The notes under the pieces: generated by a model
Databases searched by the model: none
Seen by the model: the letters and a program-made list of their open reading frames with translations, nothing else
Told to the model about the DNA's origin: nothing
Program-made: the position numbers and the translations under genes
Shown: piece after piece, positions 1 to 64,000 of the stretch
Layout: every line of letters starts with the position of its first letter
How positions within the stretch are numbered: position 1 is the first letter of the stretch
Assembly: GCA_030789695.1 (NCBI GenBank)
Contig: CM061142.1
Coordinates: 601,781,659-601,845,658 of the forward strand
Source of the DNA: Scilla litardierei
Lineage: Eukaryota > Streptophyta > Magnoliopsida > Asparagales > Asparagaceae
Direction: 5' to 3'
Length of the DNA stretch: 64,000 nucleotides

Positions 1-834
1 GCCGAGGGGATCTTGGCTGGATATGACTGGGGTGAAGGCCGGAGCAAGGCTGGTTGGAGGGATTGTGCGGCAGTTGTAGGGCAAATGGTGGCTGGCGGTT
101 TGTGTAGAGAAGGGAGGAGGTGGCCGGAATGTTTCGGTGTTCGCCGGAGGTGAGGCAAGGCCAGGGGAGAGGCTGGCGTTGCTAGGAGGTGGGTTTGGGC
201 TGCTATAGAATTGTGGCGGCTGGGGTTGTGTTCTCTTGCGTGAGGGAGGAAGAAACCTAAGGTAATTGCTATTTGGGTATAGAAGTGGGGTACACTTAGG
301 TTTGATGGAGAGAGGGTGTGTGAGAGGGAGGGGGTAGAATTAGTTTAATAGCTGGTGGTGAATAGCTAGGGAATATGACATGTGAAACATGGGATTCGTG
401 GGATTCCAAGGTGATTATGTTAACTAGATTAATTAGGGATAAGCTTGGGTTAAATACAGATTGAAAGTGCTTAGTGCGAAAGGCCAACTAAACGGTGTCC
501 GAAAAATATAATAAAAATATCGGGACGACTGTGTCGACAAGAGAATCGAGGCTACGATGGTCGGTCATGGGCTAGGGTAATGGAAAACGGAACTAAAAAT
601 AAAGAGGTCAAACGATGGAATCCTACGTTATGACACCCCTTCAAACAAAGTTATTTTGTGGGAGAATGAGCCGTGAAATGACGTTCACAAAAAATCCCAC
701 CAATAAGTACTCTTCCAGAGGGTCACAACGACATATCACATCGTACGGTTCGGATACAGGAAGAGGTCAAAATAAATACGCGTACGAACAAAAGCACGCG
801 CACGAAAATGTACGATCGAAAAGCGACCGTGACA
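1..834 (-). mobile_element. Partial LTR of a Tekay-like element (family D)
   Basis: This is the U3 end of a minus-strand LTR that runs off the left edge. Read on the minus strand it begins TGTCACGGTCGCTTTTCG at 834. The last 500 or so bases match 62140-62644, the start of the family D LTR, with shared blocks such as the GGACGACTGTGTCGAC stretch and the TGAGCCGTGAAATG stretch. From about 1 to 200 the match is weak. The flank at 835 (tattaactcgg) differs from the polypurine tract found beside the other copy, so this is either the 5' LTR of an element lying to the left or a solo LTR. The plus-strand reading frame at 615-887 is antisense to the LTR and is not considered a gene. Confidence 0.75.
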
Positions 835-1086
835 TATTAACTCGGAGATGGATAACTAAAGTAAGAACGAAGTCATCTGAAGCTTGAGTGGTAATGTATG
901 ATAGAAGATTGGGAAAAGGAAATTTCATATTTGCTAGAAAAGTTCAAGACATTGGAGATGGAGAAATCTATGTTAAAGCCTTGTTGAAGCTCTCTCTCGC
1001 TTAGGAAACCCTAGAAAAAGTTTGACACTGTTTTGAAAATATTTCAATAACTTTTCCTAAGTTTTCATGGTCAAAACATTGATTTT

Positions 1087-1352
1087 TGGGCTATTAGTTG
1101 ACCATTTACTATGCACTAGTCGATTAATAAACCTGGAAACCAATGGCTATCAGCATATCAGAACTAGTCGACTATAGTTCAACAAATAGTCAACTAATTC
1201 CTGGACTAGTCGACGATCCAAATAACTCTAGTCGACTAATTCAAAACAAATAACTAGATATTTTCAAACCTAACTGATGAGTCAACTAGGACTACTGATT
1301 AGTCAACTAATCAAGTCATTAGTCGACTAATTAGTCTACACTAGTCAACTAG
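1087..1352. repeat. Array of TAGTCGACTA-type palindromes
   Basis: About ten irregularly spaced copies of a motif whose best form is CTAGTCGACTAAT, with variants TAGTCAACTA and TAGTTGACCA (near 1091, 1115, 1163, 1186, 1205, 1228, 1280, 1299, 1319, 1339). Most copies are perfect or near-perfect palindromes. The array ends about 100 bp before the TATA box of the copia LTR, which suggests an upstream promoter role. Confidence 0.8.
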
Positions 1353-1450
1353 AACATTATTGTGGGCCAAAATAGAAAATCCGTAAACTACCTGTTTGTT
1401 ACCATTTTGAGGGTGTTTTTAGGAAATCGTTAACATTTTTTATTTTCTTT

Positions 1451-1464
1451 ATCTATATATAGTG
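1451..1464 (+). promoter_or_regulatory. TATA box of the copia LTR
   Basis: ATCTATATATAGTG lies about 100 bp downstream of the palindrome array and about 700 bp before the primer-binding site, the expected place for the U3/R boundary in a plant LTR. Confidence 0.6.
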
Positions 1465-2146
1465 AACGAATCCTTGGTATTTTATGTCAAGAAAATTCAT
1501 TTTTTTTCTCTTTTTGTGCTCAAAAACTTTCTTAAGAAAACCCATCATTCTTGGCCTCTTGCTTAAAGTTTTCTTTTGCTTTCGGGGACAAAATTCTTGA
1601 TCTGTCAATCCTTCCTTTTATATCTTTTGAGAGATCAATACTCTTATAGACTCACATCTACACATACGCTTCATCGCAAGGCTATAGGTAAATTGTAACT
1701 CGGACAAGTTGTAAGTATTTCTCTCTTGTGTTGTAAGAGTTGTGTTCTCTCAAGTATTGAGAATGTTGTTTACTCGAGTTTGTTTGAGTGATTATTACTT
1801 ACAACAGAGTATGGTGTAGAGGATTTGGTTGTATTAGTCTTTTGATTTGGAAGTTAGTGGTGGAAAGCACAAGTGAGACTTGAGGATTAAATGTATGTCA
1901 ATGAAACTCTTGTGTTTGCATTGATTTATATTCTTGCAAATATCTCTCTTATTTCTGCTGCATATCTTCATATTCTTATTTGCAAGTTCTTATAATTGTT
2001 GGTTTAGAATCTTATTGCTAACATAATCTGATTTGTTTGACAGAAAACTTATAAATTTTATAAAGTTTATAAGACATTATTCACCCCCTCTAGAGTTTTC
2101 TTCTTGCTCATCCATTGAATCCAAACAATCAAGCGTTCCACAACAC

Positions 2147-2158
2147 GTATCAGAGTGC
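2147..2158 (+). other. Primer-binding site, initiator-Met tRNA type, degraded
   Basis: GTATCAGAGTGC resembles the TGGTATCAGAGC primer-binding site used by most plant copia elements. It sits 10 bp before the gag start codon at 2169. It differs from the usual site by a changed first base and an inserted T. Confidence 0.6.
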
Positions 2159-2168
2159 ACGATTAAGG

Positions 2169-3760
2169 ATGGCATCAACTTTCATAACACAGTTCCATGA
2201 AGGCCACTCTACTTTTCGACCTCCCATGTTCACAGGAATAAACCACTGATCATGGAAGCTAAGGATGGTGATTTATCTTTAATCCATTAGCATGGACCTT
2301 TGGACCATCATGGAGTCAGCATATGAGTGACCAACTATTCCAATGTCCATGTAGAATGACTTAGAGAAGGCAAATGGAAACTTGAATGCCAAAGCAAGGA
2401 TGCACTCTTTTTCTCCCTTGACATAAATGAGTTCAATCGTGTGTCGATGGCAACTACCGCACACAAGATTTGGCACGTGCTCAAGGTAACTCTTGAAGGC
2501 ACAAATAGGTTAAGGATTCTAAAATTTCTATGTATGCACGTATGTTGGAAATGTTTAAGATAAAGAAAGGGGAGTCTATCATGGAAATGTACACATGTCT
2601 CACCGAAATTACCAATACACTTATCGAGCTAGACAAGAAAGTCACACAAACGGGGCTCATGATGAAGGCATTCTGGTCTCATACCCCAGACTGGGAGAAG
2701 AAGACCACTACTATTGAGGAAGTGCAAGATCTCTCAAAGATAACAATGAAAGACCTAATTAGAAACCTTATGGTTTATGAGATCCAATTAAAGGAAAGGA
2801 GAAAGGAAGAGCAACCCAAGAAGAAAGCTCTAGCATTCAAGGACACATTAGAATCAGAAGAATCAAAAGGTGAAAGAGAAGACCTAGCTCTCTTAACGAG
2901 GAGCTTCAAGAGATTCCAAAAAGGCAAGTCAAGATCAAATAAAGCAAGATTAACTAATGAAACTATTGTTTGTTTTGGATGCAATAAACCAGGGCACTGC
3001 AAGAAAATTTGCATGCTTGCTAAAAACAAGGCCCAAATGAAAGAAAAGTTGAGGAGACCAAAGAAGAAGGAGCTCACAACTTGGGATAACCATTCGGATT
3101 TTTCATCTGCTGAAGAAGAGGAAAATGAGGAAGAACATGCCCATGTGTGCTTTTTGGCACACGCCGATAACGAGGTATGCTTTGAATCCTATTTCGATTC
3201 TAATAATGAGAATAATGAAGATGATATCTATATTGCTTTTGAGAAATTATATGATTACCATGAAAGTTTGATAAAAGAATATGCCAAATTAAAAGGGACT
3301 CATAAAAAATGCTCTATGAATGATGTTATATGTTTAAAGAACTTGGAAAAAGAAAATCTTTAACTAAAAGAGCAAATTATCAAGCTCAAGAATAAAACTA
3401 TCGCTAAAGACATATCTTTAATTAACATAGAATTAGAATATGAAATTTTAAGATTAAAATTTAAGAACCTTAAACAAAAAGATGAAAACAATTTACTTAA
3501 TATTGAATGTAAAAGTCTACTTGATAGATTAAATGACTTAGGAAAGAATATAACTAGTATTAAGTTAAAATATGACGAACTCTACAAAAACGTTGATATA
3601 TTCAACAAAGGTAGAGAAAACTTGAATAACTTGTTAATATCACCATAGTTAATAATAATAAATTTAGATTAGGTTACAACAATACTAAACAAAATCCTGC
3701 ATACATAGACACCAAATTTGTAAGAAATAATAAAATCATTACTTGCAAAATGTAAACAAA
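2169..3760 (+). pseudogene. SIRE-type copia gag, frameshifted
   Basis: Gag is the RNA-binding capsid protein of a copia retrotransposon. The ATG at 2169 opens MASTFITQFHEGHSTFRPPM, followed by a decayed FTGxNYxxWK-like region, the usual copia Gag N-terminus. A frameshift and stops interrupt it before 2530. From 2530 to 3363 the frame is open and includes the UBN2-like core and one zinc knuckle, CFGCNKPGHCKKIC (CX2CX4HX4C). A stretch of acidic residues follows near 3090-3150, then a long Lys/Asn/Leu-rich coiled coil. After a stop at 3361 the coiled coil continues in frame to about 3648 and ends with FNKGRENLNNLL, a motif I associate with SIRE-type Gag. No protease, integrase or RT follows, so the element is truncated near 3760-3900. 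Confidence 0.82.
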
Positions 3761-4149
3761 CCTAACAGAAATTATCCCCAAATGATTAAAGAAAAAAAAA
3801 TCAAACCACAAAAAATGTGGATACTTAGTAATGTAACTAATAAAATGAAAAATTCATATATAAACAATTTCATGGAAAATGTACACTTTCAAGAAATTAT
3901 CAATGTATAAAAGATGAAAAATCCAATCCCAAATTTGGTTTCTTATTGAATGAAAAATCTATGTAACCTAAATAAGATACCCTAATATTCAAATAAAACA
4001 TTCGTTGTACCTTATACAAAATAACACAAAGTAAAAAATATTCTATGTGTATTTGTATGTATTTGTTTAATAAAATAAGATAAAATAGTAAGTTAAATGA
4101 TAATTTAATTAAAAGTGAAAATAGAAAATTAAAACATATTATACAATGT
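3761..4149. other. AT-rich spacer, no gene recognised
   Basis: Very A/T-rich sequence after the decayed gag. No conserved domain is visible in any frame. It may be remnant gag coding sequence or unrelated filler. Confidence 0.5.
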
Positions 4150-4363
4150 CTCATGGTTATATTAGTCGACCATAGTATATGGCCTAGTCGACTAATGGAC
4201 ACTTAGTCGACTAACATGTATACTACAATTGACTAATCATTAGACAGTTACAACTCTGTCTGTTTCTCATCTAATAGTTGACCAGAGTGCATCGACTAGT
4301 TGACTAACAACCAACTAGTCGACTAATTGGTGAACTATAGTCAATTAGTCAAGGTTTTTTCAG
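4150..4363. repeat. Second TAGTCGACTA palindrome array
   Basis: About nine copies of TAGTCGACTA-like motifs (for example CCTAGTCGACTAATGG near 4182 and AACTAGTCGACTAATTGG near 4313). The motif matches the 1087-1352 array but the intervening sequence does not align. It lies about 420 bp upstream of the start codon of the ORF at 4780. No clear TATA box was found between them. Confidence 0.75.
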
Positions 4364-4779
4364 AACATAAAATCTGTGACTTATTTTTGGGTTTTAAGTT
4401 TATTTTCGATTCAAATCCACTTCATATCCGTTGAACCCGACATGTTATTGGATCTAATGACTTAAACCCATTAAGAGATCAAATCCTAACAACTCTTTTG
4501 TGATCGAAGGATTCTAATATATTCATTCATTCAACAAAACCCCGACGAGCTAGAAATTTTCCCCACTTTAAGAACTTCATCTTCTCTTGAAACCCTAGTC
4601 ACTTTGTTATTGAATTCTTTCCAGATTTTGAAGATCAAATCTCATCTCACTCCAAGATTCAAGCTTTTTAAGGACTAACATCTTATTCACTCGGTCTTTA
4701 GTTATTTCATTGCATTTAGAACTAGAAAAACTCTAGTTGTCAAGGATTTTCATATCATATCATCATATTAGCTTGAATC

Positions 4780-5835
4780 ATGTCAAAAAGAGGTAGATTT
4801 CCTTCTAGATCATCATCTTCTACGGTACCTCCTCCATCATTTCATTAATGTCTAAAGAGACCTAATCTAAAAGAAAATTATCTTAAAAACTCACAACTTG
4901 ACATATTATGTGAGTGATTTGTTAAGTTTGAAGATTTGTCTAGATATTTCATTCGTCAAATCTTTCGACAATGTCATTTGCATGATCATTTCAACTTGCA
5001 AAATTCTTGCAAGTGTTATCATAGCCTTGATTACTTATTTTACACTAATATGGAAAATTATGATAATAATCAAATTTCATGCCTAGTTAAACATGTTTTT
5101 GTTAAATTATCATCTATGAATATAGGATAAATCCTAGAGATCCCTTGCCAAGGACTAATCCTACACAAAAAATTGGGATGGATGAAGAAGACATTCTCTC
5201 AAACATGTTTGTTGGCTGGGTCAACATTTTAGAATTGACATGACATTAAACCAACTTCTTTCCCAGGCTAGGATCATTGCTAGAATCATATCCTACAATA
5301 ACATTTAGATGTCTAGTAGTTTTACATATATCTCTGAAGATTTAACTAAGTGTGTTTATGCACTCTTAGGACAATTAGTTATGAACTGGGCACAAATTAT
5401 TTATGATAATATTGCCAAACCAGCTTCTCTATCTCATCATCATGGTTGTTTCCTAACTAAAATTTTCTTGCATCCTAGAGTCAATCTAGAAACTGAAACA
5501 AAAGTTATTCATAATAAGGTTTCATTTGATACAGCTGCACTCTCTAGGATGCATATTCCATTTGATTCACCTCGTGATAAACCCCAACCCCAAGACGAAC
5601 TTGAACCTAAACCAAAACTAGATCCGTATCTTAAAGCTTCTTCATCTAGTGTTTCACACCATCCCACCATCCTATATGATCATTTCTAAGCATTGATGAA
5701 TGACGTCTACTGCACCATGAACCAACTGGGACAAGTGCAACTCAAACAAGATTAACTCATGGCTAAACAAGATCAACTTGAGCTTAAACAAGATCAAATC
5801 ATAAAAGATGTGTCTAATCTTTAAGACTTGATCAT
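4780..5835 (+). pseudogene. Decayed plant-transposon ORF (Transposase_32-like)
   Basis: An ATG at 4780 opens MSKRGRFPSRSSSSTVPPPS, a basic, Ser-rich N-terminus typical of ORFs from large plant retroelements. After stops, a frame around 4936-5130 encodes a block containing YHSLDYLFYTNMEN and LVKHVFVKLSSMNIG. This resembles the 'putative plant transposon protein' domain: aromatic-rich helices, a 'lFyaNm' segment, then a segment beginning the next fold. A further open stretch (5309-5689) is followed by a Gln/Lys-rich repeat (KQDQLELKQDQ, 5760-5810). Several stops make it non-functional. The family call is from memory of the motif and is moderate at best; the gene could belong to an Athila-like or other gypsy element. 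Confidence 0.45.
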
Positions 5836-6095
5836 CACCCTCCTCAAGATTGAATCTTGTTGTATTTTGAGTGTTGTGAGTGAAATGTGATGTATGAATG
5901 ATGACTTGTAGCTTATGTGGGTGATGATGTATTTTGTGATGTGTTTTGTAATATATCTTGAGTTGATGTTGTAGCGAACTTGCAATGTTTGATGATCCTC
6001 ATGTACTTTCTATGTTTTATTAGTGAAGAGAGTTTGCTTTTACAAGATTCATATCTCTATATTTGCTTGTCTATATTGAAACTTGGATATCATGT
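5836..6095. other. AT-rich sequence without a recognised gene
   Basis: G/T-rich, repeat-like sequence with runs of 'gatgatg' and 'tgttttgt'. Base composition changes sharply at about 6100, where GC-rich DNA begins. That change probably marks the edge of the Transposase_28-bearing element. Confidence 0.4.
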
Positions 6096-7335
6096 TGTTT
6101 AGGGGTGTTTTCTCACCACTGTTTGATAGTCTTGAGGGTCGGAGGCCAACACGGTCGTGCAAGACATGTGCGTCCTCCGGGATCGGATAGCGACATGGTC
6201 ACTCGGTTGGTAATGCGTGGATCCGTGCATCGGTATCCCAAAGGGTATCTTCGGGAGAGCGACGGCCTCCTCGAGTGGGGAGGCGAATGAGCTCGGGGTC
6301 GGGATCATTCGGCTCCAATGGATGGAGCGCTGAGGGGTAGCCTCAACGGGGTGAAGTCTACTTGACCTACATGGACGAGAAAGCTTGTCAGGGGGTCGGA
6401 CCTTGGTTCCGACCAAGTCCCCTCCGATGCCTAAGTCAGATATGATCTGAGGGATTCCCGGTGGGAATGAGTGCAGCTCACGGAGAGACCGATGCACGAA
6501 TCCTCATGTCAGCCTATGGAGGAGAATTATGAGGTGGAAGACTAGGTTGTAGTAGGAAGAATACCTGAGTGTAGAGTATTCAGAATTTGGGTCCCTTCGT
6601 CTTTTGATCTTCGGGTCTTTTGTAGGGATTGAATCGCCCATGTCCCCCTCGTCCTCCCCCCATCTCGCCCCAAGCATCCACCCCTTTGATCGTCCCTTGA
6701 TGTGTCATCAAGGTGGGTGTAATGGGGCTCTTGAATGGTAATGAAGGTGGGCACGATTTGGGGGAGCGGTTCCCACAACCTACAGCGGTCAGCGATTCCC
6801 TCCACGTCGGTCCGAGGCCCCCACGGCCCACGACCTTCAAGGGGCCCTTAGGCCAGGGCCTAATCCCGTCCTGGCCCATGGGCTCGGATCGTGGGCTGGG
6901 CCCGTTCTGCCTTGGCCCATTTTGGAAGGGTCGTATCAATTGCTCCCATCGCTCAGGCCGTTCGGACTTTGACGGTTGGGTTCGAGGGATGTGATTCATG
7001 TGGATCTGATGGGCACATCAGTCGAGGCGATGCATTAAATGAAAACCATCATGTGATGTCAGGATGGAATTCTCCCGTGCTTAGGGTGTAGGATTCAAAG
7101 TGCCGCCTTTTGCAAGATGCCGCCATGCGTCGCCCTTTGAATGGCTTGGATTTGCAGTTGCTTTCCGAATAAAACCGTTGGGGTTTGGATTTCTTTTCTC
7201 GTGTCTCCTGATTTGGCTTCCACGCTCTCCTTGTTGGCGAGTTCCTCTTCGTTCACTCTTACACCGTTCTCTTCTTCGAATTTCGCAAGGTAACCCCCTT
7301 CTCTAGCTCCTGCTTTTGATTTATTCCATTGGCGA
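6096..7335 (+). other. GC-rich leader or LTR of the Transposase_28-like element
   Basis: GC-rich DNA running up to the start codon at 7336. It probably contains the promoter or LTR of the interrupted element: a TGTTTAGGGGTGTTTTCTCACC start near 6097 is plausible but unproven. A perfect 8-bp inverted repeat, CCTTGATG-tgt-CATCAAGG, lies near 6696-6714. A possible 5'-UTR donor, CGCAAG|GTAACC, is at about 7286-7290. The reading frames in this stretch are Pro/Arg/Gly-rich and show no recognisable domain, so I do not call genes here. Confidence 0.4.
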
Positions 7336-7408
7336 TGGCGTTGAGGATAGGGTCCCCGTCGTCTAGGCCCGGTGGCTCCTCTGATCCCAGGTTTCTTCCT
7401 GACAAGGG
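7336..7408 (+). pseudogene. Start of the Transposase_28-like gene (segment 1)
   Basis: The ATG at 7336 opens MALRIGSPSSRPGGSSDPRF and runs 24 codons to the Tekay-1 insertion. Removing Tekay-1 and one copy of its target duplication continues the same frame into 17851 and on to the conserved block TVERIRAKYLTHPYGIRVPF, broken only by one TAG (17888-17890). This continuity is why I take 7336 as the true start. The protein is a mobile-element protein of unknown biochemical role. Confidence 0.7.
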
Positions 7409-7588
7409 TGTAATGGCCCTAATTTCAATGTACGCGTATTTGTACGCATTTTGGCGTAGATGCGTACGTATAATTTTTGGGAGTATGCCCGTATTTTTTC
7501 TTTAATTATTTTGGTGGAGGAATTATTTTTAAATGGTTTTAAACCCATTGTTGATATTAGTAAATAAGGGTATTGGGATGAAATACCA

Positions 7589-7601
7589 TGTATTTAAGAA
7601 G
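7589..7601 (+). promoter_or_regulatory. TATA box in Tekay-1 5' LTR
   Basis: TGTATTTAAGAAG, 180 bp into the LTR, with a second copy in the 3' LTR near 15237. This implies a short U3 and a very long R-U5. No palindrome array precedes it, unlike Tekay-2. Confidence 0.5.
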
Positions 7602-9721
7602 TATGGTGTATTTCACCATGTATTTTCATTTTCCTAAAATTCTAATTTTGAAATTTTGTAGCCATGACACTTAATATGGCTATGTGTCATGTTGTTAGCT
7701 TAAGCTAGGACACATGGCTTAATTTGACTAAGATGAGTGGAGGAGAGGGTTTCAGGGAATACAACTTTCAAGGCAAGACAACAAAAATAAAAAAAAAGAA
7801 AAAATCTCATTTTTTCACTCTCTCATTCTCTCCCTCATTTCCCCTAAGCCTGGCCGAAACCTATCTCCCCTATTTTATTTCATGTTGCTTCATCTTCCTC
7901 CATCAAACACACTTCCAAATAATCCCTCTTCAATCATTAAGAACCCACAAAAATTCACCCATCTTCCTAACTCCAAAAATTAGCCCAAATCACCTCAAAA
8001 ATCCAACTTTTGGAGACCAAATTGGAGCATGGAGAAGGAGGAATAGGAGGCTCTCCATCAAGGACTAAGAAGGGCCAAAGAACAATTTTGGAGGACTTTT
8101 AGAAGGTAGGATTTTCTAACATTCTAGTTAGGATTTAGTTTTAGGATTTGTGTTAGTAGAAATCCTTGGTGTAGGATGATTAGTAAAATAATTAGCTCAT
8201 TCTCATTGCTAGAAAAGGAATAATGAAAGTGAATGCCATAGATTTAGTGTTGTGTTTTAACATGTTGATAAACATTGCTAAAAAGTCCATATGTTAGTAT
8301 TGAAGGAACTTTTGGCTAGCTTGTCCCTAGACTTTATTCATGCTTGGATATGAAATTGTTGCATAATTATAGTTATATATATTACTACCATGTTCATTAT
8401 GTTAACTTGCTAAAAATGGTGCTAGATTGTAGTTTATGATGTTTAGAGAATTGATTTCTATGTTAGTTTCATTTTAGTATGAAATTGCAAGTTATATAAC
8501 CATATTGTGTGACATATGTTAAATAGTAAAAATATCCTCTTTGTAATGTTGGAATTACGTTAAGAATTTGTAAATATTGTAATCATATTCTGATGCTAGT
8601 GTAGATATGTTAATTGTGGCATTCAAACATGTTAGAACTAGATTTAGAAAGAAAACTAGTTGCTGGAAATTTTTAGTAGCAGGACAGTAACTTGTAAAAA
8701 TCATAAACAATAGTAGAAAAATAAGAAAAATATAATTAAGGACACTACGAAAAACTATAGAAAATTTCCTACAACTTTGAAGGGGACCGAGAGCCAATTC
8801 TGACTGCAGATGGGGTAACAGAGCCATTCTTTCTGGACTGACGCTTTTGGCAGATTTGTGTTGTAATTTTTAGTAAGAATTTCATCGTTGTACTTTTTGT
8901 TCTAAATTAATGTTGAACATGTTAGTTGTGCTTTATTATCATGCTCTTAAGATATGCTTTAATGATGATGTTTAATGTATTATGTTTCATTGATGATGAG
9001 AATGCAAGTATATTGAGACATAAGTGTATTTGAGACCAATAATTAACACTATGTCAAATGAAGGGATGCTCATCAAAAGAAAAATTTGTGAGTGAGGATG
9101 AGAGTATGACATCAGGAGTTCTCGTTCCATTTTGAAATGGGTGAGACTCCGGATGGGGGTTTGGGGGAAACACGGTAAATTGTAGGTGTTAAGGAGCAGA
9201 CGTAGTATGATTTCTCACTCGCTAAGTCACTCCCGTAAGGGGGAGTTGACTAGAGTTAGAGAGGCCGCTGGTGCGCTCGTGACGCACCAGGACGGTAAAT
9301 GATGGGTTTCTCCGTTTGTCCGACAGAAAAAACGAGATGAATCTCGCTCCGGTACCTTGTCCAATCGGGTACGTGTTACGAGAGGCCCCTCCAGTGCTCG
9401 TGTCACTAGAGTGGTACCACTTTTCACCCACCCTGGGTGAAGTCCGCTCCCTTAGCAGCCTATGGTTTATCCAGGTTCCAAATCAGAACAACAATTAAAT
9501 TTACTTAATTTAATTCTGAATTTCACTTCAGTTCTACTTTCTGTCGTTTACCTTCAGCACTTATTTTCTGTCCTTTAATTTCTGCATATTCTTGACATTG
9601 ATGTGACAGTTGCAGTTAGTTGGTTAGTTAGGAAGACCAGTTCTAAAACTGGGTTCTATTAGGGTGTTAGGAGTTCCTGCTGGGTCACGCGTTGACGTGT
9701 CCCATCCCGTGGTTTTCAGGT

Positions 9722-9832
9722 ATGAGTTTCGAGAAGTCTTTGGGTGTCCCGGAGCTAGAGACAGATGCCAGTACAGCGGAGGTGGAGCCTATATGCGACC
9801 TCGTTCTGTTAGACTTCCCAGGTTTAGATTAG
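9722..9832 (+). CDS. LTR-embedded short acidic ORF (36 aa)
   Basis: The ORF starts MSFEKSLGVPEL and ends LLDFPGLD. It has nine Asp/Glu and a single Lys. It begins two bases after GTGGTTTTCAG, a good 3' splice site, so in a spliced leader it could be the first ORF. Acidic ORFs of similar length lie at the equivalent place in three other LTR families in this window (23208, 52212 and 60299 minus), although sequence identity to those is low. The 3' LTR copy is frameshifted. No known family is recognised and translation is unproven. Confidence 0.45.
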   Translation: MSFEKSLGVPELETDASTAEVEPICDLVLLDFPGLD

Positions 9833-10197
9833 TGGGTGTGTTGTATCGGGTGGACTTTTGTACTTTTGGGCTGGGGGATTCTACTTTTGTTGTACACGCT
9901 TTTTGTACCCCCTTTGTACAGCTGATGCTTGTATGTATAAGAACTTATGTACGTGATGTAATGTAACTTCTGTGTTGATGTATTTCTTTTTCAGTACTGC
10001 GTTTTATTTTCTGTTGGAGCACTTTTCTTTTCTCTGTGTACTATTCTAGTGTTATTGCAGTGGCCTGCTCATTATTTTATATTAAACCACAAAAAATGCC
10101 TAGTAGTATTTAGATAAGTGGGCTCGAAGCCTGAGTCTGAATACTACGACGGCCTCGTTAGCTACGCTCCCCGTACTTGGGTGAGCGGGGCATGACA

Positions 10198-10230
10198 GGT
10201 TTTTGTGGTGGCCCATGAAGGTCCGCTCAC
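10198..10230 (+). other. Putative primer-binding region of Tekay-1
   Basis: Starting 11 bases after the LTR end is TGGTGGCCCATGAAGGTCC. The same block (TGGTGGCCCATGCAGGTCC) follows the Tekay-2 LTR at about the same distance, and a shorter relative follows the third LTR. Position fits a primer-binding site but I do not recognise a matching tRNA 3' end. Confidence 0.4.
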
Positions 10231-10323
10231 ACTGTAATATACGTAAGAATAGTACAAGTAAGCTCCAACATTATGATTCGCAATTTTGGTACTGAATGTT
10301 GTTTCCCTGTTCATTCTTGCAGA

Positions 10324-11467
10324 ATGGATCCGGGGAATGGATCGTCCGAGAACAGGACCCCGGCTTCTGATGCTGCATCGTCTGAGGCTACCCTGATGGG
10401 GAAGATTCTGATAGGGATTCTGGAGCATATGCAGCAGATGGAGGATAGGGTGGCTAGTGGTGCGCCACCGAAGCCAGTGGGTATTAGGAAGTTTATAGCC
10501 TCGCACCCGAGGTCCTTTTCAGGCACGGAGAGTCCTCTGGAGGTGGACGAGTGGATCAGGCATTCTGAGGATGATCTGGAGGCTACTGGATACCCGAGAG
10601 ATAAGTGGGTGGATGCCGCGAAGAGACAGCTGACACATCAGGCACGAGATTGGTGGGATGCTCACGAGTTACATTTGACCAATACGATCTCATGGGAGAA
10701 GTTTAGGGAGCTATTTGAGGATCAGTTCTTGCCAGATACGAAGAAGGATGAGCTGCGGTTGAGGTTTGAGCACCTGACTCAGGGACAACGGAGCATAGAT
10801 GCCTACGATGCAGAGTTCTCACTATTGAGAAAGTTTGCTTCCGAGTTGGTGCAGTCGGAGGCCACCAGAGCTAGACGATTCAGGATGGGACTGGACCCTG
10901 AGTTCAGAGCAGCGATGTCTACCCAGGTGTTGCTTACATACAGTGCCGTACTGGAGGCGGCCAGGATGCATGAGTCGCACCTGAAGAGTGTGGGAAGAGG
11001 TCCAGTAGCATCTGAGAGACGCCTTGCGGGTCAGCAGAGGGGTTTCCCGAGGCCCACTCAGACCACTCAGTTTAGGAGGCCTGGAGCTCCACCAGCGCCA
11101 CAACGGTGGTTACCTTGTGGATTTTGTGGGAAGGCTGGGCATGAGCAGCGGGATTGCAAGTTTAGGCATGGGCAATGTTTTACCTGTGGTCAGTCAGGAC
11201 ACATCAGTAGGAAGTGTCCTCAGCAAGGGCAGACTTCAGGTTCTGGGGCACCAGTGGCAGTCCGGCCTGAGCAGCAGCAGAGGACCCTTCCACTGCCTCC
11301 ACAGAGGCTTCCACTGCCAGCTCCACCAGCACCTGGTGTAGTGACTCAGAGAGGACCACCTAGGCCTCTGCAGCAGCAGCAGCAGACTCCCAGGAGAGCG
11401 GCGCCAAGGCGTCAGGCTTTCACCATGTCGGCTATCGAGGCAGAGGACACCGGTCGTGTTATCACTG
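10324..11467 (+). CDS. Tekay-1 gag
   Basis: Gag packages the element RNA into cytoplasmic particles. The frame is open for about 381 codons from ATG 10324 (MDPGNGSSENRTPAS). The retrotransposon gag core runs from roughly residue 55 to 215 and includes WWDAHELHL and FEDQFLPDTKKDELRLRF. Two zinc knuckles follow: CGFCGKAGHEQRDC and CFTCGQSGHISRKC. After a Pro/Gln-rich stretch the protein ends RVITG, where an intron-like segment begins. I prefer 10324 over an upstream in-frame start at 10273 because it follows TTCTTGCAG directly and matches the family's usual Gag length. Without splicing the frame adds about 20 codons and stops at 11533. Confidence 0.88.
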
Positions 11468-11576
11468 GTACCTATTTTCTTTTTAGAGTTGAATGCTTTG
11501 TTATTTTAGTATGTTATTTTTGTTGCTGTGACTAGGATGTTTAGATTCTTATGTTAGTTTATGTTTATCCTCTTAG
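11468..11576 (+). other. Intron-like segment between gag and protease (Tekay-1)
   Basis: 109 bp with GTACCT at the 5' end and CCTCTTAG at the 3' end, T-rich inside. Removal joins VITG directly to VIRVASFPDLSHFDS, the protease start, in frame. Tekay-2 and the third element have GT...AG segments at exactly the same codon (112 and 76 bp) with unrelated internal sequence. All three lengths leave remainder 1 on division by 3, so retention always shifts frame. Confidence 0.75.
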
Positions 11577-14500
11577 GTGTTATTAGAGTTGCTTCCTTCC
11601 CTGACTTGTCACATTTTGATTCAAGAGCATCCCATTGCTTCCTGTCTCAGCAGTTTATGACTAGGAATTCATTAGTAGTAGACTCCTTTGCTTCTAGTTG
11701 GAATATCCGTACAGGGAGTGGAGTGATCCGTAGTTCTTCGGGATACCGACAGTGTCCTGTTGAGATTTGTGGACGTAGGCTGTATGCAGATTTCTTAGTG
11801 ATGGAGATGCCTCATTTTGAAGCAGTGTTTGGGATGGACTGGTTAGGGATGTTCTATGCCACTATAAATTATAGGCTCAGGAGGATAGTGTTTCAGATTC
11901 CTGATCATCCAGAGTTTGAGTTTCTTAGTGGTAGTAGTTCCCTTGGACCATTGAAGTTTAAGGCCAGCCCAGTAGAAGTGATGATGGAGATGGATGCTGA
12001 ACCTGTATTGCCGAGGGTAGTCCGAGATTTTCCTGATGTCTTTCCAGACGATATCTATGGACTTCCTCTGGATAGATCATTGGAGTTCACCATCGATCTG
12101 ATTCCAGGCACTCAACCGATTGCGAAGGCTCCATACTGTATGGCTCCTCCAGAGTTAGCAGAGCTTCGTAGTCAGTTGAAGGATTTGTCAGAGCGTGGTT
12201 AGATCCAGCCAAGTGTTTCGCCATGGGGTACGCCAGTGCTTTTGGTGAATAAGAAGGATGGATCTCGAAGGATATGCATTGACTACCGGGAGTTGAATAA
12301 AGTTACTATGAAGAACAAGTATACTCTTCCTAAGATTGATGACATCTTTGATCAGTTGGATGGATCTCGTGTGTATTCAATGCTAGATTTGAGAAGCGAG
12401 TATCATTAAGTGAAGGTCAGAGAATCAGATATTCTGAAGACTGCATTTAGAACTCGGTATGGTCATTATGAGTTTTTAGTGATGCCTTTCGGTGTTACTA
12501 ACGCACCAGCCACATTCATAAGATTGATGAACCAAGTCTTCTATGAGTATTTGGATAAGTTTGTGGTCGTCTTTATAGATGATATCTTGGTGTACTCAAG
12601 ATCAGTGGAAGATCATGCTGAGCACCTGAGGATAGTCCTGGAGACTCTGAGACAGCACCAGTTATATGCTAAGTATAGCAAGTGTCAGTTTTGGCTGACC
12701 AAGGTTGCTTTTCTGGGACATGTTGTATCCGGTGATGGGATAGCTGTAGATCCAGAGAAGGTTGCTGCAGTAGAGAAGTGGCCAGTTCCTAAGTCAGTAA
12801 CGGAGATCAGAAGTTTCTTGGGATTGGCTGGGTACTACATGAAGTTCATCAAAGATTTCTCTAAGATCGCTGCACCGATGACTCATCTAACCAAGAAGAA
12901 TGTTGCTTACAGTTGGTTAGAAGAATGTCAGCAAGCATTTGATGAACTGAAGCATAGTTTGATCACTGCACCTGTCCTGACGATTCCAGACCGTTCAGGT
13001 GGATATGAGTTTATTGTGATGCGTCAGGCAGAGGATTGGGATGTGTTCTCCATCAGCATGGTAGGGTAGTAGCTTATTCTTCTAGATTGTTGAAGACTCA
13101 TGAGAGGAACTATCCTATGCATGACTTGGACTTAGCAGCAGTGGTGTTTGCATTGAAGTTGTGGTGGCATTTTCTTCTGGGTGAACGTGTAAAGATATAC
13201 ACAGATCACAAGAGTTTGAAGTACGTGTTCACCCAGAAAGAGCTGAATATGCGGTAGCGCTGATGGCTTGAGTTGATGGCTGATTATGACGTCGACTTCC
13301 AATATCACACTGGGAAAGTTAACATAGTACCTGATGCTCTTAGTCGTATGCCGACAATGACGATGTTGACAGCTCAGAGAGAACTTCGGGGTGATATTTG
13401 GCAAATGGAGATTGAAGTTGTCTTACCTGGTTCCTCAGTAATGATGATGAACTTGCAGGTTCAATCTGATTTAGTTGAGAGGATTAGGGCAGCTTAGTCT
13501 GGCGATGCAAAGTTTAAGAAGATTCGCGAGCAGATAGAAGCCGGACTTCGTAATGATTTCTGTATTCATGAAGATGGATCACTGAGTTTTGGGATCAGGA
13601 TTTGTGTGCCATCAGGTGACATTCGGGATGAACTGTTGAAAGAAGCTCAAAGATCACCTTATTCTATCCATCCTGGAGGCACCAAAATGTATCGTGATCT
13701 GTGACAACATTTTTGGTGGCACGTCATGAAGCGTAGTGTGGCTAGAAGTGTAGCTTCATATTTGATATGTCAGCAAGTCAAGGCCGAACATCAGAGAACG
13801 TCAGGACTTCTGCAGCCTCTTCCAATTCCAGAGTGGAAGTGGCAGCATGTGACGATGGATTTTGTAACTGGCTTTCCTCGCACTTCTCGAGGACATGATG
13901 ATATTTGGGTAATCGTTGACCGATTAACCAAATCAGCTCACTTCATACCATTTCGAGTAGGCCAGTCAACAGGACATCTTGCTAAGAGATATATGGAGGT
14001 GAGATTCATTGTTTTGTTTCTGTTTGTTTATTGTTGGTCTAGATTCTGATTAGTCATGTATGCAGGAAATCGTGAGACTTCACGGAGTGCCTGTATGCAT
14101 AGTCTCCGACCGTGACACTAGATTCACGTCTCATTTTTGGAGAAGTCTGCAGGCTAGCTTGGGAACTCAGCTGAGTTTCAGCACTGCATACCATCCACAG
14201 ACAGACGGTCAGTCGGAAAGGATAATTCAGATTCTAGAAGATATGCTGAGGTCGTGCATGCCGGATTTCAAGGGTGCTTGGGACGAACATCTACATCTGG
14301 TTGAATTCGCCTACAATAACAGTTATCAAGCTAGTATAGGCATGGCACCATTTGCAGCTTTGTATGGAAGGAAGTTTCGATCTCCTCTCAATTGGGATGA
14401 TGTTGGAGACCGTGAATTGTTGGGCCCTGATATGATCGCTGAAACCGTAGATGTTGTGAGAGTCGTCAGAGACAATCTTCGTATAGCTCAGGACCGTTAT

Positions 14501-14961
14501 AAGCACTGTGTAGATGCGAAGAGGCGACACTTGGAATTTCAGCCAGGAGAGTTAGTATTTTTGAATATCTCGCCAACACGAGGGCTGATTCGTTTTGGAA
14601 GACGTGGAAAGCTGAGCCCAAGATTTATTGGACCTTTTGAAGTTCTGGCTCGTGTTGGAGAAGTGGCTTATAGAATTGAATTGCCAGCATCTCTTGAGGG
14701 AGTGCATAATGTGTTTCACATATCGCAACTCAGGAGATGTGTTGGAAATCCTGATCATGTCGTTGACTTCTCTGAGATCGAAGTGCGATCGGACTTAACC
14801 TTGATCAGCAGCCTATGGCTATTCTAGACCGGAGGCAGAAGATGTTGAGGAAGAAGTCGATCAACCTAGTGAGGGTTATGTGGTACCGAGAGTCACCAGG
14901 GGAGTCTACCTGGGAACTCGAGGATGAGATGAGAGAGAAGTACCCTCATTTGTTTGTCTGA
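11577..14961 (+). pseudogene. Tekay-1 pol: PR-RT-RH-IN-chromodomain, with stops
   Basis: Protease opens at 11577; its catalytic DSG reads DSR, so it is probably dead. RT spans about 12100-12990 with the catalytic box [12 protein letters not shown] intact. RNase H covers 13020-13330, after a frameshift at about 13020 where CDASG should start. Integrase has HHCC-type residues (SIHPGGTKMY, VASYLICQQV) at 13660-13790, the DD35E region with MDFVTGFP and VSDRDTRF, and a GPY/F-like segment at 14600-14690. A chromodomain (STWELEDEMREKYPHLF) lies at 14905-14955 in another frame. Stops at 12200, 12407, 13255, 13261, 13495 and 13702 all fit C-to-T or G-to-A changes in Gln, Arg or Trp codons. A second intron interrupts integrase (13999-14065). 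Confidence 0.88.
13999..14065 (+). other. Intron-like segment in Tekay-1 integrase
   Basis: 67 bp, GTGAGATT at the 5' end and GTATGCAG at the 3' end. Splicing joins KRYMEEIVRLHGVPV without loss or gain. Tekay-2 has a 71-bp segment at the same codon; the third element has the joined form in its DNA (56298-56301). Confidence 0.8.
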
Positions 14962-15035
14962 TGTAATTTTGTTTTGTATGTGATATGATGTATAGAAAGT
15001 TTTTCTCCCTTAATTTGAAATTCCGAGGACTGAAT

Positions 15036-15055
15036 TTATTTTAAGGGGGGTAGGA
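15036..15055 (+). other. Polypurine tract of Tekay-1
   Basis: Purine-rich sequence TTTTAAGGGGGGTAGGA directly before the 3' LTR, preceded by ATTCCGAGGACTGAATTT. The Tekay-2 element has the same context (CCGAGGACGGAATTT...GGGGAGGA). Confidence 0.75.
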
Positions 15056-17845
15056 TGTAATGGCCCTAATTTCAATGTACGCGTATTTGTACGCATTTTG
15101 GCGTAGATGCATACGTATAATTTTTGGGAGTATGCCCGTATTTTTTCTTTAATTATTTTGGTGGAGGAATTATTTTTAAATGGTTTTAAACCCATTGTTG
15201 ATATTAGTAAATAAGGGTATTGGGATGAAATACCATGTATTTAAGAAGTATGGTGTATTTCACCATGTATTTTCATTTTCCTAAAATTCTAATTTTGAAA
15301 TTTTGTAGCCATGACACTTAATATGGTATGTGTCATGTTGTTAGCTTAAGCTAGGACACATGGCTTAATTTGACTAAGATGAGTGGAGGAGAGGGTTTCA
15401 GGGAATACAACTTTCAAGGCAAGACAACAAAAATAAAGAAAAAAATAAAAAATCTCATTTTTTCACTCTCTCATTCTCTCCCTCATTTCCCCTAAGCCTG
15501 GCCGAAACCTATCTCCCCTATTTTCTTTCATGTTGCTTCATCTTCCTCCATCAAACACACTTCCAAATAATCCCTCTTCAATCATTAAGAACCCACAAAA
15601 ATTCACCCATCTTCCTAACTCCAAAAATTAGCCCAAATCACCTCAAAAATCCAACTTTTGGAGACCAAATTGGAGCATGGAGAAGGAGGAATAGGAGGCT
15701 CTCCATCAAGGACTAAGAAGGGCCAAAGAACAATTTTGGAGGACTTTTAGAAGGTAGGATTTTCTAACATTCTAGTTAGGATTTAGTTTTAGGATTTGTG
15801 TTAGTAGAAATCCTTGGTGTAGGATGATTAGTAAAATAATTAGCTCATTCTCATTGCTAGAAAAGGAATAATGAAAGTGCATGCCATAGATTTAGTGTTG
15901 TGTTTTAACATGTTGATAAACATTGCTAAAAAGTCCATATGTTAGTATTGAAGGAACTTTTGGCTAGCTTGTCCCTAGACTTTATTCATGCTTGGATATG
16001 AAATTGTTGCATAATTATAGTTATATATATTACTACCATGTTCATTATGTTAACTTGCTGAAAATGGTGCTAGATTGTAGTTTATGATGTTTAGAGAATT
16101 GATTTCTATGTTAGTTTCATTTTAGTAGGAAATTGCAAGTTATATAACCATATTGTGTGACATATGTTAAATAGTAAAAATATCCTCTTTGTAATGTTGG
16201 AATTATGTTAAGAATTTGTAAATGTTGTAGTCTTATTCTCATGCTAGTGTAGATATGTTAATTGTGGCATTCAAACATGTTAGAACTAGATTTAGAAAGA
16301 AAACTAGTTGCTGGAAATTTTTAGTAGCAGGATAGTAACTTGTAAAAATCATAAAAAATAGTAGACAAATCAGAAAAATATAAGTAAGGACACTACAAAA
16401 AACTACAGAAAATTTCCTACAACTTTGAAGGGGACCGAGAGCCAATGCTGACTGCAGATAAGGTAACAGAGCCATTCTTTCTGTACTGACGCTTTTGGCA
16501 GATTTGTGTTGTAATTTTGAGTAGGAATTTCATCGTTGTACTTTTTGTTCTAAATTAATGTTGAACATGTTAGTTGTGCTTTATTATCATGCTCTTAAGA
16601 TATGCTTTAATGATGATGTTTAATGTATTATGTTTCATTGATGATGAGAATGCAAGTATGTTGAGACATAAGTGTATTTGAGACCACTAACTAACACTAT
16701 GTCAAATGAAGGGATGCTCATCAAAAGAAAAATTTGTGAGTCAGGATGAGAGTATGACATCGGGAGTTCTCGTTCCATTTTGAAATGGGTGAGACTCCGG
16801 ATGGGGGTTTGGGGGAAACACTGGTAAATTTTAGGTGTTAAGGAGCGGACGTAGTATGATTTCTCACTCGCTAAGTCACTCCCATAAGGGGGAGTTGACT
16901 AGAGTTAGAGAGGCCGCTGGTGCGCTCGTGACGCACCAGGACGGTAAATGATGGTTTTCTCCGTTTGTCCGACAGAAAAACCAAGATGAGTCTCGCTCCG
17001 GTACCTTGTCCAGTCGGGTACGGAGTTACGAGAGGCCCCTCTAGTGCTCGTTTTGCTGGAGTGGTACCACTTTTCACCCATCCTGAGTGAAGTTCGCTCC
17101 CTTAGCAGCCTATGGTTTATCCGGGTTCCAAATCAGAACGACAATTAAATTTAATTAATTTAATTCTGAATTTCACTTCAGTTCTACTTTCTGTCATTTA
17201 CCTTCATCACTTATTTTCTGTCCTTTAATTTCTGCTATTCTTGAGATTGCTGTGACACTTGCAGTTAGTTGGTTAGTTAGGAAGACCAGTTCTAAAACTG
17301 GATTCTACTAGGGTGTTAGGAGTTTCTACTAGGTCACGCGTTGACGTGTCCCATCCCGTGGTTTTCAGGTATGAGTTCCGAGCAGTCTTCGGGTGTCCCG
17401 GAGCCAGAGACCGATGCCAGTAAGCAGAGGTGGAGCCTACGGGCGACCTCGTTCAGTTAGACTTCCCGGGTATAGATTAGTGGGTGTGTTGTACCGGGTG
17501 GACTTTTGTACTTTTGGGCTGGGGGATTCTACTTTTGTTGTACCCGCTTTTTGTACCCCCTTTGTACAGCTGATGCTTGTATGTATAAGAACTTATGTAC
17601 GTGATGTAATGTAAATTCTGTGTTGATGTATTTCCTTTTCAGTACTGCTTTTTATTTTCTGTTGGAGCTCTTTTCTTTTCTCTGTGTACTATTCCATTGT
17701 TATTGCAGTGGCCTGCTCATTATTTTATATTAAACCACAAAAAATGCCTAGTAGTATTTAGATAAGAGTGCTCGAAGCCTGAGTCTGAATACTACGTCGA
17801 CCTCTTTAGCTACGCTCCCCGTACTTGGGTAAGCGGGGCGTGACA
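15056..17845 (+). repeat. 3' LTR of Tekay-1
   Basis: 2790 bp, nearly identical to 7409-10197 by eye, ending GGGGCGTGACA. It contains the decayed copy of the acidic ORF at 17371. Confidence 0.92.
17371..17460 (+). pseudogene. Frameshifted copy of the LTR acidic ORF
   Basis: Starts MSSEQSSGVPEPETDAS, clearly the partner of 9722. A one-base deletion after GATGCCAGTA shifts the frame and it ends after 29 codons (SLRATSFS). The first 17 codons keep the acidic character; four are changed relative to the 5' LTR copy. Confidence 0.5.
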
Positions 17846-18536
17846 CAGGGCAAGGGTCTGTTATTTGCAGACTCGGCCCAAGGAGGGTAGCCTTTTGGAA
17901 CGAGGGAGTCTGGTGTCCCTTCAGCGATCCTCGGCTCAGTTTCCATCGTCTCCTATTTCACCGTCGAGAGAATTAGGGCGAAATACCTCACTCACCCATA
18001 TGGCATTCGGGTGCCCTTTGTGGATGAGAGGATCTGTTTCCCCGAGAATCACGAGGTCGAGGTGTATATGGAGATGTTCCAGACGGGTCTTCGCTTTTCC
18101 CTCCACCTCTTCATCATTCAGGTCATGCAGTTTTTGGTGGTGGCTCTGTGCCAGTTAACCCCATACTCGATCCCGGCTCTGGTCGACTTCATTGTGATCT
18201 ACCACATGCATGGGCTGGAGCCGACTTTGTCGCTTTTCTTTACCATTTCAGAGTCCGAGCTGTTGCTCAGGGGACGTGGCTTCATATCTGCACCAGGACG
18301 GGCCGAGAATGTCTACTGGGTTTGCCCCGTTGGGTTGGTGACTGGAAGAACGATTATGTCTTCGTCACTTTCCTAGAGGACGATGTAATCATGACTGGTT
18401 AGGGGAACTCGGGGGCATACGAGCTGAGAGTCCGATCGGGCCGTGGTCGGGCTTCTGGCTGGCTTGTCTAGAGGAGAAAGAGTGGTCTGGCACTTGTTGG
18501 ACATCCTCCTCCTTAAGAGCATCTTGTGGTTCCCTG
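17846..18536 (+). pseudogene. Transposase_28-like domain segment (segment 2)
   Basis: Continuation of the gene begun at 7336. The frame contains TVERIRAKYLTHPYGIRVPF, DERICFPENHEVEVYMEMFQ and the following hydrophobic helices, the pattern of the 'putative gypsy-type transposon' domain of plants. One in-frame TAG is at 17888. A frameshift near 18240 moves the rest (FRVRAVAQGTWLHICTRTG, LLGLPRWVGDWKNDYVFVTF) to another frame ending at 18402. The exon appears to end at CCCTG|GTAAAG. The biochemical role of this domain is not known to me; it accompanies gag-like proteins in plant retroelements. Confidence 0.7.
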
Positions 18537-18600
18537 GTAAAGGCCTCTTTTTGATTTTGTTCTCCCCTCCTTCTTACCCTGCTTTTCCTCTCTTTTATAG
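18537..18600 (+). other. Intron in the Transposase_28-like gene
   Basis: GTAAAGG at the start and a pyrimidine-rich tail ending TCTTTTATAG. The flanks are the domain segment and a following exon that opens AGATGGCAGGTCGGG. 64 bp, a normal short plant intron. Confidence 0.55.
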
Positions 18601-19251
18601 AGATGGCAGGTCGGGAATTTAGCAGGGACGTGCGCCAACTCATTCGTCGAGGGGCTCCAGGCGCTCGGTGGAGTTTCTCCGGCTATGCGCCCCGCCGAAC
18701 TGCGGAGGAGGAAGCCCGTGCGGCCGACCCACTGATCGGGACGTTGAGGCTAGCGGGCGTTTCCCCTCCATTGCCTTTGGTTATGGCCGGACCTTCTTCC
18801 GTGGTGGCAGATCTGCTCGATGTCTTGTCAGTCTCGCTCCCAGAGAGAGGCTTACTGCGGCCACCGAGCAGGCTCCTCGTGCGTCGGCCGTGAATCAGGG
18901 GGAGAGGAAGAGACATTCTCGCTCGGGGTTGGAAGAGCCTGAGGGGAAGAGGAAAAGGAGGGAGAGGGCTTCCCAGGCGGCACACGATACGTCGGTTATC
19001 CCTAGGGCGAGCCCACAGACCGCAACGGAGGCTCCCCCTGCGCACCGGGCTGAACGTCCCCTAGTCGAGGCAGAATGAGCCTTGTCTTTGCTCAGGATAT
19101 GCCAAGAGGTTTCGTCTGGGGGTCGGTCTTTGTGGACTATGACGTGGCCTTCCAGCTGGTGAGAGATTCTGCCCTTCCGGGAGACTGCGCCCTTCGCGAG
19201 AGGGTCTGCTCCTCGACCCTGGCAGACTGCATGCTATGGAAGATCCAGCAG
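18601..19251 (+). pseudogene. Transposase_28-like gene, middle exon
   Basis: Encodes MAGREFSRDVRQLIRRGAPG at the start, then Ala/Pro/Arg-rich linker sequence with a basic patch (ERKRHSRSGLEE, EGKRKRRERASQ, a possible nuclear signal) in a shifted frame. It ends with DVAFQLVRDSALPGDCALRE and MLWKIQQ before a splice donor. At least one frameshift (about 18880) and one TGA (19077-19079) break it. Confidence 0.55.
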
Positions 19252-19317
19252 GTGTGTTTTCTGCCCCTCTTATTACTGTTTTCTTTTTGAATGATCCTCA
19301 TTCCCTCCATCTTGCAG
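19252..19317 (+). other. Second intron in the Transposase_28-like gene
   Basis: CCAGCAG|GTGTGTTTT...CCATCTTGCAG|GTGTCTTCG, 66 bp with a strong pyrimidine tract. Splicing joins MLWKIQQ to VSSLAVEAQQLSEM. Confidence 0.65.
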
Positions 19318-19648
19318 GTGTCTTCGCTAGCCGTAGAGGCGCAGCAGCTCTCAGAGATGGCTGATGGGCTCGAGGCGGCTCTTGAGCGAGAGCGCCCAAG
19401 GGCCGAAGAGGCCGAGCAGGCAGCCGAAGAGGCTCGTAAGGTGGCCCACCAGTCCCAATGCCGTGTTGTTGAGCTCACGTCGGAGCTGGGAAGCCTGAGG
19501 GAGGCTTGGTAGTTGATGAGTCTTCCCAAGTGGTCGCCGAGAGGTCGGCCAAGGAAGCTGAGGAGGCGTTGTCCCTTGTCCGGGCGGTGCACAGGAAGGA
19601 GATGGCCAAGCTTTGGTCCGAGCTAGGCACCCTGCGAAAGGTGGACCC
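19318..19648 (+). pseudogene. Coiled-coil exon of the Transposase_28-like gene
   Basis: Encodes a long Glu/Ala/Arg coiled coil (QQLSEMADGLEAALERERPR and following). After a TAG at 19510 and a frameshift, the helix continues as SAKEAEEALSLVRAVHRKEM to KVDP. Copia A then interrupts the reading frame; the coding sequence resumes at 48523. The five bases GACCC at 19644-19648 recur at 48523-48527 as the probable target duplication. Confidence 0.65.
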
Positions 19649-20854
19649 TGAAGGGTTTTCTAGGACCCTTAGGGCACAAAAACTCTATTCCCGTCCTAAG
19701 TCGGACGGAACATAGACATAAAATGCGCAGCGGAAAACTTATGTTAATCTAATTAACATGCAACCCTAAGGAACCAGACCCTCTTAGCCAGGATCTCTGC
19801 CAACTTGGGGTGGATCTGACCACCCCAAGAGGGATCTAAACTATTGGGAATAATTAAAACGAAAGCTTATAAAACACATACCCGGAATCTCAACCCTGGG
19901 GCCGGCAAGATGTTCCGCACCGTCTTTCGAGCCGATCCCCGTCCCACGTCGAGCCGCTCCTCGAACCTCTCCCCAAACCGCTCCGCATCCCGAGGCGAGA
20001 AATCCTCGTGTCACCGAGCCAACCATGCGTCGAAGAAAGTTTCACCGAGTGAAAGCCTTCGCCAATATTTCAGATCCGAATCCGAACTTCTTTGTGGCTT
20101 TGCTAGAGCCCTCAGGAGTAAGGGAGAAATATAGGGAGATAAAGAATATTAATTTAAGCCTAGATCTGAGCGTGCTCCAACATTTATGGGAGCCGCTCAG
20201 ATCTGGAGCTTGGGACGAGTTTGGAGGAAGGGGGAGGCCCCTATTTATATAAGTGGCTGACTCTCCCCTTTTCTCCACAACCGATGTGGGACTATAAAAT
20301 GGAGTTAATAAATTCAATTTAGTTTGCCTTTCACAAAGGCTAAACTTCCGTGAGTTTTAACTCCCTCACCGTTGAGTTTCAATCTTGGTACAACCTACCA
20401 AATCGAAGGGTGTTCAACGGTGAACACATAGGAAAAAACGGCGAGTCAATCAGAGTCCATTTGACCCTCCAATTGATCATCCAAAGTTAGCCAAAACCAT
20501 TCAAAGATGAAAAATCCAGGCGTAAAAAAATCCCGGGTTTTAAAAAACCCTAACCAGAAAATTCAGGCTTGGTAGGCCTCCATTTTCGTTGGGTTTAGCC
20601 AAACAGTTTGGGCCGACTTGTTTTTGCTATAACTTGTGCATTTGGACTTCGTTTTTGACGCGGTTTGGACCTGCGTTTAGAGCGGGACGATCCCGTCATC
20701 TAGGTAATCTTTGCAACGTGTTTATATTATTAAATATTGTCATAAACAATTTACGACACATTTAACTCAGTTTACATCATATGCAAAATAGTCCCTATCT
20801 AAGCTTAAATTTTCATTTGCATCAAATGCAAATGATCTGAGGGCATATCCCCCA
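19649..20854 (-). repeat. 3' LTR of copia A
   Basis: Intact 1206-bp LTR. Its TATA box on the minus strand is CTTATATAAATAG at 20241-20253. The reading frames inside have no recognisable domain. Confidence 0.88.
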
Positions 20855-21211
20855 ACATCTCCCACTTGCACTCAGGATCATTTATCCAGAATACAGGAGA
20901 TAATTGCAAACATCTTTTGCAATATTTTATCCCTTGCATCAAATGCATATTCTCCCTAATTGTTTCTACCTATTACTAGACGAAGGTCGCACTCTATGTG
21001 AGACCCTACAGCCTGACCCTTACTACAGGTTGGGCTCGAAGCCCTATACGGCAGAGACTACTAGCAGTAGTTGCCGTCCCTGTTTCAGAATCATAATTAT
21101 GTGGTTGACTCATCGACATGAGTATTGTCGGGACCACCCTGACTGTGTCTGTGATGAGTTTCGTAGTTTTAGTCTCTTTGTCTAAACTATGTCGTGTAGG
21201 TCAAGTCTAGG
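20855..21211 (-). other. Copia A polypurine tract and 3' internal end
   Basis: Minus strand reads GAGTGCAAGTGGGAGATGT directly before the LTR, the usual copia polypurine tract (20855-20873). The rest of the segment is non-coding and is cut at 21211 by Tekay-2. CTAGG at 21207-21211 is the left target-duplication copy. Confidence 0.75.
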
Positions 21212-21507
21212 TGTAACGACTGGGTTTTAATGTACTTGGATTATCTATATTATATATATATATATATGTTTTGGTGTATTTTCTCCTTATGTGTGGTTTT
21301 CGTCTCCGTAGCTTTCATTTTCGATCGTTTCGTCGTGATTTTCTAGCTTCTTCCTTAGAATCGTTGATCTTGGAGTAAGTCGCTCATGACGAACTTCAAA
21401 TCGCTCACATTTTAGAGTTAGAGTGATCTTAGAAGCTATAGGAATCTTCCCGAAGCTTCGCGCTTCATTTCGGCACTTTTCGTGCACCTTAGTTGGTTCA
21501 AGAAGGG

Positions 21508-21905
21508 GGACCAACCGACTATATTGAGATCTAGTCGGTCAGGAACTCTACTGGAACCGACTAGTTCATTGAATCAATTGTACATGAGTTACTGTTTACT
21601 CTTAGTCGGTCTAAGAACAATCACCGACCGACTAGATGTGGAACTAGTCGGTCAGAACTTGCTCTCAGACCGACTAGTTCCTTCAATCAATTTTACCTAA
21701 GTTACTGTTTATCGTTAGTCGGTCCAAGAACAACCACCGACCGACTAGGTTGCAAACTAGTCGGTCAGACATTGTTCTTTAACCGACTAATTCATTGACC
21801 ATTTTGTCGACCTGAGTTACTATTTGGTGTTAGTCGGTCACAGTTAGTCTACCGACCGACTAGTTCTTGAACTAGTCGGTCAGTCAACCTTCTTTGACCG
21901 ACTAA
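21508..21905. repeat. Alternating CCGACTAG / CTAGTCGG array
   Basis: Fifteen motifs strictly alternate between forward (ACCGACTAG) and reverse (CTAGTCGGT) orientation. They are organised as roughly 112-bp tandem units with about 3.5 copies. Sequence between motifs has diverged while the motifs are nearly invariant. The array ends 45 bp before the TATA box. A second copy is in the 3' LTR at about 28748-29148. Confidence 0.85.
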
Positions 21906-21948
21906 CCGCTGTCGAAACCCTAGATTCGCCCAGCCGCCGGATGCTTTC

Positions 21949-21960
21949 CTATTTAAACCC
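21949..21960 (+). promoter_or_regulatory. TATA box of Tekay-2 LTR
   Basis: CTATTTAAACCC, followed by a CT-rich leader. The third element has the same box (CCTATTTAAACCC, near 49904). Confidence 0.65.
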
Positions 21961-23207
21961 CTCTTCGTTTCTTTTCTTTCCTTCTTCTCTCTTGGCCGTT
22001 TTTCTTTCCCCCTTGACCTCTGATCTCCCCCAATCTTCCCCTAGCCTTCCTCCTTCCTCAAGAGTCTCTCCCCCTCTCCATTTAGGCTGGCCATCACCTC
22101 TAGGCCGCCGGAAAACCCCCAAAAAACCCCCAAAATCTCATTTCTCCAGATTTTCTCCACATTTCCAGATCTGAGCCCTAGTTCCCCGGATCGTTTCTTC
22201 CGTCGCCACACTTGCTCGACATCGTTCTTTTGCTAACGATTCGGTAATAACTCGATTCTATCATATTCTCATAACCCATTTGTGTTTTTGTAAAACCCTA
22301 ATAAAAAAAGGTTGGATGTTGTTCTAATATTGATTTGCCATGGCAGCGATCTCATCCCCATAGCTAACATTTTGTGACGTGCCTCGTTGATCGTCATCCT
22401 TGGTGCTAGGTAAGTGAAACTTGCCACTTAGGGTTTTGGGCCATGTCTTAGGCCATTTGCTTATTGTAGGCGTAAAAGAGACTAGGCGACAAAATGATAC
22501 TCGCCTAGGTGCAATTTCAGGATCTAGCTTGACAACGAAGCTAGATCCGTCGTTTATCATGTTGCATAACTACCATGTCATGTTTCATTTCAATTAACGG
22601 TACGCGAATTAACTGTCATGTCATTGCATTCTTTAAATGTTCCCGTGATTGCGTAACTCCGTTACACCTAGTGAATTGATTGAGGCTAGGCACCTGCTTT
22701 TAGCGGGCACAACCCTACGCCAAATTGTGAACCTGAAAACAAGCTCTTGTGCGGGGAAACCCTGGCTCATTTACTGAGCATCGTGTACAGGGACCCTGGC
22801 TTGTTTACGTGTGGGAGGGGTAAGGGTTAAGCGGCCAATCAACTGGGAGTCTGCCCGATCAGCAACTTCAGTTGTAAGGCGTAAACTCTGGGTTCTGGGG
22901 TAGTGTGAAGTGGCCAATCAGTGTGAATGTCCAACGGTTCAGCTGTAAGGCGTAAACATCTACAAATAACTTGAAACATGACTAGTGAAAAGATTGAGAT
23001 TGTTAGTAGCTTGGCTACTCCTGTCAAGCCATGATAATTGTTCTCTTGCACCTATTGTTACAACATGCCTTACTTGTGCTCTCATACCATAATTGCCATG
23101 TCATGCATACTATAACTGCTAGGTTGTTAGTTTACCTTATTTTCAGTTTCCTTGCCCAAGTCTTTTAGACTTGCTGACATGTGCCCCTTTACTCTTTTGG
23201 GCGACAC

Positions 23208-23315
23208 ATGTTAGATCCTGAGCCTGAGAGTGCTGCGGATGACATGGTGTTTGCTGACGCTGAGTCAGAGCCTGCGTTCGTTGAGGAGTACGAGGACACG
23301 GGCGATCAGTCGTAG
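23208..23315 (+). CDS. LTR-embedded short acidic ORF (35 aa)
   Basis: Starts MLDPEPESAADD and ends EDTGDQS. It contains 13 Asp/Glu and no Lys or Arg. The ATG lies in the 3' arm of a potential hairpin (ACATGTGCCC ... GGGCGACACATGT). The 3' LTR copy (30441) is intact with three amino-acid changes. The family D LTR carries an ORF of exactly the same length, starting MSGLESEF and also ending EDTGDQS (60299 to 60192, minus). Shared length and terminus between diverged LTRs suggest selection on the peptide. Function unknown; no homologous domain recognised. Confidence 0.6.
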   Translation: MLDPEPESAADDMVFADAESEPAFVEEYEDTGDQS

Positions 23316-23802
23316 ATGCTGCTTGTGTTCTTTGTTTTAGACTGTTTTTGTTGTCGGTGCGTAGCACCAATACTCTGTTTATGTTTGTCCTTGTTGGCCT
23401 TGTTCTGGGCCTTTAGACTCTTTCCTTTAGCCTGGTGGCTTTTCTGGATGTTGAACTTAAATTTTAATATTTGGACATTACTGAGATTTGGGATTTTATT
23501 TCTGTATCTCCTTGTGTTATTATCTTGTTCTGATCGTGGTTACAGGGACCTGTGTATGTTTTATTGACGCTTATCAGGCGTGTGGCTTCACAGCTCCACG
23601 TCTGTGCGGACCTTCTCACGTCTCGCCTCCATTTTAGGGAAGCGGGTTGTGACATGTTTTATTGGTGGCCCATGCAGGTCCTCTCTTCTGTAACTGCAAA
23701 TTATCGGAACAACGATAATAATATTAGAATGTCCAATAAACTAAGTTCGACATCCGAGTCATAAGCTATGAGTCTAATCTGGTTCGTTTTCTGTGTCACT
23801 AG

Positions 23803-24931
23803 ATGGCAGGAAGGCGATTTACCCGTGGTGGTGGTGGTGCGCCCCCTCATGACGAGGAGCCTGAGCGGGAGCCCACCAATGGGGAGATGATTCGGATGAT
23901 GCTTCAGATGATGCAGGTGTAGCAGGGCGTGCTCCTGTAAGTCCAGAATGCTCCAGTTGTTCAGGGTGCTCGGGCAATCCAGGATGCCCCTCGCTCCGAG
24001 CCGGGAACGAAGCAATTTCGGGAGCTGGGTCCCGCTTATTTTGATGGGTCTGAGGGTCCTCTAGCTACCGATGAGTGGATTCGGAACATTGAGGATAATT
24101 TGAAAATGGCGAAGATCAGCCCGGCTGGATGGGTTGATTTGGTGAAGAGGCAACTCAAGGATAATGCTCGGAATTGGTGGGATGCGGAAGAGAAGATGCT
24201 GGTGGAGCCGATAGCTTGGGCTAACTTTAAGTCCAGGTTTGATGAGGAGTTCTTTCCGAAGGCTGCTAGGAAGGAGATGCTTCAGCGCTTTATTGATCTG
24301 AAGCAAGGGAGCTTGACGGTGGACCAGTACCACCAAGAGTTCACTAGGCTGAGTCGGTTCGCACCAAAGATGGTGCAGGATGCTGATGAGAGGGCTCAGA
24401 GGTTCCTGCAGGGACTTGCTTTGGAGCTTCAGAGTTTTGTGTCTTCCTCTGATCTGGACTCTTATCAGAAGGTTCTGGTGGCTGCGAGGAGGAAGGAGCT
24501 GAACCTGAGCCAGAGGAGAGGACATGTTTCTGGTGCTGGGAAGAGGCCTATAGAGCAGGCCAGGGCTTTGGTCAGGCCGGGGTTCAGGCCCAACCAGCCA
24601 GTTCAGTTTAAGAGGCCAGGAGGGCCTAATTTGAAGACTTGCCATTTCTGCGGCAAGCCTGGCCACATCAAGGATCAGTGTAGGACATTTCTGGGCCAGT
24701 TTTTGGTTTGTGGTGAAGCTTCTCATGTCGCGAAGGATTGTCGGCATGCGAATCAGTTGCGGAGGACACCTGTTGCAGCACAGCCGTTGCAGCAGAGAGC
24801 ACATGTTCCTGCTGGACGTGGAGCAGCTCTTGTCCCACAGAGGCAGGCTTTTCAGCATGCTTTTCCGCCGAGGAGGCAGGCTTTCCTGATGACCGAGGCG
24901 GAGAGTGAGGCTGTGGATGAGGTTATCACAG
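23803..24931 (+). pseudogene. Tekay-2 gag with two nonsense codons
   Basis: ATG 23803 opens MAGRRFTRGGGGAPPHDEEP. Stops at 23920 (TAG) and 23938 (TAA) fall in a Gln-rich N-terminal stretch and fit C-to-T changes of CAG/CAA. Downstream the frame is open with the gag core (LVKRQLKDNARNWWDAEEKM) and one good zinc knuckle, CHFCGKPGHIKDQC. The second knuckle has lost its first Cys (FLVCGEASHVAKDC). It ends VDEVITG at the intron donor. Confidence 0.85.
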
Positions 24932-25043
24932 GTAACTCTCCTTCTAGCTGTTTCTTCCTTAGTTAGTTTGATTGTTAGATTATGTTGTTTGCTTGTACAT
25001 GATTGTTTGCTAGACTAGGGTTTGATTGTTAGACTGTTTGTAG
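24932..25043 (+). other. Intron-like segment between gag and protease (Tekay-2)
   Basis: 112 bp, GTAACTCTCC at the 5' end and CTGTTTGTAG at the 3' end. Splicing fuses VITG to VVLVCTFPARVLFDSG in frame. Unspliced reading stops at 24964 after NSPSSCFFLS. Confidence 0.78.
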
Positions 25044-27960
25044 GTGTGGTTTTGGTGTGCACATTTCCTGCACGAGTCCTCTTTGACTCTGGTATGTCGA
25101 TGTGCATTATTTCTCCGAGCTTCGTGGAGAAGCATTCCTTGTCGACGTCCCCTCTTTCCAAGAGTTGGAATATCGTTATAGGGAATGGCGTGGTCTCGGT
25201 GCATCTTGGTTGCAATTCTTGCCCGTTGGTGGTCTGTGGACATGAGCTTTACGCTGATTTCATTGTCCACGACATCATCAACTATGATGCGGTCCTTGGG
25301 ATGGATTGGCTTGCGAGCTTCTATGCTACGATCGACTGTCGGAGGAAGAAGGTGGTGTTCGAGATTCCCAGACATCCAGTATTTTAGTTCAGCCGGGGTA
25401 GCAGTTCGCTCGGTCCGGTCAGATTTCGGGCCAGGCCGATGGGGATTGTGGCTATGCAGATGGAGCTGGAGAGGCCAGCGGTTGTGCGGGACTTCGATGA
25501 CGTCTTCCCCGAGGAGATGTCTGGGTTGCCACCCGATCGAGCTCTCGAGTTTTCGATTGATCTTATTCCGGGAGCGCATCCAATTTCGAAGGCGCCATAT
25601 CGTATGGCTCCCGCAAAGTTGGAGGAATTGCGGAAGCAGCTGGATGAGCTTTTGCAGAAGGGTTATGTCAATCCTAGTGTGTCTCCGTGGGGAGCACCGG
25701 TGTTGCTGGTGAAGAAGAAGGATGGTTCGCGTCGCATGTGCGTGGACTATCGGGAGCTGAATGCGGTGACCATCAAGAATAAATACACGTTGCCTCGCAT
25801 CGATGATATTTTTGATCAGCTTGGAGGTTCGAGGGTGTTTTCGAAGTTGGATCTGAGGAGTGGTTATCATCAGCTGAAGGTGAAGAAGGAAGATGTTCCG
25901 AAGACAGCATTCAGGACGAAGTATGGACACTATGAGTTTTTGGTTATGCCTTTCGGTGTAACCAATGCACCCGCAGTTTTCTTGAATCTGATGAATCTGA
26001 TCTTCTACGACTTTTTAGACAAGTTTGTCGTTATCTTTATTAACGACATTCTGATCTATTCAAAGTCGGAGGAGGAGCATGCATCGCACTTGAGGATAGT
26101 GTTGGGGATTTTGAGGAAGCATCGTTTGTATGCTAAGTTTTTGAAGTACGAGTTTTGGATGGACAGAGTTGCTTTTCTCGGGCATGTGGTGACTGGAGAT
26201 GGTATTTCAGTGGATCCCGAGAAGATCAGGGCCATCAGAGAGTGGCCTGTTCCACAGTCAGCGTCTGAGATCCGGAGTTTCCTCGGGCTTGATGGTTACT
26301 ATCGGCGCTTCATTAAGGACTTTTCCAGTATCGCTAAGCCGATGACCAGATTGACGCAGAAGGATGTACCTTTTGTATGCCTTTGGTGTTCTGAGGGAGA
26401 GATTGACGACTGCCCCTATTCTTGTTGTGCCTGATCACAGCGGTGGATTTGAGATCTTTTGCGATGCTTCTGGCAAGGGTCTCGGTTATGTGTTGCATCA
26501 GCACGGGCATATTGTGGCGTATGCTTCGCGTCAGCTCAAGACTCATGAGAAGAATTACCCGACGCACGACTTGGAGTTGGTTGCTGTCGTGTTTGCACTC
26601 AAGATTTGGAGGCACTTCCTGCTGAGTGAGAAAGTGAAGATCTTCACCGATCACAAAAGCTTGAAGTATATTTTTACTCAGAAGGAGCTCAACATGCGAC
26701 ATCGTCGATGGTTGGAGCTCATGGCAGATTATGAGATTGATTTGCAGTATCACCCTGGCAAGGTGAATGTGGTTCCTGATGCGCTGAGTAGGCTTCCAGC
26801 GGTGATGTTGTTGACTTCGCAGTGGAGATTGCAGTAGGATTTTTGCGAGTCTGGATTTGAGATTGTTCTTCCTGGGGAGGCTTCTTCGTTGATGAGTATG
26901 CAGATTCAGTCGTCGATCTTGGATAGGATCAAGGCTGGCCAGGCTGAGGATCCGAAGCTGGTGAAGATTCGGGGGCAGGTGGAAGCCGGTCTGCGGACTG
27001 ACTTTTTGGTTCATGAGGATGGCTCGCTGAGGTTTGGAGCCAGGTTGTGTGTGCCGGTTGGGGATATTAGAGAGGTGTTGATGGTGGAGGCACACAGTTC
27101 GCCGTATTATGTGCATCCTGGTGGCACCAAGATGTACAAGGATCTTCGTCTGAACTATTGGTGGCATGGTATGAAGAGGAGTGTGGCTCGGAGTGTAGCC
27201 AAGTGCTTGGTTTGCCAGCAGGTAAAGGCGGAGCATCAGCGTACGTCAGGGTTGCTACAACCGCTTCCGATTCCGGAGTGGAAGTGGCAACACATCACTA
27301 TGGATTTCGTGACTGGACTACCTCGGAGTCCGAAGCAGAATGACGCGATTTGGGTGATCATAGATTGATTGACCAAATCCGTGCACTTTATTCCTTTCCG
27401 AGTAGGACAGTCCACTGAGGCGCTAGCGAGGAGATATATGGAGGTAAATTCTTTTACTCTCCGTTTTTATTTCCTTTTCCTAGTTTAGATAGTGATGTGA
27501 CGTGAATCATGCAGGAGATCATACGACTTCACGGAGTCCCTGTGAGTATCGTGTCGGACAGAGACACGAGGTTCACATCTCAGTTCTGGCAGAGTTTGCA
27601 GAAGAGTTTGGGTACGCGTCTGAATTTCAGCACGGCGTACCTTCCGCAGACGGATGGCCAGTCCGAGAGGACGATTAAGATCTTGGAAGACATGCTGAGG
27701 GCGTGCATGTTGGATTTCAAGGGTTCGTGAGAGGACCATCTACATCTGGTAGAGTTTTCCTACAACAACAGCTTCCAGGCGAGTATTGGCATGGCGCCTT
27801 TCATCGCGCTTTATGGGAGGAAATGTCGGTCGCCATTGAGTTGTGAGGGTGATGTGGTGACACGGCTCGCCAGGAGAGTCAACTTGGGAGAATGAGGATG
27901 AGATGCAAGAGCTTTTCCCACTTTTGTTCCCGGACACATGCGTGTTGGGAAATTCCGAGG
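25044..27960 (+). pseudogene. Tekay-2 pol, RT active site changed and integrase deleted
   Basis: Protease has an intact LFDSG (25080-25094). A TAG sits at 25385 in the PR-RT linker. RT runs 25500-26370; its catalytic box reads [10 protein letters not shown], so the first Asp of the pair is Asn (GAC to AAC), which should inactivate it. A frameshift/deletion at about 26378 precedes RNase H ([22 protein letters not shown], 26440-26800), and a stop at 26835 follows. Integrase keeps its zinc region (HPGGTKMY, CLVCQQV) and MDFVTGLP; TGA at 27366 replaces an Arg codon. After GRKCRSPLS (27837) several hundred bases are missing compared with Tekay-1, joining directly to the end of the chromodomain ([14 protein letters not shown]). 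Confidence 0.87.
27444..27514 (+). other. Intron-like segment in Tekay-2 integrase
   Basis: 71 bp, GTAAATTC at the 5' end and AATCATGCAG at the 3' end. Same codon position as 13999 in Tekay-1. Splicing joins RRYME to [10 protein letters not shown]. Confidence 0.8.
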
Positions 27961-27973
27961 ACGGAATTTTTCT

Positions 27974-27987
27974 TAAGTTGGGGAGGA
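27974..27987 (+). other. Polypurine tract of Tekay-2
   Basis: TAAGTTGGGGAGGA immediately before the 3' LTR start at 27988. Confidence 0.75.
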
Positions 27988-28048
27988 TGTAACGACTGGG
28001 TTTTCATGTACTTGGATTATCTGTATTATATATATATATATATATATA

Positions 28049-28448
28049 GGGTAAAGGGATCCTAAGGTGCCTCCTTAGATTCAATCTAAGGAGGCGCCCC
28101 CATTTCCCCCCAACTCACACATTTTTTTGAAATTTTTTTGCATGGGTTTATTGTTCACCTTATGGATGATCAACATACCAAATTTCAAGGGATTCCAATA
28201 CTTTTTGAGCCCTCATCTACCTCTTACAACTTCGTGGGTTTTCAGCACGTTTTTAGACCGTTGAAATTGTAAGGGGTAGATGGTGGCTCAAAAAGTATTG
28301 GAATCCCTTGAAATTTGGTATGTTGATCATCCATGATGTGAACAACAACCCCATGAAAAAAAATTTCCAAAAAAATTGTTGGAGATGGGGGAAAATGGGG
28401 GCGCCTCCTTAGATTTTCATCTAAGGAGGCACCTTAGATACCCTTTTT

Positions 28449-28450
<2 letters not shown>
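28049..28450. mobile_element. Foldback MITE inserted in a (TA)n tract
   Basis: A 402-bp element that is nearly one large inverted repeat. Left end GGGTAAAGGGATCCTAAGG pairs with right end ACCTTAGATACCCTTTTTCC. Inner arms also match in inverted orientation, including the CCAAATTTCAAGGGATTCCA block near 28170. Each end contains a smaller palindrome (CCTCCTTAGATT...AATCTAAGGAGG). It lies between TA repeats and is absent from the 5' LTR, so insertion post-dates Tekay-2. A TA target duplication fits but cannot be proven inside (TA)n. No coding capacity. Confidence 0.85.
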
Positions 28451-28505
<55 letters not shown>

Positions 28506-30440
28506 TTGGTGGATTTTCTCCTTATGTGTGGTTTTCGTCTCCGTAGCTTTCATTTTCGATCGTTTCGTCGTGATTTTCTAGCTTCTTCCTTAGAATCGTT
28601 GATCTTGGAGTAAGTCGCTCATGAAGAACTTCAAATCGCTCACATTTTAGAGTTAGAGTGATCTTAGAAGCTATAGGAATCTTCCCGAAGCTTCGCGCTT
28701 CATTTCGGCACTATTCGTGCACCTTAGTTGGTTCAAGAAGGGGGACCAACCGACTAGATTGAGATCTAGTCGGTCAGGAACTCTACTGGAACCGACTAGT
28801 TCATTGAATCAATTGTACAGGAGTTACTGTTTACTCTTAGTCGGTCTAAGAACAATCACCGACCGACTAGATGTGGAACTAGTCGGTCAGAACTTGCTCT
28901 CAGACTGACTAGTTCCTTCAATCAATTTTACCTAAGTTATTGTTTATCGTTAGTCGGTCCAAGAACAACCACCGACCGACTAGGTTGCAAACTAGTCGAT
29001 CAGACATTGTTCTTTAACCGACTAATTCATTGACCATTTTGTCGACCTGAGTTACTATTTGGTGTTAGTCGGCCACAGTTAGTCTACCGACCGACTAGTT
29101 CTTGAACTAGTCGATCAGCCAACCTTCTTTGACCGACTAACCGCTGTCGAAACCCTAGATTTCGCCCAGCCGCCGGATGCTTTCCTATTTAAACCCCTCT
29201 TCATTTCTTTTCTTTCCTTCTTCTCTCTTGGCCGTTTTTCTTTCCCCCTTGACCTCTGATCTCCCCCAATCTTCCCCTAGCCTTCCTCCTTCCTCAAGAC
29301 TCTCTCCCCCTCTCCATTTAGGCCGGCCATCACCTCTAGGCCGCCGGAAAACCCCCAAAACCCCCAAAATCTCATTTCTCCAGATTTTCTCCCCATTTCC
29401 AGATCTGAGCCCTAGTTCCCCGGATCGTTTCTTCCGTCGCCGCGCTTGCTCGGCATCGTTCTTTCGCTAACGATTCGGTAATAACTCGATTCTATCATAT
29501 TCTCATAACCCATTTGTGTTTTTGTAAAACCCTAATAAAACAAGGTTGGATGTTGTTCTAATATTGATTTGCCATGGCAGCGATCTCATCCCCGTAGCTA
29601 ACATTTTGTGACGTGCCTCGTTGATCGTCATCCTTGGTGCTAGGCAAGTGAAACTTGCCACTTAGGGTTTTGGGCCATGTCTTAGGCCATTTGCTTATTG
29701 TAGGCGTAAAAGAGACTAGGCGACGAAATGATACTCGCCTAGGCACAATTTCAGGAACTAGCTTGCCAACGAAGCTAGATCCGTCGTTTATCATGTTGCA
29801 TAACTACCATGTCATGTTTCATTTCAATTAACGGTACGCGAATTAACTGTCATGTCATTGCATTCTTTAAATGTTACCGTGATTACGTAACTCCGTTACA
29901 CCTAGTGAATTGATTGAGGCTAGGCACCTGCTTTTAGCAGGCACAATCCTACGCCAAATTGTGAACCTGAAAACAAGCTCTTGTGCAGGGCAACCCTGGC
30001 TCATTTACTGAGCATCGTGTACAGGGACCCTGGCTTGTTTACGTGTGGGAGGGGTAAGGGTTAAGCGGCCAATCAACTGGGAGTCTGCCCGATCAGCAAC
30101 TTCAATTGTAAGGCGTAAACACTGGGTTCTGGGGTAGTGTGAAGCGGCCAATCAGTGTGAATGTCCAACGGTTCAGCTGTAAGGCGTAAACATCTACAAA
30201 TAGCTTGAAACGTGACTAGTGAAAGATTGAGATTGTTAGTAGCTTGGCTACTCCTGTCAAGCCATGATAATTTTTCTCTTGCACCTATTGTTACAACATG
30301 CCTTACTTGTGCTCTCATACCATAATTGCCATGTCATGCATACTATAACTGCTAGGTTGTTAGTTTACCTTATTTTCAGTTTCCTTGCCCAAGTCTTTTA
30401 GACTTACTGACATGTGCCCCTTTACTCTTTTGGGCGACAC

Positions 30441-30548
30441 ATGTTAGATCCCGAGCCTGAGAGTGCTGCGGAGGACGTGGTGTTTGCTGACACTGAGTCA
30501 GAGCCTGCGTTCGTTGAGGAGTACGAGGACACGGGCGATCAGTCGTAG
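30441..30548 (+). CDS. Second copy of the Tekay-2 acidic ORF (35 aa)
   Basis: Starts MLDPEPESAAED and ends EDTGDQS. Same length as 23208-23315 with three conservative or neutral changes (D to E, M to V, A to T). Still open. Confidence 0.55.
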   Translation: MLDPEPESAAEDVVFADTESEPAFVEEYEDTGDQS

Positions 30549-33429
30549 AGGCTGCTTGTGTTCTTCGTTTTAGACTGTTTTTGTTGTCGATGCATAGCAC
30601 CAATACTCAATTTATGTTTGTCCTTGTTGGCCTTGTTCTGGGCCTTTAGACTCTTTCCTTTAGCCTGGTGGCTTTTCTGGATGTTGAACTTAAATTTTAA
30701 TATTTGGACATTGCTGAGATTTGGGATTTTATTTCTGTATCTCCTTGTGTTATTATCTTGTTCTGCTCGTGGTTACAGGGACCTGCGTATGTTTTATTGA
30801 CGCTTATCAGGCGTGTGGCTTCATAGCTCCACGTCTGTGCGGACCTTCTCACGTCTCGCCTCCATTTTAGGGAAGCGGGGCGTGACACTAGGGTACGGTC
30901 AAACTGTCAACCCCAATAATTGACTCCGGTTTGTTTCTATCGATCTTTAGTCCACTAATGTTGGACTTCTTCCAACATACTCTGATCAGAGGTTTTACTA
31001 AAGATCGAATTAACTCTACGACACTAACTCCCACTGACCGGGAGAGACGAATCCTCTCTTGGTCCTTATTCGCCTCGTACGCTTCAAGTGACACCCAATC
31101 AAAGACCTTTCGACAGGCCTAGCCTCGAAGCTAGGTCAATGATCTAAGTGCACTGTTCACGCACATGTTCGTAAAATGACCTCAAGTCAAAAGACCAACT
31201 TGCCTATCAGCACTAAGAGTTATCATTGACAGATTGGTCAATATAACCATATGATAACTCTTATGGATCGTTCAGTGAACTCATTCTCTAATGAGCACCT
31301 GTGTCTCATCTCTGACTTCGCCAAGTCAAACAATCATGCGATCATCGCCACCTCTAAACAGTGAAGACTAAGATACAATGGTCTATCCGATGTTTCGATA
31401 TCCTTGTCTCGAAACATCTACGACACGAACCCTTTTAGACTTATGCTACAGACGGTCAAACATTTCTCCATGATCGATATACTCATCTTGATACATATTT
31501 GACCTTGCATAAAGTCTCAGGACTTTACCTAAGTTACTATCTAATGTTAACTACATTATAATATAACTTAGATAAATTATTACCAAACATCTTACTGTTA
31601 TTTCGAACAAGATGTTTGTGCTATTCACACAAAGATAAATAGCCTTGAGGGCATCATCTCTCTACATCTCCCACTTGCACTTAGGCCCATTTATCCCGGT
31701 ATCTTATACCGTTTTTACACATAAGTGTTTCTAGACTTCATGTGGTAGAGCTTTCGTGAGTGGATCTGCAAAAACCGTCTACAATATAGACTTAAGGGGT
31801 TTCTATGTTCATGTTAGACCAAACATTTTAATCTCATTCAAATAATTCACTTGGTCTTCGGAATCCATAATATTTTATTTCCTTGGATCTTATCCAGCTC
31901 ATCGTACCTTATGATAATCATTTAAATTTGTTAGTGGTTATTTCAAATGGCTCATACCTATTTTTGATAAAGTATCAAACTCTTTGATTACTTTGTCAAA
32001 ATATATGTTCCATCCCTTTGTTGCCTCGCATGTAATTTATGCGCTCCCACTGACCTTGAAAACTTTCTGGCTAATTCATATAAGTTGGTTCGTCTAAATC
32101 ATATTTAGAAAAACGAACGTATAATCGAATGTTCCAATTTTCATAGTCATCATGAGCATTCTCATCGAGTTCGGTCCGAGTATATCCGTACACATCTGTT
32201 GGCGAGACAGTTTCAACATAATACATTTATAGGAATTAGGATGAAAACCGTTCTCAACCAACATAATTGTACTTCACTATTTTCCTTTCTTCTGCAATCT
32301 TCTAACTTGAAGATTTTCTTGCAGAAAATGAGGAAACATTTTCATTGGGCATGTAAACTAAATTCCAAAATTTATTTACGCACACAAACCTATTCTGATT
32401 GCATCAAGTTATAAATCGGAGTTACTACTCCGAATTTCATCCCAGAAGTTGACTAAGTCATCATAGATATGATGTCTAACTCGACAATTCGTCTCACGAG
32501 ATTCGAGTAATTATACAACTTCCTTACGATTGATTTAATGAATATTTTATTGATAATGTCCTCATAGAACATTATCAAAACATAAGCATTGCTATCTGGG
32601 AGTTAACCCAGAGGGATGACTTAACTCAGAGTCACTGGCTATGGATCGCACCAAGTCTAACTAAGTGCGATTCATATCTTTTAACACACCGATGTGTTAA
32701 CAGACTTGACCTGAGAGAAAATCACATTTTCTTTCAATTTCGCAAGATTTTATGTAACTAAGTATTTGACCATTCGATCTAATCGAATCAGTTTAAATAC
32801 TTTTGTCATTTTGTTCTTTATTTTATCAGACTTATGTTTCATCAAGAACATGCATCTTAATAAAATATACGAATAACTTATTTTGGTTAATCTAGACTCG
32901 GGTACATTAGTATGTACGAGACTGAGTTCGACAACTCATGCTCCCACTGTCTTACAGATGGGTTTCGGCCATTATATCTAAGAGGATAAGATTAACATGT
33001 GTCCGTAGACTTCATAATACAAGAGGTCAGACCCCTCTTTATGTGACTTGTGAAGCTTAGTCTCTTGATACGGTCTAGTCTATTTGCCATATAAGTTTGC
33101 TACTATCTTGTGTATTTATATATTAACATTTAATATATTATAGTTATTACAAATTACTAACACAAAACATTGCTTCAGAAGTAAGGTGACGACATTCGTC
33201 AAAATGTGTTAGACGTCTTTTGTATAACAATTATTCTGAAATCGTGACATCAAAATATGTCACATTTTTATTTCCTCCTATTTATGCCTTTACTAATGAT
33301 AAATATAACTAGCTTTCTCAATTGACTTTCCGGAGTGCCTTCTTCCTTTTCTAAATCATATTTAGATATTAAATAGCCCAACATAAATGTATAGCTATGC
33401 AAGCATATCATGTATCCAAACGCTTGAGC

Positions 33430-34425
33430 TTTGCAACCTTGAGTGAAGCTCAACACGTTACTTGTCTCAAGATCCGGTTGGGATGCATAGTCTTGCACCG
33501 CTCTTGCACTCGTATTCGACTCAAACAGTTTGATCGAATTCTCGAAGTTTGCGGATCAAAATTGTTTTTCCATACAACCTTGAGTGTAACTCGACAAGTT
33601 GTAGGGAGAAACATACTTCGAATATCCTATATGTTCAAGCTGCCCCATATATAGACGAGTGACATGTAGCGTGAATTTATTTGTTGGACCCAGAACTTAA
33701 TGAAATCATATTTCTTAAGTCTGTTCTTTAGAAGGTCATTTTAATGTCAACGAGAATATAGTTTAATTCTATCAATTAGAATTTAACTTGATATTCAATT
33801 AATCAACCTATTTAACCAGTTAACTAATTCCATTAAAATATTATATTTTGATTCCATTTGTAAACTTAGAACTTACCCTAGTTTAGCATATGTTCAATAT
33901 TAAATATAGGTAGAATGGCTTTTATCTATCTATATCCTCCCACTATTTTTACGATCATTTTTAAGCCTTAACAATGAACAATTTAATCGAATTAAATAAA
34001 TGGGTAAGAGATCCAATCACCCTGAGCCTAACAACCTTGAGTGTACCTCAACAAGTTGCTTGACTCTGTAATCGGAAGATGACTGTTTATCGATCATATC
34101 AGATATGACCCTCTTATCGGTTTTTACCCCTAGCCATTTGTGATCATGAGTGTGCTCATCCAAATCATAATGTCTAGTCTAGTCGGACCCTTGTTTTCGT
34201 GTCTAGCCTGACTTACCCCGGCGCTTGGTGTATTCACAACCCGTCGGTTTGGGTCAGGTCTTAGACTACATCTAGCCAGACTACATAATTGACTTAACTT
34301 ACGTCGGCGCTCGGTGTACTCACGACACGACGGTTTGGGTCAAGTCAAGATTTCATCTTATGTATTTAAGGAGTTGGTTTCTACAAGGTTGCCATGTCAT
34401 AGCTTGAGTGTAGCTCAACAACTGG
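33430..34425. repeat. Four dispersed CTTGAGTGTAxCTCxACAA hairpins
   Basis: Near-identical cores occur near 33438, 33579, 34033 and 34399. Each can form the loop of a hairpin because the flanking bases differ between copies but are partly self-complementary. For example, ACAAC/GTTGT flank the copy at 33579, extendable with TTTTTCCAT/AGGGAGAAA. Confidence 0.6.
34205..34345. repeat. Two copies of a CGGCGCTYGGTGTAYTCAC repeat
   Basis: CGGCGCTTGGTGTATTCAC (34220) and CGGCGCTCGGTGTACTCAC (34304), each followed by an ACxCGxCGGTTTGGGTCA(G/A)GTC stretch. Unit spacing is about 85 bp. Unknown role. Confidence 0.6.
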
Positions 34426-35218
34426 AACACTGGTCCTATAGTTGCCAACCCCTAAAACAAGGAGGGCTACTGTTAATCTTGAAGAAGATTATTAACGTAT
34501 TTGACTTAGATATAGTCCAGGGTGTCATATAATCATGATTCGCGTCATTGCGGTCCAGCGGAACACAGCCAGGGAATTGACTAAGCCAGGATCACTATCC
34601 CTTAGAAGGGTGATCCAACAAACTTAGCCAAGCACATTGACTGAAGCTTGTCATTTTTATATGTGTGCCATAGACTAAAAGGCTTTTATTAACAACTAAT
34701 TAATCCTATCAACTAGCTGCATCCTTAAATTCAAAATTTTAGGATTTGTTTAATAACTTTTATTAAATCCTTATCAACTATAAGGTCCACGTGCTATCCT
34801 AATCGTTATTAGGATTTTAATAAATTTATTAACAACACAAAAGCGAAATCCTTTAATGAGAATTAATATCATAACAATTAGAATTAAAATTTCATTAAAG
34901 GGACTACCCTAATCAGGAATTAGGTCTTAAAGTGTTGTTAATGTTTTATTAAAACATAACATGTCATTAGAATTTATCTCATAAATTTTTACGAGTTCTT
35001 TAATGGCTAACCTAAGAGGTTGTCTTGTGTTATCAAATAAGCGACAACTATTTAAAAATTAAATAGAATAATGTTTATCACATAAACAATTTTAGCATGC
35101 ATACTGAAAATTTAACATTTAAATTTAAAATTATGATTTTTAAAACATTTTATTTTATCTCATAAAATAAAAACTTGTTTTTAAAAAATCACAAAATTTG
35201 CATGTTAGTTAAAATATT

Positions 35219-35600
35219 TATCGCATAAAATTTTTAAACTTTTAAAATCAGTTTTAAAAATATCACATAAATTTAAAACATCATTTTAAAAAATTCATGT
35301 TTAAAATTTTTTATCACATAAAAATATTTAAACATCTAAAATCATTTCAAACTTATCGCATAAAGTTTTAAAGTTTTAAAATCAGTTTTAAAATCATCAC
35401 ATAAATTTAAAACATCATTTTTAAAATTTCAAGTTTAAAATTTTATCATATAAAATATTTAGACATTTAAAATGTTTTTAAACTTATCGCATGAATTTAA
35501 GGAAACATTTTAAAAGGCATCTAAAATATTTTTAAAATTATCTCATAACTTTAAAAAATTTTAAAAGCATTTCAATTAACTAATCGCAGTCCTAGATCAG
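35219..35600. repeat. 131-135-bp AT-rich tandem repeat in the copia A leader
   Basis: Unit starts TATCGCATAAA at 35219, 35354 and 35485 (third copy partial and diverged). It includes CATCACATAAATTTAAAACATC. It lies between the primer-binding site and the expected gag. Confidence 0.65.
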
Positions 35601-35611
35601 CATACAGAGAT

Positions 35612-35624
35612 GGCTTTGATACCA
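35612..35624 (-). other. Primer-binding site of copia A
   Basis: Minus strand TGGTATCAAAGCC, a one-base variant of the initiator-Met tRNA site, one base inside the 5' LTR boundary. Confidence 0.85.
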
Positions 35625-35625
35625 C

Positions 35626-35932
35626 TGACGGGTTTTCTAGGACCCGTAGGGCACAAAAACTCTATTCCCGTCCTAAGTCGGACGGAACATAAACATAAAA
35701 TACGCAGCGGAAAACTTATTTTAATCTAATTAACATGCAACCCTAAGGAACCAGACCCTCTTAGCCAGGATCTCTGCCAACTTGGGGTGGATCTGAACTC
35801 CCCAAGAGGGATATAAACTACTGGGAATAATTAAAACGAAAGCTTATAAAACACATACCTGGAATCTCAACCCTGGGCGGGCAAGATGTTCCGCACCGTC
35901 TTTCGAGCCGCTCCTCGTCCCACGTCGAGCCG
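35626..35932 (-). repeat. 5' LTR of copia A, proximal part
   Basis: First 307 bp of the right-hand LTR, matching 19649-19955. It is cut at AGCCG by the Athila-type insertion and continues at 47621. Confidence 0.88.
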
Positions 35933-36298
35933 TGATCGTGCCCCGATGTGCACACGCACCCAGGACAGGGGACTAACCAGTCTTACCGCAAGCGCACGGT
36001 GTAGCGGCGAGCGGGTATCGAACACGAGGAGGGCAAACGACGATGTCTTCTTCAATTCACCTGGCTATAAGAACAGTCGAGAAATATTCGCAATAAAGCG
36101 GTCACAGTCGTTCAATCATATAAAGGAAATATCAAATTAATAAAGACGCCTAGAGATAGGGAATCCCTGCTACAAACTGTACCTCGTCATTGTGATTCGT
36201 AGGTTTCACAATTGCTAGACTTGCAATTCAGGTGAACTAGTTGCAACTAAATGTAGAACCAAGCTCACGCTCTCGCGCTATTTCCGGTCTATAGCAAA

Positions 36299-36600
36299 CC
36301 TAGGGTAGGGTCCAATCTCTTGCAAACCCTAACCTAGGCAAGCTAGCGTGAAGAACAACATCATTGTTCAATCGTATCTCGAGCCCACTCTCGTGCAAAC
36401 TCGAGCTACGACCTAGGTTGGGATAGTTTCTACCCATCCAATCTCTTACAAACGGGTATTGGTATAGAATTGCAATCGAAAACCCTAGTTTCGGTCCAAT
36501 CTCTTGCAAACCGATTCCAGAGAAATCCAATTGTAACCCAATTCGAATTTCTAGGTCTTCCTATCGAGTTGGGATCCAATCTCTTGCAAATCCCAATCGG
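36299..36600 (-). repeat. Five hairpins with a near-constant loop and variable stems
   Basis: The 14-base string CCAATCTCTTGCAA (minus strand TTGCAAGAGATTGG) occurs four times, once with one change, plus a diverged fifth (36384-36399). Each copy is flanked by different but complementary arms: CCTAGGGTAGGGT/ACCCTAACCTAGG (36299-36338), TCGTATCTCGAG/CTCGAGCTACGA (36372-36411), TACCCAT/ACGGGTA (near 36431-36458), TCGGT/ACCGA (36491-36514), TTGGGAT/ATCCCAA (36569-36596). It lies in the transcribed leader, downstream of the TATA box. The 5' LTR repeats it at about 46172-46470. Confidence 0.85.
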
Positions 36601-36983
36601 TATGAATCCCTAGCTATTCGTATTAAATTAATCCCAAACTAACCCTAATCAATTCTAGCAATAATTTCACCAATTCATCACAAATTAGAAATAGGGTTCG
36701 TAGGGTTCATCCCCACGCCCTAAGACGATAGAACTACTCACAATTCATAATGCAAATCATTAGAAATTCAATAATAAAAACAATAGAATTCATTGCAATA
36801 GACAATATATCAATAAAAATGAGGTTTTTGATAGAGAGAAAGACAAACCAATGAAGATTCAATAGCATCCAACAAATCAACACTTTTTCTCTCTCCCAAA
36901 AGAACTAAATCTAATCTCCTAAAAAGTAATCTAAAAAGGCTGCAAAAAGTTCTGAAAAAGCTCTCTAAACTAGGTTAAAAACT

Positions 36984-36998
36984 GGGGTTAAATACCCC
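36984..36998 (-). promoter_or_regulatory. TATA box of the Athila-type LTR
   Basis: Minus strand GGGGTATTTAACCCC, just downstream of the palindrome array. The TATA element is itself inside a palindrome. Confidence 0.6.
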
Positions 36999-37077
36999 CC
37001 AAAATCTCCCAAAAAACTGTCAAAATTGCCCCTGCGCAGCCTAAAAATCGCAATTTATGCTACAGGCAGCGCGGCTC

Positions 37078-37447
37078 ACTCGGCCGAGTGACAAATGTCA
37101 TTCGGCCGAGTGACAAACCCTGACGGATTCCAGTAAGTCTGGACTTTTGGGGGTCGGCTCCTCGGGAGTCACTCGGCCGAGTGACTTTCTTTGCTTCGGC
37201 CGAGGGGACTTCTTCACTCGGCCGAGTCGGAACTCGGGACTGCACCGACGGATTACAGTAAGTCTGGGATTTTTGCTTGCCGTCGTCTTGATGCCACTCG
37301 GGTGAGTGGTGTCTCCGTGGTTCGGCCGAGTGGGCTGGCGACAGTCGACCGAGTGCACGCTGATACTCAGTCTGTTGCGTGTCCGATCTGGCCGGCCGAG
37401 CGGGCTTTCGATGGTCGGCCGAGTGACTCCTTCACTCGGCCGAGTGA
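37078..37447. repeat. CACTCGGCCGAGTG palindrome array in the LTR
   Basis: About eleven copies of a palindrome whose best form is CACTCGGCCGAGTG (37078, 37170, 37433), with half-degenerate forms such as CACTCGGGTGAGTG (37296). Spacing is irregular. The 5' LTR copy is at about 46950-47325. Confidence 0.85.
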
Positions 37448-37741
37448 CATGCTGAAAATGCCCAATCTTCGTATTTTTGCTCCCTTGTCGTTCTTACGAC
37501 GTTCTTTCTTCTTCCACTCCTCTCCAATCGTAGAATTCCCCTCAAAAGAGTCACGGGTGACACTCCGGACTGGGTGCATCTCAGAATCACTCCAAATCGC
37601 TCCAAATCTCCTGAAATACGACAAAAACAAGAAATCGTGAAAAGCATCGCAATATTGTCGAATAATCGTGAAAAATGCGATATGGGCGATCAAAATGGCA
37701 TGCAAACATGCAGAAAAAAGGTGTAAAATATGGAGTGATTA

Positions 37742-37758
37742 AAATCTCCCAAGCTTAC
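37742..37758 (-). other. Polypurine tract of the Athila-type element
   Basis: Minus strand GGTAAGCTTGGGAGATT next to the LTR, preceded by CCTCGAGGACGAGTAAG. The 'ctcgaggacgag ... aagcttgggag' context is usual before the 3' LTR of Athila/Tat elements. Confidence 0.8.
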
Positions 37759-37799
37759 CTCTTACTCGTCCTCGAGGAAGATGAGTAAAAAGCGAACCC

Positions 37800-39760
37800 G
37801 GTGGATAAAGATAATGGAAGCGATGGAAAAAGAGGAAAATGAAAAACGGAAAAACAAAATAGAAAACGAAGAAGGAAGCTGCTAGATCATTTTTCTCAGG
37901 ACGTGGGTTTTGCTTACTCATATAGCACGCATCGAATACAAAACACATGTCAAAAACTTTTATCTCGATATCATAGTATAATGGTGCATTTGAAATAGAA
38001 AACTCAAGAATATCAATATAGCATGAAAAATGGAATAATTCTAGAATTAACATCGTCTGAAGCATCTAAAGCGGTATACAAAATCGTAGATCACACACTT
38101 TTCAATTGAATGCTTTCTATAAGGAGTATAAGAGATATCACACAATAGAGTAGTAAGAATAGAAAAGTGTGGTTTTCATGAAATGAATGCTAAGCGTAGA
38201 TTTCTGGATTTCGTGAAACTTTTAGCAATCTCACCGAGTATAAAATATTACTTAGCCTAGGTTGTCATGCACCGTCCAGTAGTCACTCTCTCACACATCA
38301 TTGGATTCCCTCCCCCAAGCTTATCCATAAGCGTGGTGGCATAAACAAAACAATATTTATATTCCCCGTTTCTTTTGAAGCTCCAAAAGTCAAAGAAATA
38401 AAAATAAAAGCGAAAGGGGGAAGAAAGAGAGAAAGGGTATGAGATGGGATCGTTTTCGAATTTCTTTTCTCTTTTCTTTTCCTTTTCCTCAAATCTTTTT
38501 CTTTTTCTTTTTTTTTCATTTATACACAAATGATCCCAAATCAAAAGAGAAGGATATACAAGTATTTTTTTCTTTTTGGTTTTGGCGAATTTGGAGCATG
38601 GAATATAATATCGGGGGAGATGCCAATAATAGAATTGCTAAGGGGAGATTCACCAATGAATTTAAAATAGAGAAATAATGTTCAAGATATGTGGAGAAAG
38701 AAATAAATGTATCTCTCGGTTCACTCTATAGGACGTGCATGACAACTTCAACAGGGTAATTTAATCTACTCAGTTTAATCTTTAAAAGCAAACTAGTCCA
38801 GATATATCAATGCCAGCAAACATTCAATTAACCTGAAGTGAAGCGTACAAATCATGCAATAAGAAGTGATATGAGAAAGGAAAGCAGTACTCCAGATATA
38901 AGCAAACAATGCATGAATCTTGGTGTGTTTTCTACGATAACATACATATGAATTATCAGACATCAGCTAATAATAGAATTTCATCTATTTTCATACGGAA
39001 AAAGAGGTGGGTTACTATTTCTAAATGCAAAGCAGAACATAGCATATGATATCAGAAACAAAAGCTATGACATGACAAAATTAGCATGCATATAGAGAAA
39101 AGCTAACACCACGTCATCGTCATCACAGAAAAATCATCTCTAGCAAAAGATGAAAGAAATAAAGATAAAAGAAAATAGAACTATTTACAATGCAGCACAC
39201 AAGGAAAATAAGAAAAACGTGATGCATGGCAAAAAATGAAAAAGTGATGGAAAATGGGTGCAAAAGCGGATAAAAACGTGAAAAAACTAAAAAATAAAGG
39301 TGATAAAAGCAAAAAGTGTGAGAACTCACTCCCCCAAGCTAAAGTGCACAGTGTCCTCAATGTGCAAAGTGTGGCACACCGAGAGACGTGAAATGGGCGG
39401 GGTGGGTGAGGATGCATGCATGATAAAAAGAAAGAAAAATAAACTAAAAATATGATGCAGATATGAATGATGCATGCAAAGATTAGAGTGATGCAGGTAA
39501 TGTGTCACCAAAAATACTCTTCCTCTCTCCCAAAAAAAGATATAAAATGATGTGATCATAACAGGGACCAAAATAGTGAGGGGAGGAGGGGGGGCAAAAA
39601 ATATCTCCAGGACCAGCAGAGAATGGGCAGCATAACGACAAAAAAGATCAATGGCATCAAGGGTGTGCCTAAGCTGGTGGTGCTGCACCATCTCCGTCCT
39701 GTGGCGGAGGTGGTGGTGGAGGCGGTGGTCGAGGTGTCTGCTGGGTGGGTGGGTGTAGTG
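37800..39760. other. Non-coding 3' region of the Athila-type element
   Basis: A-rich on the plus strand with low-complexity stretches. A CCCCCAAGCT motif recurs near 38310 and 39332, echoing the polypurine tract. I see no coding domain here. Confidence 0.5.
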
Positions 39761-39767
39761 GAGGGAG

Positions 39768-41702
39768 TCACGCCAGGATCTGATTCAGGCAAGCCTGAAT
39801 ATCGGGAAGCATGGCGACGCAGGACTCCACGGAACTGACCGTGGCAGAGAGAGCCCTAAAATCGCCTCTGAGTCCACTCACCGCCCCCTCAAGAGCACGA
39901 AGGCTCTGAAGTAGAGTGTCAGGGGGTGGTGGAGCGGAGGGACGAATATGTCTAGGCTGTGAAGGACGGGGCTGTCGGACACGGGCCGTGTAAGTAATCG
40001 GCCCAGCAGGAAAGTGCGGGAAGGGGGCTGTGCTCACTAGTGGATGCCCAGCCGTAGTGTGAGGCTGGGACGCAGGCTGGGACGAGGAGGCAGCAGTAGT
40101 AGTGGTGGAAGACAAAATCGGCGACGAGGCAGCAAGAGAGGTCGGTGACACAGGTGTGAGGACAGACGTCACGACACTCTCGGATAGGACGGCTGCGGTG
40201 GAGACAGAAGGGTCGACCACTGGGGTGGAAGTGTAAGGACCAAAAGGTGACACCCCAGCGGACAACAAGCTGGATAGGGTCTGCACAACAGCAGGGAAGG
40301 AAGGCTCGTCGCTCTCAAGGATAGTGGGTGGACGCTCAGGAAGAAGTGAGGAAATAGGCTCAACCGAGATAGGCACAGCAGTGGTAGTGGTGGTGGACGT
40401 GGTGGACGACTCAGCAAGGGTACTCCCGACACTGACAGAAGTGGGGACAGAAGTGCTGGGAGGTGCAGACAGTGTAGGCTTGGGCTGAGGGATCACGGGG
40501 TCAACGGGTGCAGGTGGTGCCTGCTCAGCTCCCTCAGCCTCAAGTACGTAGGCAGCTGGGATGAGGAGATCCATTGCTGGGATCCAATCCTCGTGGGCCG
40601 GTCCAATATGTGTCCGAGCGGGGCTCGGGAGGATCATGTAATCGGTACTAAAAGGACCGTGCAACCACATCCAGTGCCGCTGGCCGTGGGGACGAAGCAT
40701 CTTCATCCGGGCCATAACGTCTATCGATAGTGCAGTGGGGCCCGGGGCTCGTCAAAGGTCAGCAGGTAGGTCCACGCCAGTCATCAGGGCTAGCAGAGTA
40801 ATCAGACCGCAGCAGCAAATAGGTGAGCGAGTGCCCACCGAAATGATGATGCGGTCTAAAAACCAGCTAACAATATTAATCTCAACGGCGGGGACCAGGT
40901 TGTCGCTACCCCTATCCAGAACTCTGGGGCGAGTCATCACGTAGAGCATGTAGAGCTCAGGCGTAGACATCGTCCCAGGTTCGTACCTCGCTAAGAAAGT
41001 GGTCGCCATGAGGCACTGGGGCAATGCAGAGGCAGGGGTGTAGGATGGCTGAGGCCTTGGCCCTACTAGGGTCAAAGCCATGGTAGGAGCCCGTGATCCG
41101 TGTCCAGAATGTGGAAGTGTCTAACGACGGTGGTGGGATGTGAGTGGATGCGTAGGCTCGGTCGGGGACAGGGACATCAGGCCACTGGAAGAACGCACGA
41201 AGAATGGCGAGAGTGACCTCGCACTCTCGATCCATCAGGCGGAATGTGCATCCTCCAGGGGTCCGGGCTATCGAGCTAAGAACCTCAAGTGTCGGACGGA
41301 CGTAGGTGTTCGCTGACACAGACAAGAAGGCGCGTCAACCCACGTTGTCGTACAACGTGAGCATCCCCTCTAGTACCCCTAGGCGATCAAGGTCTGCTAA
41401 ATGTGCGAACCTAGAGGTCACTATCGAGCGCTGGGTGATACGCTCAAATCAGACGCGCTGTGCGTCGTCTCTGAACGTGATCCCCAACGGCCCGACGGCG
41501 GGAGCCGGTGGTGGCTGTGCGTGGATGGGATCGGTGGGAAGCGGCTGTGTGGGTGGTGGTGGCTGTGGCGGGCTAGGTGGAGGGGAGTCCTCCCTAGCGT
41601 GAGAGGGACCGGGCTCATTGATCCGCCTCTGCTTGGGGGCGGATCCCCGCATGTGTGGCCTAGTACGGGGCAGCATGTGTGCCGCGAGTGCTCACCCAAC
41701 AA
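39768..41702 (-). pseudogene. ATHILA ORF-1 family protein, frameshifted
   Basis: The N-terminal part (from about 41676) is basic and Pro-rich (MLPRTRPHMRGSAPKQRRIN). A domain matching the ATHILA ORF family follows: FERITQRSIVTSRFAHLADL, then YVRPTLEVLSSI, FRLMDRECEVTLAILRAFFQ and FWTRITGSYHGFDPSRAK (41480-40960). After stops the 40715-39768 frame is open for 315 codons: a Pro/Ser/Thr-rich mucin-like stretch, then a C-terminal helix ending LPDIQACLNQILA. Proteins of this family lie outside gag-pol in Athila elements; their function is unknown. At least two frame breaks (near 41330 and 40950) exclude a full product. Confidence 0.75.
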
Positions 41703-42216
41703 AAATATAATGCGGCGTGCTCAATAAAAGGAACGAGTGTACCTGAACACGCCGCAAGAGCAAATCAGCAAGTGTGTGTGAAGAGTGCCGCCTCCGCAAA
41801 GCCAAAAGCGCGTCCAGAAGCTCCCCAAAGCTCCTCCAAGATAGCATGCAAATCAAACAATGATATCAGCAGATAATATTCAAAATACATGGGGGAGATG
41901 GGGTATAATAGATAGATAAACAAATTAATTTGATTTTTGGGCTCAACGGGTCTGCGGATCGAGAGAAACAAGGAGAAAATAGGATTTTTGGGGCAAACCG
42001 AGGTGATAGGGGGCAAACCGAGGCGGCGCCGACGAGGTGGAAGGCGGCCGGTGAGGTGGAAGGCTAGGAGGGGAGTTCGATCGTCGGTCGGGGTGGGTTG
42101 GTTCGAGTGCGGGAGCTCTTGCAGCGGGCGAGGGGAGATGAAGAGACGTGGGCTCGGGCGAAATCGGGCGAAATCGGGCGAAATTGGGGTTTTAGAAAAT
42201 CGCGCCCGCGCCTCAG

Positions 42217-42575
42217 TTTATATTTAAATTGTTACGACTCGGCCGAGTGACAATGTCACTCGGCCGAGTGCGTAAAAGAAAGAAATTTCAAAAAAATCTC
42301 GTTCCCACTTACGACTCGGCCAACGGCTTTGTTCACTCAGCCGAAGGGATAAAACTCCTTCGACCGAGTGGCACAAGCTACTCGGCAATTCTCGCCCTAG
42401 GAGGGTATCCGTTTCCCTCGGCCGAGTGACTAAACGTACTCGGCCGAGTGGCAGTTAATACGAAATGCACAAAAAAGACAGAGAGTTGGTTCCGCAAACT
42501 TCCCTGATTGGTGCCCCACTTGGCCGAATGGGGTCCTTTGCTCGGCCAAGTCGCATATGATACTCGGCCGAGTGG
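42217..42575 (-). promoter_or_regulatory. Internal promoter-like region before the ATHILA ORF
   Basis: Eleven CTCGGCCGAGTG-type palindromes (42236-42575) followed on the minus strand by AATTTAAATATAAA (42230-42217), a TATA-like box, then about 500 bp of GC-rich leader to the ATHILA ORF. The arrangement copies that of the LTR (array then TATA), although the sequences between the motifs differ. Confidence 0.55.
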
Positions 42576-42599
42576 CATGCTGTTTTCTGCTTCGGGGCT

Positions 42600-42905
42600 C
42601 TGTTTTCGCTCTACTCTCTGTTTTTCTTCCTCCAGTTGGTTTCTTCCTCCTCCCAAGGCCTGAGCGCATTCTTGGAGCGCTCTTCCTTGCCTCAATCTTC
42701 CTCCATATGAGAGATCTCCTTTTCTCCTCTCCTGTCATAGAAATTAAGACCCGTTATCACGATTTTTATGGGCAAAAAGACTCTAAAAACTAACAAAAGT
42801 CTAAACCAAAAATGAAAATCAAATAAAAATAATGCAAAAACCGTCGGGTTGCCTCCCGACAAGCGCTCGTTTAAGGTCTTGAGCTCGACCCCCTTGGATT
42901 TTCAA
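42600..42905 (-). other. End-of-pol remnant
   Basis: Minus strand contains GAGCTCAAGACCTTAAACGA and CGCTTGTCGGGAGGCAACCC (42900-42845), a sequence that in Athila/Tat elements lies right after the pol stop codon. Its position directly behind protease shows that the RT-RNase H-integrase block was lost by deletion. Confidence 0.55.
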
Positions 42906-44123
42906 TTAACGCGTGATGTTGGGAGCATATGAGATGCACCCGTCGAACTTGCCGGGAAGACCGCTCGGATTTGGATCGTGGTGGTGCGTGGCCTTCCTCA
43001 GTGCCCCTTCATCTTGGGCAATGTTGGGGGATGGCTCCCCCAAGCTTGAGCTTGTTCTGGTCTTTGACTTCGTCGGTGACATCGATCTTCGAGTCGGTGG
43101 AGCTTTCTTTGGATTCTTCAATGTCGAGAGCTTGCAAAGCTCCTGTATTCTCGTGACATCAGCGTCGCCATCATCATTCGCCGTGGAGCCATTGGGATAG
43201 TCCTCCATCTTCTCTTCTTTGACCAAATCTTGGCCTTCTTCGAAGCCGTCATCATGGAGTGCACCGATGGAGTAGGGTATAACCTCTTCTATAACCTCGT
43301 CAAGGAGGTCCACATAATCTAGCTCCTCATGATATGGCATGTGCTTCATAGCCTTTGGTATATGGAGCTCCACTTCAATATTGCCGACATTCAAGGTAAG
43401 AGTACCTTCCCGCACATCGATGATTACACCGGCGGTGGCGAGGAATGGGCGTCCAAGTATGAGCGATGTGTCACCCTCCTCCTTGATGTACATGATCACA
43501 AAATCACAAGGCAAGCATATGCCTCCCGGAACTTGGAGTGGGATGTTCTCCGCGATACCAACCGGCCTTGTAATCTGACCGTCCGCGAGTTGAATCCTCA
43601 TGTCGGTTGGCTTTAAATCCGCGCCGGTATTCAACTTCCGAAACATGGTGAGAGGCATGAGGCTCACACTAGCGCCAAAATCAACCAGTGCTTTTTGTAA
43701 GGGGACGCCTCCGAGTGTGCAAGGAATCCGGAAACTCCCGGGATCTTTAAATTTGGCGGGCTCCTTCTCCTTCCTAGTAAACCAAGTTCCTTGTTCCGCG
43801 AGCATGATCTTCTCTTTCCTTTTCCTTCCCGTAATCAAGTCCTTTAAGAACTTCGCATAGGATGGGATTTCCACTATGGCATCAAGGAAAGGGATATTGA
43901 GGCTCACCCCTCTCAAGTATTTGAGGAACTTGGCTAGCCTCTTCTCGATCTTGGCTCTAGCTAGCCGTTGAGGGAAAGGCACCGGTGGCATGAATCGGCG
44001 CTCATCAATAGGTTCATCCACTCTAGATTTTGCTCCTTCTTGCGGCTCCTTCTCTTTTTCCACCTCAATTACCGGCTCGCTCTCTTCTAGAATCTCCACC
44101 AGGGGTTCCTTGACTTGAGTCAT
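42906..44123 (-). CDS. Retropepsin-like aspartic protease domain ORF
   Basis: A 405-codon open frame. Residues 1-110 are a charged linker; PFPQRLARAKIEKRLAKFLK is the typical Athila gag-protease junction. The protease core covers about residues 120-250: PCTLGGVPLQKALVDFGASV, MRIQLADGQITRPVGIAENI, and SLILGRPFLATAGVIIDVRE. The catalytic triad reads DFG, where Athila-like proteases commonly have DLG. The C-terminal 130 residues are acidic, then Ser/Lys-rich, and unrelated to RT. An intact gag-less protease ORF in an RT-less element is notable. Gag processing is the expected role. Confidence 0.8.
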   Translation of the reverse strand: MTQVKEPLVEILEESEPVIEVEKEKEPQEGAKSRVDEPIDERRFMPPVPFPQRLARAKIEKRLAKFLKYLRGVSLNIPFLDAIVEIPSYAKFLKDLITGRKRKEKIMLAEQGTWFTRKEKEPAKFKDPGSFRIPCTLGGVPLQKALVDFGASVSLMPLTMFRKLNTGADLKPTDMRIQLADGQITRPVGIAENIPLQVPGGICLPCDFVIMYIKEEGDTSLILGRPFLATAGVIIDVREGTLTLNVGNIEVELHIPKAMKHMPYHEELDYVDLLDEVIEEVIPYSIGALHDDGFEEGQDLVKEEKMEDYPNGSTANDDGDADVTRIQELCKLSTLKNPKKAPPTRRSMSPTKSKTRTSSSLGEPSPNIAQDEGALRKATHHHDPNPSGLPGKFDGCISYAPNITR

Positions 44124-45665
44124 GGGGGAGTGGTATCCATCCCACCCCTTGTCGTAACCGCAACAACCGCGTTGATATGGCCGGTGTTGCCCCGTGGATT
44201 TGGCTCGGATTGAGTCGGCAATTGTTGGTTGTTCCTATTAAGCAATGCAAGTTGCTCCCCAATTTGAGCGACGACGGTGGTGAGAGAATCTTGTCCTGCC
44301 TTCAACGTGGCATTAATCTTTCTCTGCTCCGCCATAACTCATCCACCTTAGCTTCAAAATCCGAACGTGGTTGAGCTTGCGGAGGGTTGGGATTTCTCCA
44401 ACCTTGATTATACCCGGGTGGCCTATAAGGTCCCACTTGTTGCCTAGGTGGGAAGTTTTGTTGCAGTGGCCCCCTTGGTTGATAATTCGGTTGTGGTGGT
44501 GGAGGCCAATCTTGAGGAGGTTGTTGTGGCGAGGGGTTCAAGGCACCATCATTATTAGCATAGGAAAAACACGGATGGTTTCTAGCGGCCGGGTTGGCCC
44601 AATATCCGGAATTCCCCGTAACATACTGAATTTGCTCCAAAGCTCCTTCTCCATGCTCTCCTCTTACATACATGGCTTGGGATTGGTATTGCCAATCACT
44701 CATATGGTTTGTCGGTGTGGATGTAGTAGGGGCTCCTTGCAACTCGGTAATGTATTTCTCCAACCTCTCCACTACATTATGGAGAGAGTCAAATTTGCTA
44801 GCAAGCTCCGCCACGGCCTTGGCCTCATAAATACTTGTGGGCTTCAAGAAGGACGAAGAATGTCCTCGCTCGTCCCCCCATTGTTGGTTGTTGGAGGTCA
44901 TCTCCTTTAGCAAGGCCGTAGCTTCATCGGGGGTCTTTGACAAAATGGCTCCGTTGGCTGTAGCATTAATAATCTGTTTTATGCCCGGTTGGAGTCCATT
45001 GTAGAAACTGTGGACAAGCTCCCAATCCTCTATGCTGTGATAGGGGCATTGATGTTGCAAGTCCTTGAAGCGCTCCCACGCCTCATAGAGAGTCTACTGC
45101 GGTCCTTGCTTGAAGGACATGAGAGCACTTCTTATTTTCACCATCTTGGAGGGCGGGTAAAATTTGTCGACGAAGGCACTCGCCAAATCATCCCAAGTGG
45201 TGAAGATTCCTTCAGCTTGCGTCCTCAACCAATATAAGGCTTTGTTCTTGAGTGTGAAGGGGAAGAGGCGCAGTCCGATAGCATCTATGGAGACGCCCGG
45301 CTTTTGGAAGGTGGCACATTTTGATAAAAAGAGCTGGATGTGGTAATGAGGTTCTCATGGGAATTCCCATGAAAAGGGTCTTGCTGCATCAGAACTACCA
45401 ATCTAGTCTTCAACTCGAAATTTTTGTCGGCCGCCAACTCCGGCATAGCTATGGATGAGGTCGTGGAGGAAGTCTTAGGCCGAAGCATATCTCTAATGGA
45501 AATGATCCTCGCCATTCGCGCCGCCAATTCTTCGGGTGTCTCAGGATGGTTCATAAAATTCCCTTCCGTATCGAGTCTCCTCTCCGCTCTAATCCTCCTC
45601 AATGTACGTTCGATCTCCGGATCGTATAGTATTTCTTCGGGGTTCACCGTGGATCTCGTGTACAT
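44124..45665 (-). pseudogene. Athila-type gag, broken
   Basis: Starts near 45665 (MYTRSTVNPEEILYDPEIER). The frame changes at about 45285, then contains the retrotransposon gag core: RLFPFTLKNKALYWLRTQAE and FVDKFYPPSKMVKIRSALM (45270-45110). A TAG at 45094 is followed by YHSIEDWELVHSFYNGLQPG and a 252-codon frame to 44302. The C-terminus is Pro/Gln-rich without a zinc knuckle, as usual for Athila/Tat. A further frame ending near 44120 carries the linker to protease. Several breaks imply that capsid protein must come from a related intact element. Confidence 0.82.
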
Positions 45666-45782
45666 GCAAGGGAAGATAGAGTTTCAAAGAAATAGTTAGC
45701 ACAAAGGAAGGGTAAAATAAAAATAGAAATAATAGAACAAAAAGAAAAATAGCTAGGTAGGTAGAATCAAACAATATCGCCT

Positions 45783-45799
45783 CCCCGGCAATGGTGCCA
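45783..45799 (-). other. Primer-binding site of the Athila-type element
   Basis: Minus strand TGGCACCATTGCCGGGG, a two-base variant of the TGGCGCCGTTGCCGGGG site that Athila/Tat elements use (tRNA-Asp type). It lies 6 bp from the LTR end. Confidence 0.85.
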
Positions 45800-45805
45800 A
45801 AAACT

Positions 45806-47615
45806 TGATCTCGCCCCGATGTGCACACGCACCCGGGACAGGGGACTAACCAGTCTTACCGCAAGCGCACGGTGTAGCAGCGAGCGGGTATCGAACACGA
45901 GGAGGGAAAATGACGGTGTCTTCTTCAATTCACCTGGCTATAAGAACAGTCGAGAAATATTCGCAATAAAGCGGTCACAGTCGTTCAATCGTATAAAGGA
46001 AATATCGAATTAATAAAGACGCCTAGGGATAGGGAATCCCCGCTACAAACCGTACCTCGTCATTGTGATTCGTAGGTTTCATAATTGCTAGACTTGCAAT
46101 TCAGGTGAACTAGTTGCAACTAAATGTAGAACCAAGCTCACGCTCTCGCGCTATTGCCGGTCTATAGCAAACCTAGGGTAGGGTCCAATCTCTTGCAAAC
46201 CCTAACCTAGGCAAGCTAGCATGAAGAACAACATCATCGTTCAATCGTATCTCGAGCCCACTCTCGTGCAAACTCGAGCTACGACCTAGGTTGGGATAGT
46301 TCCTACCCATCCAATCTCTTGCAAACGGGTATTGGTATAGAATTGCAATCGAAAACCCTAGTTTCGGTCCAATCTCTTGCAAACCGATTCCAGAGAAATC
46401 CAATTGTAACCCAATTCGAATTTCTAGGGCTTCCTATCGAGTTGGGATCCAATCTCTTGCAAATCCCAATCGGTATGAATCCATAGCTATTCGTATTAAA
46501 TCAATCCCAAACTAACCCTAATCAATTCTAGCAATAATTTCACCAATTCATCACAAATTAGAAATAGAGTTCGTAGGGTTCATCCCCACGCCCTAAGACG
46601 ATAGAACTACTCACAATTCATAATGCAAATCGTTAGAAATTCAATAATAAAAACAATAGAATTCATTGCAATAGACAATATATCAATAAAAATGAGGTTT
46701 TTGATAGAGAGAAAGACAAACCAATGAAGATTCAATAGCATCCAACAAATCAACACTTTTTCTCTCCCCCAAAAGAACTAAATCTAATCTCCTAAAAAGT
46801 AATCTAAAAAGGCTGCAAAAAGCTCTGAAAAAGCTCTCTAAACTAGGTTAAAAACTGGGGTTAAATACCCCCAAAATCGCCCAAAAAACTATGACAAAAT
46901 TGCCCCTGCGCAGCCTGAAAATCGCAATTTACGCTACAGGCAGCGCGGCTCACTCGGCCGAGTGACAAATGTCATTCGGCCGAGTGACAAACCCTGACGG
47001 ATTCCAGTAAGTCTGGACTTTTGGGGGTCGGCTCCTCGGGAGTCACTCGGTCGAGTGACTTTCTTTGCTTCGGCCGAGGGGACTTCTTCACTCGGCCGAG
47101 TCGGAACTCGGGACTGCACTGACGGATTACAGTAAGTCTGGGATTTTTGCTTGCCGTCGTCTTGATGCCACTCGGGCGAGTGGTGTCTCCGTGGTTCGGC
47201 CGAGTGGGCTGACGACGGTCGGCCGAGTGCACGCTGATACTCAGTCTGTTGTGTGTCCGATCTGGCCGGCCGAGCGGGCTTTCGATGGTCGGCCGAGTGA
47301 CTCCTTCACTCGGCCGAGTGACATGCTGAAAATGCCCAATCTTCGTATTTTTGCTCCCTCGTCGCTCTTACGACGTTCTTTCTTCTTCCACTCCTCTCCA
47401 ATCGCAGAATTCCCCTCAAAAGAGTCACGGGTGACACTCCGGAGTGGGTGCATCTCAGAATCACTCCAAATCGCTCCAAATCTCCTGAAATACGACAAAA
47501 ACAAGAAATCGTGAAAAGCATCGCAATATTGTCGAATAATCGTGAAAAACACGATATGGGCGATCAAAATGGCATGCAAACATGCAGAAAAAAGGTGTAA
47601 AATATGGAGTTATCA
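45806..47615 (-). repeat. 5' LTR of the Athila-type element
   Basis: 1810 bp; partner of 35933-37741. It carries the same palindrome array, TATA box and hairpin series. One hairpin loop that is mutated in the 3' LTR (CCAATCTCTTACAA) has the consensus form here (CCAATCTCTTGCAA). Confidence 0.9.
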
Positions 47616-47620
47616 AGCCG

Positions 47621-48519
47621 CTTCTCGAACCGCTCCCCGAACCGCTCCGCATCCCAAGGCGAGCAATCCTTGTGTCGCCGAGCCAACCACGCGCTGAAGA
47701 AAGTTTCACGCGAGTGAAAGCCTTCACCAAGATTTCGGATCCGAATCCGAACTCCTTCATGGCTTTGCTAGAGCCCTCAGGAGTAAGACAGAAACATAGG
47801 GAGATAGAGAATATTAATTTAAGTATAGATCCGAGAGTGCTCCAACATTTACGGGAGCCGCTCAGATCTGGAGCTTGGGACGAGTTTGGAGGAAGGGGGA
47901 GGCCCCTATTTATATAGGCGGCTCACTCTCCCTTTTTCTTCACAACCGATGTGGGACTATTAAATGGAGTTAATAAATTCAATTTAGTTTGCCTTTCACA
48001 AAGGCTAAACTTCCGTGAATTTTAACTCCCTTACCATTGAGCTTCAATCTTGGTACAACCTACCAAATCGAAGGGCGTTCAACAGTGAACGCATAGGAAA
48101 AAGCGGCGAGTCAATCGGAGTCCATTTGACCCTCCAATTGATCGTTCAAAGTTAGCCAAAACCATTCAAAGATGGAAAATCCAGCCGTCAAAAAATCCCG
48201 GATTTTAAAAAACCCTAACCAGAAAATTCAGGCTTGGTGGGCCTCCATTTTCGCTGGGTTCAGCCCAATAGTTTGGGCTGACTTGTTTTGGCTATAACTT
48301 GTGCATTTGGACTCCGTTTTTTACGCGGTTTGAACCTGCGTTTAGAGCGGGACAATCCCGTCATCTAGGTAACCTTTTCAACGCGTTTATTTTATTAAAT
48401 ATTTTTGTAAACAATTTACAACACATTTAACTCAGTTTGTATCATATGCAAAATAGTTCCTATCTCAGCTTAAATTTTCATTTGCATCAAATACAAATGA
48501 TCTGAGGGCATATCCCCCA
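47621..48519 (-). repeat. 5' LTR of copia A, distal part
   Basis: 899 bp matching 19956-20854. Its minus-strand TATA box is near 47907-47920. Ends at ATATCCCCCA, followed by AAA and GACCC. Confidence 0.88.
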
Positions 48520-48522
48520 AAA

Positions 48523-48803
48523 GACCCCACCTGGCTCGTCGAGGAGGTCCAAAGGGGTTATGAGGACGTCCTGGCCCTGAGGATCGTGGAGTCCCTCGGG
48601 AGGCGTTCCGGGCGTACGAGGGCATCTTGGCTCCGAAGATGGCGAGGTCCTTCCGAGAAGGGTTCTTAGCATTCGAGGAGCGGGTCCGAGGGAGGCTTCC
48701 CCGTCCTCCAGTTGCCCTGGGCATCCCACAGAATCGGGAAGGGACAAAGTGCTTGCGGATGCTTCCTCGTGGGATCCTGCGTCGTAGGTGGAGCGGCCCC
48801 TCT
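48523..48803 (+). pseudogene. C-terminal segment of the Transposase_28-like gene
   Basis: Continues the KVDP frame as TWLVEEVQRGYEDVLALRIV after copia A is removed. It then breaks and continues as MARSFREGFLAFEERVRGRL and IPQNREGTKCLRMLPRGILR. The C-terminus is a helical continuation of the coiled coil. This segment and its 3' flank (48757-49229) recur at 56745-57218. Confidence 0.6.
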
Positions 48804-49098
48804 TTTGTTCCTCCTTTTCTTCTCTTTTCTTTTTATCCAACTGTATGAGAAACATTTTTGTTGAAATGGACTTTTCTTTTCTTATGTGTTTCCATCGTGT
48901 TTGCACTTTCAGAATCGTCTTTGACCTGGTTTGGTTCTGCCCCCCTCTCGCTACTCAGGTCGTGGTCGTTCATTGACTTAACCTGCGAGAGGTATCCATC
49001 AAGGGGATCGTTCCCAATCCATCGTAGTGGCCTACGGTCACTCTACCGGTAGGGCCGCCTCCGGCCTCATGGCCGTATTGGGTCTGACCCACCGGGGG
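48804..49098 (+). other. 3' flank of the Transposase_28-like gene
   Basis: T-rich, then GC-rich non-coding sequence; an inverted pair TCTACCGGTAGGGCC lies near 49041. No gene is seen. The block is duplicated at about 56775-57080. Confidence 0.5.
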
Positions 49099-49229
49099 TT
49101 GCCCATAGCCTTATGGTCGCTTTGTGACCGACCTGCTGGGGGAGTTGCCCCAGCCTTATGGTCGGTTCAGGACCGAACTGTAGAGAGAGTTGCCCCCAGT
49201 CTTATGGTCGGTTTAGGACCGACCTACAG
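49099..49229. repeat. Tandem 40-46-bp hairpin repeat
   Basis: Three units starting TTGCCC(C)AGCCTTATGG. Each contains a GGTCGGT-ttagg-ACCGACC type inverted repeat, perfect in the third unit. The duplicate copy is at about 57088-57218. Confidence 0.75.
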
Positions 49230-49902
49230 TGTAACAACTCATTTTCATCAACACATCAATTTGCGTATTTAACATATTTTCAACATTTTAAAATTACTTT
49301 ATAATGGTTAGTCAGGAGTTTTATATCAAAATGATTTCAAAAATTTATTACAAAAATATTTTGAAGTATTAAACTAATTATAATGTATTTCAATAAGTTA
49401 AGATTTCATCAAATACCTCTAAACAATTTTGATAAAATTCATTTTCAATTATTACTGTTTCGGCTTAATGAATTAATTTTCTATACAAACATCTTCAAAA
49501 TGTTTTCAAACTTCTACAGTATCGTCAAATGACCATTTAGGGCTCCCCACATTAATTTCGTATTTTTCTGATATCAAATCGACCAAGAACCCGTAAACCC
49601 GCTTTTTAAAAGTTTTGGCCTAAAACTAGTATCTCCGATCCTCGCAACGATACGATCCCGTGGGTATGTTTTTGTAATTTTTCGGAGTCGTATGCGAAAA
49701 CGGGGTTGTATTCCTCCGTTTTCACTAATTACTTTCACTAACGAAATTTTTAACTTTTACCTACTTACTTTCACCCGATTCCCCCAACTAACTCCCTTAA
49801 CCAACCTCCCTTAGCTGGTGAGATCCAAATTTTTTGGATCTCATACACCCCATTAAGATTTGTGTCTCTTCCCCACTAATTACAAGTTATCCATTCACTA
49901 AA

Positions 49903-49915
49903 CCCTATTTAAACC
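49903..49915 (+). promoter_or_regulatory. TATA box of Tekay-3 LTR
   Basis: CCTATTTAAACCC, same as the Tekay-2 box. The right LTR copy is mutated to CCGATTTAAACCC (57922-57934). Confidence 0.6.
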
Positions 49916-49950
49916 CCCCTCCTCTCTCAAAATAACCCACACAGTTAACA

Positions 49951-49953
<3 letters not shown>

Positions 49954-50023
<70 letters not shown>
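49954..50023. repeat. (CT)n microsatellite
   Basis: About 35 uninterrupted CT units just after the TATA box. In the right LTR the equivalent stretch is short and broken (57970-58001). Confidence 0.9.
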
Positions 50024-50025
<2 letters not shown>

Positions 50026-50516
50026 TTCCGTTTAAACCCAACCCAGCACGTGGCAAACACCCCTCCCCACATCTCTCTCTCTCTCCCGCTCTTGCCCCCC
50101 GGTAGTTGACCACCGCCCATCGCCATGTCCTCCGCCCATCCCCGCCTTCGCCGTCACCAACCTCCAGCCCCTCCTCGACGCTGCTGCAGAGCACAGCAGA
50201 CCGCCACCTCCGAGCACTCGAGCCCCCGTCTCCGACCTCCGACGACAGCAGTACAGCACCTTTCCACCGTCGCCGTCGCTTGGCCCCCGTCGGCCGCTCC
50301 CAGCGCTGCCGTCTGCCGTCGTCGCTCGCCCTTGCCGCCGCTCGTCGCCCCCAGCAGCCCGCTGTCTCTCTCCCTATCTTTGCGCCACTCACCGGCATTT
50401 TCGCCCTCGCCGCCGCTGCACTCGTCGTCGCCGCAGGTCGTCGCCGCTGTCGACCTCCGTCCCGATGCCGTCCGACCACAGACACACCCCCCAGCCACGC
50501 AACACGAAGAACGAAG

Positions 50517-51146
50517 GTAAGTTTCGAACGTGTTTTGTTAAATACGAATATGTATTTTCGTATATACGTATTTTAATAATTATTAAATAGGTATTATTGG
50601 TTTTAAATCCATAACTAAAAATATAAGCCTCAGAAAAATGTGAGACCAGCTTCAGAAAATCAGAAATGATATTCTAGATCTAATGGCTCTAGTCTCATCT
50701 TGATCAGATGCTTTGATTTTTCAAAATAAATTTTTAACCCTAAAACTTAATTACATAAATTCCTTTTAAAAATATGTAACTTGTAATTTTCATGTACACT
50801 GATATGTGAGAAAAATATATGTTGTATTACTCTTCGAGACGGTCGTTTTGACTGCTCACTTGAACAATTTCAATTAGTATTGCATCCAGAATAAATTGTT
50901 GAATGATTACGTTACTTAGGTAAAATTAGTTTTTAAATTGATTTTTGAGCTTCTAAAAATTATAAAAATTACCAGAAGCTTCTGAAAACATTTTCCTCTT
51001 GTAGTAAAATAATAATCTTTATTTTTGACCTATAAAAAATTTAGAACGTTTTTCGACACCGTTTCAATCAGTTTTAAAAACCAGAACGATCAAATTATTT
51101 AGATAGGAAATGTCGTGTTCTTTAACCAATTTCCTTTGTGTTGCAG
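50517..51146 (+). other. Probable leader intron inside the Tekay-3 LTR
   Basis: Donor ACGAAG|GTAAGT is a near-perfect consensus; acceptor TTTGTGTTGCAG|GT has a good pyrimidine tract. It lies downstream of the TATA box and upstream of the acidic ORF. In the right LTR the donor is kept (58522) but the acceptor AG has become AT. Confidence 0.6.
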
Positions 51147-52211
51147 GTACCAGTTCTTTGCACCATCTTCAGCAGAAGCCATCGATCCATTCCCGGTTTG
51201 CTACGTCAACCTCATTTTTTAAGTCATGACGAATTCTAAATTTAGAAACTTAGTTAAATATACTCGTACGAACTTAAGAACACCACTATAGCCTCAGAAC
51301 GGCTAGTTGACTTGAACCGAATTAGAAACCTAATCTAATATGAAAGTAACCAACTACAGATTACGTTGCCAACTTTCAACTTTGGTGATTGTAGCACACA
51401 GCCACCAACTTGGGTAAATTGTGTGCTAAACCACACTACTACATGCTCGAAGCATGGAATCGACACCTCGAATGTTGGACTTGTCTTTATCCTCTATTTC
51501 CTTAGCATCCACCGAGCTTTGGCACAGTCTGCTTTGGAAAGAGTTACTACTTTCTGGTTTTCAATAAGAAAGTCAACCAGTTGTCTATGTGTGGCTAGTA
51601 ACATGTGGAACATCATATGGAATATCTTGTGAAACATCCTGTAAGGAACATATACTTGATTCACATAACACATCACCGGGGTTTGGGGGTAACTATTAGT
51701 TTGAGAGAGTGCAAGAGTGACTGGAGTTCATCTACATGTCTAGCTGACTGGGTTTCGGCCTCCTGTCTAGCTGCCTGTGTTTCGGCAAACAAAAATATGC
51801 TGCCATGTCAGCATCCTGTCTAACTGCCTGGGTTTTCGGCATTTTTCTGGGTAAGTGAACCCATGCAAGATATGAACTCAATGGTCACATATTGTACTCT
51901 CTGACTTGAGTCATGTAGTTCTAGTGTAGCTTGCACGAACACTTCTTTGTAGTACATGCACTTTACCTACTACACTTGTACATTCACTGTACTTTACTTG
52001 TCGTACTTTTAGCTACATCAGTCGCCTGTTACACTTGCACTTCCACGTACAGTTGTTCTCTCCTTTCAGTGTTGTTTACTTTTACCACTCAGTTGTGTAC
52101 AGTTACTTTACTTTTCGCTCTGGTCTGCTTGTACGTAGTTACTTTTGTCATACTTGTACACGGATTCTTTTATATTTTTAGAATTGTTGTGACTTACCTA
52201 CGGTTTCATTT

Positions 52212-52298
52212 ATGGCATCGGCAGACGACGACCTGATCGAGGAGGTTGCCCCTAAGTTCGAGGAGCCCGAGTTTGACCCGGAGGCTGCAGAGTTTTAG
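52212..52298 (+). CDS. LTR-embedded short acidic ORF (28 aa)
   Basis: Starts MASADDDLIEEVAPK and ends DPEAAEF; 11 of 28 residues are Asp/Glu. The stop is followed by CTGCTTGTGTT, which also follows the Tekay-2 ORF stop (GATGCTGCTTGTGTT), supporting positional homology. The corresponding part of the right LTR lies beyond the window. Confidence 0.45.
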   Translation: MASADDDLIEEVAPKFEEPEFDPEAAEF

Positions 52299-52549
52299 CT
52301 GCTTGTGTTGGTGTATGTGTTGTACTATGTATTTCCTATTCGCATTTCCTTTCAGTATTTTCTTTTTATGTATTTTGGGTGAGAGAGTGCTGCTTGCTGT
52401 GTACTTTAATTTGGACTGTAATAATATGTGTATGCTAGTTTGAGTATTTGGTACATCTCTGGATTGTAACTATATTGATTTCACTGGTAAACTGCAAGAC
52501 CTACAAATAAATCAAATAAGTAACGGGCCCATAAGAGCGGGTCGTTACA

Positions 52550-52580
52550 AGTTTTGTGGACCATGTAGGTCCACACAAAT
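52550..52580 (+). other. Putative primer-binding region of Tekay-3
   Basis: TGGACCATGTAGGTCCA (52557-52573) begins 8 bases after the LTR and is a perfect 6-bp-arm hairpin. It corresponds to the TGGTGGCCCATGxAGGTCC block of Tekay-1 and Tekay-2. Confidence 0.4.
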
Positions 52581-52675
52581 TACCTCGTGAACAATATAGT
52601 AAAATTAGGATGTACCGTATATGATACTCGACTAAGCTGACATTTTCCTATGCATGCAGGTGTGACACTCAAAAG

Positions 52676-53799
52676 ATGGACGGGAACACTTTTGAGAGCC
52701 CCAATGGAGCTAACCTATCCAGAGCCAGCAACCAGACCAGCAACGGACCTCCTTCTATGGTGCATCAGATTTTTGATTTCGCATTGCGAGAGATGGTTCA
52801 AGCTATCAGAGGATAACAGAAGCCCGAAGGAGGCATACAATAATTCTGGTCACTCCACCTAAAGACCTGGAATGGTGTGGATGTCCCTCTGAAGGCCGAA
52901 GAATGGCTGCAAAGCACCGAAGATAATTTGAGAGCCGCTCAGATCACAGAATATGCATGGGTGGACACTGCCAAGTCCTAACTGACTTATGGAGCCAGAA
53001 TTTGGTGGAACTCCGCTGATGGTCGTCTACAACGACCAATCGACTAGGCGACATTCATTGACCACTTCCACACCCAATACTTCTCACCCGAAGCTCAGAT
53101 GGAACTGCAAGCTCAGTTCGTTGAGTTGAAGCAAGGTTCCATGTCTGTGGAATAGTATAATGCCCAATTCACAATGCTGAGCCGTTTTGCTCCCGGGATG
53201 GTTGCTACCCCCTGACCCGAGCCCAACGCTTCAAGCAAGGGCTAAACATAGAGATCCGACAGAACTTGGTCGGACGACAACTCTGCACTCATACCGAGGT
53301 CCTGGCTGTAGCTCGTGAACACGAGTTCATTGAGAGAGAAGAAAGACGTGAGATGGCTGCCCCTCCCAGAAGGCCACCACCTCCAACCCCTGCTGCTGGA
53401 CCCAGCCGACGACCTCCGCCCAATCAGATGTACCGACCCACCCAGCAGACGCAATTCAAGAGGCAGGCCCCACCACTACGTCAGGCGTGTCTTCATTGTG
53501 GGAAGCCATGAAAGTTTTGGTCCGAATGTCGGTCCTTTCTGAACCTTTGATTGATCTGTGGGTCGAAGGACCATGCCGTAAGAGATTGCCCAAGGAGGCC
53601 ACCACCTCCTAACTCTGCTCCAGCCAATGCCCCTGCCAGGAATGCTCCACATCGACCACCACCACCTGCTCAGCAACGACAACCACTCCCTTCTCAGCAG
53701 AGAGTGTTCCAGCAGACCCAACAACAGGTGCCACCCCGAGACGCCAAGCATATACGATGACGGTGGAAGAGGCCGAGGCTACAGACCAAGTAATCACAG
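52676..53799 (+). pseudogene. Tekay-3 gag, many lesions
   Basis: Starts near 52676. Recognisable pieces in changing frames are EEWLQSTEDNLRAAQITEYA, ARIWWNSADG, HFHTQYFSPEAQMELQAQFV and LSRFAPGMV (52900-53210). A Pro-rich region and two damaged zinc knuckles follow (CLHCGKP then a stop, and LICGSKDHAVRDC with the first Cys missing). Stops near 52979, 53046 and 53153 fit Gln or Trp codons changed by transitions. It ends DQVITG at the intron donor. Confidence 0.8.
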
Positions 53800-53875
53800 G
53801 TACAAGATACCCCACTCAGCAACTTACTCTATTATTTAGAAATTGTAAGCTTAGACATGATTCTCAGAACCGTAG
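53800..53875 (+). other. Intron-like segment between gag and protease (Tekay-3)
   Basis: 76 bp from GTACAAGAT to CAGAACCGTAG. Same codon as in Tekay-1 and Tekay-2. Splicing yields VITGTVLVAGRPDLTLFDSG. Confidence 0.75.
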
Positions 53876-56728
53876 GTACCGTCTTAGTAGCTGGTAGACC
53901 TGACCTCACATTATTCGATTCAGGAGCTACACATTACTTCTTGGCGAGTCGATTTGTCCAAACACATGCCATCCCTGTTGAACCTCTGACTTCCCATTGG
54001 AAGGTCGACATTGCTGGCGGTTCCCTACCGATAACCAGTGGATTCCTTCATTGCTCTGTAGTGATTTGTGGATGAGACCTTTTTGTCGACTTCATGGTGA
54101 TAGAGATGCCAAGTTTTCATGTCGTTCTTGGGATGGATTGGTTGGGGACATTTTATGCTACCATTAACTGTCGTCAAAGGAGGGTAGAATTCGAAATACC
54201 CAATCATCTTAAGTTCGAATTCCACAGCGGAAGCCGATCGAAAGGACCAGTGAAATTCCGAGCCAGACTTTCAAAGGCGGTAGCAACTACAAGAGAAGAT
54301 AAGCAAAAGAAGCATGAAATAGTGCGAGAATTCCTGTACGTATTTTCGGACTTCCTCTCAGGTTTGCCTCCGGATCGCGGCCTCGAATTTACCATTGATC
54401 TTATGCCAGGTGCACAACCGATATCCAAGGGACCCTATCGCATGGCACCGCCTGAGCTTGAAGAGATTCGAGCTCAACTGGATGACCTCATACAGAAGGG
54501 ATGGATACGACCCAGTGTATCCGCATGGGGTGCCCCGGCGCTGCTCGTGAAGAAGAAGGACGGATCCCAGTGGTTGTGCATCGACTACCGTGAGCTGAAT
54601 AAGATGACGGTGAAGAACAAGTATCCTCTGCCCCGCATCGACGACCTTTTCGACCAGCTTGGAGGATCAAGCGTGTATTCGAAGTTGTACCTGAAGACCG
54701 GATATCATCAAGTGAAGGTAAAGAAGGATGATGTCCACAAGACTGCTTTCCGGACCAGATATGGACACTACGAATTCTTGGTGATGCCATTTGGTGTGAC
54801 TAATGCACCTGCTGTATTCATGAGTCTAATGAACCAGGTTCTGTACAACCATCTGGACAAGTTCGTAGATGTCTACATCGACGACATCCTCATCTACTCG
54901 AAGGACGCTCAGGAGCATAGAGTACACCTGAGGAAGGTCTTGGAGACGCTGAGACAACACCAACTGTATGCCTAGTATAGTAAGTGTGAGTTCTTGCTCA
55001 ACAAGGTGGCTTTCCTGGGCCACATCGTATCGGGAGAAGGGATATCCGTCGACCCTGAGAAGGTAGCTGCTGTTCAAAACTTGCTGGTCCCTAAGAACGT
55101 GGTTGAGATTCGAAGTTTCCTGGGACTGGTTGGTTACTACAGACGATTCATCCAAGACTTCTCGAAAATCGTGGGGTCCATGACGCGATTGACGAGAAAG
55201 GACGTGGTATTTGTCTGGTTGAAGGTTTGTGAGGATGCATTCTAGGAGCTGAAGAGAAGATTGACTTCAGCCCCGATTCTGGTCATCCCAGACAGAACCG
55301 GAGGGTTCGAAGTATTTTGTGACGCTTCTGGAAAAGGACTTGGGTGTGTGCTACATCAGCATGGCCAAGTCATTGCTTATGCATCCAGACAACTGAAGAG
55401 CCATGAGAGGAACTACCCCACTCATGACCTTGAGTTGGTGGCAGTTATCTTTGCTCTGAAGATATGGAGGCACTTCTTGCTGGGTGAACATGTGAAGATA
55501 TTCTCAGATCACAAGAGTCTCAAGTACCTATTCATTCAGAAGGAGCTTAACATGTGACAACGACGATGGATTGAGCTGATGGCGGACTATGAATTGACCT
55601 TCAGTACCATCCTGGGAAGGTCAATGTCGTACCAGATGCATTGAGTCGTCTCCCTGCAGTAATGACTCCCACATCGCAATAGAGGCTACGGCATGAGATA
55701 CGCGCCATGGAGATGGATGTCATATTTCCTTGAGTAACGTCTTCATTACTTAACCTTCAGATCCAGTCGGACCTGGTGGACAAGATCAAGACTGACCAAG
55801 CAGGAGATGAGAAGCTGTGAAAGATCAGAGACATGGTGATAGCAGGTCAGAGGCCTGAATTCAAGATCCATGAGGACGGATCTTTGAGATTCGACAACCG
55901 CATCTATGTACCATCTGGAGACGTCAGAGAAGCTTTATTGGAGGAAGCTCACAGTTCTCCATATTCCATTCATCCAGGCGGTACCAAGATGTATCAGGAC
56001 TTGCGACAACACTACTGGTGGCATGGTATGAAGAGAAGCGTTGCATGGAGTGTGGCAAAGTGTATAGTGTGCCTTCAGGTGAAGGCTAAACATCACCGGT
56101 CTGCTGGTTTGTTACAGCCTTTGCCCATCCCAGAGTAGAAGTGGCAACACATCACAATGGATTTTGTGACGGGACTGCCCAAGAGTACGAAACATAACGA
56201 TGCTGTCTGGGTGATCGTTGATCGATTGACCAAGTCAGCACACTTCATCCCTTTCAGAGTGGGCCAGTCAACCGAGGTGCTTGCCAAGAAGTACATGGAG
56301 GAGATCGTGAAGTTGCAAGGTGTCACTGTCAGCATTGTTTCAGACAGAGACACTCGATTCATGTCTCATTTTTGGAAGATCTTGCAGGAGTGTCTTGGGA
56401 CCCGCTTAAGCTTCAGTACAGCTTATCATCCTCAGACCGATGGCCAATCAGAATGCACCATTCAGATCCTGGAGGACATGTTGCCTATGTGTATGCTGGA
56501 CTTCAAGGGATCATGGGAAGACCATATGCATCTCGTGGAGTTTGCTTACAACAACAACTATCAGACCAGCATTGGTATGGCACCCTTTGCAATGCTATAT
56601 GGCAGGAAGTGTCGTTCTCCCTTGAGTTGGGACGATGTTGGTGATCGAGAGCTCATCGGTTCGGACTTGATTATTGAAGCAGTGGAAGTAGTCAGGACCA
56701 TCAGAGAGAAGCTACAATTGGCTCAGTA
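53876..56728 (+). pseudogene. Tekay-3 pol (PR-RT-RH-IN), truncated
   Basis: Protease LTLFDSGATHYF is intact at the active site (53910-53945), with a TGA at 54074. RT is nearly open from 54094 to 54975, catalytic box [13 protein letters not shown] intact; LDLKTGYHQ has become LYLKTGYHQ. Stops occur at 54973, 55243 and 55555. RNase H includes [13 protein letters not shown] and [12 protein letters not shown] frameshift occurs near 55600. Integrase shows HPGGTKMYQDL, CIVCLQV, MDFVTGLP and VSDRDTRF, with KYMEEIVKLQ contiguous, that is, without the second intron of the other copies. The frame ends in EKLQLAQ before the rearrangement breakpoint. Confidence 0.85.
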
Positions 56729-57218
56729 CCATCAGAGAGAAGCCTGGGGATGCTTCCTCGCGGGCTCCTGCGTCGTAGGTGGAGCGGCCCCTCTTTTGTT
56801 CCTCCTTTTCTTCTCTCTGTTTTTTATCCAACTATATGAAGAAACATTTTTGTTGAAATGGACTTTTCTATTCTTCTGTGTTGCCATTGTGTTTGCACTT
56901 TCAGAATCGTCTTTGACCTGGTTTGGTACTGCCCCTTTCACTGCTTAGGTCGGGGTTGTTCGCTGACTTGACCTGCGGGATGTATCCATCAAGGGGATCA
57001 TTTCCAATCCATCACAGTGGCCTACGGGCACTCTACCGGTAGGGCCGCCTCCGGCCTCATGGCCGTATTGGGTCTGACCTACTGGGGGTTACCCTAGCCT
57101 TATGGTTGCTTTGTGACCGACCAGCTGGGGGAGTTTCCCCCAGCCTTATGGTTGGTTTAGGACCAAACTGTAGGGGGAGTTGCCCGAGCCTTATGGTCGG
57201 GTTAGGACCGACCTACAG
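56729..57218 (+). repeat. Duplicated left flank of Tekay-3
   Basis: From GGATGCTTCCTCG (56748) to CCGACCTACAG (57218) this matches 48757-49229 with a few percent divergence, including the tandem hairpin repeat. It runs to exactly the same LTR junction. It fuses in frame to integrase by chance, giving a reading frame to 56948. Confidence 0.85.
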
Positions 57219-59834
57219 TGTAACAACTCGTTTTCATCAACACATCAATTTACGTATTTAACATACTTTCAACATTTTAAAAATTACTTTATAATGGTTA
57301 GTCAGGAGTTTTATATCAACAATGATTTCAAAAATTTATTATAAAAATATTTTGAAGCATTAAACTAATTATAGAGTATTTCAGTAAGTTCGGATTTCAT
57401 CAAATACCTTTAAACAATTTTGATAAAATTCATTTTCAATTATTACTGTTTCGGCTTAATGAATTAATTTTCTATACAAACATCTTCAAAATGCTTTCAA
57501 ACTTCTACAGCATCATCATATGACCATTTAGGGCTCCCCACATTAATTTCGTATGTTTCTGATATCAAATCGACCTAGAACCCGCAAACCCGCTTTTAAA
57601 GGCCTAAAACTAGTATCTCCGTAGCTCAAACCCCAAAATGGATCTCGTATTCGTGATCCTCATGACGGGTATATTTTCGTAATTTTTTGGAGTCGTATAC
57701 GCAAGCGGGGTTGTATTCCTCAGTTTTCACTAATTACTTTCACTAATGACATTTTTACATTCACTAATTAACTTTTACCTACTTACTTTCACCCTAATCC
57801 CCTAACTAACTCCCTTAACCAGCCTCCCTTAGCTGGTGAGATCCAAATTTTTTGGATCTCATCCACCAGATTAAGATTTGTGTCTCCCCCCCACTAATTA
57901 CAAGTTAGCCGTTCACCAAACCCGATTTAAACCCCCCTCCTCTCTCAAAATAACCCACACAGTTAACAGTACTCTCTCTCCCTCTCTCCCCCCTCTCTCT
58001 GCTTCCATTTAAACCCAACCCAGCACGCGACAAACACCCCTCCCCGTGTCTCTCTCTCCCGCTCTCCAGCTCTCGCCCCCCCCGGCGGTTGACCGTCGCC
58101 CGTTGCCACGTCATCTCGCCCATCCCCGCCTTCGACGTCGCCGTCGCCAACCTCCAGCCCCTCCTCAATGCCGCCACAGAGCACAGTAGCACACCACCTC
58201 CGAGAACTCGAGCCCCCGTCTCCGACCTTCGACGATAGCACGACAGCGCCTCTCAACCGTTGCCGTCGCCTGGCCCCAGTCTGCTGCTCCCAACGCTGCC
58301 GTCCGCCATCGTCGCTTGCCCTCGCCGCTGCTCTCCGCTCCCAGCAACCCGCTGTCTCTCTCCCTCTCTTCGCACTGCTCACCGGCATTTTCGCCCTCGC
58401 CGCCGCTGCTCGCCACCGCCGCACTCGCTGTCGCTGCAGGTCGTCGCTGCTGTTGACCTCCGCCCCGACGCCGTCCGACGCCGTAGAAGCCCCCCTTAGC
58501 CACGCAACACGAAGAACGAAGGTAAGTTTCGAACGTATTTCGTTAAATACGAATACGTATTTTCGTATATACGTATTTTAATAATTATTAAATGGGTATT
58601 ATTAGTTTTAAATCCATAACAAAAAATATAAGCATCAGAAAAATGTGAGACCAGCTCCAGAAAATCAGAAATGATATTCTGGATCTAATGGCACTGATCT
58701 CATCTCGATCAGACGTTTAGTTTTTCCAGAATAAATTTTAACCCTAAAACTCAATTACGTAAATTCCTTTTAAAAATCTATAACTTGTAATTTTCACGTA
58801 CACTGATACGTGAGAAAAATATATGTTTAAGTACTCTTCGAGACGGTCGTTTTGACTGCTCACTTGAACAATTCCGATTAGTATTGCATCCAGAATAAAT
58901 TGTTGAATGATTACGTTACTTAGGTAAAATTACTTTTTAAATTGATTTTTGAGCTTCTAAAAATTATAAAAATTACCAGAAGCTTCTGAAAACATTTTCC
59001 TCTTGTAGTAAAATTATAATCTTTATTTTCGGCATATATAAAAAATTAGAATATTTTTCGACACCGTTTCAATTAGTTTTAAAAATCAGAACGATCAAAT
59101 TATTTAGATATGAAATGTCGTGTTCGTTAACCAATTTCCTTTGTGTTGCATGTATCAGTTCTTGTGCACCATCTTCAGCGAAAGCCATAGATCCAGTCCC
59201 GATTTGCTACGTCAACTTCGAATTTCGTAAGTCACGACGAATTCTAGATTTAGAAAATTAGTTAAATGTACTCGTACGAACTTAAGAACACCACTATAGC
59301 CTCAAACGACTACTTGACTTGAACCGAACTAGAAACCTAATCTAATAGGAAAGTAATCAACTACAGATTACTTTGCCAACTTTCAACTTTGGTGGTTGTA
59401 GCACACAGCCACCAACTTGGGTAAATTGTGTGCTAAACCACACTACTATATGCTCGAAGCATGGAATCGACACCTCGATTGTTGGACTTGTCTTTATCCT
59501 CTATTTCCTTAGCATTCACCGTGCTTTGGCACAGTCTGCTTTGGAAAGAGTTACTACTTTCTGATTTTCAATAAGAAATTCAATCCATTGTCTTGGTTTA
59601 ACTAGTAACATGTGGAACATCATATGGAATATCTTGTGGAACATCTCGTGGAACATCCTGTAAGGAACATGTACTTGATTCACATAACACATCACCAGGG
59701 TTTGGGGTAACTCATAGTTTGAGAGAGTGCGGGAGTGACTGGAGTACATCTACATGTCTAGTTGTCTGGGTTTCGGCATCCTGTCTAAATGCATGTGTTT
59801 CGGCAAACAAAAATATGCTGCCATGTCAGCATCC
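57219..59834 (+). repeat. Second Tekay-3 LTR copy, truncated
   Basis: Aligns with 49230 to about 51816, broken at CAGCATCC by the minus-strand insertion. TATA box and intron acceptor are mutated. Confidence 0.85.
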
Positions 59835-60191
59835 TGTCACGACCCGCTTCCCAAGTATGGAAGGCAAAACATGGAGAGGTCCACTCAGACTTGGAGCTGT
59901 GAAGCTACAGTCTGATAAGCGTCTGGTAATTTAATCCATTAGCAGGTTCTTTGCATTACGACGAAACAACAACAATAATAAAGAAAGATAGACAATTAAA
60001 ATTATCCAACATTCAACATCCACAGATTTTATTCCAAACATACAGAGATAGTCATAAAGAAGAGTACTGAGTCTGAAAAGGAGGCCTAAGCATGGCCAAA
60101 GATAAAATAGAGAGTGATAAGGTGCTACGCACTGAAAGACTAACAACAACTACTAAAAGCAACATCAACTAAAAGAAGTCTCCAGCTGAGA

Positions 60192-60299
60192 CTAGGACTG
60201 GTCACCGGTGTCCTCGAACTGGACGTCAGCAAAGGCCTCGGGCTCGACGTCAACAAACTGATCGTCCTCAGCAACAAACTCAGACTCTAAACCTGACAT
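60192..60299 (-). CDS. LTR-embedded short acidic ORF (35 aa), family D
   Basis: Starts MSGLESEFVAEDDQF and ends FEDTGDQS. It has 12 Asp/Glu and no Lys or Arg. It has the same length and same last seven residues as the Tekay-2 ORF, with a diverged middle. The sequence before the ATG (GACATGTGCCC ... GGGTGTCAC) also matches that of Tekay-2. Confidence 0.6.
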   Translation of the reverse strand: MSGLESEFVAEDDQFVDVEPEAFADVQFEDTGDQS

Positions 60300-60545
60300 G
60301 TGACACCCAAAGAGAAAAGGGCACATGTCAGCAAAAATCTCCAAAAAGGAAGGGAGATTTCTGTGCAAGGAAACATAAGAGCAAAAGAGTACAACTAGCA
60401 GTTCTAAAATAATGAAGATGACATGACATGTTATTTAATGAATGCAGCAGTTTAAACATGAGCATGATATGACACGTCGTAGCAAGAGCTACTAAACAAT
60501 ATATTGTTAAAAGCGGTAAAACATGAGTTCACATTGTGCACAGTG

Positions 60546-60697
60546 TTTATGCCTTACAGCTGAAGTTGCTGATCGGGCACACTTCTACACTGAGTGGTCG
60601 CTTAACCCTACCCCTCCCACAGGGTTTACGCCTTACAGCTGAAGTGGCTGTACGGGCAGACTTCTACGCTGAGTGGTCGCTTAACCCTACCCCTCCA
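60546..60697. repeat. Two copies of a 79-bp LTR repeat
   Basis: Units begin near 60551 and 60630 (GCCTTACAGCTGAAGT...GAGTGGTCGCTTAACCCTAC). The same pair in inverted orientation is in Tekay-2 LTRs (about 22806-22965 and 30045-30200). Confidence 0.75.
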
Positions 60698-62644
60698 TGT
60701 GTATATTTTCTGGATCACGAGCTAGGAAGTGTTTTTCATTTGGCGTAGGGGTGCACCTAGCCTTATTACATGATGCAGGAGTTAAGATCCTACTCGCCGT
60801 AGCTTACAATTTATTGTAGTGTGTGCTACACAATCATGATAGAGCAAGTTGATGCATGAAATGACATGGCAAGATGCATGAACATGGCAATAAGCAGTTA
60901 AAAGTGCGTACAGTTAAATTTAAAGAAACGTGACATGCGGTATAAAATGATAGCATAGCAAGAGGGCCGTATCTAGCTTCGTTGTCAAGCTAGGTCAAGC
61001 ATGGCGTCTAGGCGACTATCATTTCATCGCCTAGTCTCTTTTACACTATTTCACAGATTGGCCTAAGACATGGCCTAAACAAATACTGGCAAGTTTCACT
61101 TGCCTGAAAGTGACGTTCCGCAATCCACAAATCAAAAGTCCAGATCTACCTATGTGCTTAGTCTAGAATCAACATTGAGTCCCAATTATTAAATCATGAT
61201 TAGTGAGTTACCAAAGCAATAAAATTACAATTTTTAGTCTTGATTAGCATGCGATGTGGAGGTTCCTACAGTTCAGATTTTACCCCTAGCACGATGCGAG
61301 AGCTACAATGACGTCAGGTAGCGACATCAGGGGTTGGATTCCGGTAGCGCAAAGGGTACAGCTGGACAACGACAACAAACGACGATCAGCCGGGTAGCGA
61401 CACGATCACCGAACAGCGATGCGAGGTAATGAGGAGAGCCGCACATCGTTCTATGGCATCGGGAAGACGTGGACAACAGGCAACGGGTTCTACGGCCTGA
61501 GAGGAGGAGCGGCGAGGGCTGGCCGTGGGTTTTGGAGAGGGGAACGGCAGTTTTTGTGTCGAAGGAGGGCTGTTTTGGTGGTTCGGTAAGGTGTAAGCGC
61601 TGGCTGAAGGGTGCAGTCGGCCTAGGGGGTGATAGGGGGTGCCGGGGGTCGGATCTACTAGGTGGCTGGCGGCGAAGGTGGCTTTGCATGGGTTAAAGGG
61701 GCTGAAACGACAGTTTTAGGGTTTTGAGGGCAATTTTATGGTGTCGCACGGATATATAGGGGCTGTCGGGTTTCGGGTTGTGGCCCGTGGTGTTGCCGTG
61801 GAGAGGGGGGTTGGCCTGGGTGGTGGACGGAGGCAGGTGGTGGCCAGTGGCGGCCTGAAACTGGCCGGACGTGGGTTTCTTTGAGAGGGGGTTCGGCAGT
61901 TTTTTGAATGTAGATGGGGATGTTGCGGCTTCTAGGAGGAGGAGGACGAGAAGGTGGTTGTCGAGGGTGGTGGCCGGAGGAGCAAGGTGGCCGGAGGGAT
62001 GGTCGGAGATGATGAGGCTGTGAGTTTTTGGAGATGACGGCTGGTTGTTGCGTGAGTTTTAGACCTAGGTGATGCGTTACGTTTTATCAAGGAGATGTTG
62101 CTATTTGGGGTGAGAAGTGGGGTACATTTAGGTTGATTGGAGAGAGGAGATGTGAGAGGGAGGGGGTAGAGTTAGGGTGTCAATAGCCAATGAAATATTT
62201 CATGTGATACGTATTAAGCCTATAGATTTAATTAGGTTATTTGAAATTCGAATTAATCAGGGCTAAGTAGATTAGAAAGTGATCAGGGGGAAAAGTGGTC
62301 TAGCGGTGTCCGATAATTATAAGAAAAATACCAGGACGACTGTGTCGACGAGATGGTTGATGTTAAGATGATCAATCACGTGCTAGGTTCACAGAAAATG
62401 GAACTAAAAATAAAAAGATCAAACGACAAAGGTAAAAGTTACGACACCCCTCAAACAAAGTTGTTTTGTGGGATAATGAGCCGTGAAATGATGTTCACGA
62501 AAAATTCCACAGATAAGTACTCTTTCATAGGGTCACAACGACATATCATATCGTACGTTTGGGATACAAGAAGAGGCAACTAAATACACGTACGAAAGGA
62601 AAGTACGCGCACGAAAAACGTACGATCGAAAAGCGACCGTGACA

Positions 62645-62680
62645 CCCTATCCACCTTAGAATAAAGTCCGTCCTCAGACT
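62645..62680 (-). other. Polypurine tract of the family D element
   Basis: Minus strand GTCTGAGGACGGACTTTATTC then TAAGGTGGATAGGG before the LTR, the same context as in Tekay-1 and Tekay-2 (CCGAGGACGGAATTT...GGGGAGGA). Confidence 0.75.
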
Positions 62681-62689
62681 TTCTAAGTA

Positions 62690-64000
62690 TAAATATACCT
62701 AGCCACTCTAGTAACTACACCAATCACATCACTATAATTCAAACCATGTATAGTCACTACAAGTGCTTATATATGCACTAGGTAGTCAAACATTTATACT
62801 ACGAACATGCATATATACACACATTCTATTCTTATACCTATCATAGACAGTAAAATTCATACATGTAATTCAATTATTCATATAGTCACGTACATCCCTT
62901 ATATAACTATGACTCACTTACCACATAACCATGGTACACATTCTTACATAAAAATAGTTCACACCAGCAAATACAATTGTAGTACTTCACGTATAGATAA
63001 CCACCTATGCACAAACGAACATGGATATACTACTCCCTTATATCTCCTAGTATACATCCAACACCAAACATATCAACACATGTAATCACACCATACAATA
63101 TTAAATCTTGTTTGCTATATCTAATATACATTCACCCCTACTATAAATACACAACATATAGTTATTCAAATACACGCGGATACTTCACCACATATACACA
63201 TCGCATACAATCCTATAACTATATACCAGACACAACACACATACCATAGTCGCAAACACTTATAGCTAAGTACATACTTACCCGTACATGGTGCACGTCC
63301 ACACACGCTAATATACTAATCATACACGCCATCATACCACTATATACTTAGCACATCCACACACCTAGTTTAGCTAGCATATATACATTCAACATGTAAA
63401 ATCTTAGTAAATAACTATACTACAAGACCAACAAATATAACCATAATGGTATAGCCACCCACAACCATGTGCATAAAGTAACCATGCTCAACCAAACCTA
63501 TCACTATACACACATCATCCATTACTATGTTCATAGAACTATACACAAACCACAGACAAATATAACAACATATATAGAGTATACCCACTCAAACAAGAGT
63601 GAGACTCAAAGACTCATACCAGAACCAGAATATTTTATATATAACATGATATTTATACCTATACCAACACACCACTCTTATATACATATACCAATGTAAT
63701 CATATACACACAATAATATCAATCACACTTTATATTTAGTCAAGTATTACCCCGTAATACACTCACTTTACATACCATAATAATAATGCAAATATCAGCA
63801 CACGTATACAATCATAATACTATCATACACATGTATACATCGTATAGTCACATACATATAATATATTCACACCATAGCAATTTACATATAGCTAGTATAC
63901 TACTACATATACCTATCTATACATAGTTAAGACATACAATAATCGTGTATATCTCATGGATACACGCACACACAACATCCCGTAAAGACAAGCAATACTA
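62690..64000. other. Strand-asymmetric low-complexity DNA
   Basis: 1.3 kb built of A, T and C on the plus strand with very little G (about 5 G per 60 bases in a sampled line, against about 16 C). TATA/CACA/CATA strings dominate but there is no fixed repeat unit. Many stop-free frames arise from composition; none has a recognisable domain. It lies where the chromodomain end and 3' untranslated region of the family D element would be expected. Confidence 0.7.

What the first reader, a model, noticed from the sequence alone, without database searches (positions are those of the whole stretch)
11468..11576. Conserved intron-like segment at the Gag/Protease boundary of three Tekay elements
Seen: after the codons for VITG, all three elements have a GT...AG segment (11468-11576, 24932-25043, 53800-53875; 109, 112 and 76 bp). 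Its removal joins Gag to the protease start in frame. Internal sequences are unrelated, lengths differ, but the position is identical and each length leaves remainder 1 modulo 3. Inference: unspliced RNA yields Gag alone and spliced RNA yields Gag-Pol, so splicing, rather than ribosomal frameshifting, would set the Gag:Pol ratio. Established background: some plant copia elements make gag-specific RNA by splicing. I do not know of this arrangement being described for Tekay chromoviruses.
Basis: partly seen in the sequence, partly recalled or inferred. Interest (0 to 1): 0.88.

Follow-up and report, generated by a model that had tools for sequence, protein, structure and literature searches.

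The report
Intron between retrotransposon Gag and protease
Three jumping-gene families in a plant genome carry a short intron exactly where the shell protein ends and the enzymes begin, and the genome holds copies that lack exactly this segment, so cell splicing probably decides how much shell and how much enzyme they make.

Summary
The window's own 3.68-Gb genome shows what it is. In sampled E1- and E2-family copies it is present in 107 of 107 readable ones, with lengths in all three frames and a Gag-frame stop inside each; 'remainder 1' is coincidence and a fixed frameshift cannot serve. Pattern matches to exact empty sites exist genome-wide: 3 E1-type, 36 E2-type (control 2), 33 E3-type; the 13 read have 0 bp between the flanks, one with weak flanks. 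E3-type losses are not one clade (AU p 0.0018). A second intron, in integrase of E1 and E2, is exactly absent in 30 of 105 readable copies and in 20 of 20 E3-family copies. Best reading: a retained intron; unspliced RNA gives Gag and is copied, spliced RNA gives Gag-Pol. Splicing rests on genomic evidence only; ratio control is inference; no RNA was examined. Closest known is Ogre (intron between PROT and RT). My paper searches found no such intron described in a plant chromovirus.

The parts
7405..10197 (+). E1 5' LTR (3' LTR 15052-17845, 96.6% identical)
   Evidence: self-blastn
10324..11535 (+). E1 Gag frame from ATG to the first stop, which lies inside the intron; Retrotrans_gag and zf-CCHC
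11468..11576 (+). E1 Gag/PR intron, 109 bp, CTG|GTACCT...CTCTTAG|GT, phase 1
   Evidence: exact empty sites
11577..12202 (+). E1 protease (RVP_2) exon, up to a stop
   Evidence: the scanned piece was 11558-12202
13999..14065 (+). E1 integrase intron, 67 bp, phase 0, GAG|GTGAGA...ATGCAG|GAA
   Evidence: exactly absent in 19 of 67 readable E1-family copies
14806..14958 (+). E1 chromodomain remnant
   Evidence: PF00385, E 1.5e-4, 22.0 bits, below the curated cut-off of 25.1
21242..23654 (+). E2 5' LTR (3' LTR 28476-30887, 97.4% identical)
23941..24966 (+). E2 Gag open frame, ending inside the intron
24932..25043 (+). E2 Gag/PR intron, 112 bp, CAG|GTAACT...TTTGTAG|GT, phase 1
   Evidence: 36 genome-wide pattern matches to the empty site (control 2)
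27444..27514 (+). E2 integrase intron, 71 bp
   Evidence: exactly absent in 11 of 38 readable E2-family copies
49230..52549 (+). E3 5' LTR, approximate ends (3' LTR from about 57219; aligned pieces about 89% identical)
53800..53875 (+). E3 Gag/PR intron, 76 bp, CAG|GTACAA...ACCGTAG|GT, phase 1
   Evidence: exact empty sites
56292..56315 (+). E3 integrase, uninterrupted at the site where E1 and E2 carry the second intron
   Evidence: blastn pieces break here; all 20 E3-family copies read also lack it

Best explanation
The segment is a real spliceosomal intron placed at the Gag/protease border of a chromovirus lineage. Unspliced RNA ends translation just after Gag (stop in the intron, or soon after it in the wrong frame) and is the form normally copied into new elements; RNA with the intron removed encodes Gag-Pol. 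Retention therefore makes Gag in excess. A second intron in integrase of E1 and E2 must also be removed for a full Pol. Supported by genome sequence: the intron architecture, and exact recurrent absence at the splice sites in genomic copies. Inferred: that the absence arose by splicing followed by reverse transcription, that retained RNA is exported and translated, and that the retained fraction is what sets Gag:Pol.
For: Identical phase-1 position in three families. Presence in 67 of 67 readable E1 and 40 of 40 E2 sampled copies, GT in 64 and 40, AG in 65 and 40; indels per aligned cell 0.046 and 0.040 in the intron against 0-0.002 in the flanks; lengths in all three frames; Gag-frame stop in the intron in 107 of 107. 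Gag/PR empty sites, at most 2 mismatches: 3 E1-type (control 0), 36 E2-type, 23 of them without mismatch (control 2), 33 E3-type (control 0). Flanks were read for 3 of 3 E1-type, 10 of 33 E3-type and 0 of 36 E2-type matches; all 13 read have 0 bp between the flanks, L217 with weak flanks. One E3 loss copy is identical to an intron-bearing copy over the compared columns, and a single origin of loss is rejected, p-AU 0.0018. One E1 copy lacks both introns exactly (L211/L214). Integrase intron exactly absent in 19 of 67 E1 and 11 of 38 E2 readable copies, with 3 bases shared at its ends in most intron-bearing copies; among 49 E1 copies compared with one copy it is the only recurrent deletion of 20 bp or more. 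Integrase introns have rank-1 donors and rank 2-3 acceptors in their element, while Gag/PR sites are mostly weaker (donor ranks 16, 2, 8; acceptor 99, 6, 66, approximate recalled frequencies). A metagenomic relative (P0122, 51% to E2 Gag) ends 9 residues after VITG, though whether at a stop or at the end of its contig cannot be seen.
Against: No RNA evidence. In E3 the two ends of the segment share 6 bases in 12 of 14 intron-bearing copies, so slippage deletion would give the same junction there; E1 (mostly 3) and E2 (mostly 4) are less open to this. E2 Gag/PR splice sites are not weak (donor rank 2, acceptor rank 6). Many plant relatives read straight through this border (P0043, P0059, P0091, P0102, P0108; some of these are gene models, which may have been spliced by the annotator), and so does the relative P0124, so Gag excess can be had without the intron. 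Filled-site counts, the denominators for the empty sites, were not obtained.
Confidence: 0.72

Rival explanations
1. A real intron, but not a Gag:Pol switch: cytoplasmic mRNA is essentially all spliced and makes only Gag-Pol, while the intron persists merely because nuclear or poorly spliced RNA is what gets copied.
For: Relatives with one continuous frame evidently manage without it (Beta chromoviruses including the Tekay-clade Bongo, passages of PMC3605345). E2 Gag/PR sites are strong. The second intron in integrase has no obvious use as a switch.
Against: An RNA copied in the cytoplasm with the intron retained can meet ribosomes and would yield Gag (107 of 107 sampled E1/E2 copies stop there). 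Gag/PR loss is rarer than integrase-intron loss in samples not picked by frame: 0 of 68 against 9 of 65, nominal Fisher p 0.0012 with related copies.
Confidence: 0.2
2. Exact losses are deletions between short direct repeats (replication slippage or template switching), not spliced RNA.
For: In 12 of 14 intron-bearing E3-family copies the ends share 6 bases, and E3-type empty-site matches number 33.
Against: E1 (mostly 3) and E2 (mostly 4) have less homology and also have empty-site matches, 3 and 36. The integrase intron (mostly 3 bases) is lost repeatedly at exactly GT...AG, while no other deletion of 20 bp or more recurs in 49 E1 copies.
Confidence: 0.04
3. Empty copies are the ancestral intron-less state and the intron was gained or spread by conversion.
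For: Relatives without an interruption exist in many plants.
Against: Empty copies lie in several places among intron-bearing ones in E3; one clade rejected, p-AU 0.0018. L212 differs from intron-bearing copies at 7 of 281-300 flank bases. Repeated exact gain would need more events.
Confidence: 0.03
4. Not an intron: an ORF break crossed by ribosomal frameshifting, readthrough or re-initiation.
For: A paper states that most gypsy-superfamily elements use +1 frameshifting (passage of PMC3735527).
Against: Frame offset is 0, 1 or 2 among copies of one family, splice ends are conserved and exact empties exist.
Confidence: 0.01

Closest known systems
Ogre (Tat lineage, non-chromovirus Ty3/gypsy)
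   [quoted passage not shown] the primary paper PMC2596294 is not held).
   [quoted passage not shown] here it lies between Gag and PR, in elements with a chromodomain remnant. A second intron sits in integrase, and copies lacking the introns exactly are present.
BARE1 and EVADE gag-specific splicing (Ty1/copia)
   Same: Host splicing sets which RNA makes Gag only (passages of PMC3735527 and PMC12786077).
   Different: There splicing creates the Gag-only RNA; here splicing would create the Gag-Pol RNA, the reverse logic.
Ordinary Tekay/Del chromoviruses (for example Beta Bongo)
   Same: Gag-PR-RT-RH-IN order, chromodomain remnant in E1.
   Different: A continuous gag-pol frame is reported for the Beta chromoviruses, Bongo among them (passages of PMC3605345); relatives read through the VVTG border.
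CRR centromeric retrotransposons; Cer1 of C. elegans
   Same: Ty3/gypsy elements reported to have spliced transcripts (passages of PMC3735527, and PMC12786077; abstract start of PMC10309623 in the listing).
   Different: CRR splicing is said there to remove rt; spliced Cer1 mRNA is said to encode a nuclear protein needed for export. Neither is described, in what I saw, as a Gag/PR intron.

Membership tests
Spliceosomal intron | GT...AG ends at a fixed exon position | tested here: met
   GT 64 of 67 and 40 of 40, AG 65 of 67 and 40 of 40 readable E1 and E2 copies
Spliceosomal intron | Exact removal observable in reverse-transcribed copies | tested here: met
   Gag/PR; integrase. E3 Gag/PR alone is open to slippage
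Spliceosomal intron | Spliced RNA detected | not testable with these tools
   no RNA data held
Ogre-type partially spliced element | Intron between coding frames, kept in most genomic copies | tested here: met
   kept in 107 of 107 readable sampled E1/E2 copies and 14 of 20 E3 copies, 7 of which were picked for frames above 1158 aa
Ogre-type partially spliced element | Intron lies between PROT and RT; Tat-lineage element | tested here: not met
   intron lies between Gag and PR. The lineage itself was not tested; a chromodomain remnant speaks against Tat. Works like Ogre, is not Ogre by position
Chromovirus (Ty3/gypsy) | Gag-PR-RT-RH-IN order | tested here: met
   Pfam matches in order, pieces of three elements taken together
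Chromovirus (Ty3/gypsy) | Chromodomain at the end of integrase | tested here: inconclusive
   E1 only, PF00385 E 1.5e-4, below the curated cut-off; E2 and E3 were not scanned for it
Tekay clade | Falls with reference Tekay elements in RT/IN trees | tested here: inconclusive
   an RT tree of 118 rows left the three elements in no starred set, and it held no named reference elements
BARE/EVADE shGAG | Splicing produces the Gag-only RNA in a Ty1/copia element | tested here: not met
   here the unspliced form stops after Gag and the domain order is Ty3/gypsy

The most novel reading that the evidence does not exclude
A lineage of plant chromoviruses uses the host spliceosome as its Gag/Gag-Pol switch with two introns of different strength: a retained Gag/PR intron under selection to stay in the copied RNA, and an efficiently removed integrase intron that keeps unspliced RNA from making a full Pol and is shed again and again in new copies. 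The genome then holds a fossil record of splicing in many natural copies.
Probability: 0.4. Interest if true: 0.85.

Novelty: new variant of a known kind. Interest (0 to 1): 0.76.

Why it matters
Plant chromoviruses such as those of Beta are described with one Gag-Pol frame (passages of PMC3605345), which leaves open how they make more Gag than Pol. A retained intron at exactly this border would be a direct answer in one lineage, and it reverses the copia logic (splicing makes Pol, not Gag). Because retroelements copy RNA, exact intron-less copies record splicing and packaging choices that can be counted in a genome without any RNA experiment, which makes the export, packaging and translation of spliced and unspliced RNA testable.

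Tried and rejected
Rejected: (a) frame relation 'remainder 1' as meaningful: relatives are in all three frames. (b) Fixed frameshift or readthrough: same reason. (c) A single intron-less clade in E3: AU test. (d) Slippage as the general cause: 3-4 shared bases in E1/E2 and no other recurrent deletion in E1; it stays possible for some E3 losses.

Led nowhere: relatives in viral contigs, none confirmed. The Gag search with E1 gave one hit, only the candidates sharing most words being scored; the Gag search with E2 gave five. The RT tree did not place the elements (one search failed by a frame slip of mine). Searches were sent with wrong frames or a stretch with a stop and were answered with errors; corrected. 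Papers PMC2596294 and PMC5580714 are not held. Filled-site counts could not be had: and its repeats 134, 136, 137, 139, 140 were unanswered.

Rows dropped before counts: E1 Gag/PR L022, L024, L032 (deletion or truncation); L006 was also unread and was read. The E1 copy of L211, which is in the list and has lost the intron, was not in the sample of 70. IN sites unreadable: L029, L115, L129 (E1), L153, L156 (E2). Selection: L031-L041 (E1), L051-L060 with L071-L080 (E2) and L171-L177 (E3) were picked for long open frames; L042-L050, L061-L070 with L081-L090, and part of L178-L190 also by frame class or hit length; L091-L110 with L111-L130 and L131-L150 with L151-L170 by rank.

Full report
What was checked. 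I checked frames by arithmetic and by translating the pieces apart. Domains found, taking pieces of the three elements together, are in the order Gag (Retrotrans_gag, zinc knuckle), protease (RVP_2), RT, RNase H, integrase, with a sub-threshold chromodomain at the end of E1. LTR pairs are 96.6% (E1), 97.4% (E2) and about 89% (E3) identical.

A second segment. Integrase of E1 (13999-14065, 67 bp) and E2 (27444-27514, 71 bp) is interrupted at one codon border by another GT...AG segment; E3 reads straight through, and blastn pieces of E1 against E3 and E2 against E3 break there.

The window's own genome. Searches with RT pieces of E1, E2 and E3 listed 150 scored copies each, out of more than 82,000 first-look candidates in each search. 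Open frames around RT fall into classes: in E2 commonly about 826-835 aa, or 1108-1115 aa in ten rows, with none above 1115; in E1 often 830 aa, with none above 1128; in E3 most commonly 1154, with five rows at 1525-1531 and two at 1292 and 1285. Many rows are shorter. These classes are what two introns, present or absent, would give.

Gag/PR segment across copies. I examined 70 E1, 40 E2 and 20 E3 copies at the border. Present: 67 of 67 readable E1, 40 of 40 E2, 14 of 20 E3; exactly absent: 0, 0 and 6. The six are among the seven E3 copies picked for frames above 1158 aa; the seventh has a 75-bp segment without an in-frame stop; the other 13, taken near the top of the ranking, keep it. One E1 copy outside the sample has lost it (L211). 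In E1 and E2 the lengths run over all three frames, and every one of 107 copies has a Gag-frame stop inside the segment. In E3 (79 bp in 11, 76 in 2, 75 in 1) the stop mostly follows the segment, in the wrong frame. Indels per aligned cell are 0.046 and 0.040 inside and 0 to 0.002 in the 60-base flanks.

Empty sites genome-wide. Searching the junction that exact removal would leave, with up to 2 mismatches, gave 3 places of E1 type (control 0), 36 of E2 type of which 23 without mismatch (control 2), and 33 of E3 type (control 0). I read flanks of all three E1 matches: 0 bp between the flanks, which are 87-93% identical to E1. One of them, the copy with L211 and L214, lacks both introns. Of the E3 matches I read ten; nine have clear flanks and L217 is weak. 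I did not read the flanks of the E2-type matches. Matches at 2 mismatches may include other elements.

Independent losses. On a tree of 20 E3 copies plus the window copy (521 columns outside the intron) the six losses need six changes, at least three forced by well-supported branches, and holding them as one clade is rejected (p-AU 0.0018; one pair of identical rows lay on both sides and was left free). That pair is L172 (loss) and L180 (intron). For the integrase intron, a tree of 50 E1 copies with window E2 and E3 needs five changes of the loss label, at least two forced.

Integrase intron. Exactly absent in 19 of 67 E1, 11 of 38 E2 and 20 of 20 E3 readable copies. Many of the E1 and E2 absences were picked by frame length; in rows not so picked they are 9 of 65 against 0 of 68 for Gag/PR (nominal Fisher p 0.0012; copies are related, so this is a guide only). 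A by-rank sample of 20 lower-ranked E1 copies gave 7 of 18 integrase absences and 20 of 20 Gag/PR introns kept; a by-rank sample of 20 E2 copies gave 1 of 18 and 20 of 20. Among 49 E1 copies aligned to one copy (173 kb), the only recurrent deletion of 20 bp or more was the exact integrase intron, in 12.

Slippage. The ends of the Gag/PR segment share mostly 3 bases in E1, 4 in E2 and 6 in E3; those of the integrase intron mostly 3. E3 Gag/PR losses taken alone could be slippage; E1, E2 and integrase losses argue for splicing followed by reverse transcription.

Splice-site strength. With approximate recalled plant frequencies, integrase introns have the best donor of their element and acceptors of rank 2-3; Gag/PR donors rank 16, 2 and 8 and acceptors 99, 6 and 66. 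So Gag/PR is weaker in E1 and E3 but not in E2. Weak sites would fit retention; this is suggestive only.

Relatives elsewhere. Many plant proteins read straight through this border, though some are gene models that an annotator may have spliced; so the intron is probably not general. A metagenomic Gag (P0122, 51% identical to E2 Gag) ends nine residues after VITG, at a stop or at its contig's end, which I cannot tell, while P0124 is open through the border. I could not read their DNA.

Mechanism. If the RNA that is copied normally keeps the intron, as nearly all sampled copies show, then an RNA exists that can give Gag but not Pol; the spliced RNA gives Gag-Pol. I think it likely that the degree of splicing sets the ratio, but neither RNA nor protein was seen. 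Why Gag/PR is lost less often than the integrase intron may be weak splicing, poor packaging of spliced RNA, or selection; the data do not separate these.

Literature. Nine paper searches (listings only) and passages of eight papers (plus section 9 of PMC6317226) gave Ogre, BARE1, EVADE, sunflower copia elements, CRR, Bagy2 env and Cer1 as spliced LTR elements, and none with a Gag/PR intron in a chromovirus. A 2025 review says plant LTR retrotransposons generally lack introns, with Ogre and EVADE as notable exceptions (passage of PMC12786077). Most subscription papers are not in the library, so the novelty claim is limited to what I could search.

Noticed in passing
13999-14065 and 27444-27514: Second intron inside integrase, phase 0, strong splice sites, repeatedly and exactly lost in E1 and E2 family copies and absent from all 20 E3-family copies read. 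Why it persists at all is unexplained.
   Followed up: yes
P0001 (protein database): A metagenomic Gag related to E1 ends shortly before the VITG motif, without reaching the border.
   Followed up: no
28040-28460: Long imperfect inverted repeat (foldback, MITE-like) near the 3' end of E2 just before its 3' LTR, seen by eye.
   Followed up: no
10198-10230, 23655-23690, 52550-52580: The stretch just inside the 5' LTR holds TGGTGGCCCATG in E1 and E2 and TGTGGACCATG in E3, some bases after the LTR end; it does not look like the usual initiator-Met primer site (the comparison is recalled).
   Followed up: no
35933-47610, minus strand: Another LTR element (LTR pair 97.5% identical) with long minus-strand frames, one of which (42906-44234) looks protease-like by eye.
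   Followed up: no
L177: E3-family copy with a 75-bp Gag/PR segment, a multiple of 3, without an in-frame stop, so that its frame runs through.
   Followed up: partly
L022: E1-family copy in which most of Gag is missing and the start of Gag is fused to protease.
   Followed up: no
G000 C7:146175961 and 146183677; C12:330797220 and 330805289: Pairs of copies about 7.7 to 8.1 kb apart in the same orientation, as expected for tandem elements sharing an LTR.
   Followed up: no
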